Origin: Quercus robur
Lineage: Eukaryota > Streptophyta > Magnoliopsida > Fagales > Fagaceae
Assembly (NCBI RefSeq): GCF_932294415.1
Contig: NC_065537.1
Coordinates: 50,946,302 to 51,010,301, forward strand
DNA length: 64,000 bases
Reading direction: 5' to 3'
In this document: positions 1 to 64,000 of the stretch, one piece after another
How positions within the stretch are numbered: position 1 is the first letter of the stretch
Layout of the letters: each line of letters opens with the position of its first letter
Position numbers and translations under genes: made by a program
The notes under the pieces: model-generated
What the model was told of the DNA's origin: nothing
Database searches by the model: none
The model's input: only the letters and a program-made list of their open reading frames with translations

Positions 1-3000
1 ATTGTCAAAATAGATGATTTTCTTTTTTCAAAATTAAAATAGAAGAAGAATGTTGTAATAGTACCTCTCACAGTAGGCGTAGAAATCGGGGCGTAGAAGT
101 CGGCAGTAATCGGGGCGTAAAAGACGGCGGTGAAAGATGAACGCATGGAAAGATAAATGAACAGTGAGGATTAATAAAAGCTAGGATTATACCACTTCAC
201 TCTCTTGGTCCGATGGTCACTCCACAAGTCATTACCATATGTTGATTTCTAGCAAGCATGGGCGATATGATAAGGCAATATAATTAGGTATGGCAATAGG
301 GTACGTTGACTGTGGGGATCCCATTCCCCAAAATTCATCAATGGAATTTTTTCAAACCAATTATATCACCTCACGCAAAACTAAAACCTACACTGTAGGA
401 GCATTAAAACCTAATTCATAAATACAAGCATTTAAGTGCTACAAACCAACACCAAGCGTTCTATCTTAGCTAGCATAATTGTTTTAATAATTCACAGAAT
501 GTTATACAAAGAGGAACATTGAATGTTCCAAGTATCTCTCCAAAAATAGTTGTTGCTTCGTGACAACGATGACCATTTTCGAAATCTAAAGGACTCTCTT
601 AAGGAAAAAGTAGCAAACAAGCTTTCACAATTTCGAAGATCCATTTTAGACTCTTTCCGCTTATGACACGTTTATTGTTATATTGTTTTTACTTAAAAAA
701 ATGGAGATGTGACCAAGAAGCTCATATTCAGAAAATATACTCTAATTTACACTTCATTGCCAGATCTACACAGAGCTAACAACATTTCATCTAACCAAAC
801 AAATGAAACAAACATAAAATCATTAAATTGATCCCAAAATCATCAAATCAAAAGGAAAAACTAGATAATTAACAATCCATATCATGTAATTATCTTAAAC
901 TATCACAAAATTTTCAAAATAGATGATTTTCTTTTTTCAAAATTAAAATAGAAGAAGAATGTTGTAATAGTACCTCTCAAAGTAGGCGTAGAAATCGGGG
1001 TGTAGAAGTCGGCAGAAATCGGGGCGTAAAAGACGGCGGTGAAAGATGAACGCATGGAAAGATAAATGAACAGTGAGGATTAATAAAAGCTAGGATTATA
1101 CCACTTCACTCTCTTGGTGCGATGGTCACTTCACAAGTCATTACTATATGTTCATTTCAAGGAAGCATGGGCGATATGATAAGGCAATATAATTAGGTAT
1201 GGCAATAGGGTAGGTTGACTGTGGGGATCCCATTCCCTAAAATTCATCAATGGAATTTTTTCAACCCAATTATATCACCTCACACAAAACTAAAACCTAC
1301 ACTGTAGGAGCATCAAAACCTAATTCGTAAATACAAGCATTTAAGTTCTGCAAACCAACCACAAGCGTTCTATATTAGCTAGCATAATTGTTTTAATAAT
1401 TCAGAGAATGTTATACATAGAGGCACATTGAATGTTCCAAGCATCTCTCCAAAAATAGTTGTTGCTTCGTGACAACGATGACCATTTTCGAAATCTAAAG
1501 GACTCTCTTAAGGAAAAAGTAGTAAACAAGCTTTCACAATTTTGAAGATCCATTTTAGACTCTTTCCGCTTATGACACGTTTATTGTTGTATTCCTTTTA
1601 CTTAAAAAAACAGAGATGTGACCAAGAAGCTCATATTTAGAAAATATACTCTAATTTACACTTCATTGCCCGATCTGCTCAGAGCTAACAACATTTCACC
1701 TAACCAAACAAATGAAACAATCATAAAATCATTAAATTAATCACAAAATCATCAAATCAAAAGGAAAAACTAGATAATTAACAATCCAAATCATGTAATT
1801 ATCTTAAACTATCACAAAATTGTCAAAATAGATGATTTTCTTTTTTCAAAATTAAAATAGAAGAAGAATGTTGTAATAGTACCTCTCACAGTAGGCGTAG
1901 AAATCGGGGCGTAGAAGTCGGCAGAAATCGGGGTGTAAAAGTCAGCGGTGAAAGATGAACGCATAGAAAGATAAATGAACATTGAGAATTAATAAAAGCT
2001 AGGATTATACCATTGCACTCTCTTGGTGCGATGGTCACTCCACAAGTCATTACTATATGTTGATTTCTAGCAAGCATGGGGGATATGATAAAGCAATATA
2101 ATTAGGTATGACAATAGGGTAGGTTGACTGTGGGGATCCCATTCCCCAAAATTCATCAATGGAATTTTTTCAACTCAATTATATCACCTCACACAAAACT
2201 AAAACCTACACTGTAGGACCGTCAAAACCTAATTAATAATACAAGCATTTAAGTTCTGCAAACCAACACCAAGCGTTCTATCTTAGCTAGCATAATTGTT
2301 TTAATAATTCAGAGAATGTTATACATAGAGGCACATTGAATGTTCCAAGTATCTCTCCAAAAATAGTTGTTGCGTCGTTACAACGATGACCATTTTCGAA
2401 AGCTAAAGGACTCACTTAAGGAAAAAGTAGCAAACAAGCTTTCACAATTTTGAAGATCCATTTTAGACTCTTTCCGCTTATGACACGTTTATTGTTGTAT
2501 TGCTTTTACTTAAAAAAATGGAGATGTGACCAAGAAACTCATATTCAGAAAATATACTCTAATTTACACATCATTGCCCGATCTACATAGAGCTAACAAC
2601 ATTTCATCTAACCAAACAAATGAAACAATCATAAAATCATTAAATTAATCACAAAATCATCAACTCAAAAGGAAAAACTAGATAATTAACAATCCATATC
2701 ATGTAATTATCTTAAACTATCGCAAAATTGTCAAAATAGATGATTTTCTTTTTTCAAAATTATAATAGATGAAGAATGTTGTAATTGTACCTCTCACAGT
2801 AGGCGTAGAAATTAGGGTGTAGAAGTCGGTAGACATCGGGGCGTAAAAGTCGGCGGTGAAAGATGAACGCATAGAAAGATAAATGAATAGTGAGGACTAA
2901 TAAAAGCTAGGATTATACCACTGCACTCTCTTGGTGCGATGGTCACTCCACAAGTCATTACTATATGTTCATTTCTAGCGAGCATGGGAGATATGATAAA

Positions 3001-6000
3001 GCAATATAATTAGGTATGACAATAGGGTAGGTTGACTGTGGGGATCCCATTCCCCAAAATTCCTCAATGGAATTTTTTCAACCCAATTATATCACCTCAC
3101 ACAAAACTAAAACCTACACTGTAGGAGCATCAAAACCTAATTCATAAATACAAGCATTTAAGTTCTGCAAACCAACACCAAGCATTCTATCTTAGCTAGC
3201 ATAATTGTTTTAATAATTCACAGAATGTTATACAAAGAGGAACATTGAATGTTCCAAGTATCTCTCCAAAAATAGTTGTTGCTTCGTGACAACGATGACC
3301 ATTTTCGAAATCTAAAGGACTCTCTTAAGGAAAAAGTAGCAAACAAGCTTTCACAATTTTGAAGATCCATTTTAGACTCTTTCCGCGTATGAAACGTTTA
3401 TTGTTGTATTGCTTTTACTTAAAAAAATGGAGATGTGACCAAGAAGCTCATATTCAGAAAATATACTCTAATTTACACTTCATTGCCCGATCTACACAGA
3501 GCTAACAACATTTCATCTAACCAAACAAATGAAACAATCATTAAATCATTAAATTAATCACAAAATTATCAAATCAAAAGGAAAAACAAGATAATTAACA
3601 ATCCATATCATGTAATTATCTTAAACTATCTCAAAATTGTCAAAATAGATGATTTTCTTTTTTCAAAATTAAAATAGAAGAAGAATGTTGCAATAGTACC
3701 ACTCACAGTAGGCGTAGAAATCAGGGTGTAGAAGTCGACAGACATCGGGGCGTAAAAGTCGGCGGTGAAAGATGAACGCATACAAAGATAAATGAACAGT
3801 GAGGACTAATAAAAGCTAGGATTATACCACTGCACTCTCTTGGTGCGATGGTCACTCCACAAGTCATTACTATATGTTCATTTCTAGCAAGCATGGGGGA
3901 TATGATAAAGCAATATAATTAGGTATGACAATAGGGTGGGTTGACTGTGGGGATCCCATTCCCCAAAATTCCTCAACGGAATTTTTTCAACCCAATTATA
4001 TCACCTCACACAAAACTAAAACCTACACTGTAGGAGCATCAAAACCTAATTCATAAATACAAGCATTTAAGTTCTGCAAACCAACACCAAGCGTTCTATC
4101 TTAGCTAGCATAATTGTTTGAATAATTCACAGAATGTTATTCATAGAGGCACATTGAATGTTCCAAGTATCTCTCCAAAAATAGTTGTTGCTTCGTGACA
4201 ACAATGACCATTTTCGAAATCTAAAGGACTCTCTTACGGAAAAAGTACCAAACAACCTTTCACAATTTTGAAGATCCATTTTAGACTCTTTCCGCTTATG
4301 ACACGTTTACTGTTGTATTGCTTTTACTTAAAAAAATGGAGATGTGACCAAGAAGCTCATATTCAGAAAATATACTCTAATTTACACTTCATTACCCGAT
4401 CTACACAGAGCTAACAACATTTCACCTAACCAAACAAACGAAACAATCATAAAATCATTAAATTAATCACAAAATCATCAAATCAAAAGGAAAAATTAGA
4501 TAATTAACAATCCATATCATGTAATTATCTTAAACTATCACAAAATTCTCAAAATAGATGATTTTCTTTTTTCAAAATTAAAATAGATGAAGAATGTTGT
4601 AATAGTACCTCTCACAGTAGGCATAGAAATCGGGGCGTAGAAGTCGGCAGAAATCGGGGCGTAAAAGTCGGCGGTGAAAGATGAACGCATAGAAAGATAA
4701 ATGAACATTGAGGATTAATAAAAGCTAGGATTATACCACTGCACTCTCTTGGTGCGATGGTCACTCCACAAGTCATTACTATATGTTGATTTCTAGCACG
4801 CATGGGAGACATGATAAGGCAATATAATTAGGTATGGCAATAGGGTAGGTTGACTGTGGGGATCCCATTCCCTAAAATTCATCAATGGAATTTTTTCAAC
4901 CCAATTATATCACCTCACACAAAACTAAAACCAACACTGTAGGAGCACCAAAACCTAATTCATAAATACAAGCATTTAAGTTCTGCAAACCAACACCAAG
5001 CGTTCTATCTTAGCTAGCATAATTGTTTTAATAATTCACAGAATGTTATACATAGAGGCACATTGAATGTTCCAAGTATCTCTCCAAAAATAGTTGTTGC
5101 TTCGTGACAACAATGACCATTTTCGAAATCTAAAGGACTCTGTTAAGGAAAAAGTAGTAAACAAGCTTTCACAATTTTGAAGATCCATTTTAGACACTTT
5201 CCGCTTATGACACGCTTATTGTTGTACTGCTTTTACTTAAAAAAATGGAGATGTGACCAAGAAGCTCATATTCAGAAAATATACTCTAATTTACACTTCA
5301 TTGCCCGATCTGCTCAGAGCTAACAACATTTCACCTAACCAAACAAATGAAACAATCATAAAATCATTAAATTAATCACAAAATCATCAAATCAAAAGGA
5401 AAAACTAGACAATTAACAATCCAAATCATGTAATTATCTTTAACTATCACAAAATTGTCAAAATAGATGATTTTCTTTTTTCAAAATTAAAATAGAAGAA
5501 GAATGTTGTAATAGTACCTCTCACAGTAGGCGTAGAAATCGGGGCGTAGAAGTCGGCAGAAATCGGGGTGTAAAAGTCAGCGGTGAAAGATGAACGCATA
5601 GAAAGATAAATGAACATTGAGGATTAATAAAAGCTAGGATTATACCACTGCACTCTCTTGGTGCGATGGTCACTCCACAAGTCATTACTATATGTTGATT
5701 TCTAGCAAGCATGGGGGATATGATAAAGCAATATAATTAGGTATGGCAATAGGGTAGGTTGACTGTGGGGATCCCATTCCCCAAAATTCCTCAATGGAAT
5801 TTTTTCAACTCAGTTATATCACCTCACACAAAACAAAAACCTACACTGTAGGACCGTCAAAACCTAATTAATAATACAAGCATTTAAGTTCTGCAAACCA
5901 ACACCAAGCGTTCTATCTTAGCTAGCATAATTGTTTTAATAATTCACAGAATGTTATACATAGAGGCACATTGAATGTTCCAAGTATCTCTCCAAAAATA

Positions 6001-9000
6001 GTTGTTGCTTCGTGACAACAATGACCATTTTCGAAATCTAAAGGACTCTGTTAAGGAAAAAGTAGTAAACAAGCTTTCACAATTTTGAAGATCCATTTTA
6101 GACACTTTCCGCTTATGACACGCTTATTGTTGTATTGCTTTTACTTAAAAAAATGGAGATGTGACCAAGAAGCTCATATTCAGAAAATATACTCCAATTT
6201 ACACTTCATTGCCCGATCTACACAGAGCTAACAACATTTCATCTAACCAAACAAATGAAACAATCATAAAATCATTAAATTAATCACAAAATCATCAAAT
6301 CAAAAGGAAAAACTAGATAATTAACAATCCATATCATGTAACTATCTTAAACTATCACAAAATTGTCAAAATAGATGATTTTCTTTTTTCAAAATTAAAA
6401 TAGATGAAGAATGTTATAATTGTACCTCTCACAGTAGGCGTAGAAATCAGGGTGTAGAAGTCGGCAGACATCGGGGCGTAAAAGTCGGCGGTGAAAGATG
6501 AACGCATAGAAAGATAAATGAATAGTGAGGACTAATAAAAGCTAGGATTATACCACTGCACTCTCTTGGTGCGATGGTCACTCCACAAGTCATTACTATA
6601 TGTTCATTTCTAGCGAGCATGGGGGATATGATAAAGCAATATAATTAGGTATGGCAATAGGGTAGGTTGACTGTGGGGATCCCATTCCCCAAAATTCCTC
6701 AATGGAATTTTTTCAACCCAATTATATCACCTCACACAAAACTAAAACCTACACTGTAGGAGCATCAAAACCTAATTCATAAATACAAGCATTTAAGTTC
6801 TGTAAAGCAACACCAATCGTTCTATCTTAGCTCGCATAATTGTTTTAATAATTCACAGAATGTTATACATAGGGGCACATTGAATGTTCCAAGTATCTCT
6901 CCAATAATAGTTGTTGCTTCGTGACAACGATGACAATTTTCGAAATCTAAAGGACTCTCTTAAGGAAAAAGTAGCAAACAAGCTTTCACAATTTTGAAGA
7001 TCCATTTTAGACTCTTTCCGCTTATGACACGTTTATTGTTGTATTGCTTTTACTTAAAAAAATGGAGATGTGAACAAGAAGCTCATATTCAGAAAATATA
7101 CTCCAATTTACACTTCATTGCCCGATCTACACAGAGCTAACAACATTTCATCTAACCAAACAAATGAAACAATCATAAAATCATTAAATTAATCACAAAA
7201 TCATCAAATCAAAAGGAAAAACTAGATAATTAACAATCCATATCATGTAACTATCTTAAACTATCACAAAATTGTCAAAATAGATGATTTTCTTTTTTCA
7301 AAATTAAAATAGATGAAGAATGTTATAATTGTACCTCTCACAGTAGGCGTAGAAATCGGGGCGTAGAAGTCGGCAGAAATCGGGGTGTAAAAGTCAGCGG
7401 TGAAAGATGAACGCATAGAAAGATAAATGAACATTGAGGATTAATAAAAGCTAGGATTATACCACTGCACTCTCTTGGTGCGATGGTCACTCCACAAGTC
7501 ATTACTATATGTTGATTTCTAGCAAGCATGGGGGATATGATAAAGCAATATAATTAGGTATGGCAATAGGGTAGGTTGACTGTGGGGATCCCATTCCCCA
7601 AAATTCCTCAATGGAATTTTTTCAACTCAGTTATATCACCTCACACAAAACAAAAACCTACACTGTAGGACCGTCAAAACCTAATTAATAATACAAGCAT
7701 TTAAGTTCTGCAAACCAACACCAAGCGTTCTATCTTAGCTAGCATAATTGTTTTAATAATTCACAGAATGTTATACATAGAGGCACATTGAATGTTCCAA
7801 GTATCTCTCCAAAAATAGTTGTTGCTTCGTGACAACAATGACCATTTTCGAAATCTAAAGGACTCTGTTAAGGAAAAAGTAGTAAACAAGCTTTCACAAT
7901 TTTGAAGATCCATTTTAGACTCTTTCCGCTTATGACACGTTTATTGTTGTATTGCTTTTACTTAAAAAAATGGAGATGTGACCAAGAAGCTCATATTTAG
8001 AAAATATACTCTAATTTACACTTCATTGCCCGATCTACACAGAGCTAACAACATTTCATCTAACCATACAAATGAAACAAACATAAAATCATTAAATTGA
8101 TCACAAAATCATCAAATCAAAAGGAAAAACTAGATAATTAACAATCCATATCTTGTAATTATCTTAAACTATCACAAAATTGTCAAAATAGATGATTTTC
8201 TTTTTTCAAAATTAAAATAGATGAAGAATGTTGTAATAGTACCTCTCACAGTAGGCATAGAAATCGGGGCGTAGAAGTCGGCAGAAATCGGGGCGTAAAA
8301 GTCGGAGGTGAAAGATGAACGCATAGAAAGATAAATGAGCATTGAGGATTAATAAAAGCTAGGATTATACCACTGCACTCTCTTGGTGCGATGGTCACTC
8401 CACAAGTCATTACTATATGTTTATTTCTAGCACGCATGGGGGACATGATAAGGCAATATAATTAGGTATGACAATAGGGTAGGTTGACTGTGGGGATCCC
8501 ATTCCCCAAAATTCATCAATGGAATTTTTTCAACCCAATTATATCACCTCAGACAAAACTAAAACCTACACTGTAGGAGCATCAAAACCTAATTCATAAA
8601 TACAAGCATTTAAGTTCTGCAAACCAACACCAAGCGTTCTATCTTAGCTAGCATAATTGTTTTAATAATTCACAGAATGTTATACATAGAGGCACATTGA
8701 ATGTTCCAAGTATCTCTCCAAAAATAGTTGTTGCTTCGTGACAACGATGACCATTTTCGAAATCTAAAGGACTCTCTTAAGGAAAAAGTAGCAAACAAGC
8801 TTTCACAATTTTGAAGATCCATTTTAGACTATTTCCGCTTATGAAACGTTTATTGTTGTATTGCTTTTACTTAAAAAAATGGAGATGTGACCAAGAAGCT
8901 CATATTCAGAAAATATACTCTAATTTACACTTCATTGCCCGATCTACACAGAGCTAACAACATTTCATCTAACCAAACAAATGAAACAATCATAAAATCA

Positions 9001-12000
9001 TTAAATTAATCACAAAATCATCAAATCAAAAGGAAAAACTAGATAATTAACAATCCATATCATGTAATTATCTTAAACTATCACAAAATTCTCAAAATAG
9101 ATGATTTTCTTTTTCAAAATTAAAATAGATGAAGAATGTTGTAATAGTACCTCTCACAGTAGGCATAGAAATCGGGGCGTAGAAGTCGGCAGAAATCGGG
9201 GCGTAAAAGTCGGCGGTGAAAGATGAATGCATAGAAAGATAAATGAACATTGAGGATGAATAAAAGCTAGAATTATACCACTGCACTCTCTTGGTGCGAT
9301 GGTCACTCCACAAGTCATTACTATATGTTGATTTCTAGCACGCATGGGGGACATGATAAGGCAATATAATTAGGTATGGCAATAGGGTAGGTTGACTGTG
9401 GGGATCTCATTCCCCAAAATTCATCAATGGAATTTTTTCAACCCAATTATATCACTTCACACAAAACTAAAACCAACACTGTAGGAGCATCAAAACCTAA
9501 TTCATAAATACAAGCATTTAAGTTCTGCAAACCAACACCAAGCGTTCTATCTTAGCTAGCATAATTGTTTTAATAATTCACAGAATGTTATACATAGAGG
9601 CACATTGAATGTTCCAAGTATCTCTCCAAAAATAGTTGTTGCTTCGTGACAACAATGACCATTTTCGAAATCTAAAGGACTCTGTTAAGGAAAAAGTAGT
9701 AAACAAGCTTTCACAATTTTGAAGATCCATTTTAGACACTTTCCGCTTATGACACGCTTATTGTTGTATTGCTTTTACTTAAAAAAATGGAGATGTGACC
9801 AAGAAGCTCATATTCAGAAAATAGACTCTAATTTACACTTCATTGCCCGATCTGCTCAGAGCTAACAACATTTCATCTAACCAAACAAATGAAACAATCA
9901 TAAAATCATTAAATTAATCACAAAATCATCAAATCAAAAGGAAAAACTAGATAATTAACAATCCAAATCATGTAATTATCTTAAACTATCACAAAATTGT
10001 CAAAATAGATGATTTTCTTTTTTCAAAATTAAAATAGAAGAAGAATGTTGTAATAGTACCTCTCAAAGTAGGCGTAGAAATCGGGGCGTAGAAGTCGGCA
10101 GAAATCGGGGTGTAAAAGTCAGCGGTGAAAGATGAACGCATAGAAAGATAAATGAACATTGAGGATTAATAAAAGCTAGGATTATACCACTGCACTCTCT
10201 TGGTGCGATGGTCACTCCACAAGTCATTACTATATGTTGATTTCTAGCAAGCATGGGGGATATGATAAAGCAATATAATTAGGTATGGCAATAGGGTAGG
10301 TTGACAGTGGGGATCCCATTCCCCAAAATTCCTCAATGGAATTTTTTCAATTCAGTTATATCACCTCACACAAAACTAAAACCTACACTGTAGGACCGTC
10401 AAAACCTAATTAATAATACAAGCATTTAAGTTCTGCAAACCAACACCAAGCGTTCTATCTTAGCTAGCATAATTGTTTTAATAATTCACAGAATGTTATA
10501 CATAGAGGCACATTGAATGTTCCAAGTATCTCTCCAAAAATAGTTGTTACTTCGTGACAACAATGACCATTTTCGAAATCTAAAGGACTCTGTTAAGGAA
10601 AAAGTAGTAAACAAGCTTTCACAATTTTGAAGATCCATTTTAGACACTTTCCGCTTATGACACGCTTATTGTTGTATTGCTTTTACTTAAAAAAATGGAG
10701 ATGTGACCAAGAAGCTCATATTCAGAAAATATACTCTAATTTACACTTCATTGCCCGATCTACACAGAGCTAACAACATTTCATCTAACCAAACAAATGA
10801 AACAATCATAAAATCATTAAATTAATCACAAAATCATCAAATCAAAAGGAAAAACTAGATAATTAACAATCCATATCATGTAATTATCTTAAACTATCGC
10901 AAAATTGTCAAAATAGATGATTTTCTTTTTTCAAAATTAAAATAGATGAAGAATGTTGTAATTGTACCTCTCACAGTAGGCATAGAAATCAGGGTGTAGA
11001 AGTCGGCAGACATCGGGGCGTAAAAGTCGGCGGTGAAAGATGAACGCATAGAAAGAGAAATGAATAGTGAGGACTAATAAAAGCTAGGAGTATACCACTG
11101 CACTCTCTTGGTGCGATGGTCACTCCACAAGTCATTACTATATGTTCATTTCTAGCAAGCATGGGGGATATGATAAAGCAATATAATTAGGTATGGCAAT
11201 AGGGTAGGTTGACTGTGGGGATCCCATTCCCCAAAATTCCTCAATGGAATTTTTTCAACCCAATTATATCACCTCACACAAAACTAAAACCTACACTGTA
11301 GGAGCATCAAAACCTAATTCATAAATACAATTATTTAAGTTCTGCAAAGCAACACCAATCGTTCTATCTTAGCTCGCATAATTGTTTTAATAATTCACAG
11401 AATGTTATACATAGGGGCACATTGAATGTTCCAAGTATCTCTCCAATAATAGTTGTTGCTTCGTGACAACGATGACCATTTTCGAAATCTAAAGGACTCT
11501 CTTAAGGAAAAAGTAGCAAACAACCTTTCACAATTTTGAAGATCCATTTTAGACTCTTTCCGCTTATGACACGTTTATTGTTGTATTGCTTTTACTTAAA
11601 AAAATGGAGATGTGACCAAGAAGCTCATATTTAGAAAATATACTCTAATTTACACTTCATTGCCCGATCTACACAGAGCTAACAACATTTCATCTAACCA
11701 TACAAATGAAACAAACATAAAATCATTAAATTGATCACAAAATCATCAAATCAAAAGGAAAAACTAGATAATTAACAATCCATATCTTGTAATTATCTTA
11801 AACTATCACAAAATTGTCAAAATAGATGATTTTCTTTTTTCAAAATTAAAATAGATGAAGAATGTTGTAATAGTACCTCTCACAGTAGGCATAGAAATCG
11901 GGGCGTAGAAGTCGGCAGAAATCGGGGCGTAAAAGTCGGAGGTGAAAGATGAACGCATAGAAAGATAAATGAACATTGAGGATTAATAAAAGCTAGGATT

Positions 12001-13858
12001 ATACCACTGCACTCTCTTGGTGTGATGGTCACTCCACAAGTCATTACTATATGTTGATTTCTAGCACGCATGGGGGACATGATAAGGCAATATAATTAGG
12101 TATGGCAATAGGGTAGGTTGACTGTGGGGATCCCATTCCCCAAAATTCATCAATGGAATTTTTTCAACCCAATTATATCACCTCAGACAAAACTAAAACC
12201 TACACTGTAGGAGCATCAAAACCTAATTCATAAATACAAGCATTTAAGTTCTGCAAACCAACACCAAGCGTTCTATCTTAGCTAGCATAATTGTTTTAAT
12301 AATTCACAGAATGTTATACATAGAGGCACATTGAATGTTCCAAGTATCTCTCCAAAAATAGTTGTTGCTTCGTGACAACGATGACCATTTTCGAAATCTA
12401 AAGGACTCTCTTAAGGAAAAAGTAGCAAACAAGCTTTCACAATTTTGAAGATCCATTTTAGACTCTTTCCGCTTATGAAACGTTTATTGTTGTATTGCTT
12501 TTACTTAAAAAAATGGAGATGTGACCAAGAAGCTCATATTCAGAAAATATACTCTAATTTACACTTCATTGCCCGATCTACACAGAGCTAACAACATTTC
12601 ATCTAACCAAACAAATGAAACAATCATAAAATCATTAAATTAATCACAAAATCATCAAATCAAAAGGAAAAACTAGATAATTAACAATCCATATCATGTA
12701 ATTATCTTAAACTATCACAAAATTGTCAAAATAGATGATTTTCTGTTTTCAAAATTAAAATAGAAGAAGAATGTTGTAATAGTACCTCTCACAGTAGGCA
12801 TAGAAATCAGGGTGTAGAAGTTGGCAGACATCGGGGCGTAAAAGTCGGCGGTGAAAGATGAACGTATAGAAAGATAAATGAACAGTGAGGACTAATAAAA
12901 GCTAGGATTATACCACTGCACTCTCTTGCTGCGATGGTCACTCCACAAGTCATTACTATATGTTCATTTCTAGCGAGCATGGGGGATATGATAAAGCAAT
13001 ATAATTAGGTATGGCAATAGGGTAGGTTGACTGTGGGGATCCCATTCCCCAAAATTCCTCAATGGAATTTTTTCAACTCAATTATATCACCTCACACAAA
13101 ACTAAAACCTACACTGTAGGAGCATCAAAACCTAATTCATAAATACAAGCATTTAAGTTCTGCAAACCAACACCAAGCGTTCTATCTTAGCTAGCATAAT
13201 TGTTTTAATAATTCGGAGAATGTTATACATAGAGGCACATTGAATGTTCCAAGTATCTCTCCAAAAATAGTTGTTGCTTCGTGACAACAATGACCATTTT
13301 CGAAATCTAAAGTACTCTCTTAAGGAAAAAGTAGCAAACAAGCTTTCACAATTTTGAAGATCCATTTTAGACTCTTTCCGCTTATGACACGTTTATGATT
13401 GTATTGTTTTTACTTAAAAAAATGGAGATGTGACCAAGAAGCCCATATTCAGAAAATATACTTTAATTTACACTTCATTGCCCGGTCTGCACAGAGCTAA
13501 CAACATTTCATCTAACCAAACAATTGAAACAATCATAAAATCATTAAATTAATCACAAAATCATCAAATCAAAAGGAAAAACTAGATAATTAACAATCCA
13601 TATCATGTAATTTTCTTAAACTATCACAAAATTGTCAAAATAGATGATTTTATTTTTTCAAAATTAAAATAGAAGAAGAATGTTGTAATAGTACCTCTCA
13701 CAGTAGGCGTAGAAATCGGGGCGTAGAAGTCGGCAGAAATCGGGGTGTAAAAGTCGGCGGTGAAAGATGAACGCATAGAATGATAAATGAACATTGAGGA
13801 TTAATAAAAGCTAGGGTTATACCACTGCACTCCCTTAGTGCGATGGTCACTCCACAAG
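1..13858. repeat. Tandem array of a 908-909 bp monomer, 15 full copies plus a partial
   Basis: The same anchor (GTCAAAATAGATGATTTTC or a one-base variant) recurs at about 4, 913, 1822, 2730, 3639, 4548, 5457, 6365, 7274, 8182, 9091, 9999, 10907, 11816, 12725 and 13634. The spacing is therefore 908 or 909 bp. Copies differ by scattered substitutions and a few small indels. The array runs off the left edge, so its full length is unknown. No long open frame exists in the monomer. Minus-strand frames of 63-66 codons recur in many copies only because the DNA is conserved. Each monomer contains a short doublet of GAAATCGGGG-CGTAGAAGTCGG-type sequence and, at its end, the first 37 bp of the SINE seen complete at 13821-13993. 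Confidence 0.97.
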
Positions 13859-13993
13859 TATAAGTGCTTGTGGAGTGTGGGGGGCAAGGGCCGAGGTTCA
13901 AGTTTCCAAGAGGGAGCTTCACACACATATACACTTAGATTAGGCTAGAGTAGAATTCTATCTTGTATAAAATAAAAAATAAAAAATAAAAAA
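13821..13993 (+). mobile_element. Full-length tRNA-type SINE at the array edge
   Basis: The element starts ACCACTGCACTCCC and ends in an A-rich tail of AAAAAT units. It is flanked by an exact 18-bp direct repeat, AATAAAAGCTAGGGTTAT, at 13803-13820 and 13994-14011. A sequence close to a pol III B box (GGTTCAAGTTTCC) lies near 13893, and an A-box-like segment (TTAGTGCGATGGT) near the head. A perfect 11-bp inverted repeat, CACTCCACAAG (13848-13858) and CTTGTGGAGTG (13867-13877), encloses an 8-base loop. The related locus at 32491-32520 carries the target sequence once with no SINE between, so it serves as an empty site. The 3' part of the same family recurs at 54127-54197. Confidence 0.9.
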
Positions 13994-14011
13994 AATAAAA
14001 GCTAGGGTTAT

Positions 14012-14366
14012 GGGAGACTTTACGAATATACCCCTCGCTTCCCAAAAAATTAAAAAAGTAAATATATATTTTTTAATGTATATAAAGAGTGGAATTACGA
14101 ACTAGATACTTGTGGTATATTGAAATGGAATGTGGGAAAATATAATCACGTATATAGGCAAGTCTTCAATGCAGTATAATCCCACTTAGATATGTAAATA
14201 TAAAATGCTCTTTTTGCTTCTTATTTTTTATTTTCCCCTAATAATGTTCAAATGAAATTGATTATTATTATTATTATTATTTGTTGAGAGATTTCAACTC
14301 GTGTCGTTCGCTCTTGATAATAACCTTTTATCATTATACTAAGACATCAATCGGTTTTTGATGATG
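14012..14366. repeat. Duplicated flank of the array monomer, ending in a truncated SINE
   Basis: The stretch beginning GGGAGACTTTAC is closely matched by 32509-32870. From about 14281 to 14366 it contains the 3' part of a second SINE family, in minus orientation (complete-looking copy at 27185-27350, older copy at 32766-32927). Similarity stops at about 14366. There the sequence switches to the 3' flank of the F-box locus (compare about 39880), so this is a recombination junction. Confidence 0.8.
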
Positions 14367-14711
14367 AATTTTTTTATTTAATTTTTTTTTATAAAAATAA
14401 TATTAAGTGATGAATTTTCTATAAAGTCTAATAATCTATACAAAGTCACTACAAAACACATTTTTATCTAGACAAGAAATATCAATTTAAGAAATATCAA
14501 TTTAAAAATATATTGATAAAATCAAAAGTCAACACACTAACAATAACTACTATATAGATTTTTTCCAAAACTCCAAATAAGAGATATCATTTTTGGTAAC
14601 TAAAAGAACTTAGGTTAAAACAATAGTGAAAGAAAAAAAGTAAAGCAACAATAGTACATTTCAGTCTATTAATTTTCTATAATCAATTATAAATAGAGAG
14701 AGAGAGAGAGG

Positions 14712-15245
14712 AATTCTTTTAATCACCATTCAAAGTCTTTTTTTAAAGTCAATTTTGGCTTGCTTTGAATCCAACAACAATTTATCGGTTCTTGTACGCT
14801 ATGAATGTTGGTAGAATAATCATCGAATATGAAATGATACTTGCTAGTATTGAGAGAGTATAAAACGTTTTTCTTGCCTTTGAAAATTGGCAATTAAATC
14901 TTGTTTCCCAATCCTCTTGGCACAAGAGGTTCTAAGAAAGACCCTCCAAGACTGATATATAGGATTCTATTTCCCAAACTTCTCACAATACACCAGACAA
15001 TCTTGCGAGGTTTCATCATGTCTTTATTTACTTGTAACTTAGGTAGTTCAAAAACATGAATTGGTTTCTTAGTGTCACCCTCCTCAACCACGAATATTGG
15101 TAAAAGCTTCCCTTCATCACTTTCCACCAAGCAACTTCGATGAATTGAATCAAGCTTTTCTTGAATAAGGGAAATTTTATCGTTATGATAAACAATCCAG
15201 TTACTGGGGTTGTCGTTTGGATCAAAAAATCCAGCAACTTTGATG
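14712..15245 (-). pseudogene. F-box/DUF295 pseudogene, 3' half only
   Basis: Read on the minus strand, this fragment matches the C-terminal half of the F-box/DUF295 protein at 40177-41280, beginning at the shared FDPNDNPSNW segment. The frame is open from 15253 to 14894. It then ends at a TAA where the other copy has a tyrosine codon (GNKIY changed to GNKI-stop), and small indels follow down to the copy's original end near 14712. Upstream of FDPND the similarity breaks off abruptly at about 15230-15245, and the F-box and the first half of the propeller domain are missing. With no F-box, no start and a nonsense change, it cannot make a working protein. The next sequence (15246 onward) matches the 3' flank of the other locus. 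Confidence 0.88.
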
Positions 15246-15537
15246 TATTTCAATGAAGTACCTTCAAAACTATTAGCTTTAAATGAAACTTACTTTTGAA
15301 GTTTATCCATACAGAAAGTTTAGAAAATGATCTGATAATTACTGTGTTATATTACAACCCCATATCATTTACTGGAATTTTTTCTTTCACAACTTTTATC
15401 ACATCAACATTTTTTTTCTAGAAAAAAAGAAAAAGAATCAACATTTTTTTTTTAGAAAAAAAGAAAAAGAGAGAAGAAAACCCTAATTATCCTAGTTAAG
15501 AACAAGATGGCGGATTCTTTAATAATAATAATAAGAA
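15246..15537. repeat. Duplicated 3' flank of the F-box locus, left part
   Basis: Matches about 39310-39545, including the shared AACAAGATGGCGGATTCTT. The match is interrupted at 15537/15538 by the Helitron and resumes at 20586. Together with 20586-20986 it reconstructs one continuous copy of about 39310-39970. Confidence 0.85.
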
Positions 15538-15839
15538 TCTATATATATATAATTGCAAAAGCTGAGAGAAAATGAGTTCCTAGAATTAAGGAGGTAATAA
15601 CAAATAGGAAAAGTCCCTACTTAAAATTCAGACATGTGTAACTTTAAAAAGCGATACATTATATTGTTTCAAAATATTAACACCGTTTGGCTGTACTTTT
15701 TTATATTAATAAAAAATAAATAAAAAACCTGTTAAAAGAAAAAAAAAAACGCAAAAATTTTAAAATATCTGCCTATCTCTTCAGATTACTTAACATTTTC
15801 TGTTTCTTTAAAAAAAAAAAAAAAAACCCTGCCAATATT

Positions 15840-16560
15840 GCGATACAGAGAAAGAGGAAGGGAAAAAGGGGAAAAACCTACTCTCTGCACATCAGTCTTC
15901 TTAACTATTTTTCTCTCTAAAAAAAAACCCTAGCCATACTACGATAGAGGCGATCTTTTCACATCAAACTCCGCTACGAGAAAAGAAAAAAGAAGAAAGA
16001 CTTGCGCCACAGTGGAGATTCGATTGATCATCGCTATCCCCTTTTGAGTTTTCCAGGTACGTTCTTCTCTCTCTCCCTCTCCCTCTCCTTCTCTCTATGA
16101 TTTTTTGTTCTTTTGATTCGGTTTTGAAACTTCTCTGTGATTTCGGGATAAGTTTCTCCTGTTTCCGTCAATTTACGGAATATTGTTGATCTGTTTAGCG
16201 ATTAAAACCCTATCGATCTTCTCTTCAGACTCTGCGAACCAGTGGATATTCGTACGGCCGGCCACTGCCATACCCTGCCGGACTTAGAGCATCACAATCG
16301 GCATCCGTCAAAGCTAAATACGATCAAACGCCTCATAGGTTTTGAGATACAGAGTTAGAGATTGGCGATATTCTGACGAAAGGTACGCATTATTTCTGTT
16401 TGTTCATTCTACCTTTTTTGAGTGCTTTGTTGTGAAAATTAGACGAAATATATGCATTAATTCTCTGTGTTCATTTTTCCCCTTTTGGTGCTTTGTTGTG
16501 AAGTTTGATTGTTCAAATTTCTGCAGGAATTTTCCTGCATAATTTCGTTTAAGAACTATT
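15840..16560 (+). other. Possible captured 5' leader and first introns inside the Helitron
   Basis: The region looks like a plant gene 5' end. It has CT-rich leader sequence with AAACCCTAGCC, a candidate splice donor TTTTCCAG-GTACGTTC near 16056 followed by a (TCTCCC)-rich start of an intron, and a second candidate donor ACGAAAG-GTACGC near 16381. No protein family is recognisable and the longest frame is 66 codons. It may be a captured leader or the Helitron's own promoter region. Confidence 0.35.
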
Positions 16561-16763
16561 GTTCGATAAATCTGTGTGCTGTGATTGATGTATGTGATAT
16601 ATTAATTTAAGTTTCAGATACTGTGGCTTGCCATATATATAATTTTATATGGGTACAAACTTAATTCGTAAAACCTAAGGTGTTTGGGTTATAATTGATT
16701 TTGTTTTGTGGATTTGGTGTGAGATTCAATTCTGATGTATATTTGTGTTGTTGGTTAGATTGG

Positions 16764-16938
16764 ATTGTAAGACTTTGAAATCTGAAAGTGTAATGTATTT
16801 TTGTTGTTGTAACTTTATGGTTGCTGGTAGGTGAATTTTCATTTATAAAACAATGAATGTAGTTACTATTAAATTGACAGAAATTGTTTGTAATTCATTT
16901 AGTAGATCATGTTTGGTTGGAGCACACCTCTTTTTCTG
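16764..16938 (+). repeat. Internal Helitron duplication, copy 1 (copy 2 at 18838-19010)
   Basis: Both copies run from ATTGTAA(G/A)ACTTT through GGTTGCTGGTAGGTGAATTT to GGAGCACACCTCTTTTTC, with scattered substitutions. They are direct repeats about 2.07 kb apart. Copy 2 lies immediately before the captured aldehyde dehydrogenase exons. Confidence 0.85.
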
Positions 16939-18837
16939 TAACACATACTGTTTATTAATATTATTTCAAGTTTTTGATGATGTAAACTAGATTGTCACTT
17001 ATATTGTAAACAGTAGGTTTTTTCCACTGTTATATATAAACTTTACTAATGTTTAAAATGTTCTAATATTACAGATTCATATCGCAACGAAGTACAAAAC
17101 TTTGAAGCGGATATCAGTGAATGTGAGATGCAGTTAACGTAGCAAACAACCATGAGCTGACCAATATTGCTATGATCTTGAATGACTGATACGTAAGTTT
17201 TTAAATTTTTTTTAAACAAAAAATAATATTTTAAAAAAAATGGATACAGAAATCTAATTTTTTTTATTTCATATCTGCATCTTCAACTTACAGAACTATT
17301 TTGTTTAATTAACTTATACATTCCTAACATTTACTTTCACATAAGTATTTTTAATTGTTTCCATTACTTCCCATTCAGCATCATAGTCTAAATGTAAAAA
17401 GGTATCCTTTGCAAGAAAAACTTATTTCTGCTGTAATACAATGCTTGAAAGGATTATCTTAAATATTTCAGATTTAATAAGAGATCTCAGATTTAGTAGT
17501 AACAAGAAGAGTACTGATAATGAAAAAATCTTAGAGTAAAAGAAGAAAATGAACTAATTCATTTATTCTTACTTCATGCAGAACATGTTGGTTTATCTCT
17601 CTTCTATGTATTGCACTTAACTTCTATGGTTTCTGTTGGGAGGATAAAGAACTTCACAATATTGACGTTAGAGACTCCAGGTAACTGGCCTTCAACTAAT
17701 TCTGTTCATATAAAAGTGTCTATTTAAAGTTTTCAACTTAAGTCTCAAATTGTATTGAGATGACTCTGATAACCCCAAACAAAAACATACATTCTAAATA
17801 GCCACCATTTATTCCAAAGTGTTTGTCTAATAAAAACTCTCCTTATCGCTGCTTAGTTATCTAAAACAATTGATTGAATGAAATAATTATGTCAAGCCTT
17901 TGTAACACTAGCATGGTAGTATAGTCAAACACAATTAGAGTTCAATTCCTGCCATGTATGAGAAGAATAATTGATCAATTAATAACCCCACAAACGAAGT
18001 CATACATGCAAATTAGCCACCATTTATTTCAAAATGCTTACCACCATACATATTACACAAAAGCAAGTATTCATAGAAAAATATCCATGTATATTTTTAG
18101 GCTCATATAATCAGATTGTCACTGACCCTTATAATCAGATAAGTATGGTATATGCCTTTTTTTATGTTTGGAATGGGGAGAAACGGATGAGAGAAGAGGA
18201 AAGGTAAGGGAAGGAAGGGTGGCTGACATATACTAATATTCCAAATATACATTAAAACACTTTAATTGGCACAAGGTTAAGAACTGTTTTTTTATTAGTA
18301 GCAATGCCAGGACCAACTACCTCTTCCATGTTGATATCTTCCAATTTCATCCCATAGGGTAGTTTCCAATGGAAACAATATAAAAGATTTGCAAGTGCAA
18401 GCTCAATTGCAGTTGTTGCCATGGCTAGAGTTTGGACTGTAATTTACTTCTTATCAATTACTATATTACTGTTTCAACTTAACAGAATTTATATTGCTTT
18501 TTATATTTCTTTGGATTGATTGGGCAAAATAATTTGATACCATTTGATTTCCTGCTTATTACACTTTCCTTCTTCTTTTTTTTTTTTTTTTTTTGGCATC
18601 CCATTGATCTTAAGCTTCATTTTTTTTAATAGGGGACTCATTAACTGCCAGTCTGTACTTGCTGCCATCCTAGCAAAAACAGGAGTTTCAGCCCATTTTA
18701 CTTATTAGTGAAAATGAACCAATGACTTACTGCTTACTATTGAAGGGGAGACGGAGCGCTAAAAAAAAGAAAGCATTATCATTAATTCAAACTGTTTTTC
18801 ATCCTACCTGATCTACTGTTTTTGAAGAGCGATTAAA

Positions 18838-19010
18838 ATTGTAAAACTTTTAAATCTGAAAGTGTAATCTATTTTTGTTGTTGTAACTTTATGGTTGCTG
18901 GTAGGTGAATTTTCATTTCTAAAACAATAAATGTAATTACTATTAAATTGTCAAAAATTGTTTCTAATTCATTTAGTAGATCATGTTTGGTTGGAGCACA
19001 CCTCTTTTTC
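18838..19010 (+). repeat. Internal Helitron duplication, copy 2
   Basis: Second copy of the segment at 16764-16938, in the same orientation. The sequence diverges after CCTCTTTTTC, where copy 2 runs toward the aldehyde dehydrogenase fragment. Confidence 0.85.
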
Positions 19011-19092
19011 TTTAAGTTTCATACTATAAAATACTTTCAAAGATTGTATGTGCAGCAGCCAATGTGGCATGACCACAAAACTGAAGCTGCAC

Positions 19093-19662
19093 AGGGGTAT
19101 CAAACATTTGATTGTTTAATTTCCCAACCTGTGTGTTCTTAACGAAGGTTAGCCCAGCCTTAGCCGCTGGCTGCACCATGGTCGTCAAGCCCGCTAAGCA
19201 AACACCACTCTCGGCTCTCTATTATGCTCATCTTTCAAACCTGGTATATGCTCCTATAAATTAATCACTTTTCATGGTTCTAAAGAATATGAACACAGAA
19301 AAGACAGTGTAACAAAACAATTCTTGAAAAATTAGGATACAACACAGTGAGATATGATAATTAATAAATTAATATAATTAGGTATATTTTATTTATTTAT
19401 AGCCCTATTTATATTTATTTATAAGCTTTTGAAATAAATAATAGATTATCAAAATGTTTAAAACGCGCCTAAAATCAATGAGACTACGGTAGTCTTTTAT
19501 TTTCTTTCTTAACAAATAATAACAATTTTCTTCTCATTAAAAATAATAAGAGTACTACCTTTCTTGGCTAAGACTGGTATCCCTGATGGAGTACTAAATG
19601 TTGTAACGGGTTCTGGACCAAGTGCTGGTGCAGCCATAAGCTCTTATATGGACATTGATGCG
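19093..19662 (+). pseudogene. Captured aldehyde dehydrogenase fragment (ALDH2-type, two exons and the intron between)
   Basis: The clear part of the first exon (19145-19243, 33 codons) reads [20 protein letters not shown] and on to YYAHLSNL, then a GTATATG donor. The second exon (19573-19662, 30 codons) follows TTGGCTAAG and reads [20 protein letters not shown] then [10 protein letters not shown], ending at a GTAATT donor. This matches the NAD-binding region of plant cytosolic/mitochondrial class 2 aldehyde dehydrogenases, closest by memory to the coniferaldehyde/sinapaldehyde dehydrogenase ALDH2C4 (REF1) type. The sequence just upstream (about 19093-19144) looks like the preceding residues (QGY, then NFP.CVFLTK) but carries a deletion and frame break. 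The catalytic cysteine region and everything else are absent. The retained intron shows capture at the DNA level. The fragment lies within the Helitron, in the same orientation. Confidence 0.9.
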
Positions 19663-20585
19663 GTAATTTGAAATCCAAAAAATTACATTCAATAAGGCCA
19701 TTATATATTCCCAAATCAGATAAAAGCCCAACCCATTTTATCTAATAACCATGAGATCTATAAAGTTACGTGGGACAATCATATACAATTAAAGCCAATC
19801 CCAAGCCCAGTCTCACTCATGGGAAAATAATGTTAATGATTGCATGATACACTTACTCTTGCTGAAGTAAAATAAGCCTCAGATAAGAATTATAATTGGG
19901 CCCGTTCAGATAAATTGATCAAGCCCAAAGTAGAAGAATAACTCATTCAAGTGGTGCGACAACATAAAATCTTCAACCAGTGTACTTATTCGGCCAAATA
20001 CAAATACACAAACACAAATAAAGAATCCTTCCCTCAATTATTTCAACCGCCATTCCTTCACTGCAACAGCAAACTATTCAGAAAACTTCTCTGTAACAAC
20101 TAACGATTAAAAAGGTGAGCATGCTTTCTTTCTATTCAATTACTGTTCCGAATTCATTATAACTGTTCACAGATCATTTTCCCACTATTGAGTTTAATTT
20201 TCTAGGGTTCTTCTTTTATTTCAATCAAAAAACATTAGTTTCAATTTCTCCTTTATTATTATTATTATTTTTTTCCATTTAAGAATTTTTCCTTAAGATT
20301 TCATTTTTCTTCTCTCATTGTCTTTTCTTTTCTGTTTTGCTGCATTACTCATTAAATATTAGATTTGGATACCATTTTTGCTATTTTTCCATTTTTTTTC
20401 AATCTCTTGAAATCTTTTTCTTCAATTGTTGTAATAATTAAATATTGTTTTTGTTCTATACACAGTAGAGTTGTAATGACTAAGAGTCTTAACAATGTAT
20501 AATATATATGTAAAGCAATTACTTGTATTTTCTTCTACTTATGAGATTTTAAATGATCCCGCGCATCGCGCGGGTTAAACACTAG

Positions 20586-20986
20586 TAATAATAAAAGAAC
20601 AAGATGGTGATATTTGTTATCACTATCCCGAGTTCCCAACCAAATCAAATCTAATAATAATTTTCTTTCGATATGGATAAGTTTGAGGTAAATTTCATTT
20701 AAATCTTTTAGTTTTGGATAAGTTGTTCAACTTTTCCAAGTAGATAAAAAGAAGAAAAAAAGTTGGGAGATCATTGGCTTAGTATTTTTACAAAGTTTGT
20801 AAATTACAATGGTGTAACTATTTATCAAATGTAGTCTTTTGTTGGTCCATATTTCAAGGAAATTTTCATAAATTCAGGAGGGATTTTTATTTTCGATGAT
20901 GAATTTTTTGTAAAGTCTAATAATTTGTACAAAGTCATTACAAAACACATTTTTATCCAAACAAGAAATCTCACTTTAAGAATATA
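20586..20986. repeat. Duplicated 3' flank of the F-box locus, right part
   Basis: Begins with AACAAGATGGTGATATTTGT a few bases after the Helitron and matches about 39565-39970 (TATCACTATCCC, GGTAAATTT, GTACAAAGTCA, AAACACATTTTTATC). The match stops exactly at ATA/CTAG (20986/20987), where another Helitron-type end begins. Confidence 0.85.
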
Positions 20987-21030
20987 CTAGCAGATATTCT
21001 GCGAGATGCATGGTGCATTTTGATAATTTT
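20987..21030 (-). mobile_element. Probable Helitron 3' end in minus orientation; other end not found
   Basis: CTAG at 20987-20990 follows an A. It is followed by CAGATATTCTGCGAGATGCA, which on the minus strand is a decayed hairpin of the ATGCATCTCGC type common at plant Helitron 3' ends. The paralogous sequence near 39970 continues without interruption at exactly this point. I could not find the matching GA/T end. Confidence 0.55.
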
Positions 21031-21535
21031 TTTAAGAAATTATTTATGACCCACTGATTTCATGAATACTATTATTGTTAGTTATAGTTAATCTATGAAG
21101 TTTTCTACTAAAACTAAATTCAAACTAAATACATTGGGGAACAAATTCCTCTAATTCATACAACCAAGATATGTCACTAGATCACAATTCACTTTGTCAC
21201 TTACGAACTAGTTGGTTTCTATCCTAGGTGTCTTTCTTGTATGATTTATGTTTTATATATCAATTAGCTATAAAAACTGCTAGAATTTCATGATATAACA
21301 AAAGAAAAAAAATAATGCCATAGTAATGCAATAATATCACAATTTAACCTCCAAATTTTAATTGAACTAAAAGCAGCCAAAAAAATGAAAATACTACAAA
21401 GCCTTACCAAGTATATGCATCATATGGAAAACTAAAAATCTAAATTAGTGTATAATATGAAAAAAAAAAAAAAGCCTAAACACATTACAATGCTACATAA
21501 GTAAAAATGTAAAAATAAAATCTAAACAATGGGAA
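21031..21535. other. AT-rich intergenic DNA, no gene seen
   Basis: Presumed interior of the element starting at 20987. No frame with recognisable content. Confidence 0.5.
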
Positions 21536-21660
21536 ATTACAACTTACCTACCTGTGGTTTGCCCAAAATTCAACTTGCCTACCTATGGTTTCATTTTTAA
21601 CATATTACCCACCTGTGGTTCATTCCATCAATGCTACGTAACCCACCTCCTCTAATGTAT
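21536..21660. repeat. Short degenerate tandem repeat, unit about 37 bp
   Basis: Three imperfect units carry ACCTACCTGTGGTTT, GCCTACCTATGGTTTCA and ACCCACCTGTGGTTC. Such units occur in terminal repeats of some plant DNA transposons, but I see no partner end here. Confidence 0.5.
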
Positions 21661-21848
21661 TGATCATTATTAGGGTAGTAAAAAAAATAAAGTCATTATT
21701 AGGATAATATGAAAATGAATGAATCTATCTTTTATCTCGAAAAAAAAATTATAATAAAGAATAAAGAGGGTGAGAGAGAATAGATCTTTAGATTTATTGG
21801 AAGGGGAAAAAATATGACAACTTTTTTTTTTTTTTTTGAGGAATTAAT

Positions 21849-22255
21849 GGAATTAGGAAAAGTAATGAAGACAATGAAAAGGATAAAGAAATAGAAAGAT
21901 ACAAAATTACAAAAAAGAAAATTGACATAAATGACCACAACAAATGTGAAAAATAAATGACCGAAATAAATCTAAAATAAAGTGTCTTAAAAGTCATTAC
22001 CAAGTTAATTTAAAAAAAAAAAATAGAAGAAATGACGTGTCATTATTGTTTGCTTTGAGAAAGGAACACATGTCATCATTACATACATCCTCCAGTTTGA
22101 GGATCCAACTTTTATAATATACTAGTAAGTTTCCCGTGTGATGTACGGATAATTTTGTAAATAATCTAAATTTGAGTAACAAAATATATACGTTTTGAGA
22201 TATTTAAAATTAGTTTAGTAGTTTCACTACACATTTGTAGCCTTCTCAAGGTAAG

Positions 22256-22295
<40 letters not shown>

Positions 22296-22815
22296 GAAAC
22301 CAAAATAAATGCAAAAGAATTACAAGACCATGAAAATCAACTAATATGTATTGTATTCACAGATTGCATACCATAAAATGAAAGTATGCCCAACTCTTTC
22401 ACTGCCCTCCACTCATCAATAGTGCAACATTAAGATATGGCATGAGCAAGTACATATGCATGTGTCATATAAGTTATTTAAAACCATAGAAAAAAAAAAA
22501 ATTTATCCATAGAGATTTCAGCGGCTTGATGGTGGTGGGAAGCCAATATGAAAGAGGTGATGGCCCCTCAAACTCCTTTCTCTCTCTCTTATAAATTCTT
22601 TGTCAACCTTTTTTTTTTTTTTTTTTTTTTTTTGATAATAGTGAAATAGTGCGTTTCATTTAATAGTCCACAACATTTTTGTGTTTCTATATCTCTCTCC
22701 AGTGCCTTATTTGGTTAGTTGTTACTATTAATCTTTAATTTTTTTTTCTTCTGTTTTTAATACTAAAATGGTGGGTATGCTAAAAGACATTAAGAAGAGA
22801 GAAATGTGTGGTATA
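21849..22815. repeat. Copy of the 36931-37920 segment, including a Helitron end
   Basis: Matches 36931-37920 from ATGGAATTAGGAAAAG to GAAATGTGTGGTATAA with few differences, apart from poly(A), poly(T) and (CT)n length changes. The Helitron boundary A/CTAG is at 22121/22122, corresponding to 37200/37201. After about 22815 the two copies diverge, so the Helitron here lacks its 5' terminus. Confidence 0.88.
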
Positions 22816-23871
22816 AAATTAAAATGAAGGCATTTGAGTATCCAGTGCAATACGAAAGCTACAAAGGCAGCGTATGATCCTATGTAAATTAAAACTGAAA
22901 TAACAGCACCAAAGGAAAAGCATACCTTCATCAGCCATTGACAAAAGCGTACCTCTATCAGCCATTTGAGTGTCTATTGGTGCAGTGTAGTAAGAACAAA
23001 GAATCAAGCACACCAACATCACAAAGACGTGTTTCACAAGTGGTTACATCCAAACAAGCCACAAGAGGGATGGATGCAACCTACGAGCAAGTGGCCCCAA
23101 AGACCGATAAGCACAAACCCATGAAGGGCACAAATCATGGCAAAGCCTAGATCTAGATAGGTAAACATGGATATAAAGCATAGAAGCAAGCAAGCACACA
23201 CATGCATAAAGGAAACGATCCAAACCCTTTTATATAGACCTAGGTGTATGGGTGTAGGCCTAGACCACAAGATCTAGATCTAGCAAAAAAGAGATTAAAA
23301 GTCAATTGCTTTGGACTTGATTTTTTTTTTCTTTTTTTTTCTAGCAATTAACTTTTAATCTCTTTTGCCAAAGCTAAACTCTTAATTTTCTGATTCATAC
23401 CAGTAACTTGCAAGATCCAAAGTGTGCATTGAAGTCTGTGAGGCCACTTGCCTTGATAGTTTTCTTGCAGTTAGTATAATAATAGTTGATTCTCGGAGTG
23501 GAACGATTGCCCTTTTTGTTTCTCCTCAAAGGGACACTAGCTCCTCCCCTGTTGGCCATCCTAAAATTCAAAAAAATGTTCAAATTTAACTAAAATATAT
23601 TAAAATTGAAAAAGTTGCTCAACAATAATGGATAGAAATGATTAGCAATGTACAGAAATGAACACAATGGGCAGCTCTTGTAAATTGGTTTGGGCTGGTT
23701 CCCATCTTCAATATGCCTTTTCATGTATCTCAGGCCTTTGTTAGAAATGGGTCTAGGCTCGACCTGTTTGTTTCTCCCCTATTTCGAGTTGTGTTTTTTG
23801 AGCAATAAAGTACATATTCAGCATAAAAAAAAATAAAATAAAAAAGAAGAAGAAGAAGAAGAAAAGAAATG

Positions 23872-23912
<41 letters not shown>

Positions 23913-23956
23913 ACTTTTTGATTCTTGCAATGAAACTTCACCACTAGTTTGAATAA
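22816..23956. other. Intergenic DNA with a (TG)16 microsatellite
   Basis: No recognised gene. A (TG)n run lies at 23879-23911. A 62-codon minus-strand frame at 23395-23583 has a CKK...C arrangement but no family match that I can name. It may be a transposon gene fragment. Confidence 0.5.
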
Positions 23957-24170
23957 AGCCCCGTTTGGATAGCATTTTGGTCCTCATGTTTTTTTTTTTT
24001 TTTTTTCTCCTTGACCGGCGCCTCTTGCACTATTCATGGGACATGAACAGTGCAAGTAGGCAAATCTACAGTGTTAAAAAGAGTGACCAGTGTTGTAGAG
24101 ATTATTTTTTTATTATTTTTAGTTTTCAGTTTTCAATTTTCAGCAAAATAAGTGGTATCCAAACGCACAC
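23957..24170. mobile_element. Harbinger-like MITE, 214 bp
   Basis: Imperfect terminal inverted repeats share the core GCGTTTGGATA (5' end AGCCCCGTTTGGATAGC, complement of the 3' end GTGTGCGTTTGGATACC). Both ends are flanked by TAA (23954-23956, 24171-24173), the 3-bp target of the PIF/Harbinger superfamily. Confidence 0.7.
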
Positions 24171-25629
24171 TAAATGCAAGGCTTGCATTCTGTGTATGAA
24201 TAAATGAATTTTCCCAAAATAGTCATTTTACCAATGCAAAGTTGGTCAGTAGACATGTCATGTCTATTGCCTTTTTATTGAATTTTGAGACCTTCCAAGT
24301 TCAACTTCAAACTCATGTCCCATTTTATTCTTTGTGGCTTTGTTTGGTTCGGCTTTGTTTGGTTCGATGGAAGATGAAGGAAAAGAAAAGAATGACTTTC
24401 CTTTGTATGGTTAGAAAGGAAAACATGAAAAATGAAGAATGGGAGGAAAAAGGTTTTTGTGGAATCTTTTTTTTTTTTCTCTCCTACTTATACCCTTAAA
24501 AGTTCTTGACTATTTTTGTAAAACGACATTTATATCCTTATTAAGTTGTAATTTAAAAGGATAAAAGTGTAAAATACATTGCATCTTTCCTTTCTCTTTA
24601 TATCCAAACACACTTGAAGAAGAAGTACTTCCTTTCTCCACTCTTTTTCTTTTCCCTTAAAAAGAATTACAAGCTTACAACCACAAATCTCTAAGCAATT
24701 AGTTGGGAAAAAAAAAAAGAAAAAAAGAAAAAAAAGAAGAAGAAGAAGTCATACTTTAATATTTTAAAAGAAACTTTAATTAAAAATTAAAAATAATAAA
24801 TTTTAATTTTAAAATGTAAAGTAGTTTTGGAAACTTGCTCTTAAACAAAGGGCAAGTTAGTACACAATATTTCTAAAATTTACATTTTTAATTAACCTGC
24901 ATTTTGGTCAAGCGGGTATTAAGGAGTATTTTTTTTTTTTAATTTAGGATGAAGTATTTTCCTCCCAAACCTCAAGGAAAAAGAGTGTAATTAATCCTGA
25001 AATTTTTAATTGCACAATAGTAGTTTTCTCGCAAAAGGAAAAAATAATACTAATTCTTATAAGAAATAATATATATTCTTTAAAAGTTCTCAGTAAGAAA
25101 AACACTTTTTTTCCATAATTTCAACGTTCAATCCCTTAGGCATAGTACCCAATTACATGCTTGTTTGAGCAATTATATGTAAGTGATACAATAGAATAAA
25201 AATACTTGTGAGTACACCTAAATTCCTACTATGATTAGTTTTCAAAAAAAAAAAAAAAAACGAGATTACAAAAAAAAAATTCCAACTGCATTGCCAAAGG
25301 TTCAAGCTTTCTCATGTGATCAATTAAGGCGCCCTCCTTTGTAAAATTTAGGCTTTTTAAGTTTTTATCCAAGAGTATAGTGACATTAAAAGAATGCATA
25401 CTCACCTTTTGGTTAGGCAAGAGAAAAAAAAATATTGTTTTTCTCGTTCTTGTTAGAGCATTCCCAACCTCTTCTTGAAAATTATATATATTTTGTATTA
25501 CCAAAATTTATTTTACATAAACACTTCTCATTCTTTATTTTTCTTTGCATTCCCAACACATTAAATAGTATATTTTCTACCCACGTATTTGCTAAAAAGG
25601 AGGGAGAGTGTGACCAAAATATACACATA

Positions 25630-25673
<44 letters not shown>

Positions 25674-27184
25674 ATATGGTCCTACATGTATGGTTAATTG
25701 GTTATCTATAATGATTTGTTTGCAATAATATGCAAATTGCATTTCACATTATCTATTCAAAATGTTTTTATTTCTTATTTTAATGAGTGGAACTCACAAA
25801 AATTTTGAGAGTTTTGCACATTATTTCTAAGTTATTCTATGATCATAATTTTTATCTTATTCTTTCTGGCAATTATATACAAATTGCTGTGACTTTCAAA
25901 TTGATCTACTTTTTTTTTCTTTTTCTTTTTTTCCATTACTCACAAACCAATGAGATTCAAACACATGAAAAAAAAGTGCATGCAATTATTCTTATCACTT
26001 TTTCTCACTATAAAATCAGTATAGTTTTTCTTTACACAATTTTTTGAGTTGTGGAAGTGTATGCTAATAAAGTGGTAAATAAAAAAAAAAAAAAAAAAAT
26101 CAAGCATTCTTGTAAGAAGAAGATAAAGATTGGCTTTTGTGTCAATACCTTTGGGATTTCTGACTCTAGAATGAACTGTGGCATTTGGGTGACCCAAGTT
26201 ACAAAAGAAGCAAGTAGACCTATAGATTCATTATTTAAAAGCCATTAGAAAAGTTGAGATAGAGCGGCCAATAGCAAAGATTTTAACTTTAGAGGACTTT
26301 GTCTTTTCCTTGAGACCCATTAATTATAGAGGGTGAAGGAAATTTAAGATGAAGTATGAAACATTATCAAAAGCATATATTTCAATTCAAACAAATTAAA
26401 AGCCTATAAAGAGGACAGATAAAATTTATAATTGAAAAAAAAAAAAAAAAAGGTTGGTCTGCCTCACGATGCTCTGCCTTTCCCTTCCACGATGGTCTGC
26501 CATATCTTCCCTGCCTTCCTCTACCAGCTCTTCCTTGATAAGACCCATGGCAAACCAACGGCAAAGCATCGCACCATACCCAACAGACATCTTCTTCCTT
26601 GGAATCGATCTCCTTCCTCAGACCACCCACCACCCACATCCAACCTGTACAACCTAGAAACCGCGCCCCAAATACTTAAAAAGTCAAACCACAACATTTG
26701 GCCTCTTAATTAAGCCACCATCGCAGAATCACAAATTCTCCCATAGCAAAACCATCTCTACCCCCCTTTTCTTCTTTAAAAATATACCAACACGTACTTA
26801 GCAATCTCTTAAATCTTCACAATCATAACAAATATCCCCTCACAAGTCACAAGAACTCACCCACTTCAAGCATCGGACCTGCAACACCCAAAATTTTACC
26901 AACCTCCACACACTAAAAAAAACCCAATCTCCTCACCTACACAAATCCAGCTCCATTCCAACACAAGGCATCATCAAACCTTAATCCCATACACCATCTC
27001 AGACCATTTTGAGCTAGACGTTACCACTCATCATCTTCTATCGCCACACATAACGATCATATAGGTCGAGTTTAGAAAAGAAGAGGCTGAGAGAAAGAGG
27101 TCTGACAAACATTTTTCTATATGGTGTATAAAAAAATTAGGGAAAAAGCTAGAATTATAATTTTTTTTTTTTTTTAAAATTGAC
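24171..27184. other. Intergenic AT-rich DNA, no gene seen
   Basis: Contains homopolymers (36 A at 25631-25666, shorter runs near 24710, 25245, 26084 and 26435). A possible further MITE lies at about 24340-24615 (TTTGTTTGGTTCG at one side, TATCCAAACACAC at the other). A C-rich stretch at 26450-27060 has no family match. Confidence 0.5.
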
Positions 27185-27350
27185 TTTTTTTTTTTTATTG
27201 AGAGCGAATTTTAACGTATGGCATCCGCTCCTAATGATAGCTCTTTATCATTAGACCAAGACACCAATCAGTATTTGGTGTAGGCAGGGATTGAACCCCA
27301 GATCTCTTATACAACCATCAGAGACTTTACCAGTTGAGCTAATTGGAACC
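27185..27350 (-). mobile_element. tRNA-derived SINE, second family
   Basis: On the minus strand it starts GGTTCCAATTAGCTCAACTG, with a good pol III A box (TAGCTCAACTGG) and B box (GGTTCAATCCC) spaced as in a tRNA. It continues into CCAAATACTGATTGGTGTC and ends in poly(A) (plus-strand T run at 27185-27196). An older copy is at 32766-32927 and a truncated one at 14281-14366. It is not a functional tRNA: the acceptor and anticodon arms are not conserved and the transcript runs on into a tail. Confidence 0.85.
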
Positions 27351-27612
27351 CACAAAAAAAAAAAATGTGACAATAAATGGAATGGACAAAAGGACTATAT
27401 TGACAATAAATGTGAACTTTTGGTTCGAAAATAACAAAAATAAAACTTAAAAGGATAAAAATCACAATTTGATAAACTTTAAAGGCTATAATTTGTATTT
27501 TTGATAAAAAAAAAATTATACATACTATATATTTAATTAATATATAAAAGACAATTTGGAAGCTAAGAGTATTGTAATTCAATTGGTTGGTCCCTATTGG
27601 TATTATTATTAA

Positions 27613-27790
27613 GGGTAAATTGCAAATTACACCCTTGAAGTTTGGGTTCGACTGGATTTTACACCTCAAAGTTTCAGAAACTTGATTTTACACTCTGAAG
27701 TTTGGTTCCGTTAGCAATTCACCCCTCACGGTTAGTTTCTGCTGTTAAGTGACACATTCTCATGTTAATGTATTTTATTTTTGCCGAATC
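27613..27790. mobile_element. Terminal-repeat-like segment of a DNA transposon (Mutator-type, one end)
   Basis: GGGTAAATTGCAAATTACAC is followed by reiterated units (CTTGAAGTTTGGG, CTCAAAGTTTCAG, CTGAAGTTTGG). The same kind of units form both ends of the element at 50803-51022. The following 27880-28075 resembles a gene 5' leader (C-rich, then GGCGGCGGCAGTGACGGCGG), so gene capture is possible. No second end was found downstream. Confidence 0.45.
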
Positions 27791-28419
27791 AATCATAAAA
27801 CTACGTCATTTTAGTGATGACTAAGTGAAGAGCTGGCATACATCAAAACTACATCATTTAAGGGATAAACTTAAAACAAAAATCTCTAGCCTAAACGACA
27901 GGCTAAATTCTAAAATCTAAAAACAAAGAACACAAAGAACTCACACCTCCCTAGCCCCATGAACCCAAACCTCCCTAACCCAAACCCCTCAGCTCAGACT
28001 GAACTCAGATAAACCATCGGCTCACATCGTGAACCCAGGCGGCGGCAGTGACGGCGGCGGCCATACCGATAGTGAGCTGCTCTTCTCTTTCTCTCTTTTT
28101 GAATTTGGCTTGTGTAATCTTAATTCCTACTTCCCAACGTTAAATCGTGGCATCACACCAATACAACAATAAATTAAAACCATTGGAAAAACGAAATTGA
28201 AAAATATTTACTTCATTTTGTGGTCACTGCCAGTGAGGTGTGTAAATATTCAGTCATATTTGTATTGATTTTTTCAATGACATTTTGGGCTGTGGTTTTG
28301 AAGTTTTTCATATTGGCTGTTAAGATTGAATTCCTATTATTTGGGAAGATGCAATTGTTTATATGAGTGGTAAATTATCTGAAATTTAGAACTTTCTGTG
28401 ATAGTTTATAGTTATGCAC

Positions 28420-28921
28420 TATGAAGCACGAGTGCGTTTCGGGACTCGGGTGCGGGTGCGGGTGCGGGTGCGGGACTCGGCAATTTTTGAAAAAGTAGGA
28501 TGCGGGTGCGGCAGGACTCGGCGATTAAAAAGTTATTAAAAATATTTTTATTTATATTTTCTATATATTTTTACTATTAAAATATTCTTAAAAAACACAT
28601 TAATATACTTGATTCACAAAACAAACAAAGAATAAGGCAAGAAACGCATTTGAGGCCGAAATTTCGGCCTCTCCGGCGATTTTCACGGCCGATTTCGGCC
28701 TGTTTCGGCCGTATCGGTCGCCGGCCGATATTGACCGATATGGCCGATACGGCTGATACGGACCGAGTCGGCCCGATTTGGGCCGCGTCGGCCCGATTCG
28801 GGGCTGCCACGTGGCGGGACGCGGCACGGACGCGCAGTCTACGGCGTCCCTCCTGCGTCGCCGCGTCCCGCCGCGTCGGACGCGGGTGCGCTAGGTTGGA
28901 TGCCGCGTCTGTGCATCCCAG
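28420..28921. mobile_element. Mutator-like MITE with a GC-rich interior, 502 bp
   Basis: A perfect 9-bp direct repeat, GTTATGCAC, flanks it (28411-28419 and 28922-28930), the target length of the Mutator superfamily. The ends are loosely inverted (TATGAAGCACGAGTGCG against CTGGGATGCACAGACGCGG on the complement). The interior has (GGGTGC)n units near 28448-28475 and many CGGCCGAT/GATACGG-type units at 28650-28800. This CpG-dense island stands out in AT-rich surroundings. Long open frames here (up to 117 codons) arise from the base composition. Confidence 0.75.
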
Positions 28922-28930
28922 GTTATGCAC

Positions 28931-29683
28931 GGTAGGTGTTTGTCAAAATGTTTGTTCTAGTCTGTAGTGATAACTGTACAGTCAAAGCAACATTATTTGC
29001 TTTGGTTTTATTGCAAAATTAACTTGAAGAAAGAAAGAAAATTGAGTTTAATTTTATCTTCACTGCTAAATGATATCTTCGAAACATCATAAATCCAAAA
29101 AAAAAAAAATTGAACTAGAATAATTATTATTTGTGCAGAATATTGGCACCCTTTTTATAGCTCCAGTTTACAACAAGTCTTGTAAACTATAGGAATAAAG
29201 TTAAGGGATCGACTATTATGCACTGTAAACTTATAGTTATAGAGTCTTAGGATCACATTATTTATTCATTGCATTCTAACTACATACCAACTCTTGCATC
29301 AATTTTTGTCCCAACAAAATAGATTTGTGCAACACTTGTTCTACAAACTATATAGTTTATAAATTTACTTTTCAAATTACTAGACAAAAGTATTAGGTTA
29401 AATGTAGACAATAAATATACATAACACATGCACAAAATAAAAAACTCTACATGAAAATAATTACAAAAAAAAAAAAATCAATGACAATATGTGTTTGCAT
29501 GTGTCTTATTTGCATATGAAGTAGAAACAGCAAAAGTCATGGAAACAATAAGCAACATGGTTTTTTAATGGTAATTTATAGTAATCATTTTCTAAACCAT
29601 GCTTCTCATCCCAGTCATCCTAAGCTTAAATCAATGCAGCATCATAGGAACCTTGGCAAATCCTGTAAGAAAAGCAAAAAAAG

Positions 29684-29725
<42 letters not shown>

Positions 29726-30371
29726 TAAATGCCACACAAAAAGTGATACAGACCAACCTAGAAAGAAATAACCTTTGGCCACAAACTAATCGTTCAACCT
29801 GAAATTATAAATACATAGAAAGAAATATGTGAGTTGAGAACATGAATATAGGTTGAAGAAATATGTGAGCTAACCTCAAAATAATAACCGTTTTGAAGTT
29901 CATAGAAAAATAATCTTCCTTTGGCCACAAAATAACCGTTCAACTTGAAATTCTAAATACATAGAAATTAAGAAATATGTGAGCTGAAAATATGATCATT
30001 GAAGAAATATTTGATCTAAGAACATAAAAATATATCGAAGAATAATGTTAGAGAGAAATCAAGAATTAAAGAGAAAAATCATTGACGGTGGAGATTAAAA
30101 AAAAATGTAAAAAACGGTGGTAAAGCTAATTACCCCATTGCAATTCCTAAGAGTCATTGAGATAATGCAAATTTGAGATATATATACACACACACTTGAT
30201 TTTACAAGTTTTGTTGAGGAAGGGGAATAGTCATAGAAGAGTAAGAGTTTCATACATTTTGGTAACAACCATGTCAACATATGAAAGGTTGGGATGAACC
30301 CATAAATGTAACAATTAAAAAGTTTAAAAAACTTCCCTCAAGAAAGTTTTTTAAAAATTATGGAGTACATA
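28931..30371. other. Intergenic AT-rich DNA, no gene seen
   Basis: Contains a 40-base A run at 29684-29723 and two related stretches with CTTTGGCCACAAA and GAAATATGTGAGCT near 29770-29990. Nothing codes recognisably. Confidence 0.5.
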
Positions 30372-30412
30372 CTACCACACACCCTTGGTGCGGTGGTCAC
30401 TCCACAAGTATA
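30372..30412 (+). mobile_element. Head of the first SINE family, fused to other sequence
   Basis: CCTTGGTGCGGTGGTCACTC followed by CACAAGTATAA matches the first part of the SINE at 13821. The sequence then diverges (ATGGATTCGTAGAGTCC). It is either a SINE variant with another body or a truncated copy. Confidence 0.5.
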
Positions 30413-30829
30413 ATGGATTCGTAGAGTCCCCAACAATCATAAGGTTTATAGGTATGAATGGCCAACTATATTTCAATTACCAAACTAAGGCAGGGAGGGT
30501 GTCAAATCTCCTAATCTAAGGTGAGAAATATATGTCTGCAAACCATAGATATAGGTTTGGGTCCACGGAAGGTGTTCGGAACCCCATGACATCCGTTTTG
30601 TAACATTACCCTGTTGATTTCACTTATACTTCATTATACTACATTAGGTATTTAAGGTATGAGGGGATCAACAGCCTGAGAGCATCATTCTCCTGTCATG
30701 TTTCATTTTTTTGGATATTTGGGCGACCTTGGTAGAACCGAGGCACAAGGTCTTTGTAGATCTGATGGGGAATCTATTAATTCATTAGCTGCTGCATTGT
30801 CCTCATGTCTATGATCTATGGGCATTCAT

Positions 30830-31115
30830 ATTTTTTCTAGTTAGGATTGATTGGGTTATGCCACACTCTGTTGACACCATACTGAAATCTTGGGAAGGTG
30901 TAAGGGTAGTTCAAAGATATGTGAGAGTTTGGAGGGCAGTTCCAGCATGTCTTATGTGGTGTATTTAGAAGGAGCTTAATCAACACACATTTGAGGAAAA
31001 GGAGATTTCTCTGCCTAATCTCAAGTTTCTCTTCTTGAAGACTCTTTGAACGGGCATCACATTCTCTTACCCTCTCTATGTACTCCTTAACGGAGTTGGG
31101 TCATAAGATGATAAG
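30830..31115 (+). pseudogene. LINE remnant, C-terminal end of the reverse transcriptase protein
   Basis: Translation, with stops and frame breaks, gives RIGLGYAMPHSVDTILKSW, then VWRAVPACLMWCI, a stop, KELNQHTFEEKE and LKFLFLKTLFEWASH. This is the conserved tail after the zf-RVT domain of plant LINE-1 (non-LTR) retrotransposons, which typically reads 'P.CLMWCIWRERN.R.FE'. The in-frame TAG in place of the Trp codon shows it is dead. No enzyme domain remains. Confidence 0.75.
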
Positions 31116-31634
31116 TTATTGAGTGATGTAAACATGATTGAAATATAACCACATATATCACTCTAACACACACACACACATTCATGGTTTGACCTATATG
31201 AAGGCCCTTACCTAGATTAGTGATTTTACTAATGTTGTAAGTCTCTGATCTTAGTCTGACCAATCAAGGCCTTGGGTGTTAAACTTTATTTCCCTTTTGT
31301 CATGCTTATGTATTTAGCTTATCATAGCTCATCACATAGTTCCAAAAGAAGCAAATATATACGGCTTAGCCGCTTAGGACCTTGATTTTTAATTACACCT
31401 AGGATAACTCTTTGTTAATATTACACCACTTTATAAGTATCAACTAAATTAGTTTTTTAACAATTCCACAGTTGGATTACACTTTTTTTTTTTTTTTGGG
31501 ATAAGTACCATTGGATTACATGTTTTAATGTGTTCTTAACTTACGTACCATATTTTGTATAAATTAAATGTCAATCACTATCCAATCCATAAACTCATTA
31601 AAAAAAAAAATCTAAAAACAATTTATAAATCAGA

Positions 31635-32508
31635 TAGTCATTACTATATGTTGATTTCTAGCAAGCATGGGGGATATGATAAAGCAATATAATTAGGTAT
31701 GGCAATAGGGTAGGTTGACTGTGGGGATCCCATTCCCCAAAATTCCTCAATGGAATTTTTTCAACCCAATTATATCACCTCACACAAAACTAAAACCTAC
31801 ACTGTAGGAGCATCAAAACCTAATTCATAAATACAAGCATTTAAGTTTTGCAAACCAACACCAAGCGTTCTATCTTAGCTAGCATAATTGTTTTAATAAT
31901 TCACAAAATGTTATACATAGAGGCACATTGAATGTTCCAAGTATCTCTCCAAAAATAGTTGTTGCTGCGTGACAACGATGACCATTTTTGAAATCTGAAG
32001 GACCCTCTTAAGGAAAAAGTAGCAAACAAGCTTTCACAATTTTGAAGATCCATTTTAGACTCTTTCCGCTTATGACACGTTTATTGTTGTATTGCTTTTA
32101 CTTAAAAAAATGGAGATGTGACCAAGAAGCTCATATTCAGAAAATATACTCTAATTTACACTTCATTGCCCGATCTACACAGAGCTAACAACATTTCATC
32201 TAACCAAACAAATGAAACAATCATAAAATCATTAAATTAATCACAAAATCATTAAATCAAAAGGAAAAACTAGATAATTAACAATCCATATCATGTAATT
32301 ATCTTAAACTATCACAAAATTTTCAAAATAGATGATTTTCTTTTTTCAAAATTAAAATCGAAGAAGAATGTTGTAATAGTACCTCTCACAGTAGGCGTAG
32401 AAATCGGGGCGTAGAAGTCGGCAGAGATCGGGGCGTAAAAGTCGGCGGTGAAAGATGAACGCATAGAAAGATAAATGAACAGTGAGGATTAATAAAAGCT
32501 AGGGTTAT
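31635..32508. repeat. Single-copy homologue of the tandem-array monomer
   Basis: From GTCATTACTATATG (31638) to AGCTAGGGTTAT (32508) this matches the array monomer over 871 bp. It lacks the 37 bp of SINE head present in every array copy, since 871 + 37 = 908. The left border follows unrelated sequence (TAAATCAGATA). To the right it runs straight into GGGAGACTTTAC, the same DNA that follows the SINE at the array edge. It is therefore close to the sequence from which the array was built. Confidence 0.9.
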
Positions 32509-32930
32509 GGGAGACTTTACTAATATACCCCTAGCTTCCCAAAAAATTAAAAAAGTAAATCTATATTTTTTAATGTATTTAAAGAGTAGAATTAAGAATT
32601 AGATACTTGTTGTATATTGAAATGGAATATGGGAAAATATAATCACGTATATAGGCAAGTCTTCAATGCAGTATAATCCCACTTAGATACGTAAATATAA
32701 AATGCTCTTTTTGCTTCTTATTTTTTATTTTCCCCAAATAATGTTCAAATGAAATGGATTATTATTATTTGTTGAGAGATTTCAACTCGTGGCGTTCGCT
32801 CTTGATAATAACATTTTATTATTAGATCAAGACATTAATCGGTTTTTGGTATAGGTATGGATTTAATCCCAAATTTCTTATTTAACCGTTAGAAACTTTA
32901 CTAATTGAGATAACAAGAACCCACAAAAAT
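32509..32930. repeat. Duplicated flank of the monomer locus, with an old SINE
   Basis: Matches 14012-14366. It contains a fuller but diverged copy of the second SINE family at about 32766-32927 on the minus strand, whose tRNA-like head is still visible (AATTGAGATAACAAGAACCC in plus orientation). Confidence 0.75.
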
Positions 32931-33219
32931 TGATTAATTAAGTTACCGTGCATGAAGATTGAAGAGAAAGATAAAAATCATTAAGAACTACCCTGCTCAG
33001 AGTAAGCCTCCCACCCCCCCACCTACCCTGCCCTTCCAACCTACCGGCCTAAAAATAAAGAGGGAGCCAAAGGGCAAGGAGGTGGTGGGAGTTGGAAAAA
33101 CCCACCCTCCCTAAGAGGATGAGGCTCAGAGAGCGGCTAAGTAAGCCAAGGTAGGGCAGAAGGGTGTTGAGAAGAGGAGTGATCCTTAGGTCGGGCCTCT
33201 AGCCTAGCTTCCTGCCCCA

Positions 33220-34341
33220 ATGCTAGATGAGGCCCCTCTGTTAGCCAATGCCTCCATTAGGGACTTCCAAGGAGGAACAACCGGCTATGTGGCCAATGCG
33301 ATGGAGCAGGCTCTGCTGCTCCTCGATGATATGGCCGAGCTGCGGGACATGAGGTCTTCCTCAGCCTCAAGAGATATCTTGCCATGGTATGTCCTCTTAC
33401 TAGCCCATTTTTCTTCTCTCTCTTCCTTTTTTCTTTAATTTCTTTCTCCACTTTCTTTTTCTAATCCCTGCTTCTTTCCTCGGCATGCTGTTCAAGCCAC
33501 TTTCCAGGTGGAGGAGATAACCAACTACTACCACCGGCAGATGAAAGAGGAGGAGGGAAGGCGCAATGCTGTCATGGAGGCCTTTAATGTGGCTGAGAGA
33601 AAGATTCAAGAGCTGAAGAAGAAGTTGATAAAGGAGGAAAGGGAGTGAAAAAGTGTTGTGGCTGCTCTTGACAGCGCTGAGAAGCAAGCTGAGGATCAGC
33701 TGGCTACCTCCAAAACTCAGATCACAACTCTTAAAAAGAAATTGGAGGAGATCAAGAAGGCAAGGGAATTGGCTGAGAAGGCTCGGGATTAGGCCGAGCA
33801 AGATGGATACGACTTAGGAGTGGTGGAGACCGAAGAATCCCTTAGGGCTGAGGACTCGGGGGTCTACATGACCTACTGCTCCCAAGTGTGGACTGAAGCT
33901 CTCAACCAAGCTAGGGTTGAGGTTTCATCTATACTTAGGAAGGTAGAGAGTGTGTACTACCCCTACCATCCGAGAGTCTGTCCCTTCTGGCTCGAGGACT
34001 GATACCACCTCCGAGGTGGCAGAGGTGGGCAAGGACAGTACAACCAATGTTCCAACTTCTTCTACCTAACCCGTCGAGGAGGATGAGCACCCCTGTGTCA
34101 TAGGAAAAGAAAAGAACGCTAACCAGGGAGTGGCCCCTGATGCTATGAAGTCCCCAAGTGTCACCCAAGACCCTATTGCAGAGAAAGAAGCTCCAATAAA
34201 GATGGAGATTGTCCTGGCCACTGTTCCTTTGCCTGCCAAGAATGATCCTACCAGCAAATGCCCTGAGGCCCCAGGAACAGCATCCATGCAGCCAAACAAT
34301 GCCCCTTCCAAAGAGAAACTTGTAATAAAGAAGAAATAGAT
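33220..34341 (+). pseudogene. Retrotransposon-associated coiled-coil protein, pseudogene
   Basis: A readable chain runs MLDEAPLLANASIRDFQGGT and on to MEQALLLLDDMAEL, then QATFQVEEITNYYHRQMKEE and a charged heptad-like region (ELKKKLIKEERE; DQLATSKTQITTLKKKLEE). After that come YCSQVWTEALNQARVEVSSI and a P/S/T/K-rich tail ending at a TAG at 34339. A pyrimidine-rich stretch (33387-33508) between the first two parts looks like an intron. In-frame stops (near 33646 and 33790) and a frame change near 33960 break it. Similar coiled-coil proteins with an EALNQA(G/R)VEASS-type segment are common in woody plant genomes as transposon-borne open frames. Their function is unknown to me. It could be a gag-like protein or a captured gene. 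Confidence 0.65.
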
Positions 34342-34880
34342 CTCAGTGTAGTTCTTTCTTTTGTGCTTTTTTGTTCTTTTGTTTTGCTTGTAACTTTCGT
34401 TTTGGTTTTCCAAGTTTGTAGTCAAGTTGTTCCTTTTTGTACTTAACCTACCTTGCTTTAAGGCTTTGGATAATGAAAGTTATGCATATTTTCTTTCTTC
34501 CTATGATTCTTACACTAGTGCTGATATAATTTCTATCTTATCTAACACTTAATAAATGTAGCAATGAGGTAAAACTCTTCTTGTCAATCTGCATAAGTAA
34601 CGGAGAAGTTATCTCATCTCATATGATCAGCAGCAAAAGAAGTTAAAATCCACTAAGCCCATTACCTTGGCAAAGCATAATTTTAATTTTAAGGATATAC
34701 ACAATAATGTAGCATACATACAAGCTTAACTTACTTTGTTCCTTACTCATTATCAAGTTTAAAGGACCAGAGGGGCAACCAATCCTCAAACAAATTCAGG
34801 TATGTCTGTAAACGCTTTAAGTGATGCTCATGAGCATCCATTTGAACCTGCTTAAGTATGTAGCCCAAGAAGTCTGAAAT

Positions 34881-36055
34881 AACTAAGGTTTTGCCCTAAA
34901 ACTTGGTAAAATGATAAGAAGTATTAATTCACCCAACGAATGTGGTTTGAGGAACCAGACATAGCTGAGGTTCTGTTTGGTACTTAGAAAGATGTCATAA
35001 TGTGTTAATTTTCTCAAAACATGTGGTCCGAGGAGCCAGGCATAGCTAAGGTTCTGTTTAATACTTAGAACAATGGTTAAAAGATATCAATTTACCCAAA
35101 GTATGTGGTTTGAGGAGCCAAACATGACCAATGTTCTGTTTGATACTTAGATAGATGTCTAAGAGTATTAATTTTCCCAAGGTATGTGGTCCGAGGAGCC
35201 AGACATGATCAAGGTTCTATTTAATACTTAGAAAAATGATTAAAAGATATTAATTTACCCAAGGTATGTGGTCCGAGGAGCCAGACATGATTAATATTCT
35301 GTTTGATACTTAGATAGATGTCTGGGAGTATTAATTTTCTTAAGGTATGTGGTCCGAGGAGCCAAACATGACCAAGATTTTGTTTAATACTTAGAAAAAT
35401 GATTAAAAGATAACAATTTACCCAAGGTATGTGATCCGAGGAGCCAGGCATGACCAAGATTCTATTTGATACTTAGATAGATGTCTAGGAGTATTAATTT
35501 TCCCAAGGTATGTGGTTTGAGGAGCCAAGCATGACCAACGTTCTATTTAATACTTAGAATAATGATTAAAAGATATCAATTTACCCAAGGTATGTGGTCC
35601 AAGGAGCCAGACATGACCAATGTTCTGTTTGATACTTAGATAGATGTCTGGGAGTATTAATTTTCCCAAGGTATGTGGTCTGAGGAGTCAGGAATGACCA
35701 ATGTTCTGTTTAATACTTAGAACAATGATTAAAAGATATCAATTCACCCAAGGCATGTGGTTTGAGGAGCCAGGCATGACCAAGATTCTGTTTGAAACTT
35801 AGATAATGTTTGGGAGTATTAATTTTCCCAAGGTATATGATCCGAGGAGCTAGGCATGACCAATGTTTTGTTTAATACTTAGAACAATGATTAAAAGATA
35901 TTAATTTACCCAAGGTATGTGGTTCGAGGAGCTAGGCATGACCAATGTTCTATTTTATACTTTGATAGATGTTTGGGAGTATTGATTTTCCCAAGGTATA
36001 TGGTCTAATAAGCCAGGCATGACTAAAGTTCTGTTTAATACTTAGATAGATAGTA
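34881..36055. repeat. Tandem array, about 14 units of 81 bp in alternating dimers
   Basis: The core GTATGTGGTCCGAGGAGCCA recurs at roughly 34942, 35022, 35101, 35182, 35264, 35344, 35424, 35507, 35588, 35668, 35751, 35830, 35912 and 35995. Two tail variants alternate: one has TTTAATACTTAGAACAATGA, the other TTTGATACTTAGATAGATG. The effective unit is thus a dimer of about 162 bp. It lies between the pseudogene and the LTR-like segment of the retroelement. Confidence 0.92.
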
Positions 36056-36927
36056 AAAACGCGTGACACATAATATAATAGACCCAAATAGGGTGAAGAA
36101 AGCTACGATTAATAAGGACTAGATTTGAATTCCTTAGCCCAAAGATTGATGGATTTAGACCCAAAAAACTCAAAACAATGAATTTGTAGAGAATGGGTTC
36201 GAAAACTGGGCTTTAGTGAATCAGACAAACACTAAAATAGATTCAGATGACAAGTGAATGAAAACGGACAGGTTTATGCTGAAGAAAATCGTCCTTGGCA
36301 AAGTTCGAGGAGATCTGTTCTTGTATATTTTTTTCAGGTTTGATTACAAAGTCAGTTCTTAATACTACAGTGTTTTTTCTCTTAGTTTCTCAATCCCTCT
36401 CTCACATTGCCTCCTCCTTCTATTATACTATCTTTCCCTTTCGTCTCTACCTTCCACGTGCAGGCCAGATGGTTGGTGTTAATACTTGTCCCATCAGCCC
36501 ATTCCTGAAGTCTTTGTGTAGTAGCTGTAGGGTAGAAGACCATTGTTCAGATATCACCTCCACATTAATGCGGCCAGAAAGTTAGCTGCAGAGCATTTAA
36601 TGCGGTGGCAGCAGCTTTTCTCCTAAGATAATTTAGGACTCCCCATTGTCTGATGTCTCCGCAACGCTCATTTGTACCAACAAAACTTCCTGGAACGTTA
36701 CCCTGGACGGTAGACCACCTCTTCTGACCTCGGCTTTGGCTAGCCGAGGAGGCATTTATCCTCAGCTCACCTTCTTGAGCCATTATGATCAAAACTAACC
36801 TTTTTATTTACTAACATAGTTTCTTCTGACAAAGATTTCTCCTCCTTGAACAACCTTTTGTCCTCGGCTTGGGCCACAGGCCTAATATATAAATAGATAA
36901 TGAACTCCGAAGCCCAATACCCCTACA
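36056..36927 (+). mobile_element. LTR-like terminal segment
   Basis: The segment has CT-rich promoter-like sequence, a TATA-like TATTATACTATC near 36421 and repeated CCTCGGCT motifs (36727, 36856), and it ends in CCCAATACCCCTACA (CA end). A second copy is not present in the window, so this is a tentative 3' or solo LTR. Confidence 0.45.
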
Positions 36928-37200
36928 AATGGAATTAGGAAAAGGAATGAAGACAATGAAAAGGATAAAGAAATAGAAAGATACAAAATTACAAAAAAGA
37001 AAATTGAGATAAATGACCACAACAAATGTGAAAAATAAATGACCAAAATAAATCTAAAATAAAGTGTCTTAAAAGTCATTACCAAGTTAATTTAAAGAGA
37101 GAGAGAAGAAACGACGTGTCATTATTGTATGCTTTGAGAAAGGAACACATGTCATCGTTGCATACATCCTCCAATTTGAGGATCCAACTTTTATAATATA

Positions 37201-37676
37201 CTAGTAAGTTTCTCGTGTGACGCACGGATAATTTTGTAATATTTTATGTAAGACGGTTTTGGAGAATGTTATACATATATTACAAAAAATAATCTAAATT
37301 TGATTAACAAAATATATATGTTTTGAGATATTAAAAATTAGTTTAGTAGCTTCACTACACATTTGTAGCCTTTTCAAAGTAAGCTTAATTTAAAAAAAAA
37401 AAAAAAAATCATGAAACCAAAATAAATGCAAAAGAGTTACAGGACCATGAAAATCAATTAATTTGTATTGTGTTCATAGATTGCATACCATGAAATGAAA
37501 GTATGCCCAACTCTTTCACTGCCTTCTACTCATCGATAGTGCAACATTAAAATATGGTGTAAGCAAGTACATATGCATGTGTCATATAAATTATTTAAAA
37601 TCATGGAAAAAAAAATTACCCATAGAGATTTCAGCGGCTTGATGGTGGTGGAAGGCCAATATGAAAGAGGTGATGG

Positions 37677-37712
<36 letters not shown>

Positions 37713-38104
37713 ATTCTTTATCAAGCTCAGGTTTTTTTTGGTAATAGTGAAATAGTGCTTTTCATTTAATAGTCCACAACATTTTTGTGTTTCTATATCT
37801 CTCTCCAGTGCCTTATCTGGTTAGTTATTACTATTAGTCCTTAATTTTTTTCCTTCTGTTTTAAATACTAAAATGGTGGGTATGCTAAAAGACATAAAGA
37901 AGAGAGAAATGTGTGGTATAAGCTGAGATAATCAATGAGAGATTAATGAGATAACAGTAAAATATAAGTTAATGTAAACTTTTGGGTAACAGTAAAAAAT
38001 AACTAATGAAAAGATTAAAAAAAAATGCTAAATGCAAAATTAGAGTGCCACATGACAGGGCCTCATACACTCTCACATGAGGTCTCTACTTATATATATA
38101 TTGA
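37201..38104 (-). mobile_element. Non-autonomous Helitron I, 904 bp
   Basis: In plus orientation it reads A/CTAG at 37200/37201 and ends ...TATATATTGA at 38104. On the minus strand this gives a 5' TC (TCAATATATATATAAG) and a 3' CTAG preceded by a partly decayed hairpin (CCGTG...CACG). It is about 900 bp with no coding capacity. It carries a (CT)n run at 37677-37709. A partial copy is at 22122-22815. Confidence 0.8.
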
Positions 38105-39093
38105 CTAGTAAGTTGTCCGTGCGATGCACATATAATTTTGTGATATTTTATGTAAAATGGTTTTAGAGAATGTTGTATATATATTACATTGAAAAAGTAA
38201 ACTAAACGAGAGTAAAGAAACATATACATTTTGAGATATTAAAAATTAGTTTAGTAGTTTCACTACATATTTGTAGCATTCTCAAGGCAAGATTTAAAAA
38301 AAAAATAAAATAAAATAATGAAACCAAACATAAATGCAAAAGAGTAACAAGACTATGAAATTAAAATCAACTAATCCATGTTATGTTCATAGATTTGAAA
38401 GTATGCCTAACTTTCTCACCAACTTCCACTTATTGACAGTATAACATTAAGACATGGTGTAGGTAAGTGTATATGCATGAGTCTTATAGATGATTTAAAA
38501 ACATTGTGAACTCATAGGGGTTTCGATGGCTTAATGATGGTGGGAGACCAATATGAAAGGGGTTGCGGTCCCTCAAATTCCTCTCTCTCTCTCTCTCTCT
38601 TACAAATACTTTGTCTATCTCAAGTCTTTTATTTTGATAATAGTGAAACAATGCATTTTATTTAACATTCCACAACATTGTGTCTCTCTATCTCTCCTCA
38701 GGGCTTTATCTGGTTAATTATCACTATTAGTCTTCAAATATTCTCCACAACATTTTCGTGTCTCTATCTCTCCTCAAGACCTTATCTAGTTAATTATTAC
38801 TATTAGTCCTCAATTATCATTTTTTTTCTTTTGTTTTTAATATTAAAATGATGGGTATGTTAAAAGACATGAAAAAAAGAAAAATGTGTGGCATAAGTTC
38901 AGACAATTAATGAGAGATTAATGAGATAACAGTAAAAATAAATTAATGTGATATTTTGGGTAAACAGTAAAAAAAAGTTAATGAGAAAAGGTTAAAGAGG
39001 CGAAATGCAAGATTAGAGCGCCACATAACAAGACTTTATGCTCTCCCGCATAAGATTTTTGCTTTTATATATATATATATATATATATATTGA
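38105..39093 (-). mobile_element. Non-autonomous Helitron II, 989 bp, abutting Helitron I
   Basis: CTAG at 38105-38108 directly follows the final GA of Helitron I, and the element ends in GA (39092-39093) followed by T. The minus-strand 3' hairpin is clear (GTGC-ATC-GCAC). The body is homologous to Helitron I (AATTAGTTTAGTAGTTTCAC, the ATTCCTCTCTCTCT segment, ATGAGAGATTAATGAGATAA). Insertion exactly at the A/T at the end of element I explains the abutment. Confidence 0.8.
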
Positions 39094-39096
39094 TGA

Positions 39097-39309
39097 CTAG
39101 TAAGTTGTCCGTGCGATGCATGGACAATGTCTATGGTTTTGCTAAATTCTGTTTGTAGGTAATGCTGGAAATTTTAGTTAATAAAAGTTTTCAGAAGGCA
39201 ATGATTTAAACATTCCATCACTTTTCTTGCACAAATGACACTAGCAAATGTAAAAGAAATTTATCTAAAACTATAAATTTTAAATGAAACTAATTAAAAT
39301 TATGTGATT
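39097..39309 (-). mobile_element. Third Helitron 3' end in the same orientation
   Basis: A/CTAG at 39096/39097, with minus-strand hairpin TCCATGC-ATC-GCACGGA (one mismatch). The body differs from I and II and the 5' end is not identified. The sequence reaches the F-box 3' flank at about 39310. Confidence 0.6.
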
Positions 39310-40176
39310 TAATGAAGCATATTCAAAACTATTAGCTTTAAATGAAACTTACTTGAAATTTATCCATACAAAAAGTTTAGAAAATGGTTTGATAATTACT
39401 GTGTTATATTACAAACTCATATCATTTACGGGAAGTTTTTTCTTTCACATCAACATTTTTTCTAGAAAAAAGAAAAAGAAAAAGAAAAATAGAGAGGAAA
39501 ACCCAATTATCCTAGTTAAGAACAAGATGGCGGATTCTTAATAAAAAGAAAAAAATAAAATAAAAGAAGAACAAGATGGTGATATTTGTTATCACTATCC
39601 CAACCAAATCAAATCTAATAATATTTTTCTTTCAATTTGGATAAGTTTGAGGTAAATTTTATTTAAATCTTATCGTTTTGGATAAATTTTCAACTTTTCA
39701 AAGTACATAAAAAGAAGGAAAAAAATGTTGGGAGATCATTATTGGCTTAGTATTTTACAAAGTTTGTAAATTTCAAATGGCATAACTAATGATCAAATGT
39801 TGTCATTTGTTGGTCCATATTTAATGAAAATTTTCAAAAATTCAAGAGGTTTTTTTTTTTTTTTTTTTTTTTGGGTGATGAATTATTTTCTGTAAAGTCT
39901 AAAAATCTGTACAAAGTCAATGCAAAACACATTTTTATCTAGGTAAGAAATATCACTTTAAGAATATATTGATAAAATCAAAAGTCAACACCTTAACATT
40001 AACCACTATAGATTTTGTCCAGAACTCCAAATAAGAGAAATAATTTCGATAACTAAAAGAACTTGGGTTAAAACAACAGGGAAGTAAAAAAGAGAAGTAA
40101 CACTAGTACATCTCAGTCTATTAATTCTCTATAATCAATTATAAATCTCTTGCGTGAGAGAGAGGAATTCTCTTAA
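39310..40176. repeat. 3' flank of the F-box locus, source-like copy for 14366-15537 and 20586-20986
   Basis: The right part (39880-40176) matches 14366-14711. The left part (39310-39970) matches 15246-15537 plus 20586-20986. It contains a T run near 39851-39872 and an A-rich stretch at 39540-39560, the position that corresponds to the Helitron target at 15537/20586. No gene is seen. Confidence 0.8.
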
Positions 40177-41339
40177 TCACCATTCAAAGTCTTTGTTTAA
40201 AGTCAATTTTGGCCCACCCTGAATCCAACAGCAATTTCTCGGTTCCTGTACATTATGAATGTTTTTGGTAGAATAATCATCAAATATGGAACAATACTTG
40301 CCAGTACTGAGAGAGTAGTATATGTTTTTCTTGTCTTGGATAATTGGCAAGTAAATCTTGTTACCCAATCCTCTTGGCACAACAGGTTCTAAGAAAGACC
40401 CTCCAAGACTGATATATAGGATTCTATTTCCCAAACTTCTCACAATACGACAGACAATCTTGCAAGGTTTCACCATGGTTTTATTTACTTGTAACTTAGG
40501 TAGTTCAAAAACATGAATTGGTGTCCTAGTGTCACCCTCCTCAACCATGAATATTGCTAAAAGCTTCCCTTCGTCACTTTCCACCAAGTAACTTCGATGA
40601 ACTGAATCAAGCTTTTCTTGAATAAGGGGAATTTTATCATTATGATAAATAATCCAATTACTTGGGTTGTCGTTTGGATCAAATACTCCTAATCCTCCAT
40701 TCTCACCCAAACAATAGCACAATCCTTTGTGTAAGATTGGATTGCAATATGTTGATGGCGTAAATTCTGGCCTTTTAATAATTGTATGGGAAGTCCAACG
40801 TTTTTCTCCACGTTTAATGAACCCAAAATCATCCCACCCACAAATTCCAATAACAAAACAGTCAGAAGAAGTAGGCGGAGAAGAAAAACTCATGGTAACG
40901 AATGATTCTCTATTTGTGCATTTAGGGAGTTCTACTTTTTCCTTTGTGAAAGGGTTGAAGAAAACGACACTAAAATTGTCATCACCATATCCAGTCAAGA
41001 GCAACCAACCATACTTTGAGAAGCGAATACGTGCATCCAATAATTCTGGAATGTCGATCTCACATGCATCATGCTTTTGGTATGCAGGGTGAAAGAATGT
41101 GCATTTATGCAAGCCAACGGACATTAAACATGGAGATAGAGACCATGGAGAATCAGTTAAGGTTGAGACCGCTGGTCGAGGAAGAGAAGTGCTTGATCGC
41201 CATGATTTGCATATAACACGAAAGGTTGCATATATGTAATCCCTTTTTACTTTCTTGATCTTCGGTAGAATATCTAACAATTTGTTTGGCCATGTGTAGT
41301 TCCACTCCCGCCGATTTCTTCCTTCTTTACGTAAAGGCT
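40177..41339 (-). CDS. F-box protein with DUF295/KIB-type beta-propeller; start uncertain
   Basis: A long minus-strand frame runs to a TGA at 40177. It begins with an F-box-like segment (WNYTWPNKLLDILPKIKKVK, then FRVICKSWRSST), followed by the DUF295 propeller: FSKYGWLLLTGYGDDN.SVVFFNPFTKEKVELP, CFVIGICGWDDFG, W.SHTIIKRPEF, GLCYCLGENGGLGVFDPND. The C-terminus is NCCWIQGGPKLTLNKDFEW. Such proteins are thought to act as substrate receptors of SCF ubiquitin ligases; the target is unknown. From 41280 to 41339 the frame extends back with no ATG to a good acceptor (TTTCTCTTTCCAATATAG). Joining it to a candidate exon ending GAAATCAAG/GTATCA near 41605 keeps the frame but still gives no ATG. Either a further 5' exon exists or the locus has lost its start. 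A truncated paralogue is at 14712-15245. Confidence 0.8.
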
Positions 41340-42168
41340 ATATTGGAAAGAGAAACAATATCACCCTTGTACAGGTTTCTCAATTGAAAGTACAATTATA
41401 GAAAACGAATTCAAATACTGTCACAAAGTAAAGAGTTTCTCAAATAAAAATAATTTGAAACAATTCCTCCTATGAAAAGTGTGGTCCTAGAGTACGTGAG
41501 GTACATCAATTAGAATTCTCAAAATACAAAACCTTTACTTCAATATTGCGAATTGAAATTTCAATAGAAACTGGATAATAAAAGTTGTACATGATACCTT
41601 GATTTCGTTAAAAGAAAAAAAAGAACCAGATAAAAAGTCAATGCTTTCAAGCTTCTTGGCTCTGAAACATCATCACCACCATAAATCAATTGCTTTTCCT
41701 TATTAAAGGAATTGTTTCTGTCGTCAACCTGAGACTTCTAATGCACTATTCGGCTTTTATAAGCTACTAGTTGCAGACTCGTGTGTTGTGTGTGATAATT
41801 TTTTAGGTAAAATACTATTTTAGTTCCTAAATTTTATAAATAGTTAAAAAAATAGTTTATCATATTTTTCATAATCTTGTCTAATTTTAGCATAAAAATT
41901 TGGTTTTTTTTTTTTAACGAAAAAATTCATTTATATTTTAGCATAATTTTTTTTCCCTATTTTACATACTTGCTTTTCAAAATACACAACATTAGCCTTG
42001 TGCGTGCAATATAAGATAAATACATTGGGAAGACTCCTTGAGTAGTTAATATAAAATATTGAGACACATTTTAACTTAAAAGGCCTAAATCCAATGGGAA
42101 TGAACTCAACTATGTTATATTATCCACTCATTCTCCTCATCATTATTCAATATGAGACTTTACTAACA
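41340..42168 (-). promoter_or_regulatory. Presumed 5' region of the F-box gene
   Basis: A TATA-like CTTATAAAAGCC (minus strand, about 41754-41765) stands upstream of candidate splice signals: a TTTCAG acceptor near 41665 and an AAG/GTATCA donor near 41605. The rest, to 42168, is AT-rich with no gene seen. Confidence 0.4.
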
Positions 42169-42176
42169 CTTGTACA

Positions 42177-42811
42177 TAGAGGTGTTCACCAAACCGCACA
42201 AACCGCAAAAACCGCACCAAAACTGCCCGCAAAATAACATAACCGCACCGCACCGCAAGTAATAATGCACCGCACCGCACCGCACCACACCGCATGGTGC
42301 GGTGCGGTTTGCAGTTTTATAATAAGAAAACCACATAAACCGCACTGCACCGCACACTCTCTATATATTAATATATTTAATTATTTTTAATATTAAATAC
42401 ATTATTAATAGTTTAATAACCCTAGTTTTCAAAAAAAAAAAAAGTTTGATAACCCTAGCAAGTGTTGATTAAGAAAACCAGTCCAAAATAAAGAAAAATT
42501 AGCTCAATAGTTTAAAACTTGGACCAAAATAAAGGGAAAAATTAGTTTTGGGCTAGGTAGAAAAAGCCCAAAATTTGAAATATATACCAATTTCAAATCA
42601 TTTAAACCGCATCTTATACACCGCACTACATATGTGACCGCAAAAATGAGGTGCAAGTTATGGTTTTAGCTAAACTTTAAACCGCACCGCACCACACATG
42701 TGACCACAAAAATAAGGTGCGGTGCAGTTAAGGTTTTAGCTAAACCGCACCGCAAAGTGCAGTGCTAAAAATGACCCAAAACCACACCGCATCGCACCGC
42801 GAACACCCCTA
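42177..42811. mobile_element. hAT-type MITE made largely of CCGCA repeats, 635 bp
   Basis: The ends are TAGAGGTGTTC and, on the complement, TAGGGGTGTTC. The flanking 8 bp are CTTGTACA (42169-42176) and CTTATACA (42812-42819), 7 of 8 identical, as for hAT elements. The interior carries many (A)CCGCACCGC units on both strands, at 42190-42350 and 42600-42800. It can therefore fold on itself. No transposase is present. Confidence 0.8.
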
Positions 42812-43051
42812 CTTATACACCCAACATTAGCAAGGACAATCTACATTCATTAGCCTATCTATAGAAATTATTAAACCTACTTTATTCACATTCCTATTAG
42901 ACACATACACTCATCTATAATAAGTCTCCAAAAAGTATTAATGATCTTGCGTGGTTTAATAGTATCAATAGTGGTTAGATAGTCAAGTTCAATTTCTAGG
43001 TAAGTAGTACCCATCTTTGAGCACCCTCAACTTAAGCTTGAAGGCTAATAG

Positions 43052-43324
43052 AAGTATTGGTTAAATAATTAAATTTACCATATCTCAAAAGTTTAAACTT
43101 TTGGGACAATTGGTAATTTAACATAGCATCAGAGCATGAGATTCTGAGTTCAATCCATATCTCCTCCTATTTTACCTCCCATTTAAATTTCCACGTGTTG
43201 GGCCTCATCTATTAAAAGGTAATTTCGGCCCACATGTGAGGAGAAGTGTTAGAAGTATTGGTTAAATGATTAAATTTGTCATATCCCAAAAGTTTAAGCT
43301 TTTGGGACAATCGGTAATTTAACA
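43052..43324. repeat. Direct repeat pair of about 73 bp, 199 bp apart
   Basis: GAAGTATTGGTTAAAT(A/G)ATT through CTTTTGGGACAAT(T/C)GGTAATTTAACA occurs at 43052-43122 and 43251-43324. Between them lies GCATCAGAGCATGAGATTCT then GAGTTCAATCC. It looks like a transposon-derived repeat. Confidence 0.75.
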
Positions 43325-44412
43325 AAAGCTTTGTCACACTATTGCTGATGAAGACACTTTTAATCACGTATCTCTATCACCTCTTTAGGTAGCCCCTCCT
43401 CCCCCAACATCGTGATTCCTTATAGGGAAGCCAATTTGTTTTTGGGAGGAGTGGAGGTATGTTGAACCTAACCGAAATTTCTTAATTTCATTTATTTTTT
43501 ATTTTTTATAATAATATAATTACAATGGGAGGGGGGTTTGAAAAATAAGCATTTCTATTGGAAACACAAAAAATGTATTAGTTAAGTTACAAGATATTTA
43601 GCTAAATTTCAATATATAAACATATCCAGATTTTAGCTGAGAAAAAAAAAAAAAAAAAAAGGTCAACGCCCGTGGATTACAATTCTTATCCATTTCACTT
43701 TTATATATATATAATTTTTTTTTTCACTGTTATATTTATATGACAATAGAAGGGCAAACGTTGAATAACTTTTCCTCGCGACAATCGTGCATATATTAAG
43801 GTTTGGACCATACGTTAAGATGGACCCCGCATTGACTTTGTATTTCTTATGTTAACCTCCAGCCAGAATCCCAGATGACACCGCCTATATATTTCCTTTG
43901 TTGTTAGCAAATAAATTCCGATTGAAATGCTCCCTATTTCTTCAACCTTCGTGTAAAGATAGATATATATCAACCACAAATCAGGTCAATGAAACTATCT
44001 ACATAAAAGAAATCTGCAGGAACCTATTTCGTTTTTGTGATTTTGAAATAATATGTATAATGATGACACCAAATAGCTAACATGACAGGATCAAAAGAGA
44101 ATCACCATTGGTAGCTACTAGCTACAGAGTTATATCTATGTGAAAACGATTTGAATTTATGGTATCATATGAAGCTCTTCATGTCCAATGTAGCCTAATC
44201 ATTAAAAGCAAAACATATTTATAAAACGGAAACAAAGTTCCAAGGCAATATCTGTTTACATTCATAAAAAAGAAGAAGAAAAAGAGAGGCAACATCTGTT
44301 TACATAAGGAGTATTGAACCACTAAGACAAACTTTTTTTTGACAAAAAAAAAAAAGCATGCTATGATTCTCGAAATTATAGCACCATCCATAATAAAGTT
44401 TTTCATGGACAG
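43325..44412. other. Intergenic DNA, likely holding the 3' UTR of the XS-domain gene
   Basis: No frame of note. The part nearest 44412 should be the 3' untranslated region of the minus-strand gene. An A-run lies near 43643-43660. Confidence 0.5.
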
Positions 44413-47400
44413 CTACCTCTCATCAGGCCTAAGAGGAGCATTTGCCAGATCTTGTATCTCCATCTTACTCTTGACCACACATGACTTTCTAGTGTTATAA
44501 TCTACTTTGTCCAAGTCCTCTGCGATACCCATGTATCCATACAGAATATGTTCCTCCACCTTTTCTCCTTGGTTTCCTGCATCCCAGCTTTTGCTGCTTT
44601 TACCATTGTTGGATGTTATTCTCTCAAAATCTACTCTACCACGCTTATTTTCGTCAAAATACTTATGAAGCTTCTCTGCATCTCCTAGGCCAGTGAAAGT
44701 GCCCAAGAACTTTATGACCATAACACTTTTATCTGAGGGCCTCCCCAAGCACACTTTGATTCTTCCCCTTATAAAACCTTTCTCTGCCATAACAAGGCAA
44801 ACCATTATAATGCAGTATATGGCATTGTATTTAATTGTTTAATTTTTTGCTCAATTTTCACTATTCACAGGCAAGCTGAATATTGTGACTGATTCAAATA
44901 CTGCATATCATGAACATAAGCCATTAAAACAACAAAAAATTTTGTCCTTATTATGTTGTGGTGAACAAGATTAGAAGAACTCCTAACAAGTATAGCTTTA
45001 TGCCTACTCAAATTTAATTTTCAACCAAATGTGTTATACAGAACAGGTCATGCAAAGTCACTTACCTCTTAGAAAAGCCTCAACCTCTTCAACTTTAACA
45101 ACCTTCCATTTTCGCGGATTACTGTCTGACATAGAAATGTTGTGGACGACAATGAGAGGAGGCCAGAGTATCAAATCCTCTTTCTGAGCCAAGGCTTCTG
45201 CAATGGGCAAGACCTCAGGAGACCATGTTATTGTGTCTTCTGGGACAACAGTATTCCATCCTAACAAAACACATATTGCTTTGTGAAGACCCAAGTGCTG
45301 TGATCTCAGCCCAACCTTGTGAGACATGAAGGCATGTGTTACCAGGCGTTGAGTATCCAAGAACTCCTTTGAATGGCTGAAACAATGTGCATTGTTAATT
45401 ATAACAGTTTCAAGAGAAACATGATTGACCAATTAACTTCTGTCAATTAGTGGTATCCAATCTAATAACAGTAAAATACTACTTCAGTGGATCATTCAAA
45501 CTAACTATTCTACATAGATTTCCAAAAATTATTATGAGCTTAAGAATATAATAGAAAATACACAATGCTAACAATGAGGATAGGGCATATATCAAATGAA
45601 AACTGAATTCAATTACCATCTAATGAAACTTGAAGCTTACACATTCATCACCACTAAAATTTAAAATTAACAATAATATAGATTCAGGCAGCTAGAAATC
45701 TTTCCCAACCCCAACCAGTCCTTTATTAGCTTTCACTTATGGAAACTGATAGACCAGGGCTGAGGCAGGCAGGAGGGTGGCACAAAAAAGTTACTAAACC
45801 AATTCTTTAACACACTTGTAGATGACAATTGACAAATAATTCCACTACCAGGGGAGCTTGCACCTTAGCAAATCAATGATGTTAAGCGGAAATTCCCTTT
45901 AAAGGAAATGACAATCTACACTATATCATAGTCAATCATGAAATGCGTCTCTCAGACTCTCACGAAGTCAAGGTCTCATGGCTTATAATGGGACAAACAA
46001 ACTTCAGACAGTTGGCAACTTCAGTTTGGACCATTTGTACCTGCTTACTTAAGCTTATCCTCTCCAGTCTGCCAACAAGAAATTTGATAATTTTCCGTTT
46101 TTCCCGTGGCATAATAATTGCTAATGTGAACATAATCTGACATCATATTCTTTTCATGCGTGCTTCAGATGAAAGATCACCAGTTAATATATAAAATCAA
46201 TTAATTAAAATTCCATGAGATTGTGTAGGCACCACATACAGAAAGAGCCTGGGTATGCCTTTGTCAATATATTTACTGATCCACAGACATGTAGCATATT
46301 TAATTAAAATCCCTGCTTGCTAAGACATGTCCTTGGATCTTGATATTCAAAGTAATATCTTGATAGTCTCCAAAAACTCATAAATTCCACCAATGTTAGA
46401 GAGCAGGCCATGATAATTTGAGGAGGTAGTCGTGCTTATATCCTAAAAGTTTATAATAAAATAATTATTTGTGCAACCAGAAATATTGCACATGAAGCTA
46501 CATCCATATATAGAGAGGCTTTTGGCCGTTCTTTTTTTACTGATGCATTCATTTTCTCCAATCATCTTAGAGGGGATTTGTAAAAGACTATGACTATTAC
46601 ATCCAAAACATCTGGTAAGTGATGCCAACCCCACTTAAACATACCCCCTCCCCCCACCCCCACAAACCCAAAAAAAGGAAAAAAGGGAGACAGAAAAATG
46701 CCCATTCTTTTTAGTTTAAAATAATATCTAGGACATTGATCATGTAAACCTTAGTTTAACATCAAGGTTGTAAACAAGGTCCATATTCCTAATTAATAAA
46801 TTATAAAGAAAAAGAGATAGGGAAAAAGAGTCATAGAAGCATTTTATTGAATTGGAATTTCAACTCAATATGTATACAAAACATACATATGCCTATAGTG
46901 AAACCTAAACCAATATCCAACTCACTTGCAACCTAGTTGTCTTTACAACTATACCAAAATGGCTTTAGCATTACATACTAGTAGTAGTTACATATATACA
47001 CATACAATGAGAGCGTGCATGCAACCCACCCTCTAGATTGTCTTCACCAAAATGTTGAAATGGCTTTGACAATAAATACCAAATACTGCTACACTACACA
47101 TATTCAATGAGACTTAAAAGACTACAAATATGCCCACATATAATCAGACATAAACACCACAACCAATCCATCCACCCAATGTGCTATAAAGGTTAACTCT
47201 GATCAGCAACCTATTTCCAAATATTAGACCTATTCCATAGTCCTTTACTCAATGAAACATCAAGGACAAAAAATGGACAGCAGAAATCATCTAATGATTT
47301 TCACCATAATTGAACAACAAAAGGCACTTGAGCTAGAATTGGGAAGTCACTTCTAAGTAATGTTCACCAAAGGTTCATACCCCAGTACGTGGAATTGATG

Positions 47401-49975
47401 CCACTAAGTCATCCATCTCCTAACACTATGCATAAACCTAAATAATAAAACAATTTTTGTTTCTATAATTGCAAGTAGCCAAGTTAAAACCCAAGCAAAT
47501 CCCAAACTAGAAAAGTCTTGAAGGTTAGTGCATGCTCACTTGACTGCATTGGCAAGAGTACTGGCAAACTCCTGAATCAAATTATGAAAACAGGTGTTCC
47601 AGTTTTAGAAAGATAATAATGGAAAAGAAAACAGACCTTTTGCCACATACGATGCAGAAAAAACTACCAGCTTTTCCTTGCTCCTTGTATCTTCTTCGAA
47701 CAGCTGGGTTTACATTCAACTTTTTACAGTACTTTAGGAAGGCTTCTTGTACAAGTTGCCTAAACTCCTCAGAGTCCTCAGATGGTTCAGATTCTAAGGG
47801 ATTTACCCAATCTTCTGAAGGGTCACCATCATCTTCTTGCTCATCCTCATGATAATCATCATTTCTTTTCCAAACATTAGATTGCAGTTTCTGAAGACCA
47901 CTTCTTCTATCAAAATGGTGCAAGTTATGTGAACTCAGAAAACCAGTTCTTGGATGAGCCCTAGTATATCGACCACCGCGTTTATACAATCCTACTGAAT
48001 GCCTTTGTGTCTGTGACAAAGAATCTTGAGATGATACCCAATTATCAGATGCAAAATCTTGACGATATTCTAGCCTATCATATATCCTCTTAGGCTTTCT
48101 GTATTCATTACGGTCCAATCCCACACTATTGGATGAATACAAAGCACTCATATCTTCATCAATCCATTCTTCACCACTATCATATCGATCCTGAAGCCCT
48201 CTGGATGCATTCCATTTATTTGACATGATTTTCCTAGAATCATGCCCACTTAATTCTTCCTTGAAACTGAATTTTCTTTTAAGCATCCTATCTGATGGTT
48301 CGCTTAAGCCATGTTCGTCCATTCTCTGCATCCTTACAGAATGTCTATGACCATCTAAATCATATTTAGAAATTGGAGGGCTTTGCAGCCTCTCCTTCAG
48401 AAACTTTGGACCTGCATCTTTTCCAAAACCAAAATCTGCCCTCATATGCAATATTTGACGATCCTGTGATGCACCCAAATGTGAAGTTTCGTATTCTGGT
48501 GACAGTCTCCTTTCAAACTCAACTTGACTACGTCTAGATCCCAAATATTCACCACCTTGTTTTGATGCATTTGACATTCTGTTTGTATCAAGGTATTCTG
48601 AAACTGTCTGCTTGTGTAAAGTAGAATGGTCCAATAAAGTACCCTTTCGGGGATTTCGATAAGAATCCTCAGTGATATTATCAACTCTGTTTACAGCATG
48701 GTGCATTATATTAGGTCTTGGCAAATCTCTATGATCATAATTGCTTCGTGCATGATCATAGTCTAGCGGAACTTGTGGAGGCATCATTCTATACAAGTCA
48801 TCAGATGGATATCCACGGTCATCATTTGCTATTCCATATAGTTTTGGGTATGGATAATCTTCACACTCAGCCCTGGTGGGACTACATGCACCTCTCTGGT
48901 AATATGTCAGGTTCCTTTGTCCAGCTTCAGGTTCTCCAGAAGAATCTATCAGTGGTCTTTCCTCATATGCATTAAAACCTAATGGATCTGCAAGTTTTCC
49001 ACTGCTCCTTGAAAATTCACCTGAAGGAGGAGGCAGGTGCATGTCATCCCGATAAGAACCCAAAAACTCGCTCCTCAGCATCCGTGAAGAGGAGCTTGAC
49101 AAATCAGCTAGGGGAGATGTGCCTGCAAAACCTTTGGAATGAGATGCTGACACAATGGGATATGGCATATCCCTCGATTGAAACATGGGTTTCTCTCCAT
49201 CTTTATAGGAGTCCATGATTGGTAATTTATCCATAGCTATAGTGTCCTGATATTGAGGTCTTTCATGCTCAAACCGGCGTATATCAATACTTCGAGATGA
49301 AGATGATAGGTGCCCATCAGTTTCTCGATAATCTGAAGTGGGACCAAGATCCTGAGTCAACCGATATGATCCATGTGCTATGCCATCTTCCAATGCCATT
49401 GATTTCTGAGCCAACATCCCATGTCCACCACCAGCTGCCAATCTGCTTTCACTAAAGTCTCTCTCTTTACCGATTCTAGAACTGTTATGCTCATATAATA
49501 AAACATGTTTAGACTTCAAGTTATCATCATCAACCTTAAAATCAGCATGATCACGCAACTCATATCCCCGCCTCAACTCCATAGGAGGCGCATAATTCCT
49601 ATGCATAACAAGAGAATCATCATCAAACGGAGCCCTTTTCCTCACTTGCTCAAAAGGGGGGGACCTTGATTGTATCTGATCACCCCTACCCCCATTACTG
49701 CCACTCAAATGCCACTGATGATACTCCCTCCTTTCAATCGAACGACTCCTTCGACTCCCACCCGCTACCCGTCTAGACCCATCTAACCTATGAGGACTCA
49801 TACTCCGCCGGGCACGTGGAGACCGATCCAACGCCACCCGGCGTGGAGACCGGTCCAGCGCATCATGGCGTGCACCATTATAAGGGTAGTCAGAACCCAT
49901 TTCCAATCTGTGTTGACCACGTAGCTTTGAAGCCGGAGATAGTGTTATATAATCTTCACGCCTTCGTGATTGCAT
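44413..49975 (-). CDS. XS-domain protein with zinc finger, three coding exons, 1,006 residues
   Basis: Coding exons are 49975-47637 (2,339 nt), 45376-45066 (311 nt) and 44783-44413 (371 nt). They total 3,021 nt and join in frame. Splice signals are GCAAAAG/GTCTGT, TTGTTTCAG/CCATTC, CTAAGAG/GTAAGTG and ATGGCAG/AGAAAGG. The start is the first ATG of the long frame (MQSRRREDYITLSP). Residues 1 to about 730 are low-complexity, rich in Arg, Ser and Asp with SPRR/DRSPR motifs, followed by an acidic stretch (EDEQEDDGDPSEDW). Then comes a zinc finger (CIVCGKS...THAFMSH), split by the 2.26-kb first intron. The XS domain (about 847-945) starts DLILWPPLIVVHNISM and includes KVCLGRPSDKSVMVIKFLG and DAEKLHKYFDENKRG. 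XS is the RNA-binding domain of SGS3 and FDM/IDN2 proteins of plant small-RNA pathways. This long RS-like protein lacks the XH and coiled-coil parts, so an RNA-related role is inference only. Confidence 0.93.
45377..47636 (-). other. Long first coding intron of the XS-domain gene
   Basis: 2,260 bp between the two halves of the zinc finger. AT-rich, with no recognised nested gene or transposon end. A 65-codon plus-strand frame at 45943 is not convincing. Confidence 0.75.
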
Positions 49976-50640
49976 ACTTAGCTATTGCTAATCAAAATTA
50001 CACTGCTAAGTAATATAAAAGCTTTGATTTTTTCTTTCTTTCTTTCTCTATCAATTTGAGATTTATACTATATTCAAAGCTTAAGATCAAATTCTATATG
50101 GAAAAAACACAAAAAAACCCAAATCCAGAAACACAGAGTGAAAAGTGTTTCAAGCACAGTAGGATTGTACCTGAAACCCTAACCCTAGAAAACTCTCACA
50201 AAAGACTGCAAACAGAGACGAAACAAAGAAAACCCTTTTCTGGGTTTTGATTATCCATGTCAGAAAGAGTGAAAAATCAGAGAAATTTCAAACCTTGCAG
50301 TGAGAATCCATGGTGTTGATATTTTTTGTGCACCACTGATTTTGATGCTTCTGTTTCTTTCTCCAAATTCATATATATCAGAGAATTCAGAAAGTACTTT
50401 TGTTGCTTTTTACTATTTTCTGAGAGAGAGAGAGAGAGTGTTTTTGTTTTAGGAAATTTGGTAATTTTTTTGGGATTGGAAGTATGTATGAAGAGTTCTT
50501 AGGCAGAGAAGGTTAGAGAAACGTGGAGAGAGAAGTTTCTCTTTTCAGTGGTTACTTGTTTACTTCTTTCTTTCATCAGATTTCTTACTTTATGTTGTGC
50601 GCACTAACGAATGACGAGAGAGTATGAGGCCCCCCCTTTT
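49976..50640 (-). promoter_or_regulatory. 5' UTR and promoter region of the XS-domain gene
   Basis: On the minus strand a donor-like GGGTTTCAG/GTACAATC near 50168 and an acceptor-like TATTACTTAG near 50010 suggest a leader intron. The upstream 50340-50600 is rich in GA/CT runs ((GAGA)n at 50421-50438), typical of plant core promoters. I do not see a single clear TATA box. Confidence 0.5.
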
Positions 50641-50802
50641 TAGCTATTTACATGGGGAATTTTTGGGCTAGTGGGCTTGTGTGGGCGTATCTAGCGGGAC
50701 TGATTCCATGCTGCAATAATAGGACTCTCAAATAGTATTTGTTTTTCCTTTGCTTTGCATCTCAACCGTTGGTTACTTCTTTGAGAAGCTTACTCATCTT
50801 AA

Positions 50803-51022
50803 TTGGCAAATTACCTATCTAAAGTATGAGGTGATTGAATTTTACTCTAGTAAAATCCAAATACTTATAAACTTTAAGGGGTAAAATTCAAATTCTGAAA
50901 CGTTATATGTAAAATTCAAACACCTCAAACTTCAGGAGGTAAAATGCAAATTCTGAAACTTCAAGATGTAAAATCTAATTACCTCCAAACTTTAGGGGTG
51001 CAATTTACAATTTACCTTTTTT
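50803..51022. mobile_element. Small DNA-transposon derivative with related ends
   Basis: It begins GGCAAATTACCTATCTAAAG and ends CTTTAGGGGTGCAATTTACA then ATTTACC, an inverted pair. Reiterated units (TAAAATTCAAATTCTGAAAC, TAAAATGCAAATTCTGAAAC) fill the middle. Related to 27613-27790. Confidence 0.55.
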
Positions 51023-51612
51023 TTTAAGTTATTCTAGGATCACAACCTTTACCATATCATTTTTCACTACTATTTTATATAGCAGATTATGATTGATCTT
51101 ACAATTTTTTTTTCTATCAATCATGGTATGTTTACAACATTTTCATAACAAATTTGGGCGGTAGGTTGTTATTAGTTGTTACTAGTGGACAAAAAAGTAA
51201 TTTCAGTGATAAATTTGAATTAGAACCAATAACAATTTATCACTTAAGATTTGTTGTGAAAATACTATAAAATCTATATGATAATTGTAGCAAACGGTAT
51301 GGAAAATAGTGTGATTATTTTTTAACTAAAACACACTAATCGGTTGTCTTCATTTTGACCATTTTCCTGTTATTTACGTTTCATTTTTTTTTTTTTATGT
51401 TAGCACTTTCTTTTTCTTTTTTCTTTTTTTATTTTTTTATTTTTATGTTAGCACTTTATATTTGATTTTGTGTTCATATTTCTATTAGTAATCTAACTAT
51501 TTTTTTTTTCTTTAAAGAAATATCAGGTCTAAATTTTCTGAAATACACGAATTTTGTTATTGTTATAGGCATAAAAGTATATCATGAACAGTCAAATTAC
51601 TAAAGGAAATTG
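51023..51612. other. AT-rich intergenic DNA, no gene seen
   Basis: Poly-T and (A/T)-rich tracts. Nothing codes. Confidence 0.5.
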
Positions 51613-52083
51613 ATGGAAAAAATTGGTCTTTGCCCTTTTTAAAAAAAAATCCAATATTTTGCCCTCTTTTCCAAAACTAATTAGGAAAATGCCCATTTTT
51701 TGAAACTTGATTTTCTCAAAATCGAGTTAAGCCCTATAGTGGCGTTTTAAAGGAGTTTATAGCAACGTTTTAAGGACCTATAGTGGCATTTTGTAACTCG
51801 ATCTCCATGAAGTCGAGTTATAGGTAAAAAAAAAAAGAAAAAAAAATTGCATGTAACTCGACTTCATGGAGATCGAGTTACAAAACGCCACTATAGGTCC
51901 TTAAAACGTTACTATAGGCTCCTTAAAACACCACTATAGGGCTCTAGAATTTTTTTTTTTTTTTTTTTATAACTCGATTTTGAGAAAATCGAGTTTCAAA
52001 AGATGGGCATTTCCCTAATTAGTTTGAGAAATAAGACAAAATGCTGGATTTTTATTTTGAAAGGGGTATTTGCCCATTTTCTC
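51613..52083. mobile_element. Foldback element, long inverted repeat of about 200 bp per arm
   Basis: The left arm (about 51613-51823) and right arm (about 51850-52083) are near-complementary. AACTCGATCTCCATGAAGTC on the left faces GACTTCATGGAGATCGAGTT on the right, CACTATAGG-type blocks pair, and AAAACTAATTAGGAAAATGC faces GCATTTCCCTAATTAGTTT. A purine-rich spacer of about 25 bp separates the arms. The flanks share GGAAATTGA/GAAAATTGA (8 of 9), consistent with a Mutator-type 9-bp target duplication. A transcript through it would form a long hairpin. Confidence 0.8.
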
Positions 52084-53413
52084 CGAAAATTGACACAATA
52101 TAAAAACGAAATCAAACTTCAAGTGTTTAAATAAAAAATTTTAAAACGTAAAGGGGTATAATGAAAATAACACCCCAAATCTTAAGGGTTAGTGTACTTT
52201 AGTCTTTTTTTTTTTAGAGTTGAATCTTTCATGTTTAGTTAAATTGGTGATGATGTGGTAAAATTCAATAGGCTCATTCAAAAAGAAATAGATTAGATTT
52301 TAAATACTTCATGGTATAGTTATTGAAAAACTTCATTGGATTTTAATCACCAAGCATTTGGTTCAAGTGATACCTTAATAGTGATTAGTCTTTATTCATA
52401 CGTGGTAAAAAAAAATATAAATAAATAAATTGATAATGTTCAACGTGAAAGACTATTATTTTCTAAGATTCTCAATTGAAAGTGATTTCATCCTTGCTTT
52501 CTTGGCAAAGAGTAAGGGTTAAGTGAAGAATATTCTATACTGTGTAAAGTTTGAAAATATGAAGAAACCATGAAGTATCTAGGGAATTATTCATATATTA
52601 TTCTAGATTAAAAAATACGATATCTCCACAAAAAGAAGGTTGAAAAATACACCAAGAGTTTTATAACTTAATTGATACTTTTCTATGTTTCTAATGAAAT
52701 TATATATATAAATATATATAGTGCACAATAGATTAAGATATTTAAAGTAAAAGACTTTGAAGTAAAATGCTGAAAATAAGAAAGCTTCAAAATAAAAATA
52801 GTATAGTAAAAGCAGTTTGTATTTTAACAAAATAAGGTTTTAATAATAGATTAAAACACTTACAGGAGATAGTAGATACAAGGCTTTGAATAGGAATGGA
52901 AAAATGTTACAAGCTTATAGGAAGTAGTCTGGAAACTATATGGAATTTGAAACTAGGAAAATTGAGTGATGTCTTAACTTGAAAGGGACATCCCTTTTAT
53001 AGGCAAAATAAAACACTATTTAAATAGTGAATAGTAAACAGTAAAATTGACTTTTTTACTATTCATCATAGGTCAACAAAATTGTCAGCATATGCTGTCT
53101 AGAGGGAATCATCCCCATGGAGAACAGCCAAAGCAAGAGTCATACTCCTATCGGGGAATCCAAGCAGTTTTAGTAACTTTAGCAAGGAATCAATGTAGAT
53201 CAGCAGTTTTATGTGCGTGTATATATATACACGCACACAATATAACAGATATATCATGACTAATAAACAATGAAAAATGTACTTCAAGATATGGAAAAAT
53301 TCACATAATTCCCTCTCTTTAGTCTTTTCAATTGTGTTATGGTGTGGGTTCCAGTTAAGTCAACTAGTAAAACTTTGGATGGTTAAATAAGAGATTTGAG
53401 ATTTAATCACCAC
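52084..53413. other. AT-rich intergenic DNA, no gene seen
   Basis: Contains short TA-repeat palindromes (near 52703 and 53218). No recognised gene. Confidence 0.5.
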
Positions 53414-54498
53414 CAGTGGCGACGCCAGGAACACCCTGACTTGAAAAAAAAAATTATATATAATAATTTAAATTTTTTTATTTGTTTACCCTTTAAAAAA
53501 AAAAAAAAAATAGGAACACCCTCAGAATTTTTATGCCAAACAAATTTTGAACTAAAATCTAAAAAAAAAAATTGTAATAGAACAAGCCCAAAAAAAAAGC
53601 CCAGCTTCATTGTGTTGCCATAAGGCATTGGTACTCAGTCAGTAAGCCAATAGAGGTAGAGACATGGTGGAAAGAGAGTGAGGTAGAGACATGGTGATGA
53701 CAGGGGCAGCTGGAGAAGAGTCTCGAGACTGGAGATCAGAGAGAGCTTGAAAAGTGAGAGGTGAAAAGTGAAAACTAAAGACAAGAAGAGAGCGATCTGG
53801 ATTTTTTTATTTTTAGTTTGAGTTGATGTTTTTATTTTGCGTGCAAGTCTCATACTAAAGTGCAAGCTAGCTGTATACAACCTACCTAGGAACTAATGAG
53901 ATGAAAAAAAAAAAAAAAAATTTGAAGATAGGTGGTAGATTTTCTACCAATGGGAGAAAGACATGTTAGGCTAAAAAATTAATGAGAGAAAGACATGAGA
54001 AAAAAAATTAATGAAGCAACTAAACACCAATAATTAATAATTTAATTAACTAATACATTATAAAAGACAAATAAATTAAATTATGTTAGGCTAAACAATA
54101 ATTAATAATTTAATAATTAATGAAACAACAATACATATACACTTAGATTAGGCTAGAGTAGAAATTTTATCTTGTATCCAACAAAAAAAAAAAAAAAGAC
54201 AAACAAATTTATGAAATAACTAAACAATAATAATTAATAATTTTATTAATATTTCAAATGAATTTATAGTTTATTGTACAGGTACCTTTGTTCATTTCTT
54301 TTCTTTTCATTTTTTTTTTTCCTTTCGAGGTTTTTCGGTGTACAAAATGCAAATTTGTTTTGGTTTTAAGAAATTTTTTTTTAGGCCAAATCTTGAATTT
54401 CGGCCAGTATTTACTGAAACGTCCCGAAACACTCGAAATAAACTGAAATAACCTGAAATTTTTTCAAAGTGAAACAGGAATTCCTGGAGTCGCCATTG
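53414..54498. mobile_element. Non-autonomous hAT element, 1,085 bp, with perfect 8-bp TSD
   Basis: The terminal inverted repeats are CAGTGGCGACGCCAGGAA and, on the complement of the other end, CAATGGCGACTCCAGGAA (16 of 18). ATCACCAC lies directly outside each end (53406-53413 and 54499-54506), an exact 8-bp duplication. The interior has no transposase, several AATTAATAATTTAATTAA tracts and a nested SINE piece. Confidence 0.9.
54127..54197 (+). mobile_element. 3' part of the first SINE family, nested in the hAT element
   Basis: ACATATACACTTAGATTAGG then CTAGAGTAGAAATTTTATCTTGTATCC and a poly(A) run match 13925-13975. The tRNA-like head is missing. Confidence 0.8.
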
Positions 54499-54916
54499 AT
54501 CACCACCTAAACAAAAACCAATTAATGTCTTAATTTGATTATAAAGAGGTATAATTAGAAGAGGATGTCATAGGTTAAAACTTTTTTTTTTAAAAAAAAT
54601 TGTTTTATGATAGGACAGTTGAAGTCAATACACTCCCGGTGCCTGCAATAAGAATCTATCCAAAACTCACCGTTTTTATACTTTATAGTGAGAAAAATAC
54701 GGCATAATTAAAGGCATTTCAATTTTCAAATAGATCAAAGACAGAGACCGGTAAGAGGGCAAGGACAAAGAATGACGGCAGGCTTTTGCCTACTCGGTAT
54801 GGTTCTCTAAGTTAGATTTTTCTCTCTTTCATCTTATTCATCAATTTATCATTTTGTTTTGTAAAATTGTTTTCAAAGTTGATTATTATTTTTTTTGTTC
54901 TAAAATCTATTTTTTC

Positions 54917-54950
<34 letters not shown>

Positions 54951-56674
54951 GGTGGGGGCTGGGATTAAGAGCCAATAGGATATGAACAACATTGTTTTAC
55001 TTATATAAGAGAATTGAGTAGCTTGGGTTTAGAGTTGAGAGAAATTGCAGCAAAAATTATTACTCAGTTTGAAATGTATTAAGTAATAATTATTATGTTT
55101 TTTTAATTTATATTTTGTTAATGATTAGACATACGTTTTATTATTATGTATTCGTTAATTTATTTTCAAATATTTGTATAAATCCCATATTAATAGGTAT
55201 ATATATCAATCTTTATATAATTCTCATTATTAAATGGTGGAATTTTTTTTTCTCCATACTCTACCCCCAAAGTAAAAATTTTGGTTCCGTCTCTAATTTT
55301 TATTATTATTATTGAATCAAATTAATTTATGATTTTGATGATTATAATAATAAAAAAAATTAGGTATCTATCTTTTGGGATTATTGTTGGCAGATACTTC
55401 ATCACAGCATGACATATTTGGCACCAGAGAAGCTTGCTTAGACAACTAGACAAGGTAATAAGAAGAAAAAGGATCCAAAGCTGACAGTTAAAACAGCATC
55501 AGATCACCTTACTCTACAGGCTAGTTTACACAAAAGTATACAAGTGAAGAAGATGTATATATATATGAAAAACAGGGCTAGACATGGCCGCCTAGAGGTT
55601 TCAACAAAGTGAATACTGATAATGGAGCTCTGTTTGAAGAAAAGAATATAGGCCAGAGTAGGAGTAGTGGTCACTGGTCAGGGATGAGAATGATAAGGTT
55701 GCCGCGGCATTGAGAGGCATTCAATTTGGAAGGGACATATCTAATCAATGAAGCAAAGGGAGCTTCTACCAAAAAAGAAGCAAAGGAAGCACTCAGAGCT
55801 CAGAAGCCAGAACTTTCAAAAATGGTATATTTCCTATGTGGGTAGAAACGGTAACAGTGACATATATAGTGTAGCACATTGTATGTTCAACATGTATAAA
55901 ATATCAATGCATGGATGGAAGAAGTGCCAGACTTTCTTGAAAGGCATATATTAAATGATGTAACACACATTAATTTATATATATAAAGCTCTGCTATGCC
56001 TTACATATATTATAAATAAATAAATAAATAAAAAATGAGACCTTTATTTAAAAAGAGAGAGAGAGAGAGAGAGAGACCTTGGAAATCCTATTTATGATAG
56101 TGTAGAATATAGATTATTCTCATTTTTGGATTGTGCTTGCTTTTAATAATTAAACAATAATCGTCAATTTGGTTGAATAGGCTTGCAAATTAGACCCATA
56201 TCTATTAACCTGCCCAAGAAAAGGATATATGGGTAATAAGAATACCAATCTGTTTTAGTTGAGTTCCTCTCGAATTTTTACCAAATTCAACCGGATCATA
56301 CCTACACTAGAGCCAATCCATTGCAAAGTTTATATTATAAAATTTTATTTCTATTTTTTAAAGACTCATTTTCAATGAATGTTTATGTACTAAAATAATT
56401 TTAAAATTTCTATATTATAGAAGAATATATTATTGATATTCCTTTTCAACTTGACATGGAATTTTCAAATAGAAACATTTTCAGTATTGGATCTATTAAT
56501 TATATTGAGTATTTTTTAGTAATTTCATCATAAATTTTCTTCATAATCATTTTATATTTATTTATTTTACACAGTATGTTATACTCTTCAAAAAGCTCTA
56601 TACATTTAGTTCTTTTTATAGTTTTTTTTTTTTTTTTTGATGAAAATAGTTACTCTATTATACACGTTTTTTTA
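54499..56674. other. Intergenic DNA, no recognised gene
   Basis: Contains (TA)n/(TG)n at 54919-54949, a weak 68-codon plus-strand frame at 55748, and a (GA)n run at 56055-56077. I cannot assign a function to the slightly less AT-rich 55380-55950 stretch; it may be a degenerate transcript end. Confidence 0.45.
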
Positions 56675-56910
56675 AGGAGTGTTTGGTTCGCTGTGATGTT
56701 ACATTACACCATAATATTACGTTATTGTAATCTTACCTTAATGTAATCTCACATTGTTTAAGAAAGTGATGAGATTAAGATGATGTGATATATTTTGTAA
56801 TTTTAAATTATAGTAATGTTAGAAAAAATAAAATAAACCAAAAACCTTAATGTCACATCATTGTAATGTGCATCACATTAAGGACACAACACAATAAACC
56901 AAACACCCTT
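56675..56910. mobile_element. Tourist/Harbinger-type MITE, 236 bp
   Basis: The ends are AGGAGTGTTTGGTT and, on the complement, AAGGGTGTTTGGTT. TTA flanks each side (56672-56674 and 56911-56913). The interior has mutually complementary ACATTAC/GTAATGT blocks. Confidence 0.8.
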
Positions 56911-57585
56911 TTAGCGTATGTGAAACTAAGGACTAGTGGACTTTTAAAATTTATCACCAAAAGATAATCCAAGTTTTAGTTTTGAGTGTTTCCTTAGTTC
57001 TTTAATTTGTATTGAATGAAAAGATGAAAAAAATATATATTAAAAATTACGTTTAGGTTTCTTTTTATTCTATTATTTGTTTGCATGTGAAAAAATACGG
57101 ATCATGACTTAACCAACCAATTGATGATTGGGTTTGAGTAATAAGAATAACAACTCGTTTAATTTCACCTGACTTAACTAACCAATTGATGATTGGGTAT
57201 GAGTAATAAGTATAACAACTCGTTTAGTTTCATCTATTTTCTACTTGTACCCATTTTGATTAGTATCCAACCGGGTCACACCTGAATCTGTGATCCGACT
57301 CGTTAACCAAGTTTAAGTTGAAGGAAGTATGGTGGTGCGGTGGAGTTTTAGGCTTTTAGGTTCTCACATCAATGCTTGTATGATAGAAAAGTATTACATT
57401 TTAGCCAATTAAGTCCAAAATTCACCTACATTAAACTATGCAAAATTATGTAAAAATACAGGGTTGTTAAGTAACCTTGTAAATTTACATTGACACTATT
57501 CATTCTGCATTTCCCTTTTTTTTTTAGGTATCCCAACAATGAAATAAGCGAGTAAATGGTGGTTGTTGTGTGTAAGAAAGAAAAA

Positions 57586-57855
57586 CAATTAAAAAAAATT
57601 GATATTTTAATTAAACATAGTATAAAATAGATAATTTAATGTGAAGTGTTTTGTAAAAAGAATATGTAAAATAGAAAAAGTAGATTATTATATTAAAATA
57701 GATTGAAATTTTTACACGAGCAATTAAAAAAAATTGATATTTTAATTAAACATAGTATAAAATAGATAATTTAATATGAAGTGTTTTGTAAAAAGAATAT
57801 GTAAAATAGAAAAAGTAGATTATTATATTAAAATAGATTGAAATTTTTACACGAG
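57586..57855. repeat. Tandem duplication, two copies of 135 bp
   Basis: Copies 57586-57720 and 57721-57855 begin CAATTAAAAAAAATTGATAT and end TTTTTACACGAG. I count one substitution (TAATGTGAAG against TAATATGAAG), so the duplication is recent. Confidence 0.95.
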
Positions 57856-58483
57856 CCGATGTGAATGCTTTAGTCCATGATGTCTATGTAAGAAAAAATA
57901 TGGTTTGGACCGGTAGTTGTGAAATAAATGCACTAATGCCTGGCCCCATAAGGAAGCCGTGAACACAAAACAATACTGCCATGTCATGTGATTTCATGTG
58001 ACAAACTTCCTCTTGCTTCAAGCAATCTTGCTTGCCAGCGTCACCATGTAGCTTACTTGTGAAATCAGTCTCTCAATTCAAATTTGATAGTTTAACTACC
58101 TAGGGTAAAGAAAAAGAAAAAAGAAGAGGATACATTAACTACAGGTAAAGAGTACACAGTATTTAGCAGAAGAATCCTTAAGATTTTTAAGCTGTAACAT
58201 GAGACTTCAAGAGTAGTAGCTCCAACTCTAAAGTGCCTAAATGTAACATGTAGATTTGTGTAAAGGTTAGCACCAAGATTTTGTTTTACATGTCTTGCTT
58301 TCATTGTTGTTAACCGAAAACGAAGTCAAAAGTCTTAAAGCTTTCTTGGGTGACAACTACTTCTCTTGCTTTCTCTGGAATGTTTTCAAAAGAAAGCAAG
58401 TCTCAAGCAAGAGAGACTTTGAGGGGGTTACATAAAGAATAGGTAGAGGTGGGTTTTGTGGGAGCAAAGAAGCCTGGTGACTA
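57856..58483 (+). promoter_or_regulatory. Upstream region of the DUF662 gene
   Basis: No gene is seen. A promoter for the plus-strand gene is expected here, but I see no convincing TATA box at a defined distance. The pre-ATG sequence GAGCAAAGAAGCCTGGTGAC is leader-like. Confidence 0.35.
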
Positions 58484-58690
58484 ATGCAAAAAATGAAGAA
58501 CATTGGGAGCAGTGGAAGACTGTCAACTGAGGAGAGTGAAGATGAGGATATCTCAAGGTTGGCCATATCTACATTCCAAGCTAAAGAGGAAGAGATTGAG
58601 AGGAGGAAGATGGCAGTGAAGGAGAAAGTTGAACTTCAGTTGGGACGTGCCGAAGAAGAATCTAGGCGCTTGGCACAGATTTGGGATGTA

Positions 58691-58736
<46 letters not shown>

Positions 58737-59575
58737 GAACACTAAACTCTTTAAATTTTCTAACTATTACAGAGTTTTGAAGCTATGAAAAGGGAAAAGA
58801 AACGTTATTTCATTGAACTTCAAATTTTAAGTCTTAACTCTTGATCAAAATTGTTATTCATTCATAGTTTCTCAAAAAAAAAAAAAATTACTGTTATTCA
58901 TTTGCCTTTTATCACACAATCTATTAGGAGCTGGAAGTACTTACAGATCCTATGAGAAAAGAAGTGGCAGCTGTACGTAAGAAGATTGACATGGCTAACA
59001 GGGATCTAAAGCCGCTGGGGCAGAGCTGCCAGAAAAAAGTACTTGCTGCTATAACCATTAGTCTTCCTTTAAATCTCATCTTTATCGATTGAATTGTTTC
59101 ATGTTGCCTTTCTCTGAATATATCCTAGCTTGCACATCGCATGTATCTTTCTTTTTTTCTCTAGTGTTTTTGGAAAGTTTATATTATATAGTTTAATTAT
59201 CACTATGAGTTTTGCATGTTGATTGGTTGGCTATAGGAGAAAGAATATAAAGAAGCCCTGGAAGCTTTCCAAGAAAAGAACAAAGAAAAAACTCAGCTAA
59301 TAGCCACATTAATGGAGGTCAGTTACAAACTTGACATTTTACAATGAAAATTACAACATTCTAAATGATGCTCCTCTTTTTATCCAAAAAGAAAAGAAAA
59401 GATGCTCCTCTTGGATTTCTTCTTTACATTTTCAGAAGTTTCTCCCCTACCCCATTTTTGTTTTTCTTTTTAATTGTCTTGTTTGTGATCTTATTTCCAG
59501 TTGCTGACAGAGAGTGAGAAACTAAGGATGAAGAAACTTGAGGAGCTGAGCAAGAATGTAGAATCCAGAGAGTGA
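58484..59575 (+). CDS. DUF662 ('RAB6-interacting golgin') family protein, four exons, 156 residues
   Basis: Exons are 58484-58687, 58928-59038, 59237-59317 and 59501-59575 (204, 111, 81 and 75 nt). All introns are phase 0 with GT-AG ends (GGGAT/GTAAGT, CTATTAG/GAGCTG, AAAAAA/GTACTT, GCTATAG/GAGAAA, GGAG/GTCAGT, TTTCCAG/TTGCTG). The protein is acidic then coiled-coil: EEEIERRKMAVKEKVELQLG, then LGRAEEESRRLAQIW.ELEVL, DPMRKEVAAVRKKIDMANRD, KEYKEALEAFQEKNKEK and ESEKLRMKKLEELSKNVES. This order is characteristic of plant DUF662 proteins, small coiled-coil proteins annotated as RAB6-interacting golgins; some have been linked to microtubules (ACIP1). The start is the first ATG, and a second in-frame ATG follows at residue 4. 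A 58-bp duplication inside the last exon replaces the original end (VESIN-stop) by VESRE-stop. Confidence 0.93.
58690..58732 (+). repeat. Poly(T) tract immediately after the first splice donor
   Basis: GTAAG is followed directly by about 40 T in intron 1 of the DUF662 gene. Confidence 0.9.
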
Positions 59576-59625
59576 GAAACTGAGGATGAAGAAACTTGAG
59601 AAGCTGAGCAAGAATGTAGAATCCA
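59510..59625 (+). repeat. 58-bp tandem duplication across the end of the DUF662 gene
   Basis: GAGAGTGAGAAACT(A/G)AGGAT through GAGCAAGAATGTAGAATCC starts at 59510 and again at 59568, with two substitutions. The period, 58, is not a multiple of three, so the second copy is out of frame and a TGA appears at 59573-59575. Confidence 0.93.
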
Positions 59626-60540
59626 TAAACTAAGATTTACAATACTAATGGGTGGTTTTGCTTGTGAGTCTGTACTAGATTAATTTCCAGAATAGTAGGT
59701 GCTGATCTACCTTTAAAATTTCTTGTACTACGAGAATTACATCATGCCATGCCTGAATAGGGTCTGATAAGCACTGAAACAGTCATGCAATAAAATAATG
59801 TCATTATTCAGATACACATTATTGTTACCTCGAAATGTTTCCCTATGCATGTTATGGTATTTTCAAATCAAGATTTCTTATTCATCCAGGAGACAAGCAA
59901 ACTAGCAAGTCAATGCATGTTATACTATACAAGGTTCTACACTTCATCTATAGCCCAAATGGTTTTTATTCGTACTTAGCATATCCTGTTACAAACTAAT
60001 TTTTATGCAACAAGATTGAATGTATTCATCAATTTTACACTCTTTTTGAGTACCTAGGACTAAAACATGTTATTAAAGAAACTTAACTGGATGGCTGATG
60101 GGCTAATGAGTGTTAATCCAAACTCAAGACAGAACATATAATACCTCTAATAACCTTTCGGTGTTGACAAATATAATAAGTTTTACAACCATACACCTTT
60201 CTGCAGCAAAATCTATGAGAAGTTAGGCTGACACAAAGAGTTCTACAATTCTCAAAATTGCCACTCTAAAAATACCAAAGCATCCTACTGATAAATCTGC
60301 AGCTGAATAACTCTGATATGTCATGATATTGTAGCACTACTGACTACACACCATTGTGTGAGTAAGGACAATTTTCGTTAAAAAAAAAAAAAAAGATTTG
60401 AGGACAATTCAAGACAGTAGCAAATTACAAAGCATGTTGTACGGCACACTGAGACAGGCAAGATTTATAGGACTTTATAATGAATAGGTATTACAAATTT
60501 GTATTCAAGCAACACACACACCATAAAAAAAAATAAAATA

Positions 60541-60576
<36 letters not shown>

Positions 60577-61429
60577 CCTGTTTGTACAATGACTAATGGT
60601 TTGAGGTAGTTCCAAGAAGAAGACTCTCCCAACATATTTCATGAGATAAGGAAATCTAGGACACCATTAGGCAATCTTAATTTATTTTCTTATAAAGGAA
60701 GACTCCCCATATATTAATTAATCCGAAAGAATCTGTTTGTACTCTGTGAGCAGCAATGGGAGATCATCCATACGTAACTGGAAATCATCAAAGAAGTTGT
60801 GATCAATGAAAGAAGAGGAAAATATGGAAGTCAAGAATTTGAATCACACATTGCACTAAAGCATGAGTAAATAAGCAAACCATGAAGGATAATTTAGATG
60901 AAAGTTATATTCAATCAGTACATTAATTAGTCCAGCATGTAAACCATGTATAAATATTAAAATAAAATTTTTTTGTTAGTGAAACATTAATTCAGAGAGC
61001 AAGATCGCTATATATAATGTGGATTCACACTCGCAAAATGATTTGTGTATTAAGGATCATTTAGGTACTAAAATGCATGGTGGACAAATATTAAAAATTT
61101 TATATGTAAGAATAGAGCATGACTTAATGCCATCTAGATATCAAAATCACCCAAGCCCTATAAAAAATTTGTACAGCTGTCCATAACATCCAAATTGTTT
61201 TCTTGCTAGAAAATAGATGGGAGCATGAACATTCAATAAAGGGTGTCATATTTTTCTCAGCAAAAAGTAGCTTAGGCCTTAGATTGCATAACAAAGATCC
61301 CCATGATGTTGGTATGCATCATAATGAGGGTCAGTTGAGGGAAATGAGTTCATTAATTAAACACCTTGGGCATGAAATACCCAGACATGAGTACATCAGA
61401 TCAAAGGTGTTCCTGGATCCCCATTCCAA
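59576..61429. other. 3' UTR of the DUF662 gene, then intergenic DNA
   Basis: AATAAAATAATG near 59790 could act as a poly(A) signal. An (AAT)n microsatellite lies at about 60535-60572. No further gene is recognised. Confidence 0.5.
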
Positions 61430-62141
61430 TCGGTCACTGAGTCCTATTGAGGGTGGAGATAAGATGAGGTGGTGTTTGGGGTCGAAGGGGGATATTGATA
61501 TAAAATCCTTTTATGGTGCATTGAGGGGATCTAGCTCTATTACTTTTCCTTGGAAGGGTGTGAAGGCTCCACATCATGTCTTTTTTTGTTTGGACAACTA
61601 CATGGGGGAAGGTTCTCATAACAAACCATTTGAGGAAAAGAGGCTCCACTATTATGGATTGGTGTTGCCTTTGTAGATGTAATGGGGAGAGTGTGGATCA
61701 TCTGCTCCTACATTGTGGTGAAGTATCTCAGTTATGGAGCTTTGCCCTTAGATCTTTTGGTGTTTATTGGATTCTACCTATGAGGGTTATTGACTTACTG
61801 GCCAGTTGGAGGAATTGGTTGGGGAAGCATTCTTCAAATGTTTGGAGTTTGGACATTGTGTGATGTGGATTATTTGGAGGGAGAGAAATAATCGCATATT
61901 TGAAGATTCGGTGTTTTCTAGAGATAAGATCTTAGCTTTGTTTGCGACCACTTTGTTTGATTGGTCTCATGAATGGGGATTTACTTCTTCAAAATCCATT
62001 ATGCTGTTTTTAGATTCACTTTCTTCTTGTACATAAGTTGTTTTGTTTTCCTTTGTTGCTTGTACATATTTCCTTCATTTACTTCATCTCTTTGATGGAG
62101 TAGTTTCTTTTTGAAACAAATTTTTCTTACCTATCAAAAAG
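61430..62141 (+). pseudogene. LINE-1 type retrotransposon, 3' end with zf-RVT domain
   Basis: In three frames in turn it reads DKMRWCLGSKGDIDIKSFYG, FPWKGVKAPHHV, then SFFVWTTTWGKVLITNHLRK, CCLCRCNGESVDHLLLHC and CGEVSQLWSFALRSFGVYW, then MWIIWRERNNRIFEDS. This is the zinc-binding region (zf-RVT; C-x2-C...H-x4-C pattern) at the C-terminus of plant LINE reverse transcriptases. Two frame changes (near 61585 and 61860) show decay. The 3' end TTTTTCTTACCTATCAAAAA near 62141 is typical of a LINE tail. The endonuclease and polymerase domains are absent (5' truncation). Confidence 0.85.
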
Positions 62142-62813
62142 ATATACCGGTTACCCTCTCTCTCTCTCTCCACCAAATCATTTGTTTCTTATTTTGCAGA
62201 ACTTCTCTCTAATGTCTCTCCTTTGATGGCTCTAAACTTGCTAAGCCAATCTCAAACCACTTGCAATTGGCTAGGGTCATCTGCATTCCTACTAAACACT
62301 GAATTGGAAATGATCTAAAAAGTTCCTCGACAAATCCAAATGATGTTAATGGGTCCAGGCATCTTAATACTAGAATGATGATTTAATTTGACAAACCAAA
62401 CACACCACAGGGAGGGTCCAGAACTATATCTGATTAAAAAGTAAAATAAAAAAGTATATTTGAGGCATATTCCTCCATTCCAAAGCAAGAATTATACATC
62501 TAAATTTAAATTTTTTACGTTTTATTTGTTAGAAAGTCAAAGTCAAATATTGACCATGAATAACCGAATAAAAATTAATACACTGAGCTCTTAATGACAT
62601 GAATATCGTATCTTTACTTTCTATATGCATATTGATGGTGGGGAATGTCTGAATAGGCATTTGATGCTTTTTTTATTTCATCCAAAAAAAGTTACTTAAA
62701 TAAAGCTTCTAATACCTACATGCATGGAAAATAAAGGTGTCAGCCCAAAGTCAGCTCAAAAGGAAAAAAGAAAAAAGAAAGACTTGGGTCCAAAAGCCTT
62801 GCATGGTTAATAC
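62142..62813. other. Intron or 3' region of the right-edge gene, no exon recognised
   Basis: Exon C of the minus-strand gene ends in a GT donor at 62813, so this should be its next intron or part of it. Confidence 0.4.
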
Positions 62814-63936
62814 CTGAGAGGCATTTTTAATATGATAAAACCGATAAGCATCTTTTCCAAGCAAACCAACTTCAGCAGAATGCAGATCAGATCCATCATT
62901 AGCCCTGTGACTGTTAAAACCCAGAGAAACAGGAAAAGGATTACTTGAACTAAGTTCTGAAGTAGAAAAATCAACCAAATACAGGTGTGAAGCACTCAAA
63001 TTGAATTGAAAAGCCTCAAGGATATATCTGGAGAGATCATACAACAGTGAAGAGAAAAATATTTGAAGGACATCTCTATGCAAAGTTAAACTGATATGCA
63101 CCCAATTTAAAAGAGAAATGCAATAATTGTTGTTAATGTTATGGATAATAGTTGGAGGCTGAGATGGCCAAGAAAAGTTTAGGAGTCTTTCATGTTAATG
63201 CCTCTAATATTATAATGCTTTTATGGCGATCACCCTGTTCTGAAATTTCTAGAACCATCCTTCATTTAGTCAGTGGGTAGTACAATGACTCAAAACACTA
63301 AATCAATCTATGCCTTTGAATGTACAAGCCATTGTCATCTTCCACAACAAAAAGATAGGGGTCGTTTACTTGGATTCCATAAGGTCACTTGAAAGCTAGA
63401 GAAAGTAAAAAATTGCCCCCCTTCCCCCCCCCCCACAAAAAAAAAAGGTACAGACACTCTATTTCAAGTTATCACTTGCATAGCTAGAAGATAATCTAGC
63501 ATTGAGAGATGTCAGCTGTTATGATTTAAGTGAACATAAACAAGTGATGGCGCAAAACTTTTTTCTTACAATTGATGACGGGCTATCAAACGTTGGTAGT
63601 CACGAAGCAAGGGCCCAAACTCCTTAAGTGGTATAGACCTTGGTATAGCCTTCCTCCAGTGATCACGAAGTGCTTCAATTGCCTTTTTACGACCAAAAAA
63701 AAAAAAATTCAGTTAAAAAAAGCTAAGAGGTGAATAACAAAGTAAACCAAATTTTCTTCAATTTGTTAAACCTGCAAATTACTAGACACTCTTTCTCCAA
63801 ACAAACTTGATGCTAGTTCAAAGAATTCTTTATCTTCCAACTCATCTACAATTGGAAACCCAGGACTAGAGAGTGAAACTGAAATTTCTAATCTTCTTTG
63901 TAACTCTGAGACAGCAGATTGTTCCCTTTGGCTTCC
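62814..63936 (-). CDS. Three internal exons of an unrecognised gene running off the window
   Basis: Minus-strand exons are A 63936-63772 (165 nt), B 63682-63570 (113 nt) and C 63090-62814 (277 nt). They join in frame with GT-AG signals (TTGGACAG/GGAAGC, TTTGCAG/GTTTAA, AAAAAG/GCAATT, CAATT/GTAAGA, CATATCAG/TTTAAC, CTCTCAG/GTATTA). Together they encode about 185 residues: [100 protein letters not shown] and, near the end, [18 protein letters not shown]. The sequence is mixed helical and soluble-looking, with no membrane segment or motif I can name. The next 5' exon lies beyond 64000, and downstream exons were not found. I do not assign a function. Confidence 0.75.
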
Positions 63937-64000
63937 CTGTCCAACATATGGAAAGATCATTCGCATGATTAAAATCTTAAATTTAACTAGGTACAAGGTG

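Follow-up and report, generated by a model that had tools for sequence, protein, structure and literature searches.

The closest described relatives of the array that we consider here are tandem repeats that have taken up part of a transposable element. In squamates, SINE-derived satellites are described as tandem repeats with a SINE part that were later homogenised, most of them closed by a longer terminal unit that carries the SINE through to its end (PMC10702118). In rye, the pSc200 and pSc250 arrays are described as co-amplified with adjacent transposable elements, and microhomology-driven repair and recombination are proposed (PMC4857426). General models of how tandem repeats arise from transposable elements start with microhomology joining and go on to non-allelic recombination (PMC9659126, PMC12628747).

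The array in Quercus robur has something in common with each. Like the squamate satellites, it has a terminal unit that reaches the SINE's own end; like the rye arrays, it is a plant tandem array joined to a neighbouring piece of a transposable element; and it fits the two-step scheme of the general models, joining and then unequal exchange. Its workings are those of these known systems, at an early stage. The differences are also clear, since the squamate unit is a portion of a SINE and in some genomes occupies many loci, whereas here 871 of 909 bases are local DNA, at one locus and in a plant; the SINE share of the monomer is 38 of 909 bases (4%), so that the repeat unit is not SINE sequence in the squamate sense. 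The rye repeats form large subtelomeric heterochromatin blocks involving several transposable element families, whereas ours is a single 17-kb array with one traceable joint. Beyond what the general models offer, the present case keeps an empty-site paralogue, a full SINE and a single joint, so that the steps can be put in order. A literature search, with most subscription papers outside its reach, found no report of a plant in which a SINE head and its flank together form the tandem unit.

The window, by which we mean the whole stretch of 64,000 nucleotides that was analysed (C4:50946302-51010301, in a genome of 785.7 Mb), opens inside the array and includes genes with a KIB1-4 beta-propeller and an XS domain, which are in keeping with a plant. 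The features of the array and of the SINE at its right end are as follows.

1 to 13858, forward strand: the part of the tandem array in the window, with 15 full monomers at 229-13858 and the right part of another at 1-228.
12950 to 13858, forward strand: the last monomer, m18, 909 bp, consisting of 871 bp of local DNA and SINE bases 1-38.
13803 to 13820, forward strand: left target-site duplication, AATAAAAGCTAGGGTTAT, 18 bp.
13821 to 13993, forward strand: complete SINE at the right end of the array, 173 bp.
13848 to 13858, forward strand: left arm of a perfect 11-bp inverted repeat, the array joint falling from 2 bases before to 1 base after the end of this arm.
13867 to 13877, forward strand: right arm of the inverted repeat, with an 8-nt loop between the arms.
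13994 to 14011, forward strand: right target-site duplication, identical to the left copy over a perfect 18 bp.

With 60 kb added on the left, the array is found to start at C4:50943233, 3069 bases before the window, and to comprise 18 full monomers (m01 to m18) and a truncated left unit, 17,062 bases in all, ending on the right with the complete SINE at 13993. It is fully assembled, with both ends in the assembly, and its terminal unit runs on to the end of the SINE. The truncated unit has 572 bp (534 bp of unit and 38 bp of SINE head), and the left edge of the array falls inside the unit, at about the position matching 31975. The earlier note on this DNA had given the monomer as 871 bp plus 37 bp of SINE, or 908 bp. 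Its 871 bp are right, and the SINE part is 38 bp (13821-13858), giving 909 bp in 11 of the 18 monomers; the other seven have 908 bp, a length that comes, as seen in the window monomers, from a 1-bp deletion in an A run. Head-to-tail arrangement of similar units, as in a satellite, is evident in the 18 full monomers, and the abundance at many loci that also marks satellites is absent, the joint occurring in one array only in a genome scan allowing up to two mismatches. Could the array be a mis-assembly? Judged on the assembled sequence, this is improbable, given the 11-51 differences between the 18 monomers, the scarcity of gaps and the presence of both ends. A coding array was likewise rejected, as there is no stop-free frame of more than 80 codons in it and the longest encodes 80 aa; with the joint restricted to one locus, the sequence gives no sign of a function.

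That the element at the right end is a SINE, and a complete one as first reported, follows from several observations. It has an A-rich 3' tail and many dispersed relatives: at least 39 other genomic copies, 92-96% identical and on several contigs, came from 40 scored out of 4217 first-look candidates. It is also bounded by the perfect target-site duplication listed above, and direct repeats, judged by eye, flank several of the other copies. Words like A and B boxes, which would go with a tRNA origin, can be picked out by eye, and there may be a resemblance to the 37-bp 3' Angio-domain. ARAGORN found no tRNA in the window. The Angio-domain of plant SINEs is mentioned, without its letters, in PMC9033089. 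A second SINE head in the window, at 30371-30413, ends in the same hairpin loop.

Where did the other 871 bases of the monomer come from? The following features bear on this.

14012 to 14345, forward strand: right-hand native flank at the founder locus, a homologue of the flank that follows 32508; over 326 aligned bases there are 18 substitutions, and there is a single internal gap of 9.
31101 to 32043, forward strand: stretch contiguous over the joint position in a third copy, L038 (C4:46.59 Mb), which lacks the joint.
31638 to 32508, forward strand: paralogue of the 871-bp unit without the SINE, differing from the 18 monomers by 24-37 substitutions each.
32509 to 32848, forward strand: right flank of the paralogue, which runs on past the empty SINE site.

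The earlier note had taken 31638-32508 for the founder, and here we differ: it is an empty-site paralogue some 18 kb away, and the founder is the array's own locus. Its companion claim, that the 32-kb locus lacks the SINE and that the array arose after SINE insertion, is borne out by the paralogue continuing through the empty site. L038 aligns to 31101-32043 in one piece (905 matches, 33 mismatches and 7 gap events), with its unit attached to the left flank known from the 32-kb locus; it ends before the SINE site and is silent on whether a SINE was present. Since both the 32-kb copy and L038 are contiguous over the joint position, we take the joint-free, contiguous state as ancestral and the 32-kb copy as a paralogue. 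The unit had also been called single-copy DNA, which is not quite true: besides the paralogue and the array, a genome search returned a 94% copy of part of it (query 3-406), at C4:46589946-46590356, together with weaker hits in other places, a count that is a lower bound because the search did not list the array itself. Part of the unit, at about 32118-32368, has 74-80% similarity (92% over a 37-base piece) to DNA at four other loci, and at the one of these that was tested, L042, the similar DNA adjoins an open frame with Ribosomal_L11 matches. The L038 match begins about 275 bases after the third exon, as judged by eye, of a putative VAMP-type R-SNARE gene; the first exon of this putative gene has Longin as its only Pfam match, below threshold.

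The two ends of the array have fared differently. On the left, no trace of the paralogue's left flank was found beside the array, which leaves the paralogue and L038 as the sole sources for the left breakpoint, and the truncated left unit together with this missing flank suggests that a rearrangement took place later. Pieces of the DNA left of the array turn up again over C4:50.68-51.02 Mb, and weaker relatives lie on other contigs. On the right, the complete SINE, both target-site duplications and a paralogue-like flank are all kept, which argues for growth in place. That flank has diverged more than the 32-kb copy has from the array ancestor; a higher rate of change on the side of the array would explain the excess, and in so small a sample we claim no further event.

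The joint, CACTCCACAAG/TCATTAC, is the heart of the matter. It stands at all 15 monomer boundaries in the window, 14 times exactly and once, at 1127, with one base of the SINE part substituted, so the array first described is real; mapping it in each monomer, as had been advised, gave no differing positions, the joint lying at the same base in 18 of 18 boundaries of the whole array. Genome-wide, a scan at up to two mismatches gave 19 matches, of which 18 are in the array (16 exact, one with one mismatch and one with two) and one, with two mismatches, is on C1, where we read it as a SINE variant. We had also considered an unrelated repeat family carrying head and joint, and this same scan, in giving just the array and the one SINE-like place on C1, disposes of it. 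That all 18 joints share one position, with no other array found at this threshold, counts for a single founding fusion.

The SINE side reads CACTCCACAAG|TATAAG and the locus side CAGATAG|TCATTAC, so that AGT is common to both (the overlap had been noticed, but as GT), and nothing is inserted. The break can thus be placed after SINE base 36, 37, 38 or 39, an ambiguity of 3 bp, or four positions, around the stem end, and the statement that it lies exactly at the stem end is not supported. Overlaps of at least 3 bp occur at about 6% of random break-point pairs in the locus; hence, although a short overlap is indeed present at the joint, microhomology-driven joining is unproven. The fused heads themselves tell us something about order. 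Against the SINE family sequence, read by eye from genomic copies, base 13 is T in 18 of 18 fused heads and C in both the terminal SINE and the family, and base 6 is T in 17 of 18 heads and in the terminal SINE, where the family has C (the remaining head has A). With T13 in all heads and T6 common to all but one of them and the terminal SINE, the pattern fits one duplication followed by multiplication of the changed internal head.

Growth within the array has left its own record, and one further feature is needed here.

4773 to 12949, forward strand: higher-order block, in which 4773-9314 (m09-m13) and 9315-12949 (m14-m17) are related copies.

In mid-array the closest monomers are some that stand five apart (m09/m14 and m10/m15, with 11 differences each, where most pairs have 30-50); other close pairs are m01/m08 and m13/m17, with 18 differences each, and m10/m12, with 20. 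Monomer m16, at 11132, is a hybrid: of the 34 informative sites that separate m11 from m12, 19 lie no further than column 394, and at 16 of these it agrees with m11, whereas at 14 of the 15 that lie from column 493 onwards it agrees with m12. Private changes number 8-13 in m01-m07 and 12 in m18, falling to 0-5 in m08-m17. Block copies, a hybrid and private changes that abound towards the ends and are sparse between them are the usual mark of unequal exchange, and the hybrid and the block copies point to the amplification by unequal exchange that the earlier note had envisaged. Hybrid monomers can be produced by conversion as well as by crossover.

How old is the array? In a maximum-likelihood tree (HKY+G) of the 18 monomers, the 32-kb copy and L038, which is approximate given recombination between monomers, the distance to the common node is 0.018-0.040 substitutions per site for the monomers and 0.014 for the 32-kb copy, which makes the description of the array as young doubtful, and in any case relative only. 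The backbone is short, weakly supported and star-like, with several pairs and one group of four at support 85-99. The 32-kb copy sits inside the monomer polytomy, so that the unity of the monomers as a clade would not follow from substitutions by themselves and rests on the shared joint and SINE head. With L038 as outgroup (an overlap of about 406 unit bases), 17 positions vary: 10 changed on the L038 side, 5 in the 32-kb copy and 1 in the array ancestor, and 1 is polymorphic in the array. On this approximate tree, amplification began soon after the paralogues split, and from then on the array has changed at about twice the rate. Distinct changes from the monomer consensus number 196, and 50 of them are C to T on either strand, striking 11 of 32 CG, 7 of 27 CHG and 32 of 250 CHH sites, a pattern that partly fits methylated cytosines.

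Taking all of this together, we consider it likely, with good confidence, that this tandem array arose locally in a single step and then grew by recombination, and the order of insertion, one tandem duplication and amplification in place is well supported. A SINE inserted into one of two duplicated loci and left its 18-bp duplication, the other locus keeping its empty site, and this much can be read directly. One tandem duplication then joined SINE base 38 (range 36-39) to the first base of the unit at the AGT overlap; the joint is there to be seen, and candidate routes to it are end-joining between sister chromatids and replication template switching. Thereafter, to judge from a clear pattern, the 909-bp direct repeats would have recombined out of register, through unequal crossover or through conversion, so that blocks of 4-5 units were copied, at least one monomer became a hybrid, and the middle was left more uniform than the ends. 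A later cut at the left end probably removed the native left flank.

Two other accounts of the birth deserve discussion. Unit and SINE head might have been excised through the same joint as extrachromosomal circular DNA, amplified by rolling circle and returned by homologous recombination. This would yield the same joint and many near-identical units at once, and the star-like backbone of the tree is in keeping with it; but it requires re-entry at the same place, when duplication in place already accounts for the intact SINE, its target-site duplication and the right flank, it needs unequal exchange or conversion anyway for the block copies, and the joint was found in no other array at up to two mismatches. 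We regard it as unlikely. The other account, which the earlier note favoured, has the 11-bp inverted repeat extruded as a hairpin and cut, or a fork stalled at the edge of the stem-loop, with that break founding the array. The geometry is certainly suggestive, since the joint can be placed between -2 and +1 relative to the stem end, the repeat is the longest perfect one (loop 3-12) in the 1.7-kb reconstructed locus, and the probability that either break would by chance come so close to one or other loop edge is about 1.5% for unit plus SINE, or 4.6% if the break is known to be in the SINE, but the coincidence was noted after the fact.

If the hairpin provoked breaks, other SINE copies might be interrupted there too. 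The same loop does end the head at 30371-30413 and three clear breaks elsewhere, in a search able to find loop breaks only; these heads, however, leave the SINE 4-5 bases further on, off the stem end and into the loop, and leave the hairpin reading a small chance. With an anchor of 16 bases that ended at the left arm, and with a copy called altered when all five right-arm positions were unlike the family, we obtained 25 matches, 16 in the array and 9 elsewhere. Those 9 outside the array compare with 209 intact copies, against 19 versus 138 for a control anchor further down the same SINE, where a stretch rich in CA and TA repeats inflates the raw count. Read row by row, three of the nine at the hairpin (the breaks mentioned above) and three of the 19 at the control are in our judgement clear losses of what follows, and the rest show changes in length or small insertions. 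Confined to exact anchors and the first eight bases after them, and missing about three-quarters of random replacements, the test is weak, though equally so at both sites. Among exact-anchor copies genome-wide, no excess of interruptions after the left arm was thus seen over the control, and we judge a hairpin-triggered birth to be quite unlikely. The more particular idea that the SINE hairpin was the seed, its stem-loop edge provoking the founding break or template switch, we hold to be more unlikely still; were it true, a SINE insertion could make neighbouring low-copy DNA a satellite precursor at a predictable base.

Returning to the one-step local origin with growth by recombination, this kind of process is of course already known and its mechanism is ordinary, so that the value of the case lies in the completeness of the record and its good preservation. 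Here is a tandem repeat that can be traced to its birth within one assembled region, from an empty-site paralogue through an insertion with its target-site duplication and a single joint to later recombination. It leaves the accepted picture unchanged, and its use is as a worked illustration of a tandem repeat set going by ordinary repair at the edge of a transposable element.

The SINE head of the array monomers is not the only one that ends at this hairpin: a second SINE head in the window, fused to other DNA, is cut inside the same loop, directly after TATAA, and these five bases are also the last SINE bases in two more heads elsewhere in the source genome (contig positions C1:20402597 and C3:11957210). 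The 227 bases that follow the head in the window have one other near-full match, at C4:39949633-39949858 (92%), together with five short matches. The features considered here are as follows.

30371-30413: second SINE head, bases 1-43, fused to other DNA
34910-36046: separate tandem array with about 7 copies of a 163-bp unit, matching at 87%
40177-41280: gene matching the KIB1-4 beta-propeller
44413-44805: open frame matching the XS domain
51633-52065: long imperfect palindrome, 75% match to its own reverse complement
54133-54207: SINE tail fragment without a head, bases about 105-149
57586-57856: 135-bp sequence, two repeats, 99%
L038:1501-2459 (L038 being the third, partial copy of the locus): piece matching window 31101-32043

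Part of the KIB1-4 gene, along with DNA past its 3' end (39875-40689), matches 14407-15232 at 87%, a pair that belongs to a local duplication cluster. Because its two repeats are so nearly identical, the 135-bp pair is probably a recent duplication.

By eye, a gene in L038 looks VAMP-like, and the matching piece starts some 275 bases past what is read as its third exon; the gene's final exons could not be made out in the 3.4 kb of L038 analysed. As for the array itself, its monomers (1-13858) seem to have evolved at roughly twice the rate of the paralogue at 31638-32508 since the two split.
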